Positions 1 through 53,050 of a stretch of 53,050 nucleotides of DNA are shown piece by piece. Under the pieces are notes generated by a model that saw only the letters and a list, made by a program, of their open reading frames with translations, was not told where the DNA came from and did no database searches. The translations under genes were made by a program, and so were the position numbers. How positions within the stretch are numbered: position 1 is the first letter of the stretch; the number at the start of each line of letters is the position of its first letter. Source of the DNA: an uncultured Caulobacteraceae bacterium (GTDB lineage Bacteria; Pseudomonadota; Alphaproteobacteria; Caulobacterales; Caulobacteraceae). The stretch lies in NCBI GenBank assembly GCA_903923135.1, contig CAIXWN010000062.1:1-53050 (forward strand). Reading direction: 5' to 3'.

Positions 1-531
1 CAGCACCGGCAGCCTCGCCAGTTCAGGATCGCCCAGCCAGACCATCGGCACCGTCTTCACCGCCGCGGGGTCGTCGCCGGCGCCCATGCACAGCACAACG
101 TCGAGCCGATCCGAAGCCAGCAGCTCCAGCAGTTCGGCCGACCCGGCCACGCGCGCCTGGAGCTGTGTCTCTTCGTGCAGCTTGGCGAAGCGCGACAGCA
201 CCCCGCTCAGCAGGGTCTCGGCGAAGTCCTGAACCAGTCCAACCCTGACCGGACCGGCCAGGGCGTCGCCGGTGAGCGTCGCCACCGCCCGGTCGTTGGT
301 GTTCAGGATGTCCCGCGCGAAGGTCAGCAGCGTCTGGCCGGCTGGAGTGAGGGTGAGGCGGCGGCCATCGCGATGAAACAGCGGTGTCTGCAGGGTCTCC
401 TCGAGACGCTTCATCTGCAGGCTCAGCGCCGACTGCGTGACAAACACCCGCTCGGTCGCCCGGAGCATCGATCCGGAATCGACGATGGCCGCGAAACTCC
501 GCAGCAGCTCGGTGGGCAGATTGACCGCCAT
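1..531 (-). CDS. LysR-family transcriptional regulator (3' part cut off by window edge)
   Basis: The first 177 residues of a LysR-type regulator are visible; the rest lies left of position 1. The N-terminus (MAVNLPTELLRSFAAIVDSG) and the following stretch with TQSALSLQMKRLEE, then LFHRDGRRLTLTPAG, is the standard LysR winged helix-turn-helix (about residues 5-65). The start of the periplasmic-binding-protein-like effector domain follows. It is divergent from a sulfonate-type ABC operon, and LysR proteins of the CysB/Cbl group commonly control such genes, so a role as activator of the neighbouring organosulfur operon is likely. The effector is unknown. The ATG at 531 gives the normal LysR N-terminus. 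Confidence 0.9.
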   Translation of the reverse strand, partial: MAVNLPTELLRSFAAIVDSGSMLRATERVFVTQSALSLQMKRLEETLQTPLFHRDGRRLTLTPAGQTLLTFARDILNTNDRAVATLTGDALAGPVRVGLVQDFAETLLSGVLSRFAKLHEETQLQARVAGSAELLELLASDRLDVVLCMGAGDDPAAVKTVPMVWLGDPELARLPVL

Positions 532-561
532 GGCGGGCTCCGATGTATGAGAAATTCTAAT

Positions 562-579
562 CTTATCGATGAAGATAAG
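562..579. promoter_or_regulatory. Inverted repeat in the divergent lysR / ABC promoter region
   Basis: CTTATC-GATGAA-GATAAG is a perfect 6-bp inverted repeat in an unusually AT-rich patch between the divergent regulator (start 531) and permease (start 667). Its position fits a LysR binding site, although its even symmetry is not the textbook T-N11-A. About 15 bases further, GGGC-ATAAGA-GCCC followed by TTTT (594-611) could form a short hairpin, too weak to call a terminator. Confidence 0.45.
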
Positions 580-666
580 TGTATTGAAACAACGGGCATA
601 AGAGCCCTTTTGGGTCCTGGCAATCGCAATCGCAACACGCACCGAATTCAGGTGAAAGGGCCTATA

Positions 667-1476
667 GTGTCTCTCGTTTCGTCCGTGAGTTTATCTAACA
701 AAGTCGGCTTTCGGGCCCTGAACCTGCCCGGTCCGCGGTGGATTTCTCCACTGGTGCTCATCCTGTCCTGGGAGTTTGGATCTCGTCTTGGGATTATTCC
801 CGGTCACATCCTCGCCGCACCTTCCGCGGTGATCGGGACCGCGTGGGCGATGATTGTCTCCGGCGAGCTTCCCTCGAACATGCTGGTCTCGCTCGGCCGC
901 GCCGCCGCCGGCCTGACGATCGGCGTCGTCCTGGGCTCCACCCTGGCCGTCATCTCGGGACTGACCCGCGCCGGAGAGAACGCCCTCGATCCACCCATCC
1001 AGATGCTTCGCACCCTACCTTCGCTCGCCCTGACCCCGCTCTTCATTGTCTGGTTCGGCATCGGCGAGACCCCGAAGGTCGCCCTGATCGCCCTGGGCGC
1101 CATGTTCCCGGTCTATCTGAACCTCTTCAACGGCATTCGGGGCGTCGATCCCAAGCTCATCGAAGCGGCGCGCAGTTTCGGCCTGGGCGGCTGGGACCTC
1201 GTGCGCCATGTCATCCTGCCCGGCGCCCTGCCGTCCTTCCTGCTGGGACTTCGCTTCGCCCTCGGCGGGGCGTGGCTGATCCTCGTCGTGGCCGAGCAGA
1301 TCAACGCCTCCGCCGGCCTGGGCTATCTGATCAACAACGCCCGGGATTTCTCGCGCACCGACACCATCGTGGTCTGCCTGATCGTCTATGCGCTTCTGGG
1401 GCTCGCGGCCGACGCCATCGTGCGAGCGCTGGAGCGTCATGCGCTGGCCTGGCGTCCCTCTTTCATCAAGTCCTGA
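667..1476 (+). CDS. ABC transporter permease, SsuC/TauC type
   Basis: Inner-membrane permease of a sulfonate/nitrate/taurine-type ABC importer (BPD_transp_1 fold), 269 aa, close to the usual 260-280. The cytoplasmic EAA loop that contacts the ATPase is visible (EAARSFGLGGWDLVRHVILP, from residue 166), as is the family stretch IQMLRTLPSLALTPLFIVWFG. About six membrane helices are apparent. The reading frame stays open far upstream into lysR, but the GTG at 667 is preceded by AAAGGG at a 6-base gap and gives the family length; GTG at 652 or 685 are alternatives. First gene of the plus-strand operon. The substrate-binding protein partner (SsuA type) is not in the window. Confidence 0.9.
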   Translation: MSLVSSVSLSNKVGFRALNLPGPRWISPLVLILSWEFGSRLGIIPGHILAAPSAVIGTAWAMIVSGELPSNMLVSLGRAAAGLTIGVVLGSTLAVISGLTRAGENALDPPIQMLRTLPSLALTPLFIVWFGIGETPKVALIALGAMFPVYLNLFNGIRGVDPKLIEAARSFGLGGWDLVRHVILPGALPSFLLGLRFALGGAWLILVVAEQINASAGLGYLINNARDFSRTDTIVVCLIVYALLGLAADAIVRALERHALAWRPSFIKS

Positions 1477-1491
1477 TCCCGGAGACCCGCC

Positions 1492-2301
1492 ATGGCCCAG
1501 GCCACCATCCATTCGCTGAACACCGCGCCGACCGAGTCCGCCCAGCCGGCGTGCGGTCCCGCGGTCAGGTTGCGGAATTTCAGCCGACAGTTCGGTGACA
1601 CCACCGTGCTCAGAAAGCTCGACCTGGACATCGCCCCGGGAGAGTTCGTCGCCCTTCTGGGGCGCAGCGGGTCGGGCAAGACGACGCTTCTGCGCACTCT
1701 GGCGGGCCTCGACCCGGCGGAGAGCCAGGACGTCGTCACCCCAGGCCGCCGGGCGGTGGTGTTTCAGGATCCGAGGTTGCTGCCCTGGAAGCCTGTCTGG
1801 CGTAACGTCGCTCTTGGGCTGCCGGGCGGCGACGCCCGCGACCGTGCCCGGGCCGCGCTTATCGAGGTGGGCCTCGGTCACCGCCTGGACGTGTGGCCGG
1901 CGACGCTGTCCGGCGGCGAGGCGCAGCGCGCCGCTCTCGCCCGGGCCCTGGTGCGCGAACCGGAACTTCTGCTGCTCGACGAGCCCTTCGCGGCGGTCGA
2001 CGCCCTCACCCGCATTCGCATGCATGACCTCGTGCTTTCGCTATGGCGGGCGCACAGGCCCGCGGTTCTGCTGGTCACCCACGATGTGGACGAGGCCATC
2101 ACCCTGGCCGACCGCGTGCTGGTGCTCGATGAGGGGCGCATCGCCGGCGACGAGCGCATCCGCCTGGCCCGCCCGCGGCAGGCCAGCGCCGAATTCCAGT
2201 CGATCCGTCAGCGCCTGCTGGGCCGTCTCGGTCTGGAGCCGCCGGCTCCGGCGCAGGCGGCTGAGCTGATCGCCTTCCCGGGTGGCGAGGCCGTGTCTTG
2301 A
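1492..2301 (+). CDS. ABC transporter ATP-binding protein, SsuB type
   Basis: Nucleotide-binding subunit that powers the adjacent permease, 269 aa. Walker A GRSGSGKTT at 57-65, Q-loop FQD at 91-93, signature LSGGEAQ at 139-145, Walker B LLLLDEP at 159-165 and the H-loop histidine at 197 are all intact. The sequence resembles SsuB/TauB ATPases of organosulfur importers. It lies 15 bases after the permease stop, and its stop TGA overlaps the TTG start of the next gene, so the genes are co-transcribed and probably translationally coupled. Confidence 0.93.
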   Translation: MAQATIHSLNTAPTESAQPACGPAVRLRNFSRQFGDTTVLRKLDLDIAPGEFVALLGRSGSGKTTLLRTLAGLDPAESQDVVTPGRRAVVFQDPRLLPWKPVWRNVALGLPGGDARDRARAALIEVGLGHRLDVWPATLSGGEAQRAALARALVREPELLLLDEPFAAVDALTRIRMHDLVLSLWRAHRPAVLLVTHDVDEAITLADRVLVLDEGRIAGDERIRLARPRQASAEFQSIRQRLLGRLGLEPPAPAQAAELIAFPGGEAVS

Positions 2302-3473
2302 GTCAATTGTCTGTCACCCGGCCGGGCGGGATCGCTCCGGGACTGGCGAATCTCGACGCCATCCTGCCCGACCTCACGTCCCGTTTCGCCGCCACCGCCG
2401 ACGCTCACGACCGCGCGTCGAGTTTTCCGTTCGAGAACTTCGCCGCCCTGCGCGAGGCGGGCCTTCTCGCCCTCACCGCGCCGTCCGATCTGGGCGGCCA
2501 CGACGCCGACCTGCCCACCGCCCTGAAGGTCATCCGCGCGGTGGCGAGGGGCGAGCCCGCCACGGCCCTGGTGCTGGTCATGCAGTACCTTTTTCTCGGC
2601 TCCCTCGACGGCCGCTCCGGCTGGCCGGCCCATCTCAAGGCCCTGGTGGCCGAGGAGGCGGTGCGCAACGGCGGCCTGATCAACGCCCTGCGCGTGGAGC
2701 CGGACCTCGGCACGCCGGCCCGCGGGGGCCTGCCCGCCACCGTGGCCCGCCGCACGCCGGACGGCTGGCGCCTGTCCGGCCACAAGATCTACGCCACGGG
2801 CTGGCCGGCCCTGACCTGGTTCGTGGTCTGGGCCCGCACCGACGACCCCGAACCCCTGGTGGGCTCGTGGCTGGTTCACCGGGACACCCCTGGGTGGCGC
2901 ATCCAGGAGACCTGGGACCACACCGGCCTGCGCGCCAGCGCCAGCCATGACGTGATCTTCGAGGACGCTATTGTGCCGCTCGACCGGGCCCTGTCGCCGC
3001 AGGCCCCGGGCGCCCCGCCGCAGATCGATCCGAAATTCGTCGTCTGGTCCTCGGTGCTGACGGCGGCGATCTACGACTCGGTGGCCCGGGCGGGCCGGGA
3101 CTGGCTCGTGGGATGGTTGAACGATCGCAAGCCGGCCAATCTTGGCGCTCATCTGTCCACCCTGCCGCGGTTCCAGGAACTGGTCGGAACGATCGACGCC
3201 CTGCTGTTGCAGAACCGCGTCCTGCTCGACGCCGCCGCAGAGGGGCGACTGCCCCTCTCGGAGGCGGCCCTGGTGAAGCACCTGGTCACCGAGAACGCCA
3301 TTGCCGCTCTGGAAAAGGCGATCGCGGCATCGGGCAATCCCGGTCTGTCCCGCCACAACCCGCTGCAGCGTCACTATCGTGACGTGCTCTGCGGCCGCAT
3401 CCACACGCCTCAGGCCGACGTGGTCCTGTCCGCCGCCGGCAAGAGCGCCTTCGCCGCCGCCCGCCGCGACTGA
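2298..3473 (+). CDS. Acyl-CoA-dehydrogenase-fold flavin oxidoreductase (SfnB/DszC-like)
   Basis: 391-aa protein of the acyl-CoA dehydrogenase superfamily: N-terminal helical domain, central beta domain (WRLSGHKIYATGWPALTWFVVWAR) and C-terminal helical bundle. In this context it resembles the SfnB/DszC branch, flavin-dependent enzymes linked to sulfone or sulfonate use, rather than beta-oxidation enzymes. The exact substrate cannot be read from the sequence. I chose the TTG at 2298 (TTGA overlap with the ATPase stop) because GGGTGGCGAGG lies 7 bases upstream and the frame then has a normal family length. It sits between transporter genes and a thiol dioxygenase, which supports a sulfur-scavenging role. 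Confidence 0.78.
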   Translation: MSQLSVTRPGGIAPGLANLDAILPDLTSRFAATADAHDRASSFPFENFAALREAGLLALTAPSDLGGHDADLPTALKVIRAVARGEPATALVLVMQYLFLGSLDGRSGWPAHLKALVAEEAVRNGGLINALRVEPDLGTPARGGLPATVARRTPDGWRLSGHKIYATGWPALTWFVVWARTDDPEPLVGSWLVHRDTPGWRIQETWDHTGLRASASHDVIFEDAIVPLDRALSPQAPGAPPQIDPKFVVWSSVLTAAIYDSVARAGRDWLVGWLNDRKPANLGAHLSTLPRFQELVGTIDALLLQNRVLLDAAAEGRLPLSEAALVKHLVTENAIAALEKAIAASGNPGLSRHNPLQRHYRDVLCGRIHTPQADVVLSAAGKSAFAAARRD

Positions 3474-3477
3474 CCCG

Positions 3478-4062
3478 GTGCGCCGCGATAATCTGGCGCG
3501 CCTGCGCCGCTTCGTCGGCGGTCTGGCGTTGCTTCTCGACTCCCATCCGGACGAGCCGGAAATTCTCCGGCGCGGCGGCGATCTTCTGGCCGAGCTGGTC
3601 TCTGTGGACGACTGGCTGCCGGAACCCTTCGATCAGCCGGTCGGCCGCTACGCCCAGTATCTGCTCCACTGCGACTCTCTCGAACGGTTCAGCGTCGTCA
3701 GTTTCGTCTGGTCGCCGGGCCAGGGAACGCCGATCCACAATCATACGGTGTGGGGCCTGATCGGCATGTTGCGCGGCGCGGAGATCGCTCAGGCCTATGA
3801 GGCGGGCCCCGGCGGCCTTCTGCCGGGCGACAGCACGCGCCTGACCCCGGGCCAAGTGGTGGCGGTGTCCCCGCGCGTCGGCGATGTCCACAGCGTCACC
3901 AACGCACTCGCCGACCGATCCTCGATCAGCATCCACGTCTATGGCGGCAATATCGGCGGCGTGCAGCGGTCCGTCTTCGACCTCGATGGTCGCCAACGCC
4001 CCTTCATGTCCGGCTATTCCAATACCGTGACGCCCAATCTCTGGAATGGTATCCTCGAATGA
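3478..4062 (+). CDS. Gln-type thiol dioxygenase (3-mercaptopropionate/cysteine dioxygenase family)
   Basis: Cupin non-heme iron enzyme, 194 aa, that adds O2 to a thiol to give a sulfinate. The iron ligands are H87 and H89 (TPIHNHTVWG) and H138 (GDVHSVTN). The outer-sphere Ser-His-Tyr triad is S151-x-H153-x-Y155. At the position where animal cysteine dioxygenase has substrate-binding Arg60 (YTRNL), this protein has Gln60 (YAQYL). That Gln type is associated in the family with 3-mercaptopropionate dioxygenases, so this substrate is more likely than L-cysteine. The GTG start lies 4 bases after the previous stop; its own stop overlaps the next gene by ATGA. Confidence 0.85.
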   Translation: MRRDNLARLRRFVGGLALLLDSHPDEPEILRRGGDLLAELVSVDDWLPEPFDQPVGRYAQYLLHCDSLERFSVVSFVWSPGQGTPIHNHTVWGLIGMLRGAEIAQAYEAGPGGLLPGDSTRLTPGQVVAVSPRVGDVHSVTNALADRSSISIHVYGGNIGGVQRSVFDLDGRQRPFMSGYSNTVTPNLWNGILE

Positions 4063-5639
4063 GCATGGCCCGTCCCATCGCCCCGGCCGATGTCCGCCGC
4101 GATCTGCTCACCCGTCGGGAGATCGCCCTCCTCGACGTGCGTGAAGAGGACCCGTTCGCCCGGTCGCATCCCCTGTTCGCCGCCAACCTGCCGCTCAGCC
4201 GCCTGGAGCTTGAGGCCTGGGAGCGTCTGCCGCGCCGGGACGTCCGCATCGTCCTCTACGACAACGGCGAGGGTCTGGTCGACCGCGCGGCCCGGCGACT
4301 CGCGGCCCTCGGTTACAGCGACGTGAGCGCCCTGACCGGCGGTCTGGCCGGTTGGGCGGCGGCCGGGTTCGAGTTGTTCCAGGACGTCAATTCGGCCAGC
4401 AAGGCCTTCGGTGAACTCGTCGAGGCGCGTCGCCACACCCCGTCCCTGCCCGCGCCGGAAGCCAGGGCGCTGATCGACGGGCCGGCGCCGACGGTTGTCC
4501 TGGACGCCCGCCGCTTCGACGAATATCGCACCATGAGCATCCCCACCGGCGTCAGCGTGCCGGGGGCCGAACTTGTCCTGCGCGCCCGCGATCTGGCGCC
4601 GGACCCGGCCACGACCATCATCGTCAACTGCGCCGGACGGACCCGCAGCCTGATCGGCGCGCAGTCGCTGATCAACGCCGGCGTTCCCAACCCGGTGGTC
4701 GCCCTGCGCAACGGCTCGATCGGCTGGACGCTGGCGGGCCAGACGCTCGATCACGGCCAGACGCGCCGCTATGGCGAGCCCTCACCCGAGGCGGAGGCCG
4801 AAGCCCGCCGCGCCGCCCGGGAAGTCGCCTACCGGGCTGGCGTGCGCCGCCTCGATCAGGCGGATCTGGCCGCGCTGGTGGCCGACGCCCATCGCACGCT
4901 CTACCGCTTCGACCCCCGCCAGCCCGAGGAGTTCGAGGCCGGGCATCTGCCGGGTTTCCGCAACGCTCCTGGCGGGCAACTGGTCCAGGAAACCGATCAC
5001 GTCGCCCCGGTGCGCGGCGCCCGCATTGTCCTGGCCGATCCGCGGGGCGTACGCGCCGACATGACCGCCTCCTGGCTCGCCCAGATGGGCTGGGAGGTCT
5101 ATGTCCTGGAGGCGGCCGAGGCGGCGTTCTCCGCCCACGGACCGGCCCCGCGGCGCACGCCCGAGCCCCCCGCGGCCCAGGTGATCACCGCGCAGGCTCT
5201 CGCAGCCCGACTCGACGCCGACGACCTGACGGTCATCGACCTGGGGGCGGGGCCTGTCCATCGCCGGGGCCACATTCCGGGCGCCTGGTTCGCCATCCGC
5301 GCCCGTCTGTCGGAGGATCTGGCGGATGTTCCGCAGGATCGCACCGTGGCGCTGACCTCGCCCGATGGCCTGCTGGCCCGGTTCGCGGCCCCGGAGGTCG
5401 CCGCGATCACGGGTCAGGCGGTGCGGGTGCTCGAGGGGGGCACCGCCGCCTGGATCGCCGCCGGGCTGCCCCTGGAGACCGGCCTGATCCGCGCCGCCAG
5501 CGCGCCCGATGATGTCTACAAACGTCCCTATGAGGGAACAGACAACGCCGCCACCGCGATGCAGGCCTATCTCGACTGGGAATATGGCCTGGTCGACCAG
5601 TTGGCCCGCGATGGAACGCATGGTTTCTTCGTGATCTGA
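4059..5639 (+). CDS. Multi-domain rhodanese-like sulfurtransferase
   Basis: 526-aa protein made of four rhodanese-like units (about 5-105, 130-240, 263-365, 375-480). Only unit 2 has a catalytic cysteine, Cys191 in VNCAGRTRSLIGA; units 1, 3 and 4 carry YDNGEG, ADPRGV and TSPDGL at the active-loop position, so they are probably structural. Rhodaneses move sulfane sulfur between thiols. It overlaps the thiol dioxygenase by 4 bases (ATGA), implying coupled synthesis; pairing of thiol dioxygenases with rhodaneses is known in proteobacteria. Its substrate is not readable, but the operon points to organic sulfur breakdown. Confidence 0.85.
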   Translation: MSMARPIAPADVRRDLLTRREIALLDVREEDPFARSHPLFAANLPLSRLELEAWERLPRRDVRIVLYDNGEGLVDRAARRLAALGYSDVSALTGGLAGWAAAGFELFQDVNSASKAFGELVEARRHTPSLPAPEARALIDGPAPTVVLDARRFDEYRTMSIPTGVSVPGAELVLRARDLAPDPATTIIVNCAGRTRSLIGAQSLINAGVPNPVVALRNGSIGWTLAGQTLDHGQTRRYGEPSPEAEAEARRAAREVAYRAGVRRLDQADLAALVADAHRTLYRFDPRQPEEFEAGHLPGFRNAPGGQLVQETDHVAPVRGARIVLADPRGVRADMTASWLAQMGWEVYVLEAAEAAFSAHGPAPRRTPEPPAAQVITAQALAARLDADDLTVIDLGAGPVHRRGHIPGAWFAIRARLSEDLADVPQDRTVALTSPDGLLARFAAPEVAAITGQAVRVLEGGTAAWIAAGLPLETGLIRAASAPDDVYKRPYEGTDNAATAMQAYLDWEYGLVDQLARDGTHGFFVI

Positions 5640-5691
5640 GACGTCTTCGCGGCGCGGGCTTGAGCCTCGCCTATCAACGCCTTCAGAAGAA

Positions 5692-5704
5692 CTCACTTAG
5701 TGAG
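5692..5704. promoter_or_regulatory. Palindrome upstream of the ssuD-like gene
   Basis: CTCAC-TTA-GTGAG is a perfect 5-bp inverted repeat with a 3-base centre. It lies in the 125-base gap before the SsuD-like gene, the only sizeable gap inside this plus-strand cluster. It could be an operator for an internal promoter. No matching copy was noticed elsewhere in the window. Confidence 0.35.
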
Positions 5705-5764
5705 CCGCCCTGCGAAGCGTATCCGTTCCAGCCTCATTTCGTTCCCTGTTGCGAGATCTGCCCC

Positions 5765-6859
5765 ATGCCCGTCGAATTCATCGGCTTCATCGGCACCAAC
5801 CCCGCGTCGGAAATCCATCCACACACGGGGCCGGTCATAGACCGGGCCTATGTGGAGACCATCGCCCGCGCCCACGACGCCGGCGGTTTCGACCGGGCCC
5901 TCATCGCCTTCCATTCGACCTCGCCGGAAAGCATCCTGGTAGCCAACCACGCCGCCTCGGTCACTGACCGCCTCGGTCTGATGATCGCCCACAGGCCGGG
6001 CTTCACCGCCCCGACGCTTGCGGCCCGGCAGTTCGCCACGCTCGATCAGTTCACCGGCGGCCGCATCGCCGTGCACATCATCACCGGTGGCTCCGACCAG
6101 GAGTTGAGGCAGGACGGCGACCATCTGACCAAGGATGAGCGCTACGCGCGCACCGACGAATATCTCGACATCGTCCGGCTGGAGTGGAGTAGCGACAAGC
6201 CCTTTGACTACAAGGGAAAATACTACGACGTGCAGAACGCGTTCGGGGCCGTGAAGCCGTTCAACGGCTCTCATCTGCCGGTCTACTTCGGCGGCTCCTC
6301 CGACGCGGCCATTCCCGTCGCCGGAAAGCACGCCGATATCTACGCCCTGTGGGGCGAGACCCAGGCCCAGGTGAACGAGACCATCTCGCGCGTCCGCGCC
6401 GCCGCCGCCAAATGGGGACGTAGCCCGCGCTTCAGCCTCTCCCTGCGGCCGGTGCTGGCCGACACGGAGGAGGGCGCCTGGCAGCGCGCCAGGGAGATCG
6501 AGGACCGCACCCGCGCCCTGCGCGAGAAGGCCGGCCTGAAGACCACCGGCCACACGCCGCCGAACGCCGGCTCCCAGCGCCTGCTCGCCGCCGCCGCCCA
6601 GGGTTCACGCCTGGACAAGCGGTTGTGGGCCGGCGTCGCCGCCATCACCGGGGCCCAGGGCAACTCCACGGGTCTGGTGGGCACGCCCGAACAGGTGGCC
6701 GACGCCATGCTCGACTACTACGATCTGGGGGTGTCGACCTTCCTGATCCGCGGTTTCGATCCGCTGGATGACGCCATCGCCTACGGCCGCGACCTTATCC
6801 CCCTGGTCCGTGACCTCATCGCAGCGCGAGACGCCAATCCGGTCCGCGCCGCCAGTTGA
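5765..6859 (+). CDS. ssuD: LLM-class flavin-dependent alkanesulfonate monooxygenase, SsuD-like
   Basis: 364-aa TIM-barrel FMNH2-dependent monooxygenase, close to SsuD (about 380 aa), which desulfonates alkanesulfonates to aldehyde and sulfite. Family features include MPVEFIGFIGTNPASEIHP at the N-terminus, HIITGGSDQELRQDGD, then RYARTDEYLDIVR and the phosphate-binding PVYFGGSSDAA. I used the ATG at 5765: it gives the family N-terminus, and the upstream open frame lacks similarity. It follows the transporter and thiol-dioxygenase genes in the same direction after 125 bases. No NADPH:FMN reductase (SsuE) is adjacent, so reduced flavin must come from elsewhere. LLM enzymes for sulfones or related compounds remain possible. 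Confidence 0.85.
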   Translation: MPVEFIGFIGTNPASEIHPHTGPVIDRAYVETIARAHDAGGFDRALIAFHSTSPESILVANHAASVTDRLGLMIAHRPGFTAPTLAARQFATLDQFTGGRIAVHIITGGSDQELRQDGDHLTKDERYARTDEYLDIVRLEWSSDKPFDYKGKYYDVQNAFGAVKPFNGSHLPVYFGGSSDAAIPVAGKHADIYALWGETQAQVNETISRVRAAAAKWGRSPRFSLSLRPVLADTEEGAWQRAREIEDRTRALREKAGLKTTGHTPPNAGSQRLLAAAAQGSRLDKRLWAGVAAITGAQGNSTGLVGTPEQVADAMLDYYDLGVSTFLIRGFDPLDDAIAYGRDLIPLVRDLIAARDANPVRAAS

Positions 6860-6868
6860 CCCGGCCGG

Positions 6869-8272
6869 TCAGGACGGGATCAGCGCCTTGCGCAGATAGG
6901 GATTGAGGAACCGTCCGCCTGGATCCAGTTGCGCGCGCACGGCCATGGCCTCCGCCCAGCGAGGGTAGAGGCCGCGGAAGTCGGATTCGCCGAGGGTGTT
7001 GAGCTTGCCCCAGTGCGGGCGCCCGCCGTATCGCCGGAAGATAGGCTCGATCAGGTCGAAGAGGAACTGGTGGTCGTCCTTGTAGTAGGCGTGGACCGCG
7101 ACCGACCCGGAGGAGCGCTGAAAAAAGGGCGACAGCCAGGCGTCATCGGCCTCGATGGTGCGCACCTCGATCGGGAAGAAGACGTCGCTGCGCCGCGCCT
7201 CGATGGTCGAAACGACGGTTTTCAGAACCTCGATCTGGGTCTCCTGCGGCAGATGGAACTCCATCTCGTTGAACTTGATCGGCCGGTCGTTGGACAGCAG
7301 CTTCCATCCGTCGTCCACCATGTCCTGGGGCGGAATATCGGCGATGAGTCGCTCGGCGACCCAGCGGCGAAGCGGAGCCGACCATCCGAAAACGTCCCTC
7401 AGGCTCTTCAACTCCATGGTCGCCGACGCATCGGTGTCCGGCCCTCGCGGCTTTAGCGGCAGGTTGGTGACGTCGGCGGTGATGACCGCGGCCTTTCCGG
7501 TGAAGGGGATGGCGTAGAACTCGACATTCCGATGCACGGCCTTGAGCCTCGGCCAGTCGTCGCAGGTGTCGTGGAAGTCGCGGATCTCGACCCGCTTGTG
7601 GATCCGGGTCAGGGGCCGGTTTTTCAGGGTCACCTCGGTGACGACGCCGAAGGCGCCCAGATTGACCCGCGCGGCGTTGAAGATGTCGGCGTTCCTCTCC
7701 GGATCGCAGTCGAGGATCTCGCCGGCCGCCGTCGCCAGGCGGAACGACAGCACCTCGCCATGGATGGCCTTCAGGCCTCGTCCGGTGCCGTGGGTGCCGG
7801 TGCCCAGGGCCCCGCCCAGGGACTGCTTGTTGATGTCGGGCAGGTTGGGCATCTCCTGGCCGATCGCCGCCAGGGCGGGACCCAGATCGCCCAGGCGCGT
7901 GCCCGCCCGCACCCGGGCGGTCAGCGTCGCCGGGTCGTGGTCGATGACGCCGCTCATCCTGTCCAGGCTGAGAAGCGTGCCGTCGGTCGTGGCCAGGGGC
8001 ATGAAGCTGTGGCCGGCGCCAACCGGGCGGATCGGCCCCTGGGCCGTCTTGAGCAGGCTGGCCAGTTCGTCCTCGCCCGCCGGCGCCGCGCGGGCCGCCG
8101 GATAGGCCGACTGGATGCCCGACCAGTTGCGCCAGAGCAGCCGACCCTTGGGGTCGGTCTCCGGGGGTGAGGCCGGTTCCTGGTCGCTCCAGAGTCGATA
8201 CCCGACAGCCCCGGCCACGCCGACTCCGGCCGTCGCGGCGCTCGTCGCCATCACCGTCCGTCTGGTCACCAT
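6869..8272 (-). CDS. FAD-linked oxidase of the D-arabinono-1,4-lactone oxidase family
   Basis: 467-aa flavoprotein with an N-terminal PCMH-type FAD domain (PVGAGHSFMPLATTDGTLLSLD; GTGTHGTGRGL) and a C-terminal ALO domain ending with HWGKLNT. Family members oxidise aldonolactones or other sugar alcohols. The N-terminus carries a twin-arginine-like signal (MVTRRTVMATSAATAGVGVAGAVG), so the folded flavoprotein is probably exported. GGAGG lies 8 bases before the ATG. It is the last gene of the long minus-strand run and follows a lipoprotein cytochrome c by 27 bases, suggesting that electrons pass to that cytochrome. The substrate is unknown. Confidence 0.85.
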   Translation of the reverse strand: MVTRRTVMATSAATAGVGVAGAVGYRLWSDQEPASPPETDPKGRLLWRNWSGIQSAYPAARAAPAGEDELASLLKTAQGPIRPVGAGHSFMPLATTDGTLLSLDRMSGVIDHDPATLTARVRAGTRLGDLGPALAAIGQEMPNLPDINKQSLGGALGTGTHGTGRGLKAIHGEVLSFRLATAAGEILDCDPERNADIFNAARVNLGAFGVVTEVTLKNRPLTRIHKRVEIRDFHDTCDDWPRLKAVHRNVEFYAIPFTGKAAVITADVTNLPLKPRGPDTDASATMELKSLRDVFGWSAPLRRWVAERLIADIPPQDMVDDGWKLLSNDRPIKFNEMEFHLPQETQIEVLKTVVSTIEARRSDVFFPIEVRTIEADDAWLSPFFQRSSGSVAVHAYYKDDHQFLFDLIEPIFRRYGGRPHWGKLNTLGESDFRGLYPRWAEAMAVRAQLDPGGRFLNPYLRKALIPS

Positions 8273-8299
8273 GGCCGGTCCTCCAAGGGTCGCTGTCGA

Positions 8300-8674
8300 T
8301 CAGGAAACCGGCTGGTCAGCCATGAAGTGGATCAAGGCCCGGTAGTCATCCGTCGTGCAGGAGAAGCATTGCCCCCCCGACGGCATGCCCTTGTAGCCGG
8401 TCACCACGCTCTTCATCAGGGCGGCCATGCCCTTGCGCGCGCGGGGCGCCCAGGTCTCCCGGTCGCCGGCCTGAGGCGCTCCGGTTCCCGGCGCGGCGTG
8501 ACAGGACTTGCAGGCGTGGACGTAGAGGTCGGCCAGCTTCGCGTCGGCCGGGGTCATGGCGGCCGCCCGGGCCGCGATCTGGGCCGGAGACGGCTGCGGA
8601 TTCCGGCCCTGGCACGCCCCCAGGACGAGCGCCAGAGCCAATCCCAGCAGGATCCCTGTGCAGTCTCTGATCAC
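8300..8674 (-). CDS. Lipoprotein c5-type cytochrome
   Basis: 124-aa monoheme cytochrome. A lipoprotein signal ends in LVLGAC (Cys21). Heme attachment is CKSCH at 55-59, the probable axial methionine is Met97 in GYKGMPSGG, and the pair C103/C106 (CFSC) is the extra cysteine motif of cytochrome c5. The likely role is a periplasmic, membrane-tethered electron carrier. The GTG start at 8674 overlaps the stop of the upstream permease (GTGA), so translation is coupled. The flavoprotein gene follows directly and is a plausible redox partner. Confidence 0.85.
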   Translation of the reverse strand: MIRDCTGILLGLALALVLGACQGRNPQPSPAQIAARAAAMTPADAKLADLYVHACKSCHAAPGTGAPQAGDRETWAPRARKGMAALMKSVVTGYKGMPSGGQCFSCTTDDYRALIHFMADQPVS

Positions 8675-10068
8675 CGATCCGTCTCCATCGCCACAGCCGC
8701 GGCCTCGTCCGTGGCGCTGAACCGCGCGCTCGCCGCCAGATAGACAGCCGACGCCACCGCCAGGGAGACCAGCCAGCCCACGTCCACACCCCCCAGCCTC
8801 GCCGCCAGGGGGGCGGTGTAGACGCCCGGCGCCGTGAAGAACGGCAGGCTGGCGAGGAATCCGGCGGCGTAGGCGATCAGGCCCCGCGCGCCCCACGCCC
8901 CATAAACCCCTTTGGGCGTGAACAGGTCGGGAAGGGAATAGCGGCCCCGCCGCAGGAAGAAGTAGTCGATAAGATTGACCGCGCTCCACGGGGCCAGGCC
9001 ATAGAGCAGGATGACCAGAAGGGCGTTGACCCGGTTCACCGCATCCCCGCCGAGCCAGATCGCCGACGCGGTCCAGGCCGCGGCGAGGGCCGCGATCATC
9101 GCCGTCTTCAGTCCCCGCCCTGGCAGGATCGGCCGAATCGAATCGGCCATGGTGAAGGCGGTGAGCATGGCGCTGTAGCCGCTCATGGCGATGGTGGCCA
9201 TCAATCCGCCGATCGAGGCCGCCGCCAGCAGGGAGCCCAGGCCGACCGTCACGGCGTCGCCCGCCAGCCGCAGGGCCACCAGCCCGTCGGTTGCGCCCAT
9301 GCGGGTGGCGAGCCATGCGCCGAGGGCGATCAGCCAGACCGCCGACAGGCCCGAGCCGCCGAACACACTGAGGATGACCGCGCCGCGCCGGGTGCGGCTG
9401 GGCAGATAGCGGGTATAGTCGGAGACATAGGGCGCGGCGGTGATGTTGAAGCTTGCCGCCGAGGCGACCTGGGTGGCGAAGGCCGGCCAGTTGAAACCTC
9501 CCGCCGGCGGCGCGGCCGCTCCGCCGGCGTGACCCAGAACGATCGCCCCGCTCAGCACCACGAACAACGGCAGGCTGATCCAGAACATCACCCGGAACAT
9601 CCGGTGGACCTGATCGTGCCCCCAGATGGCCACGGCCGCGGTGACGAGCGACACGCCGATGGCGGTCACACCGCGGTCGAGTCCCCACAGACCGTGGACG
9701 CCTTCGGCGATCAGGATCACGGCGACGACGTTGTAGCCGACCAGACAGACCATGGTGGCGATCAGCGGCACGATCACGCCCCGATAGCCGAACTGGGCGC
9801 GCGACTGGATCATCTGCGGCAGGCCCAGTTGTGGCCCCTGGGCGGCGTGGAAGGCCTGGAAGGTGGTGCCGATGAGGATCCCGACCGCCCCGGCCAGGGC
9901 TGTATAGCCAAGCGACAGGCCCAGGCTCGGCCCGACAAAGCCGATGGCGATGACGAAGAAATGGAAGTTGCTCAGGAACCAGAACTGGCCCTGGTGGGCC
10001 AGCCGCCCGTGGCGTTCGCCCTCGGGGACGAAATCGATTGACCGGGTCTCGATGCCCAGCGCCGTCAT
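8671..10068 (-). CDS. NCS1-family permease (purine/cytosine permease type)
   Basis: 465-aa integral membrane transporter with about 12 hydrophobic helices. NCS1 hallmarks are present: the N-terminal FWFLSNFHFFVIAIGFVGPS region, YVSDYTRYLP after helix 6 and NLIDYFFLRRGRYSLPDLF after the intracellular loop. NCS1 proteins symport nucleobases, hydantoins, allantoin or thiamine precursors. Nothing here identifies the substrate, and the operon contains no nucleobase enzymes, so another heterocycle is possible. It lies 18 bases after the DUF1254 gene and overlaps the cytochrome gene. Confidence 0.88.
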   Translation of the reverse strand: MTALGIETRSIDFVPEGERHGRLAHQGQFWFLSNFHFFVIAIGFVGPSLGLSLGYTALAGAVGILIGTTFQAFHAAQGPQLGLPQMIQSRAQFGYRGVIVPLIATMVCLVGYNVVAVILIAEGVHGLWGLDRGVTAIGVSLVTAAVAIWGHDQVHRMFRVMFWISLPLFVVLSGAIVLGHAGGAAAPPAGGFNWPAFATQVASAASFNITAAPYVSDYTRYLPSRTRRGAVILSVFGGSGLSAVWLIALGAWLATRMGATDGLVALRLAGDAVTVGLGSLLAAASIGGLMATIAMSGYSAMLTAFTMADSIRPILPGRGLKTAMIAALAAAWTASAIWLGGDAVNRVNALLVILLYGLAPWSAVNLIDYFFLRRGRYSLPDLFTPKGVYGAWGARGLIAYAAGFLASLPFFTAPGVYTAPLAARLGGVDVGWLVSLAVASAVYLAASARFSATDEAAAVAMETDR

Positions 10069-10086
10069 GCCCGTTCGCCCACGCGC

Positions 10087-11337
10087 TCAGGCCCGCGTCA
10101 CAGCCGGCAGGCGATAGGCGCCGTCCAGCAGTTCCCGCCGGGGCAGGTAGGCGCGGAGGAAGAGGGCGAAGGGCCCTTGCGGCGCCGGCAGCCAGTTGCC
10201 GCGCCGCTCCGGACCCGGGTCCGCGTGGCCGATCCAGATGTCCAGAGAGCCGTCCGCATTGGCCTGCAGGCCGGGTGTCCGGTCACCGATGGCGTAACGG
10301 TCCAGGGGATTGTCGGCGAAGAAGAACTGGCCGTCGTCGGTCGCCTCGTAGAGGCTGAGCGACCAGAAGGCGTCCACCGGGATCCGCCCGTCGGCGGCGA
10401 AATGCAGCCGCCAGTCGGTCGCGCCGTCGAACAGCGCCCGGGGCAAATCGCCCTTTGCGCGCATGTACATGGCCTCCGCCGGCGGCAGGGCGCCCAGGCC
10501 GCCCAGGGCCACGCCGGCGCGGTAGAGATAGTCCTCGCCGAAATCGCCGAGCCGGGCGGCGGGGTAGCTCCAGCCGTCGGCGAACCCCGTCGCCTCCAGG
10601 CCGCCGCCCCGCAGAAGTCCTCGGGCCTCTGCCACACCCGCTTCGATGGCCTCCACCTGGGACGGCGATAAACGGGCCGGGTCGAAAGCCGTCAGTCCCA
10701 GCGGCGCCATGGTCTGCAGGGCCGCGCGATCGGTCAGCGGCGGCGGATTGTCGGCCATCAGCCGGGCCACGCTGGCGAAATAGTCGGCCCACGAAGAGCC
10801 GCGCGTCGCGGTGGCGGGGTAGGGGGCGGCCGCCGGGCCCTGCATCGACACGCCGGTCTGCACCGCCCGCGCCGCCGCCAGGTCATGCGGTCCGTCCACC
10901 AGGATCCGCCCCAGCGCCCAGACGTGCCGCGTGGGCGACCGTACGACGTGAGGACCGTCGGCCGCCTCGCAGGGGCCCACCAGGGTGAAGGTCAGGCCGT
11001 CCTGCCCGGTCGTTCTCGTGCCCAGGATCGCGAAGTTGTTGGTGTAGGCGTCCATCAGGGCCAATGAGACATAGCGCTCGCCGGAGGGCGGTAGGGTGAT
11101 GGTCACCGGGCCGCCCGCCAGATCCACCTGGGCCGAGGCGTAGAGGGTGTCGTTGTTGGGCGTGGTCACCGCCCGGGCCCTGTGATCGGCCAGGTTGGGC
11201 GGATGCACGAAGCTGTTCATCGGGGCGCCGACGCCGGTCAGGCGCCTGCGGGTCGTGGCGATCTCGATGAGCGGCAGACCGAACAGCCACGCCGTGCGGG
11301 CCGCCGCCGTCAGCCTTTCCAGTGCGCTTCCGGGCAT
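10087..11337 (-). CDS. DUF1254/DUF1214 domain protein
   Basis: 416-aa protein with the DUF1254 signature (TTPNNDTLYASAQVDLAGGPV; DAYTNNFAILGTRTTGQ) in the first third and DUF1214 (FWSLSLYEATDDGQFF, NPLDRYAIGDRTPG) in the last. No signal peptide is obvious, although many relatives are exported. The biochemical function of the family is not established. GGGAG lies a few bases before the ATG. It sits between the alkylsulfatase and the NCS1 permease in the long minus-strand run. Confidence 0.85.
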   Translation of the reverse strand: MPGSALERLTAAARTAWLFGLPLIEIATTRRRLTGVGAPMNSFVHPPNLADHRARAVTTPNNDTLYASAQVDLAGGPVTITLPPSGERYVSLALMDAYTNNFAILGTRTTGQDGLTFTLVGPCEAADGPHVVRSPTRHVWALGRILVDGPHDLAAARAVQTGVSMQGPAAAPYPATATRGSSWADYFASVARLMADNPPPLTDRAALQTMAPLGLTAFDPARLSPSQVEAIEAGVAEARGLLRGGGLEATGFADGWSYPAARLGDFGEDYLYRAGVALGGLGALPPAEAMYMRAKGDLPRALFDGATDWRLHFAADGRIPVDAFWSLSLYEATDDGQFFFADNPLDRYAIGDRTPGLQANADGSLDIWIGHADPGPERRGNWLPAPQGPFALFLRAYLPRRELLDGAYRLPAVTRA

Positions 11338-11361
11338 GGTCGCTCCCCGCCTCAGGCCGTC

Positions 11362-13305
11362 TTAGCGAGTCACGATCGGAAAGTCCGCGTGGAAGGTGTC
11401 GAGCCAACTCACCAGGCGGTCCACCGCGCCGGCGTCGCCGTCCGCCTTCACAGTCCCTGCGGCGACCGCCGCCTTCACAGACGCGCCGGTGAACAGGGCC
11501 TGGATGAAGGCCGAGCGCGGGAGTGTGAGGCTGGCGTCGACCGGGCCGGGCGCGGCGATCGGTTCGGCGATCAGGACGTCGTTGCGCACACGGACATAGA
11601 ACCGTTCGCCCCGCTCCGGGAAGGAGAGGGCGAGGCCGAGCGTGGCGCCCTTCACCTTGTCCGGGTTCAGCCGGACCCCCACCAGTTCGAACAGCATGCG
11701 GCTTGGCATGTTGCGGATCAGGTCCAGCGCCGCCGTCCCGGGGCCGCTGCGCACCACCCCGCGAAGTTCCATGGCGGCGGTGAGATACTCGTTTCGGAAC
11801 AGCGAGTTCTCCGAACGATAGGCGAGCTGGTCGTAGACCCCGGCCAGGGCCTCCCGGGCGGCGGTGTTTGTGGAGTCGGCCAGCACGACCCGGTTGAGCA
11901 GGGTGGCCGCCCAGGCGTCGTCGCCCTTGCCGGCGGCGGTCCGGGCCAGGGCGATGACGCGCGCCGCGCCGCCCATGGCCTCCACATAGCGCGCGCTCTC
12001 CTGCGCCGGCTCCAGCGGGGCCAGATTGACCGGGTTGGCGTCATACCAGCCCATATACCGTTGATAGACAGCCCGGGCGTTGAAGCTCATCGAGCCGTAG
12101 AAGCCCCGGTTGTACCAGTCCTTCGCCAGGGTGGCGGGCAGGGCGATGCGGTCGCCGATCTCCGGCCCGGTGAGGCCCTCGTTCATCATTCGCACCGACT
12201 GGTCGTGCAAATATTCATAGGCGTCGCGGTGATCCTCGAGAAACGCCACCGCCGCCGCATGGCCGAAGCGGGGCCAGCCATGGCTGGTGAACATGACGTC
12301 GGTCCGGTCGCCGAACAGGCGGATGGACTCTGTCAGATCGTCCGCCCAGGCCTTGGCGTCGCGCACCAGGGCGCCGCGGGGGGTCAGCACATTGTGCATC
12401 GAGACGTTGGCGTTCTCGGCCATGCACAGCGCGCGCAGATCGGGGAGAAAGATGTTCATCTCCGCCGGCGCCTCGGCGCCGGGCGTCATCTGGAACTCCA
12501 GCTTCACCCCGTCCACCATTATCGTCTCGCCCGTGTGGTCGATCGTCACCGTCGGGGGAATCAGGCTGAGGCTGCCTTTGGAGACCGCCTGGCCGATGCC
12601 GCTGGTCACCTGGCCGTCGGGGCCCGGCGGCAGGAAGAAGCCGAACTGGTAGACGGCGCGGCGGCTCATCGCCACGCCCGCCAGGACGTTCTCGCTGACG
12701 GCCTCCTCCAGGAAGCCTTTCGGGGCGATCACCTTCACCTTGCCGGAGTCCACGTCGGCCTGGCTCACCAGGCCGCGGGCGCCGCCGAAGTGGTCGGAGT
12801 GGCTGTGGGTGTAGAGGATCGCCACCACGGGCCGGGCGCCCAGGGTCTCGTTCACCAGATCCAGGGCCGCGCGGACCGTCTCGGTGCTGGTCAGGGTGTC
12901 GATGACGATCCAGCCGCTGTCGCCCTGGATGAAGGTGGCGTTGGCGATGTCGAAGCCGCGCACCTGCCAGATGCGGTCGGCGACCTTGAACAGACCATGT
13001 TTCGACAGCAGCTGCGCCTGTCGCCAAAGCCCCGCATTCACCGTCGGCGGGGCGTCGCCAGCCAGAAAGTCATAGGCTGACAGGTCCCAGGCGACGCCGC
13101 CGCCGGCCCGCAGAATTCTGGGGTCCGTCCGGGTGGCGACAAACCCGCGGCTGGCGAAGTCGAAGTCCTGGCGGTCGGCGAGGGGCAGGGTCTTCCGGGC
13201 CTGCGCCTGGGCCGCCAGGGTTGTCGCCGAGGGCGGATCTCCCGCCAGCGCCGGGGTCGCGGAGGCCAGCGCCAGAATCCAGGCCCGGGTGCGCCAGGAC
13301 CTCAT
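11362..13305 (-). CDS. Alkylsulfatase, SdsA1-type metallo-beta-lactamase hydrolase
   Basis: 647-aa class III (metallo-beta-lactamase-fold) alkylsulfatase that cleaves primary alkyl sulfates such as SDS to alcohol and sulfate. An N-terminal signal (MRSWRTRAWILALASATPALAG) implies periplasmic or secreted action. The dinuclear-zinc motif T-H167-S-H169-S-D171-H172 is intact. The second acidic region (MTPGAEAPAEMNIFLPD) with AENANVSMHNVL matches SdsA1/BDS1 enzymes. The C-terminal 130 residues have the SCP2-like domain typical of the family. GGAGA lies upstream of the ATG. It is preceded in the operon by a formylglycine-generating enzyme, which this zinc enzyme does not itself need. Confidence 0.92.
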   Translation of the reverse strand: MRSWRTRAWILALASATPALAGDPPSATTLAAQAQARKTLPLADRQDFDFASRGFVATRTDPRILRAGGGVAWDLSAYDFLAGDAPPTVNAGLWRQAQLLSKHGLFKVADRIWQVRGFDIANATFIQGDSGWIVIDTLTSTETVRAALDLVNETLGARPVVAILYTHSHSDHFGGARGLVSQADVDSGKVKVIAPKGFLEEAVSENVLAGVAMSRRAVYQFGFFLPPGPDGQVTSGIGQAVSKGSLSLIPPTVTIDHTGETIMVDGVKLEFQMTPGAEAPAEMNIFLPDLRALCMAENANVSMHNVLTPRGALVRDAKAWADDLTESIRLFGDRTDVMFTSHGWPRFGHAAAVAFLEDHRDAYEYLHDQSVRMMNEGLTGPEIGDRIALPATLAKDWYNRGFYGSMSFNARAVYQRYMGWYDANPVNLAPLEPAQESARYVEAMGGAARVIALARTAAGKGDDAWAATLLNRVVLADSTNTAAREALAGVYDQLAYRSENSLFRNEYLTAAMELRGVVRSGPGTAALDLIRNMPSRMLFELVGVRLNPDKVKGATLGLALSFPERGERFYVRVRNDVLIAEPIAAPGPVDASLTLPRSAFIQALFTGASVKAAVAAGTVKADGDAGAVDRLVSWLDTFHADFPIVTR

Positions 13306-13356
13306 CGATTTCTCCCCGTATTGCTTTTCAGGCGCCTTAGCCCCGTCACGCGCCGC

Positions 13357-13689
13357 TCACAATGCCGCGTTCAGAGGTCCCGACCGGTAGGCTTCGATTC
13401 GGTCGGCCGCGCCACGCCACGCGCCCAGACCCAGGGTGGCGAAGATCAGCGCCGCCAGCAGCGCCGGCGCCCACCCCCGCAAGACCCTCGCACCAGCGCC
13501 CATCGACAGGGCCACGAGCAGCAGGCCCGGAGCAATCAGCCAGTGGCGGGCGAACCCGTCGAGGGCCCCCTCGCCGCCGAACAGCACCCAGTCTCCCAGC
13601 ATCCAGCCGGTCGGGTAGGCCGCGGCGACCCCCAGAGCCAGGGCCAGGGCGCCGATCGTCCGGCGACGCTGCGGCGGGTCAGCCGGCAT
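13357..13689 (-). CDS. Small membrane protein of unknown function
   Basis: 110-aa protein with three hydrophobic segments (about 11-35, 48-65, 70-92) and a basic N-terminus (MPADPPQRRR). I do not recognise the family. The ATG at 13689 overlaps the stop of the FGE-like gene by 11 bases, so it is probably translated together with it and could be a membrane partner of that enzyme or of the alkylsulfatase downstream. Confidence 0.6.
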   Translation of the reverse strand: MPADPPQRRRTIGALALALGVAAAYPTGWMLGDWVLFGGEGALDGFARHWLIAPGLLLVALSMGAGARVLRGWAPALLAALIFATLGLGAWRGAADRIEAYRSGPLNAAL

Positions 13690-14749
13690 GGCGGATGACG
13701 CCGTCCGGCCCCGCGCGCAGCACGGTGCGAAAGCCAATGTGGTTCTCGCCGGTGTCGGTCGGTCCCGCCTCGCGCGCCGCGGGGCGATAGCGGAAACAAT
13801 AATCCGGCGAGCAGAGGAACGATCCGCCCTTGATCACATGCCGTCTCGGCCCCGGATCCCCCGGCGCCGCGGCAGGATCCGGGCCACGGGGATTGTCGCG
13901 GTCGTCCAGGTCGAGGTTGGAGCGATACCCGTCCTTCGTCCACTGCCAGACGTCACCGGCCATGTCGTAGAGGCCAAAACCGTTGGCCGGGAAGCAGCCC
14001 ACCGGGGAGGCCTGGGCCCTGTAGCCGTCGTCGGCAGTGTCCAGGCTGGGAAAGACGCCCTGCCAGACATTGGCCTGGGGATGTTTCGGATCGAAGCCGT
14101 CGTCGCCCCAGACGAAGCGTGTCGGTCCGCGTCCGCCCTGGGCCGCATATTCCCACTCCGCCTCCGTGGGCAGGTCGCGACCCAGCCACCGCGCGTAGGC
14201 CATGGCGTCGGCCCAGGCGACCTGCACCACGGGCAGGGCGTCCTGTCCCGCGATGGAGCTGCCGGGCCCCGCCGGGTGTCGCCAGTCCGCGCCGGCGACC
14301 ACCCGCCACCACTGGCCAGGGTCCGGTCCGGCCGGCCGGTCAGCGCCGACGAAGACGATGGCCGAGGGCTTCAGCTGCTCGCCCTTCAGGCCCGGATAGG
14401 CCCTCGGATCCAGGGGGCGCTCGGCCAGGGTGACATAGCCCGTGGCCTTCACGAAGCGGGCGAAGTCGGCGTTGGTCACGTCCGTGCGGTCGATCCAGAA
14501 GCCGTTGACCCGCGTCGGCCTTGGAGGCCCTTCTTCGGCGCGCATTGGCCGTGCGCCCATCTGGAAGAGACCGCCTCTGAGCCAGACCATGCCGGCGGTG
14601 GAGCCGCCGGGTTCGGGCGCCGCGCGGTCCTTCAGGCAGATCGACGGGGCGGCCGGGGCGGCCGTCCGTTCCGTCTCGCGCCCGCCGGGTCGCCCGCAGG
14701 CGGCGATGGCGAACAGGGCGAGTGCGGCGAACAGGCGAGGAAGCGGCAT
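13679..14749 (-). CDS. Formylglycine-generating enzyme (SUMF1 family), predicted lipoprotein
   Basis: 356-aa FGE-sulfatase domain protein. True FGEs oxidise the cysteine of the C-x-P-S-R motif in type I sulfatases to formylglycine. Both copper-binding catalytic cysteines are present, Cys313 and Cys318 in KGGSFLCSPDYCFRYRPAAR; most non-catalytic relatives lack them. GGLFQMG, TEAEWEYAA and NGFGLYDMAGDVWQW are family landmarks. The N-terminus looks like a lipoprotein signal (AIAAC, Cys18), placing the enzyme outside the cytoplasm, unlike actinobacterial FGEs. The matching substrate may be the sulfatase at 28293-29972. GGGAG precedes the ATG, and a small membrane-protein gene overlaps the 3' end. 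Confidence 0.88.
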   Translation of the reverse strand: MPLPRLFAALALFAIAACGRPGGRETERTAAPAAPSICLKDRAAPEPGGSTAGMVWLRGGLFQMGARPMRAEEGPPRPTRVNGFWIDRTDVTNADFARFVKATGYVTLAERPLDPRAYPGLKGEQLKPSAIVFVGADRPAGPDPGQWWRVVAGADWRHPAGPGSSIAGQDALPVVQVAWADAMAYARWLGRDLPTEAEWEYAAQGGRGPTRFVWGDDGFDPKHPQANVWQGVFPSLDTADDGYRAQASPVGCFPANGFGLYDMAGDVWQWTKDGYRSNLDLDDRDNPRGPDPAAAPGDPGPRRHVIKGGSFLCSPDYCFRYRPAAREAGPTDTGENHIGFRTVLRAGPDGVIRHAG

Positions 14750-14758
14750 GGCTCCCGC

Positions 14759-15196
14759 CTATACGCCCCGGCGCGGTCGCAACGACAGGACCAGGAAGAC
14801 GATCGACAGAGGGACGGCGACGAGGCTGGCGAAGTGTTCGGGCGGGTGGCGTCCGCCGCCGGGCGGCAGGAGCACCCAGCCGTCCAGAGCCATCAGTCCA
14901 CGCTCCAGGATCATCAGCAGCAGGAAGAAGGGGACCAGCGGCCGATAGCGCCAGGCGACCATGGCCATGGCCGCGCCATAGGCCAGCTGGGTCGCCCCCT
15001 CCCAGGCGAAAACGCCGCGAACCAGCTCGGCCCGGTCACCCATGTCCAGATGGGCGATCACCCCCGCTCCGCCATCGGGCAGGAAACTGTGGATCAGCCC
15101 CGGCAGGATCGTCAGGACGCTGACCAGTCCGAGAAACGCCACGGCGGCGTTCGAACCCCTGTAGTGAGCATTGGTCGAGGGCGGGATCAGGCTCAT
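14759..15196 (-). CDS. Small integral membrane protein of unknown function
   Basis: 145-aa protein with about four hydrophobic helices (VAFLGLVSVLTILPGLIHSF near the N-terminus, then three more). No family is recognised with confidence; it resembles short DoxX/DUF4345-like membrane proteins only in general shape. The ATG at 15196 lies 10 bases after the upstream stop, and the next gene (FGE-like) begins 9 bases downstream, so it is an operon member. Confidence 0.6.
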   Translation of the reverse strand: MSLIPPSTNAHYRGSNAAVAFLGLVSVLTILPGLIHSFLPDGGAGVIAHLDMGDRAELVRGVFAWEGATQLAYGAAMAMVAWRYRPLVPFFLLLMILERGLMALDGWVLLPPGGGRHPPEHFASLVAVPLSIVFLVLSLRPRRGV

Positions 15197-15206
15197 GGCG
15201 GCGGCG

Positions 15207-16205
15207 TCAGCCCGCAAGGCGCGAGAGAAAGATCGCGGCGATCCGTGCGCCGTGGGTCTCCTGCAGGAAATGGCGGGCGTCCGGCAGCAGATCGAACGTC
15301 GCCTGGGGATAGAGCGAGGCCCATTGTCGCCCCCAGGCCTCGGTGAACACCGCATCCGCTCCGCCCCAGATGAAGTGGACGGGTTTGGCCCAGGCCTTCA
15401 GCGTCTCGAAATTCCGGGCCTGATCCTCCGCCGCGCCGGCCAGCGGGTCATGGAACGGCAGGCTCAGCGGAAAGCGTCTGGGGCCGGCCAGGCCGGGGCT
15501 TCCCAGTCCCGCGAAGGGCGCGTCATAGCCGCGACGAACGCCGTCAGCGTCTTCCGACACCTCGGGATAGCGGCCTTCGTTGATGATGGCGAACAGATCC
15601 TTCGGCTGGATGTAGCCGTTCGACAGCAGCATGAACCAGCCGACGGAGAGTTTGTCGGGAATGCTGGCCTCGAAAAGACCGCCGGCCTGCCACTGCTGGT
15701 TCCACTGGCGTAGCGCCGGCGTGTAGTCGTAGCCGTCGTGATGCAGCCAGGTGTTCATGATCACCAGCCGCGCGAAACGATCCGGATTCTCCGCCGCCTG
15801 CGCCAGGCCGATCGGCCCGCCCCAGTCCTGACAGAACAGGGTGACCCCGCTCAGGTCCAGATGGTCGATCAGGGCCCGGTGCGCGGCCGTATGGCGGGCG
15901 ATGGAATACCAGGCCGGGTCGGCAGGTTTGTCCGATCGCCCGAAGCCCAGGTGATCGGCGGCGATGCAGCGCCAACCGGCCGAGGTCAGGCCCGAGACGA
16001 TATGGCGGTTCAGGAAACTCCAGGTCGGCATGCCATGCATCAGCAGGGCGACGGGGCCATCGCGGGGTCCCTCGTCGATGTAGTGCAGGCGCAGGCCCTC
16101 GACGGTCAGATAGCGGGGGGCGAAGGTGAAGCCCCGCAGATCCTCGAAGGCTGTCTCGGCCGTCCGCAGGAAGGTGACGCCGTCGCGGGTGGTCTGAAGG
16201 CTCAT
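15207..16205 (-). CDS. Haloalkane-dehalogenase-like alpha/beta hydrolase
   Basis: 332-aa alpha/beta hydrolase related to haloalkane dehalogenases. Catalytic residues are visible: nucleophile Asp127 with halide-type Trp128 (CQDWGG), general acid Asp284 (WGGAD) and His312 (ARHFLQE). The oxyanion-hole motif is HGMPTW instead of HGEPTW or HGNPTS: Met59 replaces the Glu/Asn that helps bind halide. Dehalogenase activity is therefore uncertain, and an epoxide or other ester-type hydrolase is possible. It is the third gene of the operon and resembles the first (16635-17555), suggesting an old duplication with divergence. Confidence 0.75.
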   Translation of the reverse strand: MSLQTTRDGVTFLRTAETAFEDLRGFTFAPRYLTVEGLRLHYIDEGPRDGPVALLMHGMPTWSFLNRHIVSGLTSAGWRCIAADHLGFGRSDKPADPAWYSIARHTAAHRALIDHLDLSGVTLFCQDWGGPIGLAQAAENPDRFARLVIMNTWLHHDGYDYTPALRQWNQQWQAGGLFEASIPDKLSVGWFMLLSNGYIQPKDLFAIINEGRYPEVSEDADGVRRGYDAPFAGLGSPGLAGPRRFPLSLPFHDPLAGAAEDQARNFETLKAWAKPVHFIWGGADAVFTEAWGRQWASLYPQATFDLLPDARHFLQETHGARIAAIFLSRLAG

Positions 16206-16227
16206 GGCGGGACTGTCCGAGCGGGGA

Positions 16228-16638
16228 TCAGTCCCGCGGCTTGGTGCGGATGTTCAGCTGCCCGGCGAGCCCGGCGGTGCGATGGTGCTCGATGGCGTGC
16301 ATTTCGGGCGAGCCCGCCATCTTCCGGAAGGCCTCCAGCGAAGGATACTCCGCCAGGGCGACCATGTCCCAGAGTTCGTCGACCTCGCCCAGCAGGATGC
16401 CCGTGACCGCGCCGGTGAAGCGGATCCTGCCGCCCAGGGCGACCACCAGCTTGGAGACCTCGGCGCCGTAGCGCTCATAGGCCTCGCGCCCCGTGATGTG
16501 GGCGTCCGAGCCGTCGGCGTATTCGGCTTTTTCCTTGAATTTCAGAAGGTTGACCATGACGAACGGGCCATCCTCGGGTGAGCCGAAGAAGGAGACGATC
16601 TGGTCGGACGGCGGATAGACCGCGTTGACGACGTTCAT
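16228..16638 (-). CDS. DUF1330-like protein
   Basis: 136-aa ferredoxin-like (dimeric alpha-beta barrel) protein with the DUF1330 pattern: [16 protein letters not shown], then [22 protein letters not shown] and [19 protein letters not shown] near the C-terminus. The molecular function of the family is unsettled. Its start overlaps the stop of the dehalogenase by ATGA, so the two are translationally coupled, which suggests a shared pathway. Confidence 0.8.
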
Positions 16639-17555
16639 GACGGGCTCTCCGTTAAGGGATTGGCTTGGATGAAGCGGTCGAGCAGGTCGACGATCGCGTC
16701 GGGGCAGTCCTCCTGCAGGAAGTGACCGCCGGGCAGGGTCACGTGCGCCTGACCCTTCGTTCCGGGGACGCGGGCCTGGAAGATGGCGAAGCCGCCCCGG
16801 GTGATCGGATCAGCGTCGCTGAAGGCCGTCAGGAAGGGCTTGTCGAAGGTCTCCAGAACCGTCCAGGCGGCCAGGTTCTCCGCCACCGACGCGTGCTCCG
16901 GGGTCACCGGCACCAGGGTCGGGAACTGGCGGGCGCCCTCCTTGAAGGTCTCTTCGGGGAACGGCGCGTCATAGGCCGCCTTCTCGCCTTCGCTCAGTTC
17001 ACGCGCGCAGCCCATGTTGACGATGCCGCTGGTCATGAACACCGGGATGGTCTGGCTGAGCTTCAGCCATGCCTCGAATCCTTCGGAAAGTCCCGTTCCG
17101 GTCGGAAGGCCGGTGTTGGCCACGACGACGCGGGCGAAGCGATCCGGAAGGGCCGCCACCAGACGCAGGCCGATCAGCCCGCCCCAGTCCTGGCAGAACA
17201 GGGTGACCCCGGTGAGGTCCAGGCCGGCGAGCCATTGGCTCATCCAGTCGACGTGCCGCTCGAAAGTATAATCGCCGCGCGCCGCCGGCTTGTCCGACCG
17301 GCCGAAGCCGATGAGATCGGGGGCGAGCACCCGGTAGCCCTTCCCGGCCAGGCCCGGGATGATCCTGCGGTAGAGATAGGACCAGGAGGGCTCGCCGTGC
17401 ATCAGCAGCACCGGCTGGCCGTCGGCCGGGCCAGCCTCGGCCCAGCACAACCGGAGCGCCGTGCCGTCGGCGTCGACGACGTCGCGATAGTGTGGCGCGA
17501 ACGGCCAGTCGGGCAGGCTTTCGAAGCGGTCGTCCGGGGTCCTCAGAACCTGCAT
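16635..17555 (-). CDS. dhmA: Haloalkane dehalogenase, subfamily HLD-I (DhmA/DhlA-like)
   Basis: 306-aa hydrolase that replaces halogen on haloalkanes by hydroxyl. The N-terminus [20 protein letters not shown] has the RTPDxRF pattern of HLD-I enzymes. [11 protein letters not shown] supplies oxyanion residue Glu55. The nucleophile is Asp123 with halide-binding Trp124 (CQDWGG); Asp247 (FSDADPIT) is the probable acid and His278 (GGHFLQED) the base. Trp163 in the cap is a candidate second halide ligand. I chose the ATG at 17555 because it has GGAGG 8 bases upstream and gives the family N-terminus. It is the first gene of the long minus-strand run and faces a divergent hydrolase gene across a palindromic site. 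Confidence 0.88.
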
Positions 17556-17600
17556 CTTGCGATCCTCCGCCGTCGCCCTTGTCCGCGCTACGGGCGCATG

Positions 17601-17623
17601 TAATGACAATATAGGTGCCATTA
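17601..17623. promoter_or_regulatory. Predicted operator (site 1) between dhmA and the divergent MBL hydrolase
   Basis: TAATGACA-N7-TGCCATTA: two 8-base arms matching at 7 of 8 positions, in the 100-base divergent gap. The same layout, including the 7-base spacer, occurs at 30011-30033 and 30735-30757. The size fits a TetR- or MarR-type repressor. The regulator gene itself is not in the window. Confidence 0.55.
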
Positions 17624-17655
17624 GTGGTCGTGGTGGTCAAGGCGGAGCCGGCGGG

Positions 17656-18747
17656 ATGAAGAGATTTCGGGTGGCTATGGCGGCGGCGGCGGTGGTTGTG
17701 GGTCTCGGCGTCGTCGGCTGGACCCTTCGAGGCCGGATCGCCGCGCAGGTCATGGCGCGCGTTTTCGACCAGGCCATGGCCAGCGAGCCGCTCGGCGCGC
17801 TTCCCGATGGTTTGCACGTGGGTCTTTGCGGTTCCGGCTCGCCCATGCCCGACCCGACCCGGGCGGGTCCCTGCACCGTGGTGGTGGCCGGCCGGCAGCT
17901 GTTCGTCGTCGACAGCGGCACGGGAAGCACCAAGACCCTGTCGCTGATGAATCTGCCGCCGGCGCGGGTCTCGGCGATCCTCCTCACCCACTTCCACTCC
18001 GACCACATCGCCGACCTGGGCGAGCTGATGCTGCAGCGCTGGGGCGGCGGGGCGGCGACAAGCCCCGTGCCCGTCTATGGCCCCACCGGCGTCGATCAGG
18101 TGGTGAACGGATTGAACGCCGCCTACGCCCTGGACAAGGGCTATCGGGTCGCACACCACGGCCCGAAGGTCGTGCCGCCGGGCGGCTCCGGCGGCGCGCC
18201 GCACGCCTTCGCCACCGACGCGGCCTCGCCGGACGTCGTGGTGATCGACCAGCCAGACCTCAAGGTCATCGCCTTTCCTGTCGACCACGGTCCGGTGAAG
18301 CCGGCGGTGGGCTATCTGTTCGTCTACAAGGGCCGCAGGGTGGTGGTCAGCGGCGACACGGCTCCGTCGGCAAGGCTTGAGGCGGCGGCCCGGGACGCCG
18401 ACGTTCTGGTGCACGAGGGTCTCTCGCCCGATCTTGTGGCCCTGCAGCGTCAGGCGGCCCTCGCCCATGGCCGGACCAACCTGGCGGCGATCTTCCACGA
18501 TATCCTCGACTATCACACCACCCCCGAGCAGGCCGCGGCGATCGCCGAGCGCGCGCACGTCCACTATCTGCTGTTCACCCATGTCATCCCGCCGCTGCCG
18601 ATGGCGGCGCTGGAAGGCCCGTTCCTCGGCCGCTCCCGCGAGATTTTCCACGGCCCCATCCGCGTGGGCCACGACGGCGATTTCCTCACCCTGCCCGCGG
18701 GAACCGCTGAGATCCGGCGAACGAACCGCCTCAGGGCCCTGTTCTGA
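17656..18747 (+). CDS. Exported metallo-beta-lactamase-fold hydrolase (RNase Z/AtsA-like)
   Basis: 363-aa protein with a hydrophobic N-terminus (MKRFRVAMAAAAVVVGLGVVGW), probably a signal or membrane anchor. The metal-binding motif is T-H-F-H-S-D-H at 111-117; later ligands lie in VSGDTAPS and the C-terminal FTHVIPP. The arrangement (FVVDSGTGSTKTLSLMNL then ILLTHFHSDHIADLGEL) is that of the ElaC/AtsA branch of arylsulfatase-like and phosphodiesterase-like enzymes. The substrate is unknown. It is divergent from the dehalogenase operon and may be controlled by the palindrome at 17601. The ATG at 17656 was chosen for the signal-like N-terminus. Confidence 0.82.
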   Translation: MKRFRVAMAAAAVVVGLGVVGWTLRGRIAAQVMARVFDQAMASEPLGALPDGLHVGLCGSGSPMPDPTRAGPCTVVVAGRQLFVVDSGTGSTKTLSLMNLPPARVSAILLTHFHSDHIADLGELMLQRWGGGAATSPVPVYGPTGVDQVVNGLNAAYALDKGYRVAHHGPKVVPPGGSGGAPHAFATDAASPDVVVIDQPDLKVIAFPVDHGPVKPAVGYLFVYKGRRVVVSGDTAPSARLEAAARDADVLVHEGLSPDLVALQRQAALAHGRTNLAAIFHDILDYHTTPEQAAAIAERAHVHYLLFTHVIPPLPMAALEGPFLGRSREIFHGPIRVGHDGDFLTLPAGTAEIRRTNRLRALF

Positions 18748-18797
18748 CGTCCGGGCGGCCGCGCCTTGCTTGATCGGCGGCGGCGAAGATGGTTTCC

Positions 18798-18813
18798 TTA
18801 GAGCGTGTTCTAA
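18798..18813. promoter_or_regulatory. KstR-like palindrome before the monooxygenase gene
   Basis: TTAGAGCG-TGTTCTAA lies 42 bases before the start codon at 18856. Its core TAGAGCGTGTTCTA matches the 14-base TNNAACNNGTTNNA operator pattern of KstR-type TetR repressors except for one base (AGC for AAC). TAATAT at 18811-18816 could be a -10 element overlapped by the site, which would suit repression. Confidence 0.45.
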
Positions 18814-18855
18814 TATTCTGCGGCCAAGGCCGCCGCCTCGGGGGAGCAAGACACC

Positions 18856-20673
<1,818 letters not shown>

Positions 20674-20685
20674 CGCGGGGCGACA

Positions 20686-22224
20686 TCAACCTCCGGCCAG
20701 GCCCGGGCGTACCGGCTGACGGTTGGCCTTTCCACCCCGCTCCAGATCCGCCTCGATGACCGCCTGAAAATCGGCGGTCGACCATTTCAGCGTGGTGACC
20801 TCGATCCCGGGTCGGTAGGCGCCCCCGGCGGGACGGGGACGGCGGACCCACATCTTGTTGGGGATGATGACAACGGACAGGCCGGAGGGCGCCGGTTGCG
20901 GCCTGACCTCCAGATAGGCGGAGTCGGCCGAACTGGGCGCGCCGATCAGGCGGGTGTTGGGGAAGCGGGTAAAGGTGTCGAGGGCGTCCAGGCAGGCGCT
21001 GGCGCACTGACCGGGCACGATCACATAGACGGGCGTCGTTAGCGGAGGCGGCTCGTCACGGCCCAGGGGCGCCGCCGGCGGGTCGGGCGGCTCGACGAAG
21101 TAGGGCTGCCCCCTGGTGTGCGCCGTGGCGAGGCCGAGGGCGACGGGGGCGAACTCCTCGGCCATGCGGATCTGTTTTTCGGCCTTCAGGATATCGACCA
21201 GATGAGCGGCGTAGTCGGCGTTGTCCCGGGACGCGCGCCACCAGATCTGGACGCCCCGATTGTAGGCTCCCATGGCCCGGTCCACACGGCCCCGGCCCCA
21301 GAGCGCGCCGGCCAGGTCGAGGCTCCAGTCCGATGATCCGCCCTGGTTGGCCCGCAGATCGATGACCACCGCGCGGGCGTTCAGCACCTTGCCGCGATCG
21401 TCGCTGATCGCCGAAATCATGGCCCGATAGGCGTCGCGCTGGGCCGCATCCGGCTCGAAGGTGGGCATGGCGATCCAGACCAGGCCCCTGGCCGGTTCGG
21501 TCTCTCCCACGGGGTGGCTGTCGCCGTTGTAGGCGTTCTGGCGCCAGGCCTGGTAGTCGGCGTTGACCGCCGTCCAGGCGAGGACGCGGGTTTCCATCCC
21601 GCCGGGAGTTTGGAAACGACAGCGGCGGGGTGGCCTGACGAACGGGTTGCCGTCATCGACGAAGAGGTTGACCGAACGGGTCCACCAGTTGCCGGGCTCC
21701 GCGGACCGGCCGATGAAGCGGAAGACATTCGTCAGCAAAAGACGTCGGACCGACTTTCCGTCGCAGCCAAGCACGCGTGATCCCGCCGCCGGCCCGCCGG
21801 GTTCCGTGGCGTACACAAAGAGGCCATCGCCGCGCCAGACCGCCAGAAAGCCCGGCCAGCGGGCGGCGGGCGCCAGGCTCTCGTTCAGGGTGGCGACAGC
21901 ACCCGCGTGGCCATCGCCGATCACGGTGTTGAAGCGGGAGATGGCCGCGGCATAGCCGGCGGCGCTCCGCGCCTTCGCGGCAAGAACGTGGCCGGCCGCC
22001 CGCGCGGCGCGCAGCCTCGCCGTGAAGCCGGGGTTCGAACGGTCGAAGACACCGGGATGGTTCTCGAGCAGCGTCGAGAACGCGTAGTCGATATCGGCCC
22101 TGGCGGCGGCGGACCACGCCACGGGAGTGGTCGGAGCAGGCGGGGCGGGCGGTGACCCGGCGGCCCGGGCCCAGCCAGCGACCAGCAACAGCGCCGCCAG
22201 CACCGCTCGTTTCAGACCCGGCAT
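20686..22224 (-). CDS. Exported S41-family peptidase-like protein
   Basis: 512-aa protein with a cleavable-looking signal (MPGLKRAVLAALLLVAGWARA). It has S41 landmarks: IGDGHAGAV near 102-110, VVIDLRANQGGSSDWS at 286-301 (strand before the active site) and VIVPGQCASACLDALD around 401-416, where Ser409 sits at the nucleophile position. The usual G-x-T-x-S-x-x-E pattern is altered to C-A-S-A-C, so proteolytic activity is uncertain. It would act in the periplasm. The gene converges on the monooxygenase gene with 12 bases between stops and stands alone on its strand. Confidence 0.72.
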   Translation of the reverse strand: MPGLKRAVLAALLLVAGWARAAGSPPAPPAPTTPVAWSAAARADIDYAFSTLLENHPGVFDRSNPGFTARLRAARAAGHVLAAKARSAAGYAAAISRFNTVIGDGHAGAVATLNESLAPAARWPGFLAVWRGDGLFVYATEPGGPAAGSRVLGCDGKSVRRLLLTNVFRFIGRSAEPGNWWTRSVNLFVDDGNPFVRPPRRCRFQTPGGMETRVLAWTAVNADYQAWRQNAYNGDSHPVGETEPARGLVWIAMPTFEPDAAQRDAYRAMISAISDDRGKVLNARAVVIDLRANQGGSSDWSLDLAGALWGRGRVDRAMGAYNRGVQIWWRASRDNADYAAHLVDILKAEKQIRMAEEFAPVALGLATAHTRGQPYFVEPPDPPAAPLGRDEPPPLTTPVYVIVPGQCASACLDALDTFTRFPNTRLIGAPSSADSAYLEVRPQPAPSGLSVVIIPNKMWVRRPRPAGGAYRPGIEVTTLKWSTADFQAVIEADLERGGKANRQPVRPGLAGG

Positions 22225-22928
22225 TCAGAACGCCCTTCCCCGCCCGCATCCCTCGTCATCTACCGGACCCGGCGGCCCGCCGCACCCCGGGAACGGTCTG
22301 GCTATGGGCGAAAAATTCCCGTGCGCCGGCTCCGCGCGCGGATTCGACAGCCGCCACGCCGACCGGGCGTACGCGTGCGGCTCCAGCGCCAGCAGCCCCT
22401 GGGCGCCGCGACGCGCTCTCGCGGTTGGCATGCTCCCACCACGAGGGGGGCAGGCATACGGAGCGCCTCCGGAGGCCGGATATCGATCACGCCGCCGTAC
22501 AACGCCGAACGAATACCAGCGAAAACACGGCGACCATGACGAGACTGGGGACATAGGGGGGACCTCGCCCACGGAGTGTGGTGGCGAAAACGACGCCGAA
22601 ACCGATTCCTGTGACGAAGAGTCCGCCCGCTTCAACGGGAGTTCCTCAGTCGCCTGACGTCCTCAGTCTCTCGTCGCGTCAGGATTCAGGTTAGGGACGG
22701 ATCAAGTCAATCCATGGTCCCCTTCGGGCGGCGCTTCGCTCTTCGTCCCGGCCTCGAAAGGCGGCGTTCGGCGGCGGAGCGGGACTTCGGAGACAGCAGG
22801 TGAGAAACCTCGCTGCCGCACTTCCCGCGGACTTTCTGTATACTTCCGGGTCGGTGGCCACGCTCCGGCGGTTCCACGTGGCGCCCGGGGAGGGCCGCGG
22901 CGAACCCCTCGAACATGGGACGACGAGG
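22225..22928. other. Gene-poor 0.7-kb gap
   Basis: No reading frame here looks real: frames on both strands lack family motifs and have erratic composition. The stretch from about 22500 to 22690 is less GC-rich than its surroundings and includes GGGGACATAGGGGGGAC. An inverted repeat CCTGACG...CGTCAGG spans 22653-22683 (7-bp arms, 17-base loop), possibly a transcript end or element relic. It should also contain promoters for the flanking genes, but I cannot place them. Confidence 0.4.
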
Positions 22929-23246
22929 ATGAGACTTGCGACAGCCGTATTGGCCACGGGGCTCGCCCTGGCCTCCGCGTCGGCGGCGCACAGCCAGGCG
23001 CTGACCTGGGACCTCTTCTGCCACTACGACAACGGCAGCATCGCCTTCACGGTGAGCTACGCCCGGCACAGGGCCTCCGGCGACATGGTCTCCGATCAGT
23101 TGGCGGTCAGTGACAGCAGGATCACCTTCGACGTTGCCGCCGCGCGGACGACCCTGCAGCAGGACTTCCACGTCACGATCGATCGCTCGACGTTGAAATG
23201 GACGACCGACAAGGCGGGCTGGGGCGGCGTCTGCAAGAGGTCCTGA
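22929..23246 (+). CDS. Small secreted protein of unknown function
   Basis: 105 aa with a clear signal peptide (MRLATAVLATGLALASASAAHSQA, cleavage probably after HSQA) and a mature part of about 80 residues containing two cysteines, one near each end (DLFCHYDN and GGVCKRS), which could form a disulfide. No family recognised. I used the ATG at 22929 because it starts the signal peptide; the open frame extends further upstream without support. It converges on the phosphatase gene. Confidence 0.6.
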   Translation: MRLATAVLATGLALASASAAHSQALTWDLFCHYDNGSIAFTVSYARHRASGDMVSDQLAVSDSRITFDVAAARTTLQQDFHVTIDRSTLKWTTDKAGWGGVCKRS

Positions 23247-23264
23247 CCAACGCCGGCGCCAAAG

Positions 23265-23594
23265 TTACGGCAGATGCCGCGGCACGCGCGCCTGCAGCAG
23301 CCTGACCAGAGCCGGCTCCATGAAGTCGTAGTCGTCCGGGATGTCGAGGCAGATCACCCGCGCCGCCCCCAGCGCGGAGCCGAAGCGCGCCGACAGCCGC
23401 CGGCGATGGGCCTTCTCCATGACGAAGATGATGTCGGCGTCGCGGACCATCTCGAGGGTCAGCGGTTCCTCGGCGTCGTGATTGAGGCCCCCCGAGGTCA
23501 CCTCGACGCCCGGCCAGGCGGCGAACAGCTGTTCGGCCGTCGGGCTCCGCAGCCGGTTCTGGCTGCACACGAAGAGAACGCGCATGACGCTCAT
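23265..23594 (-). CDS. Low-molecular-weight protein tyrosine phosphatase family protein
   Basis: 109-aa Rossmann-like protein with the phosphatase loop C10-S-Q-N-R-L-R16-S (C-x5-R-S) directly after the first beta strand (RVLFVC). It is shorter than classical LMW-PTPs (about 155 aa) and belongs to the short branch that begins VLFVCSQNRLRSPTAE. The usual DP catalytic acid near the C-terminus is replaced by a DIPDDYDFM segment. It is the last gene of the minus-strand signalling cluster. Substrate unknown. Confidence 0.8.
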   Translation of the reverse strand: MSVMRVLFVCSQNRLRSPTAEQLFAAWPGVEVTSGGLNHDAEEPLTLEMVRDADIIFVMEKAHRRRLSARFGSALGAARVICLDIPDDYDFMEPALVRLLQARVPRHLP

Positions 23595-23628
23595 CTCTCA
23601 ACCTGTCGCGGAGGTCGGGCCAGGGCGG

Positions 23629-24702
23629 CTAGCTTCGCGCGGTCGTTTCGGCCGCGTAGGCCACCGCGGTCTGGGCGTCCGTGCAAAAGGCGTCCGCCCC
23701 AACGAGCGTGGCCAGCTGACTGGACCTGTTCACCGCGAGGCCTCCGAGCATCACCGCCGGTCGCCGGTCGCCAAGCCGTAATTTCAACTGGGCTATGATG
23801 TCCCGCACCGCGGGGAGTTGCTGGGCGAACGACACGGACAGGCCGACCAGATCGGGCCTGAAGGCAACCGCCTGCGCGACCACGGCGGGAGTCGGGGTGT
23901 TGGCGCCCAGATATTGCACATCCCAGCCGGCCAGCCGAAAGGCGTCAGCCACCATCTGCAGGCCCAGGGCATGGCTGTTTCCCGCCACGCAGGCGAGCAG
24001 CACGCGATTGCCGTTTGAAGGCGGGATCTGAGAACGCTCCAGGCCTACCGTCATCACCGACTGCGCGATCGCCGTGGCCAGGTGTTCCTGTGCAACGGTG
24101 ACCTGATTGGCCTGCCACTTCTCGCCGACCCGATAGAGCGCCGGCTGAATGATATGCTGTTCGATATCGATGAGCGTGTGGCCCTCATTCAGGCAGCCAA
24201 GCGCAATATCGTGGGCGGCCTGCTGCTGGCCCGAGAGCAACGCCGCTTCGAAGCCTGTGACCTGAGGCCAGGCGTGGATCGCCGTCCGCGGCGATTGATC
24301 ATCCCGCTCTGCCGACAGGAATCCCGTCTTGGCCATGCTGAGCGCGGCGGCCACCACCTGTCCGTCGCCTGCGGGCATGTTGTCGGCGAAGAACTTGCCC
24401 AGCCAGTCCAGCGACTGGACGACATGTTCGGTGGGTATGGCGCGCGATGAGAGCACAGCGCCCAGCCAGACCAGGTAGTCGACCATCGGCTGCAGAAGGC
24501 CGAACTCCAGGACCGGCCGCAGAAAATCGAGGTGGAAAGCCAGGTCCTCGCTGCACGCGGCGCGCCCACGCTCGCCGAAGCGCTGATAGGCCGAACCGTG
24601 AGCGGAGTAGAAACGGTCGGTGACGGCCCGGACGGCGTCAGCCTCCAGCGCCGCGAATCGTTTAAGACCCTCCGGCGAAAGCACCGCTGTGTCGATGGTC
24701 AT
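23629..24702 (-). CDS. Cobalamin-binding sensor protein with novel-looking N-terminal domain
   Basis: 357 aa. Residues about 150-220 form a B12-binding cap helix bundle with the W196...E206-H207 pattern (WQANQVTVAQEHLAT), and 233-355 form the Rossmann B12-binding domain. The cobalt-ligand motif D-x-H-x-x-G reads N242-S-H244-A-L-G247: the histidine is kept, the Asp is Asn. Residues 1-140 are helical and not recognised. There is no DNA-binding or methyltransferase domain, so a light or ligand sensor acting through protein contacts is likely, as for other free-standing B12 photosensory domains. GAGGGAAC lies before the ATG. It sits downstream of c-di-GMP enzymes in the same operon. Confidence 0.82.
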   Translation of the reverse strand: MTIDTAVLSPEGLKRFAALEADAVRAVTDRFYSAHGSAYQRFGERGRAACSEDLAFHLDFLRPVLEFGLLQPMVDYLVWLGAVLSSRAIPTEHVVQSLDWLGKFFADNMPAGDGQVVAAALSMAKTGFLSAERDDQSPRTAIHAWPQVTGFEAALLSGQQQAAHDIALGCLNEGHTLIDIEQHIIQPALYRVGEKWQANQVTVAQEHLATAIAQSVMTVGLERSQIPPSNGNRVLLACVAGNSHALGLQMVADAFRLAGWDVQYLGANTPTPAVVAQAVAFRPDLVGLSVSFAQQLPAVRDIIAQLKLRLGDRRPAVMLGGLAVNRSSQLATLVGADAFCTDAQTAVAYAAETTARS

Positions 24703-24724
24703 GCCAGTTCCCTCAGCTTCGCCT

Positions 24725-25024
24725 CTAGTCCGCGAACACTTCGAAGACCGTGATCCTGGCGCTTCCCTGCACCAGCTTCAGCCCCTTGGGGATGCCCCGG
24801 TGAGAGGCGCTATAGGCATGTCCGCGGTGCCAGTCGTGGTAACTCGACTCGTCGCTCCACCGGGTCACGAGCCAGATTTCCTCGGGATGCTCGACCGGGT
24901 TCATGACCTCAAGGCCCAGAAATCCGTGGGCCTCATCCACGAGGCGGGGGCGGCCGCGGAACGCCTCGCGCACCGCCTCCGAGCGGTCGTTGGCGATGAC
25001 GAAGCGGCTCAGCACGACGATCAT
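24725..25024 (-). CDS. ABM/IsdG-fold monooxygenase-like protein
   Basis: 99-aa dimeric alpha-beta barrel protein. It aligns by eye with heme-degrading MhuD/IsdG proteins: VDEAHGFLGLEVMNPVEHPE, TRWSDESSYHDW and HAYSASHRG. The expected heme-ligand His75 and Trp65 are in place, but the N-terminal catalytic Asn of IsdG/MhuD appears to be Ser6 (VVLSRF). It may bind heme or a quinone-like ligand without canonical heme cleavage. A GAGGAG ribosome site precedes the ATG. It sits between HD-GYP and cobalamin-sensor genes, which makes a sensory or cofactor role plausible. Confidence 0.75.
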   Translation of the reverse strand: MIVVLSRFVIANDRSEAVREAFRGRPRLVDEAHGFLGLEVMNPVEHPEEIWLVTRWSDESSYHDWHRGHAYSASHRGIPKGLKLVQGSARITVFEVFAD

Positions 25025-25087
25025 CGAACTCCTCTCCCGTCCTGGCGCGCCGGGCGTGTTCCTGCGCCCACAGGCCAGGCGCGCGCA

Positions 25088-26686
25088 TCAGGACGGTACC
25101 GGATAGCCGTGCTCCCTGAACAATCTGAGGCAGGCGTCGGCCACCGGGATGTCGTAGAGGCGGCCGCGGTTCTGCTCGATCTCGGCGAGCGCCGGCCCGA
25201 GGCCGACCGCCGGGCGATAGGGCCGGCTTGAGGCCATCGACTCGACCACGTCGGCCACCGCCACGATGCGGGCGTCAAGGATAATCTCGCCGCCTCTAAG
25301 CCCCCGCGGATAGCCGCTGCCATCCATGCGTTCGTGATGCTGCAGGGCGATCTGCGCCACCGGCCAAGGAAACTCGACACCCTTGAGCACGTCGAAACCG
25401 GCTTGGGCATGGCCTTTGATCAGCTCGAACTGAATGGCCGAGAGCTTCCCCGGGTAGCTCAGGATTTCGGCCGGAACATTGATCTTGCCGACGTCGTGCA
25501 GATAGCCGCCGACCTTCAGGCCCTCAAGCATGTTCTCATCCAGCCCCAGTTCCCGGCCGATCGCCTCGGCGATTTCGCCGACCCGCCGCGCGTGGCCCGA
25601 TGTGTACGGATCGCGCAGTTCGCTCAGTGTGGTGGCGAGGCCCACCGTCTGGAGGAAAGTGCGGCCGAGTCGCTGCGCGGAGTGTCTCAATTCGGCCTCT
25701 GCCTGCTTGCTCCGGGTTATGTCCTGAACGGCCCCGTAAAGCCTGACGACCTCGCCGTCAGCGACATCCGCATGCCCGATCACCCGCACCCACTTGTGGC
25801 GGCCGGTCCCTGATGTAAGTCTAAGCTCCAGATCGAACGGCTTTGCATGTTTGAGGGCGTCGCTGAGGCTTCGTTTCACGGCCTCGGCGTCGGGGAAGAA
25901 CCCCAAGACCTTGGAATCATCGAATGATTCCGACTGATCCACATCAAGGATGCTCGCCGATTCATCGCTGCCGGTGATCCTGAAGGTCTTGGCATCCATC
26001 TCCCAGGCGCCGATCAGCGCCATCGTACTCATCTGACTGAGCAGCTCATTCGTGGAGTGAAGTTCGACTTCGGCCTCGTTGGCTGTCATGGTCAGGGACA
26101 GACGCCTGGCGCAATCCTCAAGCATATCGCGCATGTCCAGGTCGAAATAGGCTTTGACATAGGAATAGAAAGTCAGAACACGACGAGACCGCCCAAGGAT
26201 GATGACCGGCACCGAGGCTGACGAGTTGATGCCGTGTTCTTTGGCGATGTCATGCCAAGGGGCAGTGACGGCGTCGTTCTGGAAGTCGTCTACATAGACG
26301 ATCTTCTGATCGATCATGCACCGCCGGGTGGGGCCGTGGCTGGTGGCGAGCGTCCGATCCGTCGTGATAAGGATTTCGCTGGCGTAGCCGGCGTGGGGAC
26401 CGCAGGCGCTCGTCGGCAGGATCCGGCCGAGTGCGTCGTCCTGGATCCCGGCCCAGGCCAGGGCGAGGCCGGCGTCGTCGATGGCCAGTTCACACACTCT
26501 TTTGAGCAGCGGCCCCGGTTCGCTGATCTCGACGAGGGCGGCGTTGACGTTTTTCAGGAACAGATTGAACCGCGCAAGACGCTCGTTGCTCTGGAGGGTG
26601 GCGCGCAGCGTCGCGTTCTCGCGCCTCAGCGCCTCGATGGACCGGCCGTCGAACGCGTCCGGCGGAGGGCTGTCGTCGGCGGTCAC
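25088..26686 (-). CDS. GAF-PAS-HD-GYP cyclic-di-GMP phosphodiesterase
   Basis: 532 aa. A short coiled coil (about 15-40) is followed by a GAF domain (40-200), a PAS/PAC domain (215-328) and an HD-GYP domain (345-525). The HD pair is H397-D398 in YLHDVGKINVP, followed by the HHERMDGSGYP signature ending at residue 460, so the enzyme should hydrolyse c-di-GMP. No transmembrane segment is present; it is cytoplasmic. The GTG start at 26686 overlaps the stop of the diguanylate cyclase (GTGA), giving a coupled synthesis/degradation pair. Confidence 0.92.
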   Translation of the reverse strand: MTADDSPPPDAFDGRSIEALRRENATLRATLQSNERLARFNLFLKNVNAALVEISEPGPLLKRVCELAIDDAGLALAWAGIQDDALGRILPTSACGPHAGYASEILITTDRTLATSHGPTRRCMIDQKIVYVDDFQNDAVTAPWHDIAKEHGINSSASVPVIILGRSRRVLTFYSYVKAYFDLDMRDMLEDCARRLSLTMTANEAEVELHSTNELLSQMSTMALIGAWEMDAKTFRITGSDESASILDVDQSESFDDSKVLGFFPDAEAVKRSLSDALKHAKPFDLELRLTSGTGRHKWVRVIGHADVADGEVVRLYGAVQDITRSKQAEAELRHSAQRLGRTFLQTVGLATTLSELRDPYTSGHARRVGEIAEAIGRELGLDENMLEGLKVGGYLHDVGKINVPAEILSYPGKLSAIQFELIKGHAQAGFDVLKGVEFPWPVAQIALQHHERMDGSGYPRGLRGGEIILDARIVAVADVVESMASSRPYRPAVGLGPALAEIEQNRGRLYDIPVADACLRLFREHGYPVPS

Positions 26687-28089
26687 TTGACGGCCCCCAA
26701 GGAGTCGTCCGGCCGCCGCACCGGATCGGTCGAGCCCGCAGGTTGATGGGGGTCGACGCTCGCCGCGTTTGCGAACAGGGGGAAATAGGCGCGATCGGCC
26801 TTGAACAGGTGCTGGGCGATCACGGCGTTGCCGAGGAACTCCACCAGGTCCCCCAGGCCCGAACGGCCTTCGGCGACAGCCGCCTTCAGGGTCATCGCCC
26901 GCTCCAGCAATCGGGCGTGAGCGCGCTTGTGAGCCGCAAAGTCCGCGTAACCTTGCTCTGCAAGAATGGCTTCCTCATCGGCGAAATGGGTGACGATGTG
27001 GGCCAGCAGGCTGTCCAGGGCGGTGGCCACATCCCCGGCCGACCGCGGTTCGGCGGTGGCCGCCTCGAACAGCCTGTTTCCAAGGTCGAACAGTTCACGG
27101 TGCTGGCGGTCGATCCTCGCCTCGCCGCACTCGTAGGCCTCCTGCCAGACCAGACGCACGGCCGACAGGCCGCTTTGCGCCGCCCAGGCGTCCGAGGCTC
27201 CGCGTTCGTCGACCGCCACCCGGCCGCGGCCGGACTGCTTGGCGCGATAGAGCGCCGCGTCGGCCCGGCCCAGCCAGACTTCATGGCTTTCATCGCCGGA
27301 GAACTCGGCCACGCCCAGGCTGATCCTGACCGGTCCGACTTCCGTCAAGGGCTTCCCGGCGACGACGCCGGCCACCTTCTCGGCAAGCCCTGCCGCCTGT
27401 CGGTAGCCGGTCTGCGGCGTGAGGATGACGAATTCATCGCCGCCCCACCGGAAGAGCATGTCGCTCGCCCGGGTGGCGGAACCGATCACCCGGACCAGTT
27501 CGCGCAAGACGGCGTCGCCCGCCGCGTGGCCGAAGGTGTCGTTGATCGTCTTGAAGTGATCAACGTCCAGGAAGATCAGCGAGACCGGCTGCCGGAACCT
27601 CAGGCTGCGGTTCACCTCCGATTCAATGATCCGCTCGAAGTGGGCGCGGTTCCAGGCGCCGGTGAGCGCGTCGGTGGAGGAGAGTTTGCGCAACGCGCCC
27701 ACCTGGGTCTGCAGATCGTCGACTTTCTTGAGAAGATCCGGGCTTGCGCCATCGTCGATGACCAGGGTCTGGACGCCGTTCACACGGACCGAACGGGCCA
27801 GAAGCAGGTCCAGGCCGTCCGCGTCGCCCGGTCTGTGGATCGTCGTCCAGCCTCCGGCCCGTCCGTCCAGAATCTCTCGGATTGACGGCCAGCTCAGCGC
27901 CTCCGGGCCAAATCGCAGCCTGAACGCGTCGCTCAGCAATAACGGGGCGCCCATCTCGTCGAGCACGGCGACCGGCATCGGGAAGATCTCGATGATTTTC
28001 TCGATCGTCTCCAGATCGCTCCACTCAAGGCCGATTTCTTTCAATGTCGTCCCTTGTGCATGCACCGGCCCAATCGCGGCGCGCACCAT
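26683..28089 (-). CDS. PAS-like-GGDEF-hemerythrin diguanylate cyclase
   Basis: 468 aa. A PAS-like N-terminal domain (about 25-115) and short coiled coil lead to a GGDEF domain with intact active site (216-220) and the inhibitory I-site R207-x-x-D210, so it should make c-di-GMP. Residues 310-440 are a bacteriohemerythrin domain with the diiron ligands H330, H368, E372, H387, H391, H427 and D432, a likely O2 or redox sensor. The ATG at 28089 is used; a TTG at 28044 with AAGGG 7 bases upstream is a real alternative and would remove 15 residues. First gene of the minus-strand signalling operon. Confidence 0.92.
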   Translation of the reverse strand: MVRAAIGPVHAQGTTLKEIGLEWSDLETIEKIIEIFPMPVAVLDEMGAPLLLSDAFRLRFGPEALSWPSIREILDGRAGGWTTIHRPGDADGLDLLLARSVRVNGVQTLVIDDGASPDLLKKVDDLQTQVGALRKLSSTDALTGAWNRAHFERIIESEVNRSLRFRQPVSLIFLDVDHFKTINDTFGHAAGDAVLRELVRVIGSATRASDMLFRWGGDEFVILTPQTGYRQAAGLAEKVAGVVAGKPLTEVGPVRISLGVAEFSGDESHEVWLGRADAALYRAKQSGRGRVAVDERGASDAWAAQSGLSAVRLVWQEAYECGEARIDRQHRELFDLGNRLFEAATAEPRSAGDVATALDSLLAHIVTHFADEEAILAEQGYADFAAHKRAHARLLERAMTLKAAVAEGRSGLGDLVEFLGNAVIAQHLFKADRAYFPLFANAASVDPHQPAGSTDPVRRPDDSLGAVK

Positions 28090-28134
28090 TCGCCATTCCG
28101 GTTATGTTCTGGGATTCAATTCCCCAACTTGCAA

Positions 28135-28293
28135 GACACCGGGTGTCGGCCTCCCGGGAACGCTAACGCGACGACTTCGATCCAACGGCGGGCTGGAGAA
28201 TCACCGGCACGAGCGCACTGCCGCGCGAGGTCGGGTCGCACCCGACGACATCGCCGCCGGCGGCTGGACGACGAGACACCGAGTGTCGCCCTC
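28135..28293. repeat. Two copies of a 13-bp palindrome 140 bp apart
   Basis: GACACCGGGTGTC (28135-28147, followed by GGCCTC) and GACACCGAGTGTC (28275-28287, followed by GCCCTC) lie exactly 140 bases apart in the gap between the cyclase start and the sulfatase stop. Each is itself an inverted repeat. They could be operators for the signalling operon or the ends of a small relic element; no transposase is present. Confidence 0.45.
28230..28246 (-). terminator. Hairpin downstream of the sulfatase gene
   Basis: GTCGGGT-CGC-ACCCGAC is a perfect 7-bp stem with a 3-base loop, about 47 bases beyond the sulfatase stop on the minus strand. There is no T-tract, as is common in GC-rich genomes, so the terminator call is tentative. 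Confidence 0.4.
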
Positions 28294-29972
28294 TAATTGT
28301 CCCACATGATGTATTCTTCGCCCCTCTTTTGGGGCCGGCCGGACGGATGGTCGACGAAGATCGGGCCTTGCAGCAGCGAGGGCCAGAGCGGCTTCACCAT
28401 CTGGGCGTCCTGGGCGGCCAGAAGGGTCTTCATGGCCTGCAGTTTTTCCGGCTGCGAGCGCGACAGGTCGTGCTGCTCGGTAGGGTCGGCGGCGAGGTTG
28501 TAGAGCCAGACCTTCTTCACCGCATCGCTGGACTGCAGCTTCCAGTCGCCGTCCAGCACCACCTTGTACTGGCCCGAGCGCCAATAGAGCGTCTGGTGCG
28601 GCCGGCCCTGGGCCTTGCCGGTGACGAAAGGCAGCAGATTGACCCCGTCCAGCTTCAGATTGGCCGGCGCCGCGCCGCCGGCGGCCGCCAGGGCGGTGGG
28701 AAAGATGTCCACGTGGGCCACGGGATAGGCGAACTTCGTGCCGGGCTGGATCACCCCGGGCCAGCGCATGAAGAACGGCGAGTGGATGCCGCCTTCGAAG
28801 AAGGTGGCCTTCCAGCCGCGATAGGGCTTGTTGACGTCCGGCAGGCCGATGTACCCGGCGCCGCCATTGTCGCTGGTGAAGATGACCAGGGTGTTCTTGT
28901 CCAAGCCCTCGTCCTTCAGGGTCTGCAGGATGCGCCCGACGTTGCGGTCAAGATTGCGCATCATCGCCCCATAGACCCTCAGCCGGTGGTCGTGGATCTG
29001 GGGCAGGGCGTCGTAATCTTCCTTCTTCGCCTGCAGGGGTGTGTGGATCGCGTTCGGCGCGAAGTAGATGAAGAAGGGGCGATTGCGGTTGGCCTTGATC
29101 GACTTCACCGCCTCGTCGGCCAGATAATCGGTCATGTAGCCCCTGGGAGCGAACATCTTCGAACCGTTGAACTGCACCATGTAGGGCAGGTTCGGCCACA
29201 GGAAGCGGTCGATCGGATCCCAGGTCTGCTTGGAGTTCTCCGAATCCGGGTCCTTCTCGGGCAGATACATCGAGGCGCCGGCCATGAAACCCAGGCTCTC
29301 GTCGAAGCCCTTCTCCTCCGGGCGGGTGCCCGGGGCGGCGCCCAGGTGCCACTTGCCGAAATGGATGGTGTGATAGCCACGGGCCTTCAGCACCGAGCCG
29401 ATGAACGTCTCGCCGGGGGGGACGGCCAGCATGTTGACCGCATTGACGCCCGGCCGGGTGGCGCCGGGGGGCATGTCTTTCAGGCGGTCCTTGAAGAACC
29501 GCGGCGCGACCACGTCGCCCGGCTGGCTCTCGGTGCCGACCATGCGCTCGAACGCCACCGGCGCCGGGGTGAACTCGAAGCCGAAGCGGGTGGCGTAGCG
29601 GCCCGTCATGATCGCCGCGCGCGACGGCGCGCAGGTGGCGTTGCCGTCATAGCCGTTGGCCAGGTCGACGCCCTCGTGGCCGATGGAATCGATGTTGGGG
29701 GTGGGCACCGCGCCGCCGGCGATGCCGCCGCCGTTGAAGGTGATGTCGTTGTAGCCCATGTCGTCCGCCAGTATGACGACGATGTTCGGCGGCCGCGGGC
29801 CGGCGGGCGCGGCGGCGGGGCCCTCGGCCCAGGTCACCTCGTGGTTCGGCTCGACGTGCGGCAGCTGGGAATGGGCGATCATCATGAAGATCGCCTCGCG
29901 GTTCATCACGGCGACGCCGAGGATCGCCGCCAGCACCAGGGCTATGCCGCCCAGCCAGGCCAGAACTCTCAT
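28293..29972 (-). CDS. Type I (formylglycine-dependent) arylsulfatase
   Basis: 559-aa sulfatase of the alkaline-phosphatase superfamily. The modification motif C114-A-P-S-R118 (NATCAPSRAAIMTGRYATRF) needs conversion of Cys114 to formylglycine. Metal ligands Asp70-Asp71 (ILADDMGYND) and the GKWHLG motif are present. The N-terminus (MRVLAWLGGIALVLAAILGVAV) is a membrane anchor or signal, so it acts in the periplasm. GGGAGG 5-6 bases upstream selects the ATG at 29972 over one 8 codons earlier. It lies alone with a palindromic operator just upstream. A candidate activating enzyme is encoded at 13679-14749. The sulfate ester hydrolysed is unknown. Confidence 0.93.
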   Translation of the reverse strand: MRVLAWLGGIALVLAAILGVAVMNREAIFMMIAHSQLPHVEPNHEVTWAEGPAAAPAGPRPPNIVVILADDMGYNDITFNGGGIAGGAVPTPNIDSIGHEGVDLANGYDGNATCAPSRAAIMTGRYATRFGFEFTPAPVAFERMVGTESQPGDVVAPRFFKDRLKDMPPGATRPGVNAVNMLAVPPGETFIGSVLKARGYHTIHFGKWHLGAAPGTRPEEKGFDESLGFMAGASMYLPEKDPDSENSKQTWDPIDRFLWPNLPYMVQFNGSKMFAPRGYMTDYLADEAVKSIKANRNRPFFIYFAPNAIHTPLQAKKEDYDALPQIHDHRLRVYGAMMRNLDRNVGRILQTLKDEGLDKNTLVIFTSDNGGAGYIGLPDVNKPYRGWKATFFEGGIHSPFFMRWPGVIQPGTKFAYPVAHVDIFPTALAAAGGAAPANLKLDGVNLLPFVTGKAQGRPHQTLYWRSGQYKVVLDGDWKLQSSDAVKKVWLYNLAADPTEQHDLSRSQPEKLQAMKTLLAAQDAQMVKPLWPSLLQGPIFVDHPSGRPQKRGEEYIMWDN

Positions 29973-30010
29973 GGTCGCCTCCCGCCTCGTCCGCATTGCG
30001 GCCGATGATA

Positions 30011-30033
30011 TATTGACAGTTCAAATGCCGCTA
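30011..30033. promoter_or_regulatory. Predicted operator (site 2) upstream of the sulfatase
   Basis: TATTGACA-N7-TGCCGCTA. The left arm matches site 1 at 7 of 8 bases and the right arm at 6 of 8, with the same 7-base spacer. It lies about 40 bases before the sulfatase start codon in an otherwise AT-rich patch, the right place for a repressor site. Confidence 0.5.
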
Positions 30034-30043
30034 GTGCGACGGG

Positions 30044-30700
30044 TCAGTCGGCCCGTCGCTGCAGGCCGTGCTGCTCAAGCCGCCATCTGACCTGATCGAA
30101 GCGGTCCTGGCCGAAGAAGGGCTCGCCGCCAAAGGCGATCATCGGCACGCCATAGTGGCCGGCGACCCGCTGGGCGACCTGGTTCTCCTCGATCACCGCG
30201 TGAAGGCGGTCTAAGTCCGACTCTGCGGCGGCGTTCAGTTCGTCCGGGTCCAGCCCCGCCCGGGACGCGGCCTGATCGAGATGGTCGCCTTCCGGCCAGT
30301 TGTCCACCGCCCCGCTCCAGATCACCCGGCTGACCTCGTCGAGATAGGCCAGGCCCCTGCCGCGCTCAGCGGCTGCGGCGCCCAGCCGGGTAAGCCGGTG
30401 AATGTAGGGCTGGTCCTTGGGATAGGAGCGGGTGGCGAAGTCCATTTTCACCGGGTCGGGCCTGGGCCAGCGGAATGGCAGGCCCAGGAACGCCGCCTCG
30501 CGGTGGATGTCGACCTGGAAATAGCTGAACCACAGCGGATCGCGTGTCTCGAAGAACTCCGGCGTGCGCACCGCCAGGGGATAGACCGGCCGGATGCGGC
30601 CGACGACATCGAACTCCCGCTCCAGCGCCACCAGACGCGGGGTGATCATGTAGGAATAGGGCGAGCGGAACGACCAGTAGAGATCGTAGGACAGTGTCAT
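30044..30700 (-). CDS. 2-hydroxychromene-2-carboxylate isomerase / kappa-GST-like (DsbA family) protein
   Basis: 218-aa thioredoxin-fold protein with an inserted helical domain. The N-terminal active-site region (DLYWSFRSPYSYMITPRL) has the serine in place of the DsbA cysteines, as in NahD-type glutathione-dependent isomerases and kappa GSTs. VAGHYGVPMIAFGGEPFFGQDRFDQV near the C-terminus is typical of the family, with the cis-proline region before it. The substrate is not defined: the family handles aromatic-ring cleavage intermediates and haloacetate-like compounds. It follows the predicted operator at 30735 and precedes the sulfatase. Confidence 0.85.
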   Translation of the reverse strand: MTLSYDLYWSFRSPYSYMITPRLVALEREFDVVGRIRPVYPLAVRTPEFFETRDPLWFSYFQVDIHREAAFLGLPFRWPRPDPVKMDFATRSYPKDQPYIHRLTRLGAAAAERGRGLAYLDEVSRVIWSGAVDNWPEGDHLDQAASRAGLDPDELNAAAESDLDRLHAVIEENQVAQRVAGHYGVPMIAFGGEPFFGQDRFDQVRWRLEQHGLQRRAD

Positions 30701-30734
30701 GGCCGGTGGGGTCCCGTTTGGCTTCCCACCGATC

Positions 30735-30757
30735 TTATGGCACTGATACCGCCAATT
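30735..30757. promoter_or_regulatory. Predicted operator (site 3) between the isomerase and a divergent membrane protein
   Basis: TTATGGCA-N7-CGCCAATT in the 83-base divergent gap. It keeps the TGGCA/GCCA cores and 7-base spacer of sites 1 and 2, but its outer bases are weaker. On the opposite strand, AGTGCCATAAG closely resembles GGTGCCATTAG of site 1. Confidence 0.4.
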
Positions 30758-30783
30758 TCAAGCCGACCAGGAATCGCCGCCCC

Positions 30784-31164
30784 ATGCTGAACTTCGGACT
30801 TCGCGCCCTGCTTGGCCTTCTGGGCGCCCTGGCGGTGCTGACCGCCGCACGCCTGTGGATGGACCCCTCCACCGTCGGCGCGGTCATGGGCCTGGCCGGG
30901 CACGGGCCCCTGGGCCTGGCGACACTGCGCGCGGACGTCGGCGGCTTCTTCGCCGCCGCGGGTCTGTTCTCCGCGGCTGCGGCCTGGCGCAACAATGCGC
31001 GCCTGCTCACCGCGCCCCTGGCGATGATCGCCCTGGCCCTCTGCGGGCGCCTGCTGGCCGCGGCCGTTGACGGTCTGGAGCCCAGGGCGACGCCGTCGAT
31101 CGCCATCGAGGCGGCCATCGTGGTTGTGCTCGCCGCCGGGAGGTTCCGTCTGGCGGTGCGCTGA
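30784..31164 (+). CDS. Small membrane protein, DUF4345-like
   Basis: 126 aa with four hydrophobic segments. LRADVGGFFAAAGLFSAAAAW in the second quarter resembles the conserved Arg/Gly-rich helix of DUF4345 proteins; the match is by eye and modest. Function unknown. The ATG at 30784 begins the first membrane helix (MLNFGLRALLGLLGALAVLT). Divergent from the isomerase gene across operator site 3. Confidence 0.6.
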   Translation: MLNFGLRALLGLLGALAVLTAARLWMDPSTVGAVMGLAGHGPLGLATLRADVGGFFAAAGLFSAAAAWRNNARLLTAPLAMIALALCGRLLAAAVDGLEPRATPSIAIEAAIVVVLAAGRFRLAVR

Positions 31165-31188
31165 AGCCCGGGGTCAGCCGGCCGCCGT

Positions 31189-31359
31189 TCAGCGTTTCGG
31201 GCCGAGATCCGGCCGCGACGCGAGGAAGGCCGCCCGTTCCTGGTCAGTGAGAACCCTGGCCGTCTTCTGTCTCGACACCTTCGACGTGGGCCGCGCATAG
31301 GCGTCGGTGCGGCCGCTGGGCGACCCCAGGTCGGCGAGGCGCCTGATGGGCGGTTTCAT
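31189..31359 (-). CDS. Small basic protein of unknown function (56 aa)
   Basis: Short reading frame starting MKPPIRRLADLGSPSGRTDA and ending ASRPDLGPKR, rich in Arg/Lys/Pro. Third codon positions are strongly G or C, as in neighbouring genes, and a GGAG-containing stretch lies upstream of the ATG. The last part (LTDQERAAFLASRPDLG) looks like a helix with a conserved-type tail. No family recognised; it could be spurious, but codon use argues for a gene. Confidence 0.45.
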   Translation of the reverse strand: MKPPIRRLADLGSPSGRTDAYARPTSKVSRQKTARVLTDQERAAFLASRPDLGPKR

Positions 31360-31574
31360 GATCGACCCTGCTCCTGCGATCGGATTTCGCCGCGCGTGCG
31401 CCGCGGCGACTGACGCGCGCCCGACCCGGCTGTTCTTGGCCTCTATCAGGCCGGGCGGCGAAAGCCAGAGGGTCGCCGCCCGGGGGCGCTTTGCCAGCCG
31501 GCCTGTCGGCGCCTAAACTCCGGTCGCGGAGGCATGCGACCGCCCTTCGGGTGGCGCGTCAGGGGGATTTCAGA

Positions 31575-32741
31575 ATGGTCGGCTACAGTCCGTTCGACAA
31601 CGCCACGCTGCGCGACCACGACCACGACTATGGCTGGCTGTTGCGTGAGGAGCCGGTGAGTCTCTTTCAGGGATACGATCCGCCATTCCACATCCTCAGT
31701 CGCTACGACGACGTTTCGGCGGCGCTGCGCAATATCGAGGTGTTCTCCAGTCACCAGGGCCAGGGGCCGCGCTACACACCGCCTTCGGGGATGGTCTGCG
31801 ACCCCCCGATGCACACCTTGCACCGCAGCCTAGTGCAGCAGGCCTTCTCCCCGGGGGCCATCCGCGCCCTCGGCCCGCGGGTGGAGGCACAGACGGCGGA
31901 GCTGCTCGACGCAGTGGCCGGCCAGGCGGGCTTCGATATCCACGACGATTTCGCCTTTCCCCTGCCGGTGGTGATCATCGCCGAGATGCTCGGCGTGCCG
32001 GGCGAGGACATCCAGCAGTTCAAGCTGTGGTCGGACGCGTCGGTGGAGGCGATGGGTGCGGAGGATCCCACACCCTGGCTCGCCGAACTTCAGGCGCTGG
32101 GCGCCTACATCCTCGGGCAGATCCGCGCGCGCCGCGCCGACAGCAACCCGCCGGACGACCTGATCACCCGTATGGTGCTGGCCGAGAGCGACGGCGTGCG
32201 GCTCGAGGACGAGGCCATCCTCGGGCTCGTCAGCCAACTGCTCGTCGGCGGCAACGAGACCACCACGTCGCTGATCACCAACGTGGTCTGGCGCCTGCTT
32301 GAGGACCGTCGCCTCTGGGAGCACATCGTCGCCGAACCGGCGCTGATTGACCGGGCGGTGGAGGAGAGCCTCCGCTTCGATCCACCGGTGCTCGGGCTGT
32401 TCCGGACGACGACGCGGGATGTCACGGTTCGCGGGGTCCACATCCCCAGGGGCGGCAAGGTGATGCTGCACTACGCCGCCGCCAATCGCGATCCGGCCGT
32501 GTTCGAGCACCCGGACCGCTTCTCCCTGGACCGACCGCCGCGAAAGCACCTGTCGTTCGCCATCGGCGTTCACGTCTGCATCGGCCAGGAGATGGCCAGG
32601 CTTGAGGCTCGTATCGCGCTAAGGGCGCTCGCGGCCCGTTTTCCCGACCTCGTGCTCGAGAGCCGGGGCGAGCGCATCAAGCCGTTCTTCCTGTGGGGCC
32701 GCCGCCGCCTGCCGGTTCGGCGCGGCGGGGTCTATCGCTGA
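31575..32741 (+). CDS. Cytochrome P450 monooxygenase
   Basis: 388-aa soluble bacterial P450. The oxygen-binding I-helix motif is GGNETT at 225-230, ExxR is ESLR at 264-267, and the heme loop FAIGVHVCIG carries the iron-ligand Cys335. It hydroxylates a substrate using O2 and electrons from a ferredoxin/reductase pair, neither of which is encoded nearby. AGGGGGA lies before the ATG at 31575; the frame is open upstream, but this start gives the normal length. The stop overlaps the convergent DUF1905 gene by 10 bases. Substrate unknown. Confidence 0.93.
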   Translation: MVGYSPFDNATLRDHDHDYGWLLREEPVSLFQGYDPPFHILSRYDDVSAALRNIEVFSSHQGQGPRYTPPSGMVCDPPMHTLHRSLVQQAFSPGAIRALGPRVEAQTAELLDAVAGQAGFDIHDDFAFPLPVVIIAEMLGVPGEDIQQFKLWSDASVEAMGAEDPTPWLAELQALGAYILGQIRARRADSNPPDDLITRMVLAESDGVRLEDEAILGLVSQLLVGGNETTTSLITNVVWRLLEDRRLWEHIVAEPALIDRAVEESLRFDPPVLGLFRTTTRDVTVRGVHIPRGGKVMLHYAAANRDPAVFEHPDRFSLDRPPRKHLSFAIGVHVCIGQEMARLEARIALRALAARFPDLVLESRGERIKPFFLWGRRRLPVRRGGVYR

Positions 32742-33052
32742 GCGACCTGGACGGCCAGGTCGACCACGATCGTGTCGCCCGCCGTGACACGGGCCCTGCG
32801 CCTCACGTCGGCCTTCAGCGGCAGGAGATAGCCGCCATCCTTGGGGAACAGCGACGTCGTGAACACCACGCCACCCACCGTCGCCTCGACCGGGATCATT
32901 CCCCAGCCATAGGTGACCTGTCGGGACAGCCGCCGGATCTCGTCAGCCTCAGGCGTCGGCAACGGCGCGTAGAAGAAGGGCGCGGGGCCTCGCCAGTAGA
33001 TGACGCTCGCCTCGAACCTCAGCCGAACCGATGCCGTTCCACGCTCGCCCAT
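32732..33052 (-). CDS. DUF1905 domain protein
   Basis: 106-aa small beta-barrel protein with the DUF1905 layout: FEASVIYWRGPAPFFYAPLP, then TYGWGMIPVEATVGGVVFTTSLFPKDGGY and VTAGDTIVVDLAV. Function of the family is unknown. Two consecutive ATGs (33055 and 33052) follow GGGAGGG; the second leaves better spacing and is used. Convergent with and slightly overlapping the P450 gene. Confidence 0.75.
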   Translation of the reverse strand: MGERGTASVRLRFEASVIYWRGPAPFFYAPLPTPEADEIRRLSRQVTYGWGMIPVEATVGGVVFTTSLFPKDGGYLLPLKADVRRRARVTAGDTIVVDLAVQVAQR

Positions 33053-33293
33053 CATCCCTCCCGCCGTTCCTCCCCGCGGCGGTTCCCTGCCCGGGTTCAT
33101 GGCCCCGGACGCCAGCTGGGAGGTCTGATGGGGAATCCTAGCCGAGGCGCGGGGCTGACGCCACCGCGGCGGTGGACAGGCGCCAGGCGGCCGCGAACCC
33201 CGCGACGCGCGACGCCGGGGGACGGTTGACAGGCGGCCCCGCGCCGGGCCTTCAGGGCGCCGACCGGAACTCCAGCCCAGGCAGCATTCGACG

Positions 33294-34295
33294 ATGGCTC
33301 TCACTCCCGAACTGCGCGCCGGCCTCAGCCTTCCGGCGATCTGCGCACCGATGTTCCTGGTCACCGGTCCCGACCTGATCCGCGAGACCTGCAAGGCCGG
33401 CGTGATCGGCGCGCTGCCGCGGCAGAACGCCCGGGACTTCGAGACCTTCGAGGCCTGGTTGAAATCGATCCGCGCCGACCTCCAAGCCCATGAGCGCCTC
33501 ACAGGCCGACCGACCGCGCCGATCGCCGTCAACCTGCCGACGCGCTTTCCCGAAGCCGAACTGAAGGCCCACTTCGATCTCTTCGACCGCTACGGGGTGA
33601 AACTGCTGATCACCGTCGGCGGCGATCCGACCCCTATGGTGGCGCGGGCCCACGACGCGGGCATGACGGTCCTGCATGACATCACCTCGATCCGCTTCGC
33701 CGAAAAGGCCATCGGGGCAGGGGTGGACGGGGTAATCTGCATCGGCGCCGGGGGTGGGGGCCATTCGGGGACGATCAGCCACCTGTCGCTGGTCCGCCAG
33801 GTCCGGGCCGGATTCGACGGCATCATCGTTCTGGCCGGCGCGGTCAGCGACGGGGCGACGATCCGCGCGGCCGAAGTGCTCGGGGCGGACCTGGCCTATC
33901 TGGGCACCCGGTTCATCGCCACGGTCGAGTCCGAGGCGCCCGCCGCCTACAAGGACCTGCTGGTCAGCCAGACCTCCTCCGATCTCAGCTATACGCCGAA
34001 AGTGGCCGGCGTCGCCGCCAACTGGCTGGTGGAATCGCTGCGCAGGGCCGGCCTCGATCCGGACAATCTGCCCGAACCCCTTGGCCGTGGGATGCGCCAC
34101 GATCACCTTCCCGAAGGCGTCGCCCCGTGGCGCAACCTGTGGAGCGCCGGCCAGGGCATCGACCTGATCCACGACGTGCCGACCGTGGCTGCACTGGTGG
34201 CGCGGCTCATCGCCGAATATGACGCCGCCTGTCGCATCCCCGACATGAGCGGCGCGCGGAGCCGGGTTTCCGCGTCACCTGACGGGCCGGCCTGA
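33294..34295 (+). CDS. Nitronate monooxygenase family (NPD/NMO) flavoprotein
   Basis: 333-aa TIM-barrel FMN enzyme. ICAPMFLVTGPDLIRETCKAG is the N-terminal flavin-contact region, and CIGAGGGGHSG holds the putative catalytic His157. LAGAVSDGATIRAAEVLGADLAYLGTRF binds the FMN phosphate. Family members oxidise nitronates such as propionate-3-nitronate, but many act on other compounds or as enoyl reductases, so the substrate is open. It precedes a transglutaminase-like gene on the same strand after 88 bases. Confidence 0.87.
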   Translation: MALTPELRAGLSLPAICAPMFLVTGPDLIRETCKAGVIGALPRQNARDFETFEAWLKSIRADLQAHERLTGRPTAPIAVNLPTRFPEAELKAHFDLFDRYGVKLLITVGGDPTPMVARAHDAGMTVLHDITSIRFAEKAIGAGVDGVICIGAGGGGHSGTISHLSLVRQVRAGFDGIIVLAGAVSDGATIRAAEVLGADLAYLGTRFIATVESEAPAAYKDLLVSQTSSDLSYTPKVAGVAANWLVESLRRAGLDPDNLPEPLGRGMRHDHLPEGVAPWRNLWSAGQGIDLIHDVPTVAALVARLIAEYDAACRIPDMSGARSRVSASPDGPA

Positions 34296-34383
34296 CAGGC
34301 CGCCCGACATGGTCTAGCCTTGGCGTCCGATCCCCCTGCGGGCGCGGGTCAGGGGCGCGTGAACGCCCGACAGGAGGGTTTCC

Positions 34384-35067
34384 ATGTCCGAGACGCCAGA
34401 TCCTGCGGCCTTCCTGGCCCCGTCGCGCTTCGTCGATTCCGACGCCCCGGCGATCGGCGCCTATGCTGCGGCCCGCGCCGGCGGCGGCAGCGACATCGAG
34501 CGCGCCTGCCGCCTCTACTATGCGGTGCGGGACGACCTCCGCTACGATCCCTATGACATCGACTATTCGCCCAGGGGGTTCTCGGCGAGCGCCACCCTCG
34601 AACGCGGGCGGGGCTTCTGCGTCACCAAGGCCGCCGTGCTGGCGGCGGTCGCCCGCGCCGCCGGCATTCCGGCCCGGCTCGGCTATGCCGACGTGCGCAA
34701 CCATCTGGCCACGCCCCGGTTGGTCGAACAGATGGGCACCGACCTGTTCATCTTCCACGGCTACACCGACCTCTGGCTGGACGGCCGCTGGGTGAAGGCG
34801 ACGCCGGCGTTCAACATTGAACTGTGCGCGAAGTTCGGCGTCCTGCCGCTCGAGTTCGACGGCCGCGAGGACTCCGTCTTCCATCCCTTCGACGCCCGGG
34901 GCCAACGCCACATGGAGTATGTCCGCGACCGGGGCGTCTACGCCGACGTGCCCTACGACGAGATCCTGGCCGCCTTCCGGACCGTCTACCCCGGTTTCAA
35001 TATCGACGGCCCCCGGGCCGGGGGCGACTTCGAGGCCGAGGCGGCCGCCGCAACGAGCTCATGCTGA
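34384..35067 (+). CDS. Transglutaminase-like cysteine-hydrolase family protein
   Basis: 227 aa with the transglutaminase-core motif around the nucleophile Cys79 (LERGRGFCVTKAAVLAAVARAAGIPARLGYADV) and His125 (FIFHGYTDLWLDGRWVKATPAFN). In classical members the third residue is an Asp in a W-x-x-x-D-P segment; here that place reads ATPAFN, so the Asp is missing, a feature of this subfamily. It might be a peptidase, an amidase or non-catalytic. AGGAGGG precedes the ATG. Its last codons overlap the start of the phosphatase gene by 7 bases. Confidence 0.78.
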   Translation: MSETPDPAAFLAPSRFVDSDAPAIGAYAAARAGGGSDIERACRLYYAVRDDLRYDPYDIDYSPRGFSASATLERGRGFCVTKAAVLAAVARAAGIPARLGYADVRNHLATPRLVEQMGTDLFIFHGYTDLWLDGRWVKATPAFNIELCAKFGVLPLEFDGREDSVFHPFDARGQRHMEYVRDRGVYADVPYDEILAAFRTVYPGFNIDGPRAGGDFEAEAAAATSSC

Positions 35068-35816
35068 AGAATTTCCGCGACTTCGGCGGCGGGCCCTCGC
35101 ACCTGGGCGGACGGGTGCGACGAGGCCGTCTCTACCGCTCGGCCCAACCGGCGGGCGTCGACGCAGAGACCCTGGCCCGGGCCGTGGCGCTGGATTTCGG
35201 CCTGATCGCCGACCTGCGCCATCCCGCCGAGCAGGCGGCCTCGCCCTCGCCCTGGCCCGAACACTGGGCGGGCCGCATCGCGCGCCACGGCATGGAAGAG
35301 GCGGGCCTGCAGGCGCCGCACGAGGCGCTTCTGGCTCTGCGTCCGCGCGACATCGAGCAGATCGACGCCTTCTACCTCGATCTCTACGAGACCCTGCCCT
35401 TCGATGCGGCCTACCGACGGGTGTTCGCCCAGACGCTCAACGCCCTGCCCGGGCTGGAAGGTCCGCTGTTGATCCACTGCACCGCCGGCAAGGACCGCAC
35501 CGGCATGCTCGCGGGGGTGATCCTCGACGTGCTCGGAACGCCGCGCGAGGCGATCATGGCCGATTTCCTGCTGTCGGGTGTCGCCAATGATTTCGGCGCC
35601 GGCGACCCGGCCGTTCTGGCGCGGGTGAGGGGCTACTTCGGCTTCGACGTATCGCCCGCCGTCCTCGATCGCATGATCTCGGTCCAGCCGGCCTATCTGC
35701 CGCGGTTCTTCGACACGGTGGAGACCCGGGCCGGCGGCATGGAGGCCTGGCTCGATTCCATCGGCGTGGACGCCGCCCGCCGCGAGGCGCTGCGCCGGAG
35801 TCTCCTTGATCCCTGA
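35061..35816 (+). CDS. Tyrosine-protein phosphatase, IphP-like
   Basis: 251-aa dual-specificity-like phosphatase with the P-loop H-C140-T-A-G-K-D-R146-T-G and the upstream YRSAQP and IADLRHPAEQ segments characteristic of the Y_phosphatase3 (IphP/PtpB) family. It may act on phosphotyrosine proteins or phosphoinositides. No signal peptide. The ATG at 35061 lies inside the 3' end of the transglutaminase-like gene (ATGCTGA), which implies translational coupling. Confidence 0.85.
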   Translation: MLKNFRDFGGGPSHLGGRVRRGRLYRSAQPAGVDAETLARAVALDFGLIADLRHPAEQAASPSPWPEHWAGRIARHGMEEAGLQAPHEALLALRPRDIEQIDAFYLDLYETLPFDAAYRRVFAQTLNALPGLEGPLLIHCTAGKDRTGMLAGVILDVLGTPREAIMADFLLSGVANDFGAGDPAVLARVRGYFGFDVSPAVLDRMISVQPAYLPRFFDTVETRAGGMEAWLDSIGVDAARREALRRSLLDP

Positions 35817-35882
35817 CCATCAGCCGTCAGGCCGGGCCCTTGCAGAGGCTGTCGGTCCTGAAGCGGTTCAGCGCTCGTTTTC

Positions 35883-36623
35883 CTAGTTGCTCCACGCCCC
35901 GTCGATCACGTGGGCGACGCCGGTGGTGAAGCTCGATTCGTCCGAGGCCAGGTAGACCGCCAGGGCGGCGATCTCCTCGGGGGTTCCTAGCCGGCCCATG
36001 GGCTGGCGAGCGATGAAGGCGACGCGGGCCGCCGCCGGATCGGCGTTGGCGTTGATCCGGCCGTCCAGCGAGGGCGACTGAACCGTTCCCGGACAGATGG
36101 CGTTGCAGCGGATCCCCTGGGTGACGAAATCCTGGGCCACCGACTTGGTCAGGCCGATCACGGCGGCCTTGGTGGCGGCGTAGACGCAGCGGTTGGCCGC
36201 CGCGCGGATGCTGGAGGCCGCCGAGGACATGTTGATGATCGATCCGCCCCCGCGGCCCAGCATGCCCGGCAGGCCGGCGCGGATGACGCGGTACATGGAG
36301 GTGACGTTCAGGTCGAAGCTGAAGGCCCAGTCGTCGGGCGTGCAGTCGAGGATGGTGCCGTGGTGGACGAAGCCGGCGCAGTTGAAGAGCACATCGGGGG
36401 CGAAGTCGCCGGCGAAGAGGGCGGTCACCGCCGCGTCCGAGCGCACGTCCAGCAGGGCCGTGTCCAGGCCGGGCTGTTCGGTCTTGAGGCCGGTGAGCGC
36501 GGCGTCGTCGATGTCGGTAGCCAGCACCCGGGCGCCCTCGGCCGCGAAGGCCAGGGCCGTGGCCCGACCGATGCCGGCGCCCGCCGCCGTGACCAGAGCG
36601 GTCTTGCCTGTCAGTCGCCCCAT
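35883..36623 (-). CDS. Short-chain dehydrogenase, probable 2-keto-3-deoxy-L-fuconate dehydrogenase
   Basis: 246-aa SDR. NAD-binding AAGAGIG at 13-19, Asp37 after the second strand (NAD preference), Ser133/134 with Y148-x-x-x-K152. The active-site stretch NMSSAASSIRAAANRCVYAA and the CNAICPGTVQSPSLDGRI segment closely follow DHRS6/BDH2-type enzymes, whose bacterial members oxidise 2-keto-3-deoxy-L-fuconate; Arg145 is the carboxylate-binding arginine of that group. The neighbouring genes complete the earlier steps, supporting this role over 3-hydroxybutyrate oxidation. The ATG at 36623 gives the family N-terminus; AGGAGAG lies upstream. Confidence 0.85.
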   Translation of the reverse strand: MGRLTGKTALVTAAGAGIGRATALAFAAEGARVLATDIDDAALTGLKTEQPGLDTALLDVRSDAAVTALFAGDFAPDVLFNCAGFVHHGTILDCTPDDWAFSFDLNVTSMYRVIRAGLPGMLGRGGGSIINMSSAASSIRAAANRCVYAATKAAVIGLTKSVAQDFVTQGIRCNAICPGTVQSPSLDGRINANADPAAARVAFIARQPMGRLGTPEEIAALAVYLASDESSFTTGVAHVIDGAWSN

Positions 36624-36712
36624 GCCAGATCTCTCCTGTCCGCTGATAGGATCGGTAAACACCAAGAGCGGCGCGGAGGCCAGCGGCGCGGCGCTGTGCT
36701 AGGGTGACGCCC

Positions 36713-37477
36713 ATGAGACACGCCCTTTTCCCCACCCTGGCGCTTGTGGCCGTCGCCGTCGCCGCCCCGCCCTCAACCGCGCAGGCCGGCGCGCAAGCCG
36801 CCGCCATCGCCGCGGCCATCGCCGACCCGGCCCGCCCCAAGGACGATCGCGCCGACGACCCGGCGCGCGATCCGGCCGCCACCCTGGCCTTCGCCGGCGT
36901 CCGGCCGGGCATGGTCGTGGGCGAACTGTTTCCCGGCGGCGGCTACTTCACCCGCCTGATCAGCGATGTGGTGGGTCCCAAGGGCAAGGTTCTGGGCCTG
37001 GAGAACGCCGGCTGGGGCGAATCGGTCGAGGCCGACCGCAAGCTGCTCGCCGAGTCAGGGCGCGGCAACGTCTCGCTGGACGTGGAACCCTTCGGCCAGT
37101 TCAGACTGGCGCAGAAGGTCGACCTGTTCTGGATCACCCAGAACTATCACGACCTGCACATCGCCAAGTACGGCGCGGTGGACATGGCCGATTTCAACCG
37201 CCGGGTGTTCGCGGCGCTGAAGCCGGGCGGGGTCTATATGATCATCGACCACCAGGGCGCCTCGGGGCTGACCGACGCGGAGATCGCCAGGCTGCACCGC
37301 ATCGACAAGGCGCGGGTGATCGCCGAGGTCACCGCCGCCGGTTTCCGCCTGGCGGGGGAAGGCCGCTTCCTCAGCCGTGCAGACGACGACCACGGCAAGT
37401 CGATCTTCGATCCGGGCATGCACGGCCATACCGACCAGTACGCCCTGAAGTTCGTCCGGCCGCGCTCTATTCCATGA
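36713..37477 (+). CDS. Exported SAM-dependent methyltransferase-like protein (COG4798 type)
   Basis: 254 aa with a cleavable signal (MRHALFPTLALVAVAVAA... cleavage near AQA), then a class I methyltransferase-like Rossmann domain: VVGELFPGGGYFTRLISDVVGPKG (SAM loop), VDLFWITQNYHDLH and AALKPGGVYMIIDHQG. Export of a methyltransferase fold is odd because SAM is cytoplasmic; this group of predicted methyltransferases is known for it and the function is unresolved. AGGGTGA selects the ATG at 36713. It is divergent from the SDR gene, and its 3' end overlaps the convergent mutarotase gene by 11 bases. Confidence 0.78.
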   Translation: MRHALFPTLALVAVAVAAPPSTAQAGAQAAAIAAAIADPARPKDDRADDPARDPAATLAFAGVRPGMVVGELFPGGGYFTRLISDVVGPKGKVLGLENAGWGESVEADRKLLAESGRGNVSLDVEPFGQFRLAQKVDLFWITQNYHDLHIAKYGAVDMADFNRRVFAALKPGGVYMIIDHQGASGLTDAEIARLHRIDKARVIAEVTAAGFRLAGEGRFLSRADDDHGKSIFDPGMHGHTDQYALKFVRPRSIP

Positions 37478-37790
37478 GGAACACCGGCTCCATCCGCGCC
37501 CACCATTCGCCCGGCGCGCGGCTGGGCCAGGGATCCTGGCAGGGGTCGGTCAGCGCCCACCAGCGTTGCGTGGCCGGGTCGGCGGCGACCCCGACCATGT
37601 CGGCGTCCCAGTCCTGGCCGTGGTATTCCAGATAGCCGAACAGGGTGTGGTCCTTCAGGAAGATCGAATAGTTCCGCACATGGGCGCGTCGCAGGGCGGC
37701 CAGCACCCCGGGCCAGGTCTCGGCGTGCAGGCGGCGGTATTCCTCGAGCATTTCGGGCCGCACATTGATCACCATGGCCATGCGCTGCAT
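37467..37790 (-). CDS. L-rhamnose/L-fucose mutarotase family protein
   Basis: 107-aa alpha-beta barrel protein of the RhaM (PF05336) family: MQRMAMVINVRPEMLEEYRR, the catalytic-type His22 in LHAETWPGV, RNYSIFLKDHTLFGYLEYHG and C-terminal EPVFLME. Members interconvert sugar anomers. In this cassette the natural substrate is likely L-fucose or a related 6-deoxy sugar. Its ATG shares one base with the lactonase stop (TGATG), so it is the third gene of the minus-strand sugar operon. Confidence 0.85.
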   Translation of the reverse strand: MQRMAMVINVRPEMLEEYRRLHAETWPGVLAALRRAHVRNYSIFLKDHTLFGYLEYHGQDWDADMVGVAADPATQRWWALTDPCQDPWPSRAPGEWWARMEPVFLME

Positions 37791-38638
37791 CAGGCTTCGC
37801 TCTCCGCCGGTGCGCCCAGGCCGTAGACCCGCCGCGCCGTTCCGCCCAGAATCGCCGCCCGCTCAGGACCCGTCAATCCGCCAAGCAGCCGTTCGGCCGC
37901 CTCCAGCCAGCCGCCGTAGGTTCCGGCCAGAAGCAGCACGGGCCAGTCGCTGCCCCACATCACCCGGTCCGGGCCGAAGGCGTCGAGGACCAGGTCGACA
38001 TAGCGGCGCAGCCGCTCGACATCCCACTCGGCGCCGGCCTCGGTGACCAGACCGCTGAGCTTGCACACCGTCAGGCCGTCCGCCGCGAGCCGCCTCAGGT
38101 CGCTGGCCCACGGCTCCCAGCCGCCGCCGGCGATGTCGGGCTTGGCGGCGTGATTGACGATCATCGCAAGGTCCGGGTGGCGCTCGCGCACGGCCAGCAG
38201 GCGGGGCAGGTGACGGGGCCGCACCAGGGCCTCGAACCTGAGGCCGGACGCCGCCAGGGCGCCGAGGGCGGCGTCGACCGGCGGACGCAGGATGTGGTCG
38301 TCGTCCGGCAGGTCCTGAAGCATCGGGCGCAGGCCCTTCAGAGCGGGGTCGCGCGCCAGCCGGGCGATCGCCTCGCCGGCGTCGGGCGCGGTCAGGTCGG
38401 TCCAGCCGACAACGCCCAGGATCGTCGGTGTTCGCGCGGCGAGGGCCAGAAGGTAGTCGGTCTCGGCGGCCGTGGGCGCGGCCTGAACGACCATGCCGCC
38501 CTCCACGCCGGCCGCCGCCATCAGCGGCGCCAGGTCGGCCGCTGTGAAATCGCGGTGCAGCGGGACGAGGTCGGCGGTCAGCCAGTCGTAATCGCCGCGG
38601 TCCAGGCGCCAGAGGTGATGGTGCGCATCGATGATCAT
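37790..38638 (-). CDS. Amidohydrolase-family lactonase, probable L-fucono-1,5-lactonase
   Basis: 282-aa TIM-barrel amidohydrolase_2 protein. The metal-binding N-terminus is IIDAHHHLW; the strand-end residues MIVNHAAKP and VMWGSDWPVLL complete the site. Homologs in fucose/rhamnose clusters hydrolyse L-fucono-1,5-lactone to L-fuconate, the step between the aldo/keto reductase and the dehydratase encoded on either side. The start overlaps the aldo/keto reductase stop by ATGA. Assignment rests on context as much as on sequence. Confidence 0.82.
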   Translation of the reverse strand: MIIDAHHHLWRLDRGDYDWLTADLVPLHRDFTAADLAPLMAAAGVEGGMVVQAAPTAAETDYLLALAARTPTILGVVGWTDLTAPDAGEAIARLARDPALKGLRPMLQDLPDDDHILRPPVDAALGALAASGLRFEALVRPRHLPRLLAVRERHPDLAMIVNHAAKPDIAGGGWEPWASDLRRLAADGLTVCKLSGLVTEAGAEWDVERLRRYVDLVLDAFGPDRVMWGSDWPVLLLAGTYGGWLEAAERLLGGLTGPERAAILGGTARRVYGLGAPAESEA

Positions 38639-39642
38639 GCGGCCGCCCGCGGAATCAGGCCCTCGGCGCGCAGCGCCCGCCAGAGGGCGTCCGGTGGCGG
38701 CGCCTCCAGATGGGCGATGTTGAGCCGGGCCTCGGCGGCGTTGCGCGCGCCGGGGATGACGCTGGTCACCGCCGGGTGCAGGAGGGGGAAGTGCAGGGCC
38801 GCCGCGGCGAGATCGACCTCGTGCGCGGCGCAAACGGCTTTCAGGCGCGCCACCTTCCCCGTCACCGCCGGAGGCGCGGCGGCGTAGTCGTAATGGTCGC
38901 CGCCCGCCAGGACGCCGGAGTTGTAGGGGCCGCCGATGATCACCCCGACACCGCGCGCCCGGCAGAGCGGCAGCAGGACCTCGCCCCCGGAGGGGTCGAG
39001 CAGGGTGTAGCGCCCGGCCAGCAGGATCACATCCAGATCGACGCGCTCAAGGGTCTGCAGACAGACCGCCACCTCATTGACGCCGACGCCGATGGCTCTG
39101 ACCACGCCCTGGTCCTTCAGCGAACGCAGGGCGGGGAAGGCGCCGGCCAGGGCCTCGGCGAAGCGGCCCTCGTGCGCCGATCCGTGGGTGAGGACGCCGA
39201 GGTCGTGGACGAAGGCCAGGTCGAGGCGGTCGGTCCCCAGCCGTGTCAGGCTGGCTTCCACCTGCCGCAGAACCGCGTCGCGACCGTAGTCGAAATAGGG
39301 CTCGAACGGCGCGGCGCCGATGAAACCGGTGTCCGGGGGCGGTCTGGCGCCGGTTGGTCTCAGGCTGCGTCCGACCTTGCTGGACACCAGGACGCCTGGC
39401 CGCGGCGCAGCGGCCAGGAAGGCGCCCAGGCGCTGCTCGCTGAGGCCGTGGCCGTAGTAGGGCGCGGTGTCGAAATAGCGGGCGCCGCCGTCCCACGCAG
39501 CCGCCAGGGCGGCGGCGGCGTCAGCCTCACTGACCGGCGCATAGAGGTTGCCCAGGCCCGCGCAGCCGAAGCCCAGGCGGGGAATCGTCTGGCCGGCGGC
39601 GGGCAGGACGCGGCCCACCGATGGGCCGGGCGAAGCTGTCAT
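38635..39642 (-). CDS. Aldo/keto reductase, probable L-fucose (D-threo-aldose) 1-dehydrogenase
   Basis: 335-aa (beta/alpha)8 aldo/keto reductase with the catalytic tetrad Asp58, Tyr63, Lys89 and His146 (DTAPYYGHG, SSKVG, FVHDLG). The sequence type (PRLGFGCAGLGNLYAPVSEADAA) matches D-threo-aldose 1-dehydrogenases, which oxidise L-fucose to its lactone with NAD(P). It is the first gene of the minus-strand operon and is divergent, across 74 bases, from fuconate dehydratase. That gap probably holds a bidirectional promoter. Confidence 0.86.
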   Translation of the reverse strand: MTASPGPSVGRVLPAAGQTIPRLGFGCAGLGNLYAPVSEADAAAALAAAWDGGARYFDTAPYYGHGLSEQRLGAFLAAAPRPGVLVSSKVGRSLRPTGARPPPDTGFIGAAPFEPYFDYGRDAVLRQVEASLTRLGTDRLDLAFVHDLGVLTHGSAHEGRFAEALAGAFPALRSLKDQGVVRAIGVGVNEVAVCLQTLERVDLDVILLAGRYTLLDPSGGEVLLPLCRARGVGVIIGGPYNSGVLAGGDHYDYAAAPPAVTGKVARLKAVCAAHEVDLAAAALHFPLLHPAVTSVIPGARNAAEARLNIAHLEAPPPDALWRALRAEGLIPRAAA

Positions 39643-39716
39643 GACAAGGTCCGTCCCCTGTGCTTCATGGTTTCATCACCCGCGTCTGGAAACGTTCAAA
39701 TCATGGGCCTGCCGGC

Positions 39717-41015
39717 ATGACAATCGCCATCACTGCGGTGCGGACGCTCGACATCCGCTACCCCACGTCACGCTTCCTCGACGGCTCGGACGCGATGAAC
39801 CCCGATCCCGACTACTCGGCCGCCTATGCGATCCTGGAGACCTCCGAGCCGGGCCTGACCGGCCATGGCTTGGCCTTCACCCTCGGTCGCGGCACCGATC
39901 TGGTGGTCCACGCCATCGACGCCCTGGCCCCGAAGCTGGTGGGGCGCAGCCTGGACGGCATCGAAAACGACCTCTTCGGCTTCTGGCGCGATCTGGTGGG
40001 CGATACCCAGATGCGCTGGCTGGGTCCGGAGAAGGGCATCATCCACATGGCCGCCGCCGCCCTGGTCAATGCGGTGTGGGACCTGCTGGCCAGGCGCGCG
40101 GGGCTGCCCCTGTGGCGCTATCTGGCGGCGATGTCGCCCGAACAGATCGTCTCGGCCATCGACTTCCGCCACATCAGCGACGCCCTGCCGCGCGAGCGGG
40201 CCCTGGAGATCCTCCTCGAGCGGGCGCCGGGGCGCGCTGGCCGCATCGCCCGCCTGGAGCAGGACGGTCACGCCGCCTACACCACCTCGGCCGGCTGGCT
40301 GGGCTATGACGACGACAAGATCCGCGCCCTGGCGCGCGGCGCGGTGGCCGACGGCTGGGGCGCCATCAAGATGAAGGTGGGCGGCAATCTGGCCGACGAC
40401 ATCCGCCGGGCCGGGGTGCTGCGCGAGATCCTCGGTCCGGACAGGCTGCTGATGACCGACGCCAACCAGGTGTGGGAGATCGACCAGGCCATCGACTGGA
40501 TGGGCGCGCTCAGGGGCGTCGATCCCTGGTGGATCGAGGAGCCGGTCAGTCCGGACGACATCCTCGGCCACGCGCGGGTGAAGCGCGGCGTGGCGCCGAT
40601 CCGGGTGGCCACCGGCGAACACTGCCACAACCGCGTGATGTTCAAGCAGTTCCTGCAGGCCGACGCCATCGACGTGGTGCAGATCGACGCCTGTCGCCTG
40701 GGCGGGGTGAACGAGGTGCTGGCGGTGCTGTTGCTGGCCGCCGCCTTCGAGCGGCCGGTCTGCCCGCACGCCGGGGGCGTGGGCCTGTGCGAATATGTCC
40801 AGCATGTGGCCTTCTTCGACGCCGCCTGCGTGCGCCCGTCTGACGAGGGGCGGATGATCGAGCACGCCGCCCATCTGCACGAGCACTTCGTCGATCCCAT
40901 CCGGGTCTCTCAGGGCCGCTACCTGGCGCCGCAACAGCCAGGGTTCAGCGTCGAGATGAAGCCGGAGAGCCTCGCCGAGTACGCCTTTCCCGGCGGCGCC
41001 GCGTGGCGGACCTGA
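39717..41015 (+). CDS. fucD: L-fuconate dehydratase (enolase superfamily)
   Basis: 432-aa enolase-superfamily enzyme that dehydrates L-fuconate to 2-keto-3-deoxy-L-fuconate. Active-site residues: K218-x-K220 (IKMKVGG), metal ligands Asp248 (TDANQVW), Glu274 (EEPVSPDD) and Glu301 (TGEHCHN), and His351 (PHAGGVGLCEYVQH). These numbers agree with those I recall for the characterised Xanthomonas enzyme when the start is the ATG at 39717, which supports that start. Divergent from the aldo/keto reductase operon. Human-type ENOSF1 proteins belong to the same family. Confidence 0.93.
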   Translation: MTIAITAVRTLDIRYPTSRFLDGSDAMNPDPDYSAAYAILETSEPGLTGHGLAFTLGRGTDLVVHAIDALAPKLVGRSLDGIENDLFGFWRDLVGDTQMRWLGPEKGIIHMAAAALVNAVWDLLARRAGLPLWRYLAAMSPEQIVSAIDFRHISDALPRERALEILLERAPGRAGRIARLEQDGHAAYTTSAGWLGYDDDKIRALARGAVADGWGAIKMKVGGNLADDIRRAGVLREILGPDRLLMTDANQVWEIDQAIDWMGALRGVDPWWIEEPVSPDDILGHARVKRGVAPIRVATGEHCHNRVMFKQFLQADAIDVVQIDACRLGGVNEVLAVLLLAAAFERPVCPHAGGVGLCEYVQHVAFFDAACVRPSDEGRMIEHAAHLHEHFVDPIRVSQGRYLAPQQPGFSVEMKPESLAEYAFPGGAAWRT

Positions 41016-41042
41016 GCCTGACGACGCCGGCGCACGTCCCGT

Positions 41043-41059
41043 CCGCCTGGTTCAGGCGG
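41043..41059. terminator. Hairpin between convergent fucD and GST genes
   Basis: CCGCCTG-GTT-CAGGCGG is a perfect 7-bp stem with a 3-base loop, 27 bases past the fucD stop. It covers the last bases of the convergent GST gene. The lack of a T-run makes it a tentative bidirectional terminator. Confidence 0.5.
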
Positions 41060-41636
41060 GCTGGGTGGCCTTCATCGACGACAGTTCGCTGATGTCGGCG
41101 AACCAGGCCGACAGCTTCGGCCGGGTCGGCCGCCAGGGCTCATTGGCGTAGCGGAAGTCGAGGTAGCCCAGGGCGCAGGCCACGGCGATCTCGCCGATGT
41201 CGAAGCCGGCGAACGTTCCGGCCTGGGCCTCCAGCGCGTCGAGGGCGCGCTCCACCGCCCGGGCGGCTTTGGCCAGGGCGTCGGAATGGCCGTCGCCGGC
41301 CGGCCGGGCCATCTCGCCACGCCGCCAGACCGCCGCGTCACACAGGCCGTCGGCCAGGGCCTCCAGGGTCAGGGCCCGCCAGCGCGCCTCGCCCGACGCC
41401 GGGATCAGCCGGCCTCCGGCCAGGGCGTCGAGGTAGCCGCAGATCACCGAGGAGTCATAGATCGGCGGACCGTCGTCCCGGATCAGGGTGGGGATCTTGG
41501 CCAGCGGATTGGCCTGGGGCAGCACCACGCTGGTGGCCGTGGCCACCGTCTCGAAGGGCAGATCGACACCCAGTTCCAGGGCCAGGACGCGCGCCTTGCG
41601 CACGAAGGGAGAGGCGGCGGCGCCGAGGAGTTTCAT
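41052..41636 (-). CDS. Glutathione S-transferase family protein
   Basis: 194-aa protein with an N-terminal thioredoxin fold (MKLLGAAASPFVRKARVLA; the ASPF segment carries the usual catalytic Ser), the cis-proline and glutathione-contact motif KIPTLIRDDGPPIYDSSVI, and an all-helical C-terminal domain containing FDIGEIAVACALGYLDFR. It probably conjugates or binds glutathione in the cytoplasm; substrate not evident. Monocistronic, convergent with fucD. Confidence 0.87.
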   Translation of the reverse strand: MKLLGAAASPFVRKARVLALELGVDLPFETVATATSVVLPQANPLAKIPTLIRDDGPPIYDSSVICGYLDALAGGRLIPASGEARWRALTLEALADGLCDAAVWRRGEMARPAGDGHSDALAKAARAVERALDALEAQAGTFAGFDIGEIAVACALGYLDFRYANEPWRPTRPKLSAWFADISELSSMKATQPA

Positions 41637-41706
41637 GGGCGGCAGATCTTCCAGCAGCGGTTGAGGACGGGCCGGAACATCAGCGACCTTGGGCCGTTTT
41701 CATAGG

Positions 41707-42129
41707 GTGAAAACCCGGACGTGGACGTTCTTTCGCGTGTCCGGCCTTCTGGTCTCGGCAATGGCCCTGGTCTCAGGCCCCTGCGCCGTCGACGCTCAGT
41801 CTCCGCCGGCGCCCGTTCGCGTCCATCCGAACTATGCGATTCCCGTTCCACCGGGCCCCGCCGACACCGGTGGGCCCGCCCTGCGTCTCGCTGTCGCTGC
41901 GGCCGGCGCTTCGCATGACTACGCCATCAGCCTTTCGCCGGCGCGGCAACGCGCCCTGACCACCACCCTCGACTACCGCATGTCGCCCAACGGGCCGGTC
42001 GGGTCGATCGGCTTTCCGGCGGGCGACGGCGCGCCCTATGTCGACCGCGCCTTCCTCAACCCGGCCGCCTCGATGGGCTTCGTCCGCCCCGAGGTCGTCG
42101 TCGGCGGCAGGATCAGCTATCGCTTCTAG
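41707..42129 (+). CDS. Small secreted or outer-membrane protein, paralog A
   Basis: 140 aa with a signal peptide (FFRVSGLLVSAMALVSGPCAVDA) and a mature part ending GGRISYRF; the terminal Phe after alternating residues is typical of outer-membrane beta-barrel proteins, although the protein is short. GPVGSIGF near the C-terminus recurs in the next gene as GPVGSVGF, and the tails (RPEVVVGGRISYRF and RPESTFGAKLTVPLK) also align. The start is uncertain: the GTG at 41707 follows CATAGG, and a TTG at 41689 is possible. Function unknown. Confidence 0.55.
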   Translation: MKTRTWTFFRVSGLLVSAMALVSGPCAVDAQSPPAPVRVHPNYAIPVPPGPADTGGPALRLAVAAAGASHDYAISLSPARQRALTTTLDYRMSPNGPVGSIGFPAGDGAPYVDRAFLNPAASMGFVRPEVVVGGRISYRF

Positions 42130-42186
42130 GCGTGGAGCCCGGGCCGGGCGCACGGAACATCGGCGCGGGCGATGTGTTGATCCATC

Positions 42187-42615
42187 ATGCGCCCGCTCAC
42201 CGTCCTGCCCGCCCTTGTCCACGGCCTCGCCGGTTTCGCGACGGTGTGCGCCGTCGGGTTGCTCGCCGCCGGCCCTCTCGAGGCGAAGGCGACGCGCGTC
42301 CGGGCGCATCATTCGCTGCGCCATTCGACGCACTACGCGCATCGGTCGGGAGGGTTGATGACTCCGACCACCGTCGCCTTGCAGCGACAAGACCAGAAGG
42401 TGCTGGCCCCGGCCGTCTATGCGCCGGACCGCGTACCGACGGCTTTCACCTACCAGATCGCTCGCGAGGGCCCTGTGGGATCGGTCGGGTTCCAGCGCCC
42501 GGCGATGGATCCGTGGGGGCAATCGCAGGACGCCAGCCGCGGCCTCGCCTCGTCGCTGCATCTGGACCGGCCCGAGTCGACCTTCGGGGCCAAGCTGACC
42601 GTGCCCCTGAAGTAG
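42187..42615 (+). CDS. Small secreted protein, paralog B
   Basis: 142 aa with a hydrophobic N-terminal signal (VHGLAGFATVCAVGLLAAGPLEAKA) and a His-rich early mature region (HHSLRHSTHYAH). Its C-terminal 55 residues resemble those of the preceding gene, including GPVGSVGF and a final amphipathic strand. It starts 57 bases after that gene, so the two look like a tandem duplication. Function unknown; an envelope location is likely. Confidence 0.55.
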   Translation: MRPLTVLPALVHGLAGFATVCAVGLLAAGPLEAKATRVRAHHSLRHSTHYAHRSGGLMTPTTVALQRQDQKVLAPAVYAPDRVPTAFTYQIAREGPVGSVGFQRPAMDPWGQSQDASRGLASSLHLDRPESTFGAKLTVPLK

Positions 42616-42636
42616 CGCGCGCCCCGGCGGCCGGGA

Positions 42637-43860
42637 TCACCGACCGCTCGGGATATCCTTGAACGCCACGACCTTGTCCAGGCGCACGTCCTGGGGAAGG
42701 CCCAGCACTCGTTCGGCGATGATGTTGCGCAGGATCTCGTCGGTGCCGCCGGCGATGCGCATGCCCGGCGCGCCCATCAGGGCGCTCTGGAACGCCGCCG
42801 CCAGGGGCGCCATCGCCGGATCGCTGATGATGCCGAACTGGTCCTCGAGTTCCAGGGCCGTGTTGGCCATGTCCTGCATCAGACTGGCCGACACCACTTT
42901 GCCGATCGAGCTTTCCGGGCCCGGAGTCTGGCCCCGCGACAGGGCGGTCATGGTGCGGAAGGTGGTGTATTTCAGTCCTTCGGCCTGGACGAACCAGTCG
43001 GCGATCTTCTCGCGCAGCCCCGCATCCTTGGCCGCCGGTCCGGCCAGGGTGGAGATGTCGCTGGCCAGCTTGAGCACCCGCGCGTGACCCGAGCCGCTGC
43101 CGCCGCCGCCTACCGACAGCCGCTCGTTCATCAGGGTGATCAGGGCCACCCGCCAGCCTTCGCCGACGCCGCCGACGCGCTGGGAGTCCTTGATCTTCAG
43201 GTCGGTGAAATAGACCTCGTTGAAATTCGAGGCGCCCGACATCTGGTGGATCGGCCGCACCTCGACCGCCGGATCCTTCATGTCGATCCAGAACATCGTC
43301 AGTCCCTTGTGCTTGGGCACATCCGGATCGGTGCGCGCCAGCAGAAGGCCGAAGTCGGAATAGTGGGCGCCGGAGGTCCACACCTTCTGTCCGTTGATCG
43401 TCCAGGTGTCGCCGTCGAGCACCGCCCGGGTGCGGGCCGCCGCCGCGTCGGAGCCGCCCGACGGCTCGCTGAACAGCTGGCACCAGATCTCCTCGCCCAG
43501 CACCGCCGGCTTGACGAAGCGTTCCTTGTCGGCGTCGTTGCCGGCGGTCATCACCGTGGGCACGCACATGCCCAGGCCAATGGCGAAGGGGTTGCCCGGG
43601 TTGGGGAACTTGGCCTCTTCCTGGCCGAAGATCACCGACTGCCATGAGGCGCCGCCGCCGCCGCCCCAGGCCTTGGGCCAGGTGATGCAGGCGTAGCCGG
43701 CCTCGGCCTTCTTTCTCTGCCAGGCGCGGGCGGCCTTCAGGTCGGTGGAATCCTCGAGGGGGTCGGTGGAGGTGGCCACGCTCCTGGGGGCGTTGGCCTC
43801 AAGCCACGCGCGCACCTGGGCGCGGTAGGCGGCCTCTTCGGCGGTGTCGTTGAAGTCCAT
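42637..43860 (-). CDS. Acyl-CoA dehydrogenase subunit retaining the GGTDEI region
   Basis: 407-aa FAD-dependent acyl-CoA dehydrogenase fold. WCQLFSEPSGGSDAAAARTRA and the WTINGQKVWTSGAHYSDFGLLLART strand bind flavin and acyl-CoA. The C-terminus has GGTDEILRNIIAERVLGLP, but the usual Q-x-x-GG-x-G segment just before it is lost. The partner encoded upstream shows the opposite loss, as in heterotetrameric FadE pairs that oxidise steroid or other bulky side chains. AGGAAGGA precedes the ATG; 24 bases separate it from the partner gene. Confidence 0.88.
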   Translation of the reverse strand: MDFNDTAEEAAYRAQVRAWLEANAPRSVATSTDPLEDSTDLKAARAWQRKKAEAGYACITWPKAWGGGGGASWQSVIFGQEEAKFPNPGNPFAIGLGMCVPTVMTAGNDADKERFVKPAVLGEEIWCQLFSEPSGGSDAAAARTRAVLDGDTWTINGQKVWTSGAHYSDFGLLLARTDPDVPKHKGLTMFWIDMKDPAVEVRPIHQMSGASNFNEVYFTDLKIKDSQRVGGVGEGWRVALITLMNERLSVGGGGSGSGHARVLKLASDISTLAGPAAKDAGLREKIADWFVQAEGLKYTTFRTMTALSRGQTPGPESSIGKVVSASLMQDMANTALELEDQFGIISDPAMAPLAAAFQSALMGAPGMRIAGGTDEILRNIIAERVLGLPQDVRLDKVVAFKDIPSGR

Positions 43861-43884
43861 ATGAATCGGTCCTTCCTGAAGTCT

Positions 43885-45000
43885 TCAGGCCGCGTTGCGG
43901 CGTTCGAGCTGGCTGACCAGGCGTTCTTTCCAGGCCTTGGCGCCGCCGGCGACCAGGCCCAGCTGCTGGGCCCGGCGATAGAACAGGTGGCAGTCCACAT
44001 CCCAGGTGAAGCCCATGCCGCCGTGGGTCTGGATATTCTCCTTGGCGGCGAACCAGAAGGCCTCGCAGGCGGCGACCCGGGCGGCGGCGGCGGCCACGGG
44101 CAGTTCACCCGCGCCGGCGTCGAGGGCCCAGGCGCCGAAATAGGCGTTGGAGCGGGCCAGTTCGTTCTTGATGTAGATGTCGGCCAGCTTGTGCTTGATG
44201 GCCTGATAGCTGCCGATCTGCCGGCCGAAGGCGTAGCGCTCCAGGGCGTAGGCCTTGGCCATTTCCAGAGCCCGGTCGGCGCCGCCGACCTGCTCGAAGG
44301 CCAGCAGCACCGCGGCGCGGTTGAGCACGGCCTCGGCCAGGCTGAGGCCCTCGCCGGCCTCGCCCAGCCGCTCGGCGGCGGCCCCGGTGAAGGTCAGTCT
44401 GGCCACGCCCCGGGTCGGATCGAGCGTCTGTAGCGTCTCGCGCTCGACGCCCGCGCCGGCCAGTTCCACCAGATAAATGCCGGTGCGCCCCGATTCCCGC
44501 GCCAGGACGACGGCCAGATCGGCGACGTCACCGTCGGTCACCGGAATCTTCACGCCGGTCAGTCTGCCGTTCTCGACGCGGGCCTGGACCTGGGCGTCGG
44601 TGAGCGTGCCCGGCCGCTCGGTCGTGGCGAAACAACCGATGACCTCGCCGGCGGCGATCTTCGGCAGCCACCTGGCTTTCTGGGCCTGGGACCCGGCCAG
44701 CATCAGGGCCTCGGCGAGGAAATAGACGGTGGAGGAGAAGGGGATCGGGGCCAGGGCGCGACCGAGTTCCTCGGCGATGGCGCACAGGTCGATGCCGCCC
44801 AGGCCCAGTCCGCCGAACTCCTCGGGGATCGCCGCGCCCAGCCAGCCCTGTTCGGCCACGGCCTTCCAAAGGCCCTCGTCATAGGACTTGCCGGAGTTGT
44901 CGAGCACGCCGCGCACCACCCCCACCGGGCAACGGGCGTCGAGGAACTTGCGGGCCTCGGTCTTGAGGAATTTCTGATCGTCGGAAAAATCGAAATCCAT
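43885..45000 (-). CDS. Acyl-CoA dehydrogenase subunit retaining the THGGMGF region
   Basis: 371-aa acyl-CoA dehydrogenase fold. It keeps IQTHGGMGFTWDVDCHLFYRR near the C-terminus (FAD contact of the neighbouring subunit) but lacks the GT-x-E-I segment, reading LGLVAGGAKAWKERL instead. The middle domain is also shortened. Together with the downstream 407-aa subunit it would reconstitute one complete active site, the arrangement known for FadE26-FadE27 type alpha2beta2 enzymes. The ATG at 45000 starts the standard MDFDFSDDQKFLKTEARKFL. First gene of a two-gene operon. Confidence 0.88.
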   Translation of the reverse strand: MDFDFSDDQKFLKTEARKFLDARCPVGVVRGVLDNSGKSYDEGLWKAVAEQGWLGAAIPEEFGGLGLGGIDLCAIAEELGRALAPIPFSSTVYFLAEALMLAGSQAQKARWLPKIAAGEVIGCFATTERPGTLTDAQVQARVENGRLTGVKIPVTDGDVADLAVVLARESGRTGIYLVELAGAGVERETLQTLDPTRGVARLTFTGAAAERLGEAGEGLSLAEAVLNRAAVLLAFEQVGGADRALEMAKAYALERYAFGRQIGSYQAIKHKLADIYIKNELARSNAYFGAWALDAGAGELPVAAAAARVAACEAFWFAAKENIQTHGGMGFTWDVDCHLFYRRAQQLGLVAGGAKAWKERLVSQLERRNAA

Positions 45001-45188
45001 GGGGAACGCGTCCTCCTGCCTGATGTCTTTCGCCACAGGATAGCGGGCTTTGGCGGCGGGGAAAGACTGACCGCGCGTCAAGCGGCGAACGGTCGCCGGA
45101 TGCCGGCGGCGCGCATCGTTCCGGCCCTGTTCCGGCCATCGCATCGTCGACCCTCCCCAGAGGCGGAGGGAGGGGCTAAACAGGATCC

Positions 45189-47780
45189 ATGCGCACCGAA
45201 AACGCCCAGCCCGTGCGGCTGTCCGAGTACCGCCCGCCGGCCTTCCTCATCGACGAGGTCAGCCTCGACATCGCCCTGGCCCTGAACGCCACGCGGGTGA
45301 AGGCCCGCCTGGTCATCCGCCGCAACGGCGATCACGCCGAGCCCCTGCGGCTCAACGGCGAGCGCCTGAAGCCCGTGTCGGTGGCCGTGGACGGCCGAAC
45401 GCTCGGACCCGGTGAGCACACAATCGACGAGGCCTGGCTGACGATCCCGCACGTCCCCGGCGCCTTCATCCTGGAGACCGAGGTGGAGATCGATCCGGCG
45501 GCCAATACAGCGCTGGAAGGCCTCTACGTCTCCGGCGGCCGGTTCTGCACCCAGTGCGAGGCCGAAGGCTTCCGCAAGATCACTTGGTTCGCCGACCGGC
45601 CGGACGTGATGGCCCGTTACACCGTGCGCCTGGAGGCGCCGCTGGCGTTCGGGCGGCTGCTGTCGAACGGCAATCTGGCGGACTCCGGGCCGCTGCCGGA
45701 CGGCCGTCACTTCGCGGTCTGGAACGATCCGTTCCCCAAGCCCTGCTATCTCTTCGCCCTGGTCGCCGGCGAGCTGGATGTGCTGGAGGACAGCTTCGTC
45801 ACCGGCAGCGGCCGCACGGTGGACCTGCGCATCTTCGTCGATCCGGGCATGGCCCCGCGCGCCGCCTACGCCATGGACAGCCTCAAGCGCGCCATGCGCT
45901 GGGACGAGGAAGAGTGGGGGCTGGAGTACGACCTTGACCTGTTCATGATCGTCGCGGTGCGCGACTTCAACGCCGGGGCGATGGAGAACAAGGGGCTGAA
46001 CATCTTCAACTCTTCGCTGCTCCTGGCCGATCCGGAAACCGCCACGGACCTGGACTATGAACGCATCGAAGGGGTGGTGGCCCACGAGTATTTCCACAAC
46101 TGGACCGGCAACCGCATCACCTGCCGCGACTGGTTCCAGCTGTGCCTGAAGGAGGGCCTGACCGTCTTCCGCGACCAGGCCTTCTCGGCCGACCAGCGCG
46201 GCCACGCCGTGCAGCGGATCAAGGAGGTCAAGACCCTTCGAGCGCGGCAGTTCTCCGAGGACGCCAGCCCCGTGGCCCACCCGGTGCGGCCGTCGAGCTA
46301 CCAGAAGATCGACAACTTCTACACAGCGACGATCTATGAGAAGGGCGCGGAGGTCATCCGCATGCTCAAGTTGCTGATCGGCGACGCCGATTTCCGCAAG
46401 GGCATGGATCTCTATTTCGCCCGCTGGGACGGCTGCGCCGCCACGGTGGAGGCCTTCGTCGACTGCTTCGCCGAAGTCACCGGCCGCGACCTGTCGGCCT
46501 TCTTCGGCTGGTACGAACAGGCCGGCACGCCCAATGTCTCCATCGAGGCGCTCTACGACGAGACGGCCAAGGCCCTGGACCTCACCTTCACCCAGCACAC
46601 CGAGCCGACCCAGGGCCAGAGCGAGAAGCGGCCCCTGCCGATCCCGGTCGCCTTCGGCCTGCTCGACCAGGACGGCCGCTCGATCCGCGAGACCGAGGTT
46701 CTCGTGCTGGACACAGCCACCCGTCAGGTGCGTCTGGAGGGCGTGGAGGAGACGCCGATCCTGTCGGCCCTGCGCGGCTTCTCAGCGCCGGTGAACCTGA
46801 CCAGCGACGCCCCGACGCGCGACGCCTATGGTCTGCTGGCCGGCGATCCGGACCTGTTCAACCGATGGGAGGCGGGGCAGTCCCTGGCCCGCGATCTGAT
46901 CCTCGCCCGCGCGGCCGGCCGGCCCGACGAGGTGGGCGAGGAGCGCTTCGCCGAGGCGGTGGGCCGCGCCCTGGACGACCAGTCATCCGAACCGGCGTTC
47001 AAGGCCCTGCTGCTCGCCCTGCCTTCCGAGGGGGACCTGAGTGTGCTGTCCTCGCCGGCCGACCCGGCCGCCATCCGCGACGCCCGCGAGGCCCTGCGCC
47101 GGCGCATGGCCCTGCATCTCGGGACGAGCCTGCGCCGCCTGCACGGCGGCCTGCAGAGCGCCGGGACCTTCTCGGCCGACGCCGAGTCGGCGGGCCGCCG
47201 GGCCCTGCGCAACGCCGCGCTCGAACTTCTGGCCGCCGATCCCCACGTGCTCAACCGGGAGCGCGCCCGCGGTCACTTCGCCGCCGCTGGCAACATGACC
47301 GACGCCATGGGCGGGCTGAACGCCCTGATCCAGCTGGGCGGCGAGGACGCCGAGGCCGCCCTGACGACTTTCTACGAACGCTGGAAGGACGAGCCCCTGG
47401 TCATCGACAAATGGTTCAATGTCCAGGCGCGCGACCCCTCGGAAGGCGCGCTCGGCCGGGTGATGGGCCTGACCGCCCATCCGGCCTTCGACTACCGCAC
47501 GCCCAACCGCCTGCGCGCCCTGGTGGCCGGCTTCTGCGCGATGAATCCGAACCGCTTCCACGACCCGAGCGGCGCGGGCTACCGATTCCTGGCCGACCAG
47601 ATCCTCATCGTCGACGGTATCAACCCCAACATCGCCGCCCGTCTGGTGGAGCCCCTGGGCGCCTGGAGCCGCTACGCCCCACACCTGGGCGCGCTGATGC
47701 GCCAGCAGCTTGAGCGTATCGCCGCGGCGCCGCAATTGTCGGCCAATGTCGGTGAGATGGTCACCCGCTCTCTGGCCTGA
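45189..47780 (+). CDS. pepN: Aminopeptidase N
   Basis: 863-aa M1 zinc aminopeptidase of the bacterial PepN type, which removes N-terminal residues from peptides in the cytoplasm. Substrate-gating GAMEN at 263-267; zinc site H299-E300-x-x-H303 with Glu322 (HEYFHNWTGNRITCRDWFQL then KEGLTVF). The DUF3458 Ig-like domain and C-terminal helical domain follow. The length fits the family (about 870). AGGA lies just before the ATG at 45189. Confidence 0.95.
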   Translation: MRTENAQPVRLSEYRPPAFLIDEVSLDIALALNATRVKARLVIRRNGDHAEPLRLNGERLKPVSVAVDGRTLGPGEHTIDEAWLTIPHVPGAFILETEVEIDPAANTALEGLYVSGGRFCTQCEAEGFRKITWFADRPDVMARYTVRLEAPLAFGRLLSNGNLADSGPLPDGRHFAVWNDPFPKPCYLFALVAGELDVLEDSFVTGSGRTVDLRIFVDPGMAPRAAYAMDSLKRAMRWDEEEWGLEYDLDLFMIVAVRDFNAGAMENKGLNIFNSSLLLADPETATDLDYERIEGVVAHEYFHNWTGNRITCRDWFQLCLKEGLTVFRDQAFSADQRGHAVQRIKEVKTLRARQFSEDASPVAHPVRPSSYQKIDNFYTATIYEKGAEVIRMLKLLIGDADFRKGMDLYFARWDGCAATVEAFVDCFAEVTGRDLSAFFGWYEQAGTPNVSIEALYDETAKALDLTFTQHTEPTQGQSEKRPLPIPVAFGLLDQDGRSIRETEVLVLDTATRQVRLEGVEETPILSALRGFSAPVNLTSDAPTRDAYGLLAGDPDLFNRWEAGQSLARDLILARAAGRPDEVGEERFAEAVGRALDDQSSEPAFKALLLALPSEGDLSVLSSPADPAAIRDAREALRRRMALHLGTSLRRLHGGLQSAGTFSADAESAGRRALRNAALELLAADPHVLNRERARGHFAAAGNMTDAMGGLNALIQLGGEDAEAALTTFYERWKDEPLVIDKWFNVQARDPSEGALGRVMGLTAHPAFDYRTPNRLRALVAGFCAMNPNRFHDPSGAGYRFLADQILIVDGINPNIAARLVEPLGAWSRYAPHLGALMRQQLERIAAAPQLSANVGEMVTRSLA

Positions 47781-47798
47781 CCGCCACGGTCACGGCGG
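47781..47798. terminator. Hairpin between convergent pepN and glnE
   Basis: CCGCC-N8-GGCGG begins directly after the pepN stop codon and ends just before the glnE stop. The 20-base gap and symmetry suggest a shared bidirectional terminator; no T-tract. Confidence 0.4.
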
Positions 47799-47800
47799 CT

Positions 47801-50689
<2,889 letters not shown>

Positions 50690-50701
50690 GGGCGGGCGTC
50701 C

Positions 50702-52105
50702 TCAGGAGGCCATGGGAAACACCAGGGCCACGCGCAGGCCCGGGCCCCCGCCGTCCACCGCTCCGGGGCCTTCGTCAAGCTCCAGCTGGCCGCGGTGTGC
50801 GCCAGCCACCGCAGCCACCAGCGACAGGCCTAGGCCCGCGCCGGGGGCGTTGCGGCTGTTTTCCAGGCGCACAAAGCGCTCGACGACCCGTGTCCGGTCG
50901 TGCCCGGGAATGCCGGGGCCGGTGTCGGTGACCGAGATCTCCACGTCGCCGGAGGAGCGCCGGCGGACACGCAGCATGATCGCTCCGCCGGCCGGCGTGT
51001 ACTTGACCGCGTTGTCGAGGATGTTCGCCAGGGCCTGGGCGATGAACTCGCGGTTGCCCTTCAGCCTGAGTCCGGGAGAGGCCTGCAGCTGGAACTCCAG
51101 GCCCTTGTCCTCGCAAAGCGGCTCGTACAGTTCGGCCACCGAGGCGGCGAGGTCGGAAGGATCGAACACCGTCTGGGCCGGCGCGTCGCCGGCGGCCTCC
51201 AGCCGGGCGATGGCGAGCACGGCGTTGAAGGTGCGCAGCACGCCGTCGGCGTCCTCCAGCGCCTGGTGCAGGGCGGCGTTGGCGTCGGTTCGGCCGGCCT
51301 CGGCGTCGATCATCGCCGCCTCCAGTCGCGCCCGTAGGCGGGTGAGCGGCGAGCGCAGGTCGTGGGCGATGGCGTCGCCGGCGTGTCGCAGGCCGCCGAC
51401 GGAACGCTCCAGGCGGTCGAGCATGTCGTTCAGGCCGGCGGCCAGTTCGTCATATTCGTCGCCGGAGCCGCGCACCTTGGCCCGCACATGCAGGTCGCCG
51501 CCGCGGGCGGCGTCGATCACATGGACCAGGCTGGCGATGTGGCGGCTGACGTCGCGGCTGATCATCAGCCCTCCCCCCAGGCCCAGCAGAATCATCAGGG
51601 CGCCGGCTCCCCACAGGGCGCGCAGGATCTTGCTGACGAAGAATTCCGATTCGCCGATATCGGCGCCGACGAACAGGCGAAGACCGTCGGGCAGGCGCTC
51701 CTCCAGACCGCGCGCGGGCTGACGAACAGAGCCGCCGTCGGGACCCTTGTCGGTGAGCTGGAAGCTGGTCCAGGTCCGATCGCCGGTGAAGCCGATGGTG
51801 GGCGAGGCGCCGATGGATCCGCTGATCGGCCTCCCGTCACGGCTCATCAGCAGATAGAGCAGGGGATGGTCGACACTGGAGCGCTCGATCACCGCCTGGT
51901 TGAGCGCCGCGAGGCCGCCGGCGCGATCGACGGCCTCCAGCGAGGCCATCTCACGGGTCACCCGCGCCTCGGCGCGCATGGTCACCTCGCCGGCGGTGGC
52001 GATGTAGATGTAGGCCAGGAAGGCGCTGGCCGCCGCCGCGAACAGCGCCAGGAACAGCAGCGTCAGCCTGAACGGGGTTGTGCGGAACAGCCGGGGCAGG
52101 CGCAT
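50702..52105 (-). CDS. Sensor histidine kinase (OmpR-type partner)
   Basis: 467-aa membrane kinase. TM1 at about 13-36, a periplasmic sensor loop of about 120 residues, TM2 at about 163-182, HAMP to about 235, HisKA with phospho-acceptor His248 (AIAHDLRSPLTRLRAR) and a HATPase_c domain (NILDNAVKYTPAG; DTGPGIPGHDR; GAGLGLSLVAAVAGAHRG). The stimulus is unknown. It lies 13 bases after the response-regulator gene, so the two form a two-component system. Confidence 0.93.
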   Translation of the reverse strand: MRLPRLFRTTPFRLTLLFLALFAAAASAFLAYIYIATAGEVTMRAEARVTREMASLEAVDRAGGLAALNQAVIERSSVDHPLLYLLMSRDGRPISGSIGASPTIGFTGDRTWTSFQLTDKGPDGGSVRQPARGLEERLPDGLRLFVGADIGESEFFVSKILRALWGAGALMILLGLGGGLMISRDVSRHIASLVHVIDAARGGDLHVRAKVRGSGDEYDELAAGLNDMLDRLERSVGGLRHAGDAIAHDLRSPLTRLRARLEAAMIDAEAGRTDANAALHQALEDADGVLRTFNAVLAIARLEAAGDAPAQTVFDPSDLAASVAELYEPLCEDKGLEFQLQASPGLRLKGNREFIAQALANILDNAVKYTPAGGAIMLRVRRRSSGDVEISVTDTGPGIPGHDRTRVVERFVRLENSRNAPGAGLGLSLVAAVAGAHRGQLELDEGPGAVDGGGPGLRVALVFPMAS

Positions 52106-52118
52106 GCCCGGTCGGCCT

Positions 52119-52790
52119 TCAGGCTTCCAGCCGGTAGCCTGCGCCCCGAACCGTCTGCAGCATCGCCCGCTCGAAGCCCTTGTCGATTTTCGACCTCAGG
52201 CGCGAGATGTGCACGTCGATGACATTGGTCTGCGGATCGAAGTGATATTCCCACACCTTTTCCAGCAGCATGGTGCGGGTGACCGACTGACCGCCATGGC
52301 GCATCAGGAACTCCAGCAGCTGGAATTCGCGCGGCTGCAGGTCGATCTCGACCCCGGCCCGGCGCACCTCGCGCGAGATCAGGTCCATCTCAAGGTCGCC
52401 GACCTTGAGCACGGTCTGCACCGAGCCCATCTCGCGGCGGCGCGACAGCGCCTCCACTCGCGCCTGCAGTTCGGCCAGGGCGTAGGGCTTGACCAGATAA
52501 TCGTCGCCGCCGGCGTTGAGGCCGGCGACGCGGTCGTTGATCTCGCCGAGCGCAGAGAGGAACAGCACCGGGGTCTGGTCGCCGCCGCCCCGCAGGGTCT
52601 CGACCATGGTCACCCCGTCCATGCGCGGCATCATCCGGTCGACGATGAGCACGTCGAAGCGGTTGTCCCGGGCGGTCTTCAGCCCGGCCTCGCCGTCGGG
52701 CGCGGTGACGCACTCGTGGCCACGCTCGGAGAGGCCCGTAACCATGGCCCGGGCCGCCTCCAGGTCATCCTCGACGATCAGCAGTTTCAT
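52119..52790 (-). CDS. OmpR/PhoB-family response regulator
   Basis: 223 aa. The receiver domain has acidic residues near the N-terminus (IVEDD), phospho-acceptor Asp51 (VLIVDRMMPRMDG) and the KPYALAEL lysine. The C-terminal winged-helix DNA-binding domain contains LQPREFQLLEFLMRHGGQSVTR and NVIDVHISRLRSKID. It controls transcription downstream of the kinase encoded next to it; targets are not evident. A Do-like protease gene lies just upstream on the same strand, an arrangement seen with envelope-stress type systems. Confidence 0.94.
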   Translation of the reverse strand: MKLLIVEDDLEAARAMVTGLSERGHECVTAPDGEAGLKTARDNRFDVLIVDRMMPRMDGVTMVETLRGGGDQTPVLFLSALGEINDRVAGLNAGGDDYLVKPYALAELQARVEALSRRREMGSVQTVLKVGDLEMDLISREVRRAGVEIDLQPREFQLLEFLMRHGGQSVTRTMLLEKVWEYHFDPQTNVIDVHISRLRSKIDKGFERAMLQTVRGAGYRLEA

Positions 52791-52876
52791 TCCACGTCCC
52801 CGCCGGCAGGCGAGCCCCCTCCACCGCTATGCGCCGTCCCTCCCGACCGGGAGAGGCGGCGCACTGCGGGCCGCGA

Positions 52877-53050
52877 TTAGCCTTCGATCTTGATCGGCAC
52901 GAACAGCGAGACGCCGCCGCGGGTGATCTCCAGCGGGATGCTGGTGCGTCCCGCCTTCTTCCAGTCGCCCACGGCCGTGGTCACGTCACCGGCGTTGGCG
53001 ACCTCGCGGTCGCCGGCGCGGATGATTCGTCCGATGGCGCCCCGGGTTCG
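52877..53050 (-). CDS. C-terminus of a Do/DegP-like serine protease (partial)
   Basis: Only the last 57 residues or so are in the window; the 5' part lies beyond position 53050. The visible part (AIGRIIRAGDREVANAGDVT... then SIPLEITRGGVSLFVPIKIEG and stop TAA) has the PDZ-domain pattern that ends Do-family periplasmic proteases: GD-x-I/V-x-N segment followed by a strand of the type PLxIxRGGxxxFVPIxI. The catalytic domain is not visible, so another PDZ protein is possible. Confidence 0.6.
   Translation of the reverse strand, partial: RTRGAIGRIIRAGDREVANAGDVTTAVGDWKKAGRTSIPLEITRGGVSLFVPIKIEG

Follow-up and report, generated by a model that had tools for sequence, protein, structure and literature searches.

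The question raised by this locus is whether eleven tightly spaced genes constitute one catabolic pathway. The stretch of DNA analysed here (the window; 53,050 nucleotides from an uncultured Caulobacteraceae bacterium) contains eleven consecutive open reading frames, named A to K, all on the minus strand between positions 6869 and 17555 (Table 1). The spacings from A to K are -4, 22, 10, 9, -11, 51, 24, 18, -7 and 27 bases, and the overlap of I and J becomes -4 if J starts with the GTG at 8674. Thus the adjoining minus-strand genes with small gaps and overlaps (-11 to 51 bases) reported in the preliminary description of this DNA were borne out, as were the families named for the members of the run, by Pfam and NCBIfam matches. 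The end of the run abuts a convergent SsuD-like gene (5660-6859), and its start is 100 bases from the divergent MBL2 gene if the latter starts with the ATG at 17656. No sigma-70-type site was found, against 0.8 expected, and there were 3 terminator-like sites against 3.7 expected. Co-transcription of A to K is therefore presumed solely from the spacing. Searches for PQQ-related and tRNA genes gave nothing bearing on the operon question, plasmid searches returned only relatives below 60% identity, and no paper describing this operon or a bacterial periplasmic formylglycine-generating enzyme (FGE) was found in the open-licence literature, covered mostly as titles and abstract openings.

Table 1. 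Positions in the window of the genes and clusters discussed, with the marks by which they were assigned
Feature	Coordinates	Strand	Assignment	Marks
Ssu-like cluster	175..6859	+	Sulfonate/sulfur cluster	Permease, ATPase, SfnB/DszC-like dehydrogenase, weak cysteine-dioxygenase match, rhodanese, SsuD-like monooxygenase
K	6869..8272	-	Exported FAD-linked oxidoreductase, aldonolactone/alditol oxidase type	H88, P145, R371, K423
J	8300..8674	-	Small lipoprotein cytochrome c	Cytochrome_CBB3; CKSCH and lipobox by eye
I	8671..10068	-	NCS1-superfamily permease	Purine genes near some of the closest homologues
H	10087..11337	-	DUF1254/DUF1214 protein	DUF1254 and DUF1214 domains
G	11362..13305	-	SdsA1-type (S3) alkyl sulfatase with signal peptide	THSHSDH zinc motif
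F	13357..13689	-	Small membrane-like protein, family-less	Not detected in G015
E	13679..14749	-	FGE, predicted lipoprotein (IAAC)	C313, C318
D	14759..15196	-	Small membrane-like protein, family-less	Occurs in G015, G010
C	15207..16205	-	Second dehalogenase-like alpha/beta hydrolase	D127, H312
B	16228..16638	-	DUF1330 protein, recurrent FGE neighbour	DUF1330 28.1 bits, cut-off 23
A	16635..17555	-	Haloalkane dehalogenase, HLD-I type	D123, W124, W163, D249, H278 in motif positions
MBL2	17656..18747	+	Divergent metallo-beta-lactamase-fold protein, candidate S4 arylsulfatase	PDB match
AslA	28293..29996	-	Type I sulfatase, likely client of E	CAPSR motif, N-terminal hydrophobic segment
DsbA-fold protein	30044..30700	-	DsbA-fold protein	Adjoins AslA/FGE in several relatives

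Close spacing of genes does not by itself make them one pathway. Conservation of the gene order in relatives had been put forward as a check of the operon, and it did not hold: no relative has the whole run A-K in the stretch compared, and only sub-blocks persist. The relative G015 retains A-B-C-D-E-G, while G009 has A-B-E, with E-I-J-K on another contig. Among the stretches compared, only this genome has the patchwork A-K in full. What stays together relates to organosulfates: the FGE gene E repeatedly occurs with AslA, a type I sulfatase that is predicted to be exported. In the window AslA is 13.5 kb from E, so that the gene that would account for the FGE lies outside the run.

AslA matches PF00884 with 179 bits and has CAPSR at residue 122, as expected of a formylglycine sulfatase of family S1. 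Across 59 relatives, both FGE and AslA were detected in 15, FGE alone in 9, AslA alone in 0 and neither in 35 (Fisher p 3e-8, kinship among the relatives being ignored), so that all 15 AslA-bearing relatives have an FGE match. The two genes are at most 6 kb apart in 11 of the 15 relatives with both; AslA is far off or on a separate contig in G009, G016, G021 and G056. Eighteen loci were listed as carrying an exported FGE, and at 14 of these sulfatases were found, amounting to 23 proteins, all with CxPxR (23/23) and nearly all with a hydrophobic N-terminal segment (22/23). CxPxR proteins with no visible leader are also present in the own genome (C227, C215, C261) and in G001 and G003, both of which have no FGE match. 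It should be noted that the motif scan of 34 loci gave no match at 12 and wrong-looking matches at others, and it was used only for G001 and G003. E fits AslA rather than its zinc-dependent neighbour G. Activation of G by E was rejected because G is a zinc metallo-beta-lactamase (MBL) enzyme. Standing against this rejection is the co-occurrence of FGE with SdsA in the same 59 relatives (both 20, FGE alone 4, SdsA alone 10, neither 25; p 4e-5), and E is therefore not necessarily tied to AslA alone.

The FGE-sulfatase domain of E (PF03781) scores 252 bits against a cut-off of 23.3, and C313 and C318 align with the catalytic cysteine pair of SUMF1/FGE structures. E is the sole PF03781 match in the whole genome, in which the anaerobic maturase model reached 42.9 of 349 bits, below its cut-off. 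The lipobox of E was found by a sequence rule, and leaders in general were judged by simple rules and not by a trained predictor. In a tree, E and 17 other apparently exported FGEs form a group separate from the family's cytosolic FGEs (support 93/88); except for one Acinetobacter protein, the grouped proteins are relatives of E from the alignments and the tblastn tables, with 41-78% identity. The lone FGE of the genome, its predicted lipoprotein nature, the cysteine pair and the grouping with exported FGEs together suggest that E activates sulfatases in the periplasm, where its export, its activity and the conversion are all predictions. E could instead be an ordinary cytosolic FGE whose N-terminus has been misread, with conversion taking place co-translationally in the cytosol as is usually described. 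The cytosolic-looking CxPxR proteins of the genome would agree with this, and the available part of a review calls cysteine-type bacterial sulfatases typically cytosolic (PMC3920027). However, a lipobox or signal sequence is carried by 16+2 of the grouped FGEs and the sulfatases beside them have hydrophobic N-termini, which makes a cytosolic E improbable.

The sulfatase of the run, G, has three alkyl-sulfatase/MBL domains above cut-off and matches SdsA1 at 6e-176; with MBL, dimerisation and C-terminal domains and the HxHxDH zinc motif it belongs to family S3. In G052 and in G015 it sits within the FGE/AslA cluster, and so it may be part of the sulfate theme. The best PDB match of MBL2 is an arylsulfatase (1.1e-21), followed by PNGM-1 lactamase (1e-19), and RNase Z models score below cut-off. 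None of the relatives of the Ssu-like genes reached an NCBIfam equivalog cut-off. It could be possible that the kernel serves the use of a sulfated natural product, such as a terpenoid or steroid, as a carbon source, with sulfate as a by-product and not a sulfur supply. The window holds a BVMO that comes near the model for pentalenolactone D synthase (744 bits, cut-off 1100), a P450, an SDR and acyl-CoA dehydrogenases, and in G015 the BVMO is kept with the A-G block. On the other side of the block in G015, however, the kept neighbour is the Ssu-like sulfur cluster (SsuD-like gene and dehydrogenase), and neither a regulator nor a ring-cleavage set was found within A-K. Carbon catabolism is thus an unlikely purpose of the kernel.

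Among the remaining genes, A scores 457 bits against the NCBIfam haloalkane dehalogenase model PRK00870 (cut-off 265). It has the Asp/His/Asp and halide Trp motifs, whose residue roles we take to be those usual for the family, and is by sequence a clear HLD-I member. C misses the same cut-off (228 vs 265 bits). For a halogenated substrate, as had been proposed, the support consists of family names only. D and F match nothing in Pfam or NCBIfam and are hydrophobic by eye. Genes of the FGE family and sulfatase genes are near H in G030 and, at a distance of about 10 kb, in G037, and for this reason H could perhaps belong to the sulfate theme, its role being left open in our model.

The far end of the run has a different character. 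I matches PF02133 (Transp_cyt_pur) above cut-off and misses that of TIGR00800 (NCS1; 89.8 vs 353 bits). At 2 of 5 loci of its closest homologues, genes for guanine deaminase, xanthine dehydrogenase parts and adenosine deaminase are nearby, which weakens the case for I as a sulfate-ester carrier. K has FAD_binding_4 and ALO domains, scores 545 bits with TIGR01679 (cut-off 292) and has a leader, TRRTVM, that is Tat-like by eye. In all 5 relatives whose K is at least 54% identical, J comes before K, and in 4 of these 5 the stretch compared has J-K but none of the other operon genes; the pair J-K is conserved separately. K departs from the cytochrome-c-dependent lactone dehydrogenases, as P145 occupies the column of gatekeeper alanine 113 and H88 is of the covalent-FAD type, and the clues to its electron acceptor disagree, the gatekeeper column pointing one way and the partner J another. 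Third-position G+C is alike in G, H, I and K (0.89-0.90), and a recent arrival of H-K judged by base composition was rejected. One catabolic pathway, in which I would import an alkyl compound carrying halogen or sulfate, A and C would dehalogenate it, G would remove its sulfate and K would oxidise it via cytochrome J, would suit the tight spacing of eleven genes, the clear membership of A and G in the haloalkane dehalogenase and alkyl sulfatase families and the conserved J-K pair, but it is very unlikely because the blocks separate in relatives, with J-K mostly on its own and I resembling purine-type permeases. Of the earlier interpretation, organosulfate hydrolysis (the SdsA1-like G, the FGE E and the linked AslA) and the exported redox proteins have stood, and one pathway of this composition has not.

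As a whole, the locus is somewhat better explained than not by a lineage-specific mosaic operon, the functional kernel of which is organosulfate use with a periplasmic E-AslA step. A sulfate ester would enter the periplasm, to which AslA would be exported unfolded, probably via Sec, and there lipoprotein E would oxidise the cysteine of CAPSR to formylglycine. Sulfate would be released by AslA, by the zinc enzyme G and possibly by MBL2, and would join a sulfur pool to which the Ssu-like cluster also contributes. The organic remainder could be processed by hydrolases A and C and by neighbouring oxidases such as the BVMO. The purine-like permease I and the J-K pair, for exported sugar-lactone or polyol oxidation, would have been joined to the run while serving other ends. 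The order and content of the genes, the separation of the blocks in relatives, the association of AslA with FGE, the motifs and the predicted leaders are read from sequence, and from them we infer the substrates, and a supply of sulfur rather than carbon. A wider reading, which we hold tentatively and at slightly less than even chance, is that this lineage has moved aerobic formylglycine maturation outside the cytoplasm: a lipoprotein FGE would convert Sec-exported cysteine-type sulfatases in the periplasm, rather as the animal endoplasmic reticulum does, and would anchor organosulfate loci that undergo reshuffling and bring together two of the four known sulfatase families, or perhaps three. 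If E acts outside the cytoplasm, the rule of typically cytosolic cysteine-type sulfatases, as given in the available part of the review (PMC3920027), does not hold for this lineage, and there would be a periplasmic enzyme able to place aldehyde tags on exported proteins.

Comparison with known systems places these features in context. E shares its domain and catalytic cysteine pair with human SUMF1 and bacterial FGE structures, but differs from known FGEs in being a predicted lipoprotein that groups with other leader-bearing FGEs. A matches HLD-I 5esr, presumably the enzyme DccA, over its full length; its genomic setting, however, is sulfatase-related, and it is a dehalogenase by prediction. 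As far as the accessible text of SulfAtlas goes (PMC5066984), AslA fits S1, G fits S3 and MBL2 resembles S4, the difference being that here members of S1, S3 and perhaps S4 are present within about 19 kb, together with an FGE. K resembles alditol oxidase 2vfr and L-galactono-1,4-lactone dehydrogenase 8qmy in its FAD and ALO domains, its covalent-FAD-type histidine and the Arg and Lys of matching motifs; unlike these it has a Tat-like leader and a cytochrome c partner, J, and a proline in place of the dehydrogenase gatekeeper Ala113 (PMC11099136, in the portion available). The slf operon of plasmid pP62BP1 from Psychrobacter is likewise a small organosulfate operon with an SdsA1-like alkyl sulfatase bearing a signal peptide, and in the available part of its report (PMC3346939) it has enzymes predicted to convert the alcohol to acyl-CoA and an AraC-type regulator. 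In contrast, slf-type alcohol/aldehyde oxidation and acyl-CoA ligase families are absent from A-K by Pfam and NCBIfam, and the run, which has no regulator, carries an FGE, dehalogenase-like hydrolases, a permease and a cytochrome.

The eleven minus-strand ORFs of the preliminary description were recovered by ORF calling and a spacing check with the coordinates and spacing claimed for them, and Pfam and NCBIfam searches gave their families. The genes, called A to K here, all run in one direction, separated by -11 to 51 bases, and this shared direction and tight spacing suggest an operon. Scanning the run for promoters and terminators added nothing to the operon case. The window is contig C62 of a genome of 4.64 Mb in 279 contigs, which is 98% complete. 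Our verdict, as read from sequence, is that the run is real, would be mosaic in origin and has a putative organosulfate kernel. The part most worth following is its predicted exported formylglycine-generating enzyme (FGE), gene E.

Positions of the run, of its neighbours and of features in relatives
Feature	Position	Strand	Content
Convergent cluster	175-6859		SsuC-, SsuB- and SsuD-like proteins, SfnB/DszC relative, rhodanese, sub-threshold cysteine-dioxygenase match
A-K	6869-17555	-	A haloalkane dehalogenase; B DUF1330; C dehalogenase-like; D, F small membrane-like; E FGE; G alkyl sulfatase; H DUF1254/DUF1214; I NCS1-superfamily permease; J lipoprotein cytochrome c; K FAD-linked oxidoreductase
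MBL2	17656-18747	+	Metallo-beta-lactamase-fold protein
BVMO	18856-20673		Baeyer-Villiger-type monooxygenase
Four genes in a row	23629-28089	-	B12-binding-domain, ABM, GAF/HD-domain and GGDEF-hemerythrin proteins
AslA	28293-29996	-	Type I sulfatase
Acyl-CoA genes	42637-47780		Two acyl-CoA dehydrogenases and M1 peptidase
G035 locus L086	10928-12214		Ala_racemase_N protein with leader-like N-terminus, directly after J-K
G034 locus L087	10494-11774		Ala_racemase_N protein with leader-like N-terminus, directly after J-K
G009 locus L079	9568-9843	+	Small ORF between I and J; PemK/MazF-type toxin likeness by eye

Structure matches of E are to FGEs, at 2.5e-65 and below, and the alignments show that E keeps the cysteine pair. 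Its genome has no second PF03781 match, and the anaerobic maturase model reached 42.9 of 349 bits there, below cut-off. A lipobox lies within the N-terminus of E, MPLPRLFAALALFAIAACGR. By a simple pattern, lipobox and cysteine pair were found together in 14 FGEs of relatives and the window, plus one of Acinetobacter higginsii (L131); inspection by eye added locus L082, and L105 and L199 carry a signal-like segment but no lipobox. Two of the other 80 loci, L115 and L154, also have FGEs that, judged by eye, look exported and that retain both cysteines, so the trait extends beyond these relatives. Lipoproteins of the FGE superfamily from Bacteroidota are without the cysteine pattern; the Bacteroidota proteins at loci L109-L118 and L139, several with a lipobox, likewise lack this catalytic pattern and make up their own group in the tree. 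In that tree of 44 hand-chosen rows, from which L115 and L154 were left out, the 18 leader-bearing FGEs lie on one side of a branch with support 93/88, just below the tool's strong mark. A separate group (96/90) joins one actinobacterial row with six leaderless FGEs: five from the same family, including one from the same genus, and a sixth from Sphingomonas sp. 8AM.

Eighteen exported-FGE loci were examined for sulfatases, with L198 (leader unconfirmed) in place of L131. Sulfatases were seen at 14 of them, 23 proteins in total, and at 4 none was seen. All 23 carry CxPxR, the motif whose cysteine an FGE oxidises, and in 22 the N-terminus includes a hydrophobic segment of at least 1.8. CxPxR sulfatases stand at 5 of 7 cytosolic-FGE loci; four of these have a leader-like segment, with twin arginines in two of the four. 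This hints, on few loci, that Tat export goes along with cytosolic FGEs and Sec export with exported ones. Against the exported-FGE model weigh CxPxR proteins of the sulfatase family that have no visible leader, found on three other contigs of the window's own genome (C227, C215 and C261; loci L099, L101 and L102) though its only FGE looks exported. Leaderless CxPxR proteins also occur in G001 and G003, two genomes without an FGE match, so CxPxR proteins would not all depend on such an FGE.

Searches of the own genome and of 59 relatives used six queries: G, I, E, K, AslA and H. At the thresholds used, FGE was matched in 24 of the 59 relatives, SdsA in 30 and AslA in 15. With kinship ignored, FGE and AslA occur together in 15 relatives, FGE only in 9, AslA only in none and neither in 35 (p 3e-8); the same counts are 20, 4, 10 and 25 for FGE and SdsA (p 4e-5) and 13, 2, 17 and 27 for AslA and SdsA (p 1e-3). 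FGE and AslA lie at most 6 kb apart in 11 of the 15 AslA genomes; the others are G009, where contig ends may account for the separation, G016, G021 and G056. DUF1330 (B), a DsbA-like protein and MBL2 are recurrent neighbours, the last two at a low 27-49% identity outside the genus. G, a full SdsA1-type enzyme by sequence comparison, shares the cluster in G015 and G052. H may have a sulfate role, since its neighbours in G030 include a sulfatase and a protein of the FGE family that lacks the cysteine pair, and in G037 an FGE is about 10 kb away from it.

For selected matches the surrounding stretch was retrieved and set against the window genes by tblastn. The expectation of one conserved unit did not hold: none of the relatives' compared stretches has the whole run, and the gene order breaks up. 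Some absences may be assembly gaps, because many of the assemblies are split into hundreds of contigs and several of the stretches cover little DNA. In G015 the order is DsbA-like, AslA, BVMO, MBL2, A, B, C, D, E, G, Band_7 protein, SsuD and acyl-CoA dehydrogenase, with F and H-K not detected in the stretch. G009 has MBL2, A, B and E on one contig, reaching its end, and E, I, J and K on a second; neither stretch showed C, D, G or H. The G010 stretch has E and AslA, and C and D on the other strand, and that of G014 has AslA, B and E. Proteins resembling the window's acyl-CoA dehydrogenases and M1 peptidase (N-terminal likeness) flank this G014 block, which suggests that the block was formerly nearer to those genes.

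Around the run, MBL2 is most like an MBL arylsulfatase, with a lactamase close behind; the SulfAtlas paper assigns the AtsA type to family S4 and remarks on its likeness to RNase Z (PMC5066984). No protein of the convergent cluster reached an NCBIfam equivalog cut-off. The BVMO comes near the model for pentalenolactone D synthase (744 bits against a cut-off of 1100) and is 94% identical in G015, a conservation above that of its neighbours. Searching 60 genomes with permease I gave matches in 5, the window's own genome among them. Of five stretches around close homologues of I, one encodes a guanine deaminase (618 bits against a cut-off of 351) together with XdhC and a molybdopterin subunit, another encodes an adenosine deaminase, and a 2OG-Fe(II) oxygenase is present in three.

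Five relatives have a K of at least 54% identity (G009, G035, G034, G020 and G016), and in each of them J directly precedes it; in four, the compared stretch showed no other A-I gene. An Ala_racemase_N protein comes after K in G035 and G034; it is missing after K in the window. In a study of aldonolactone enzymes, Ala113 is tied to cytochrome-using dehydrogenases, and Gly and covalent FAD to oxidases (PMC11099136). Aligned with PDB entries, K has H88, and P145 at the Ala113 column. The acceptor of K may be a cytochrome, for which its constant partner J argues.
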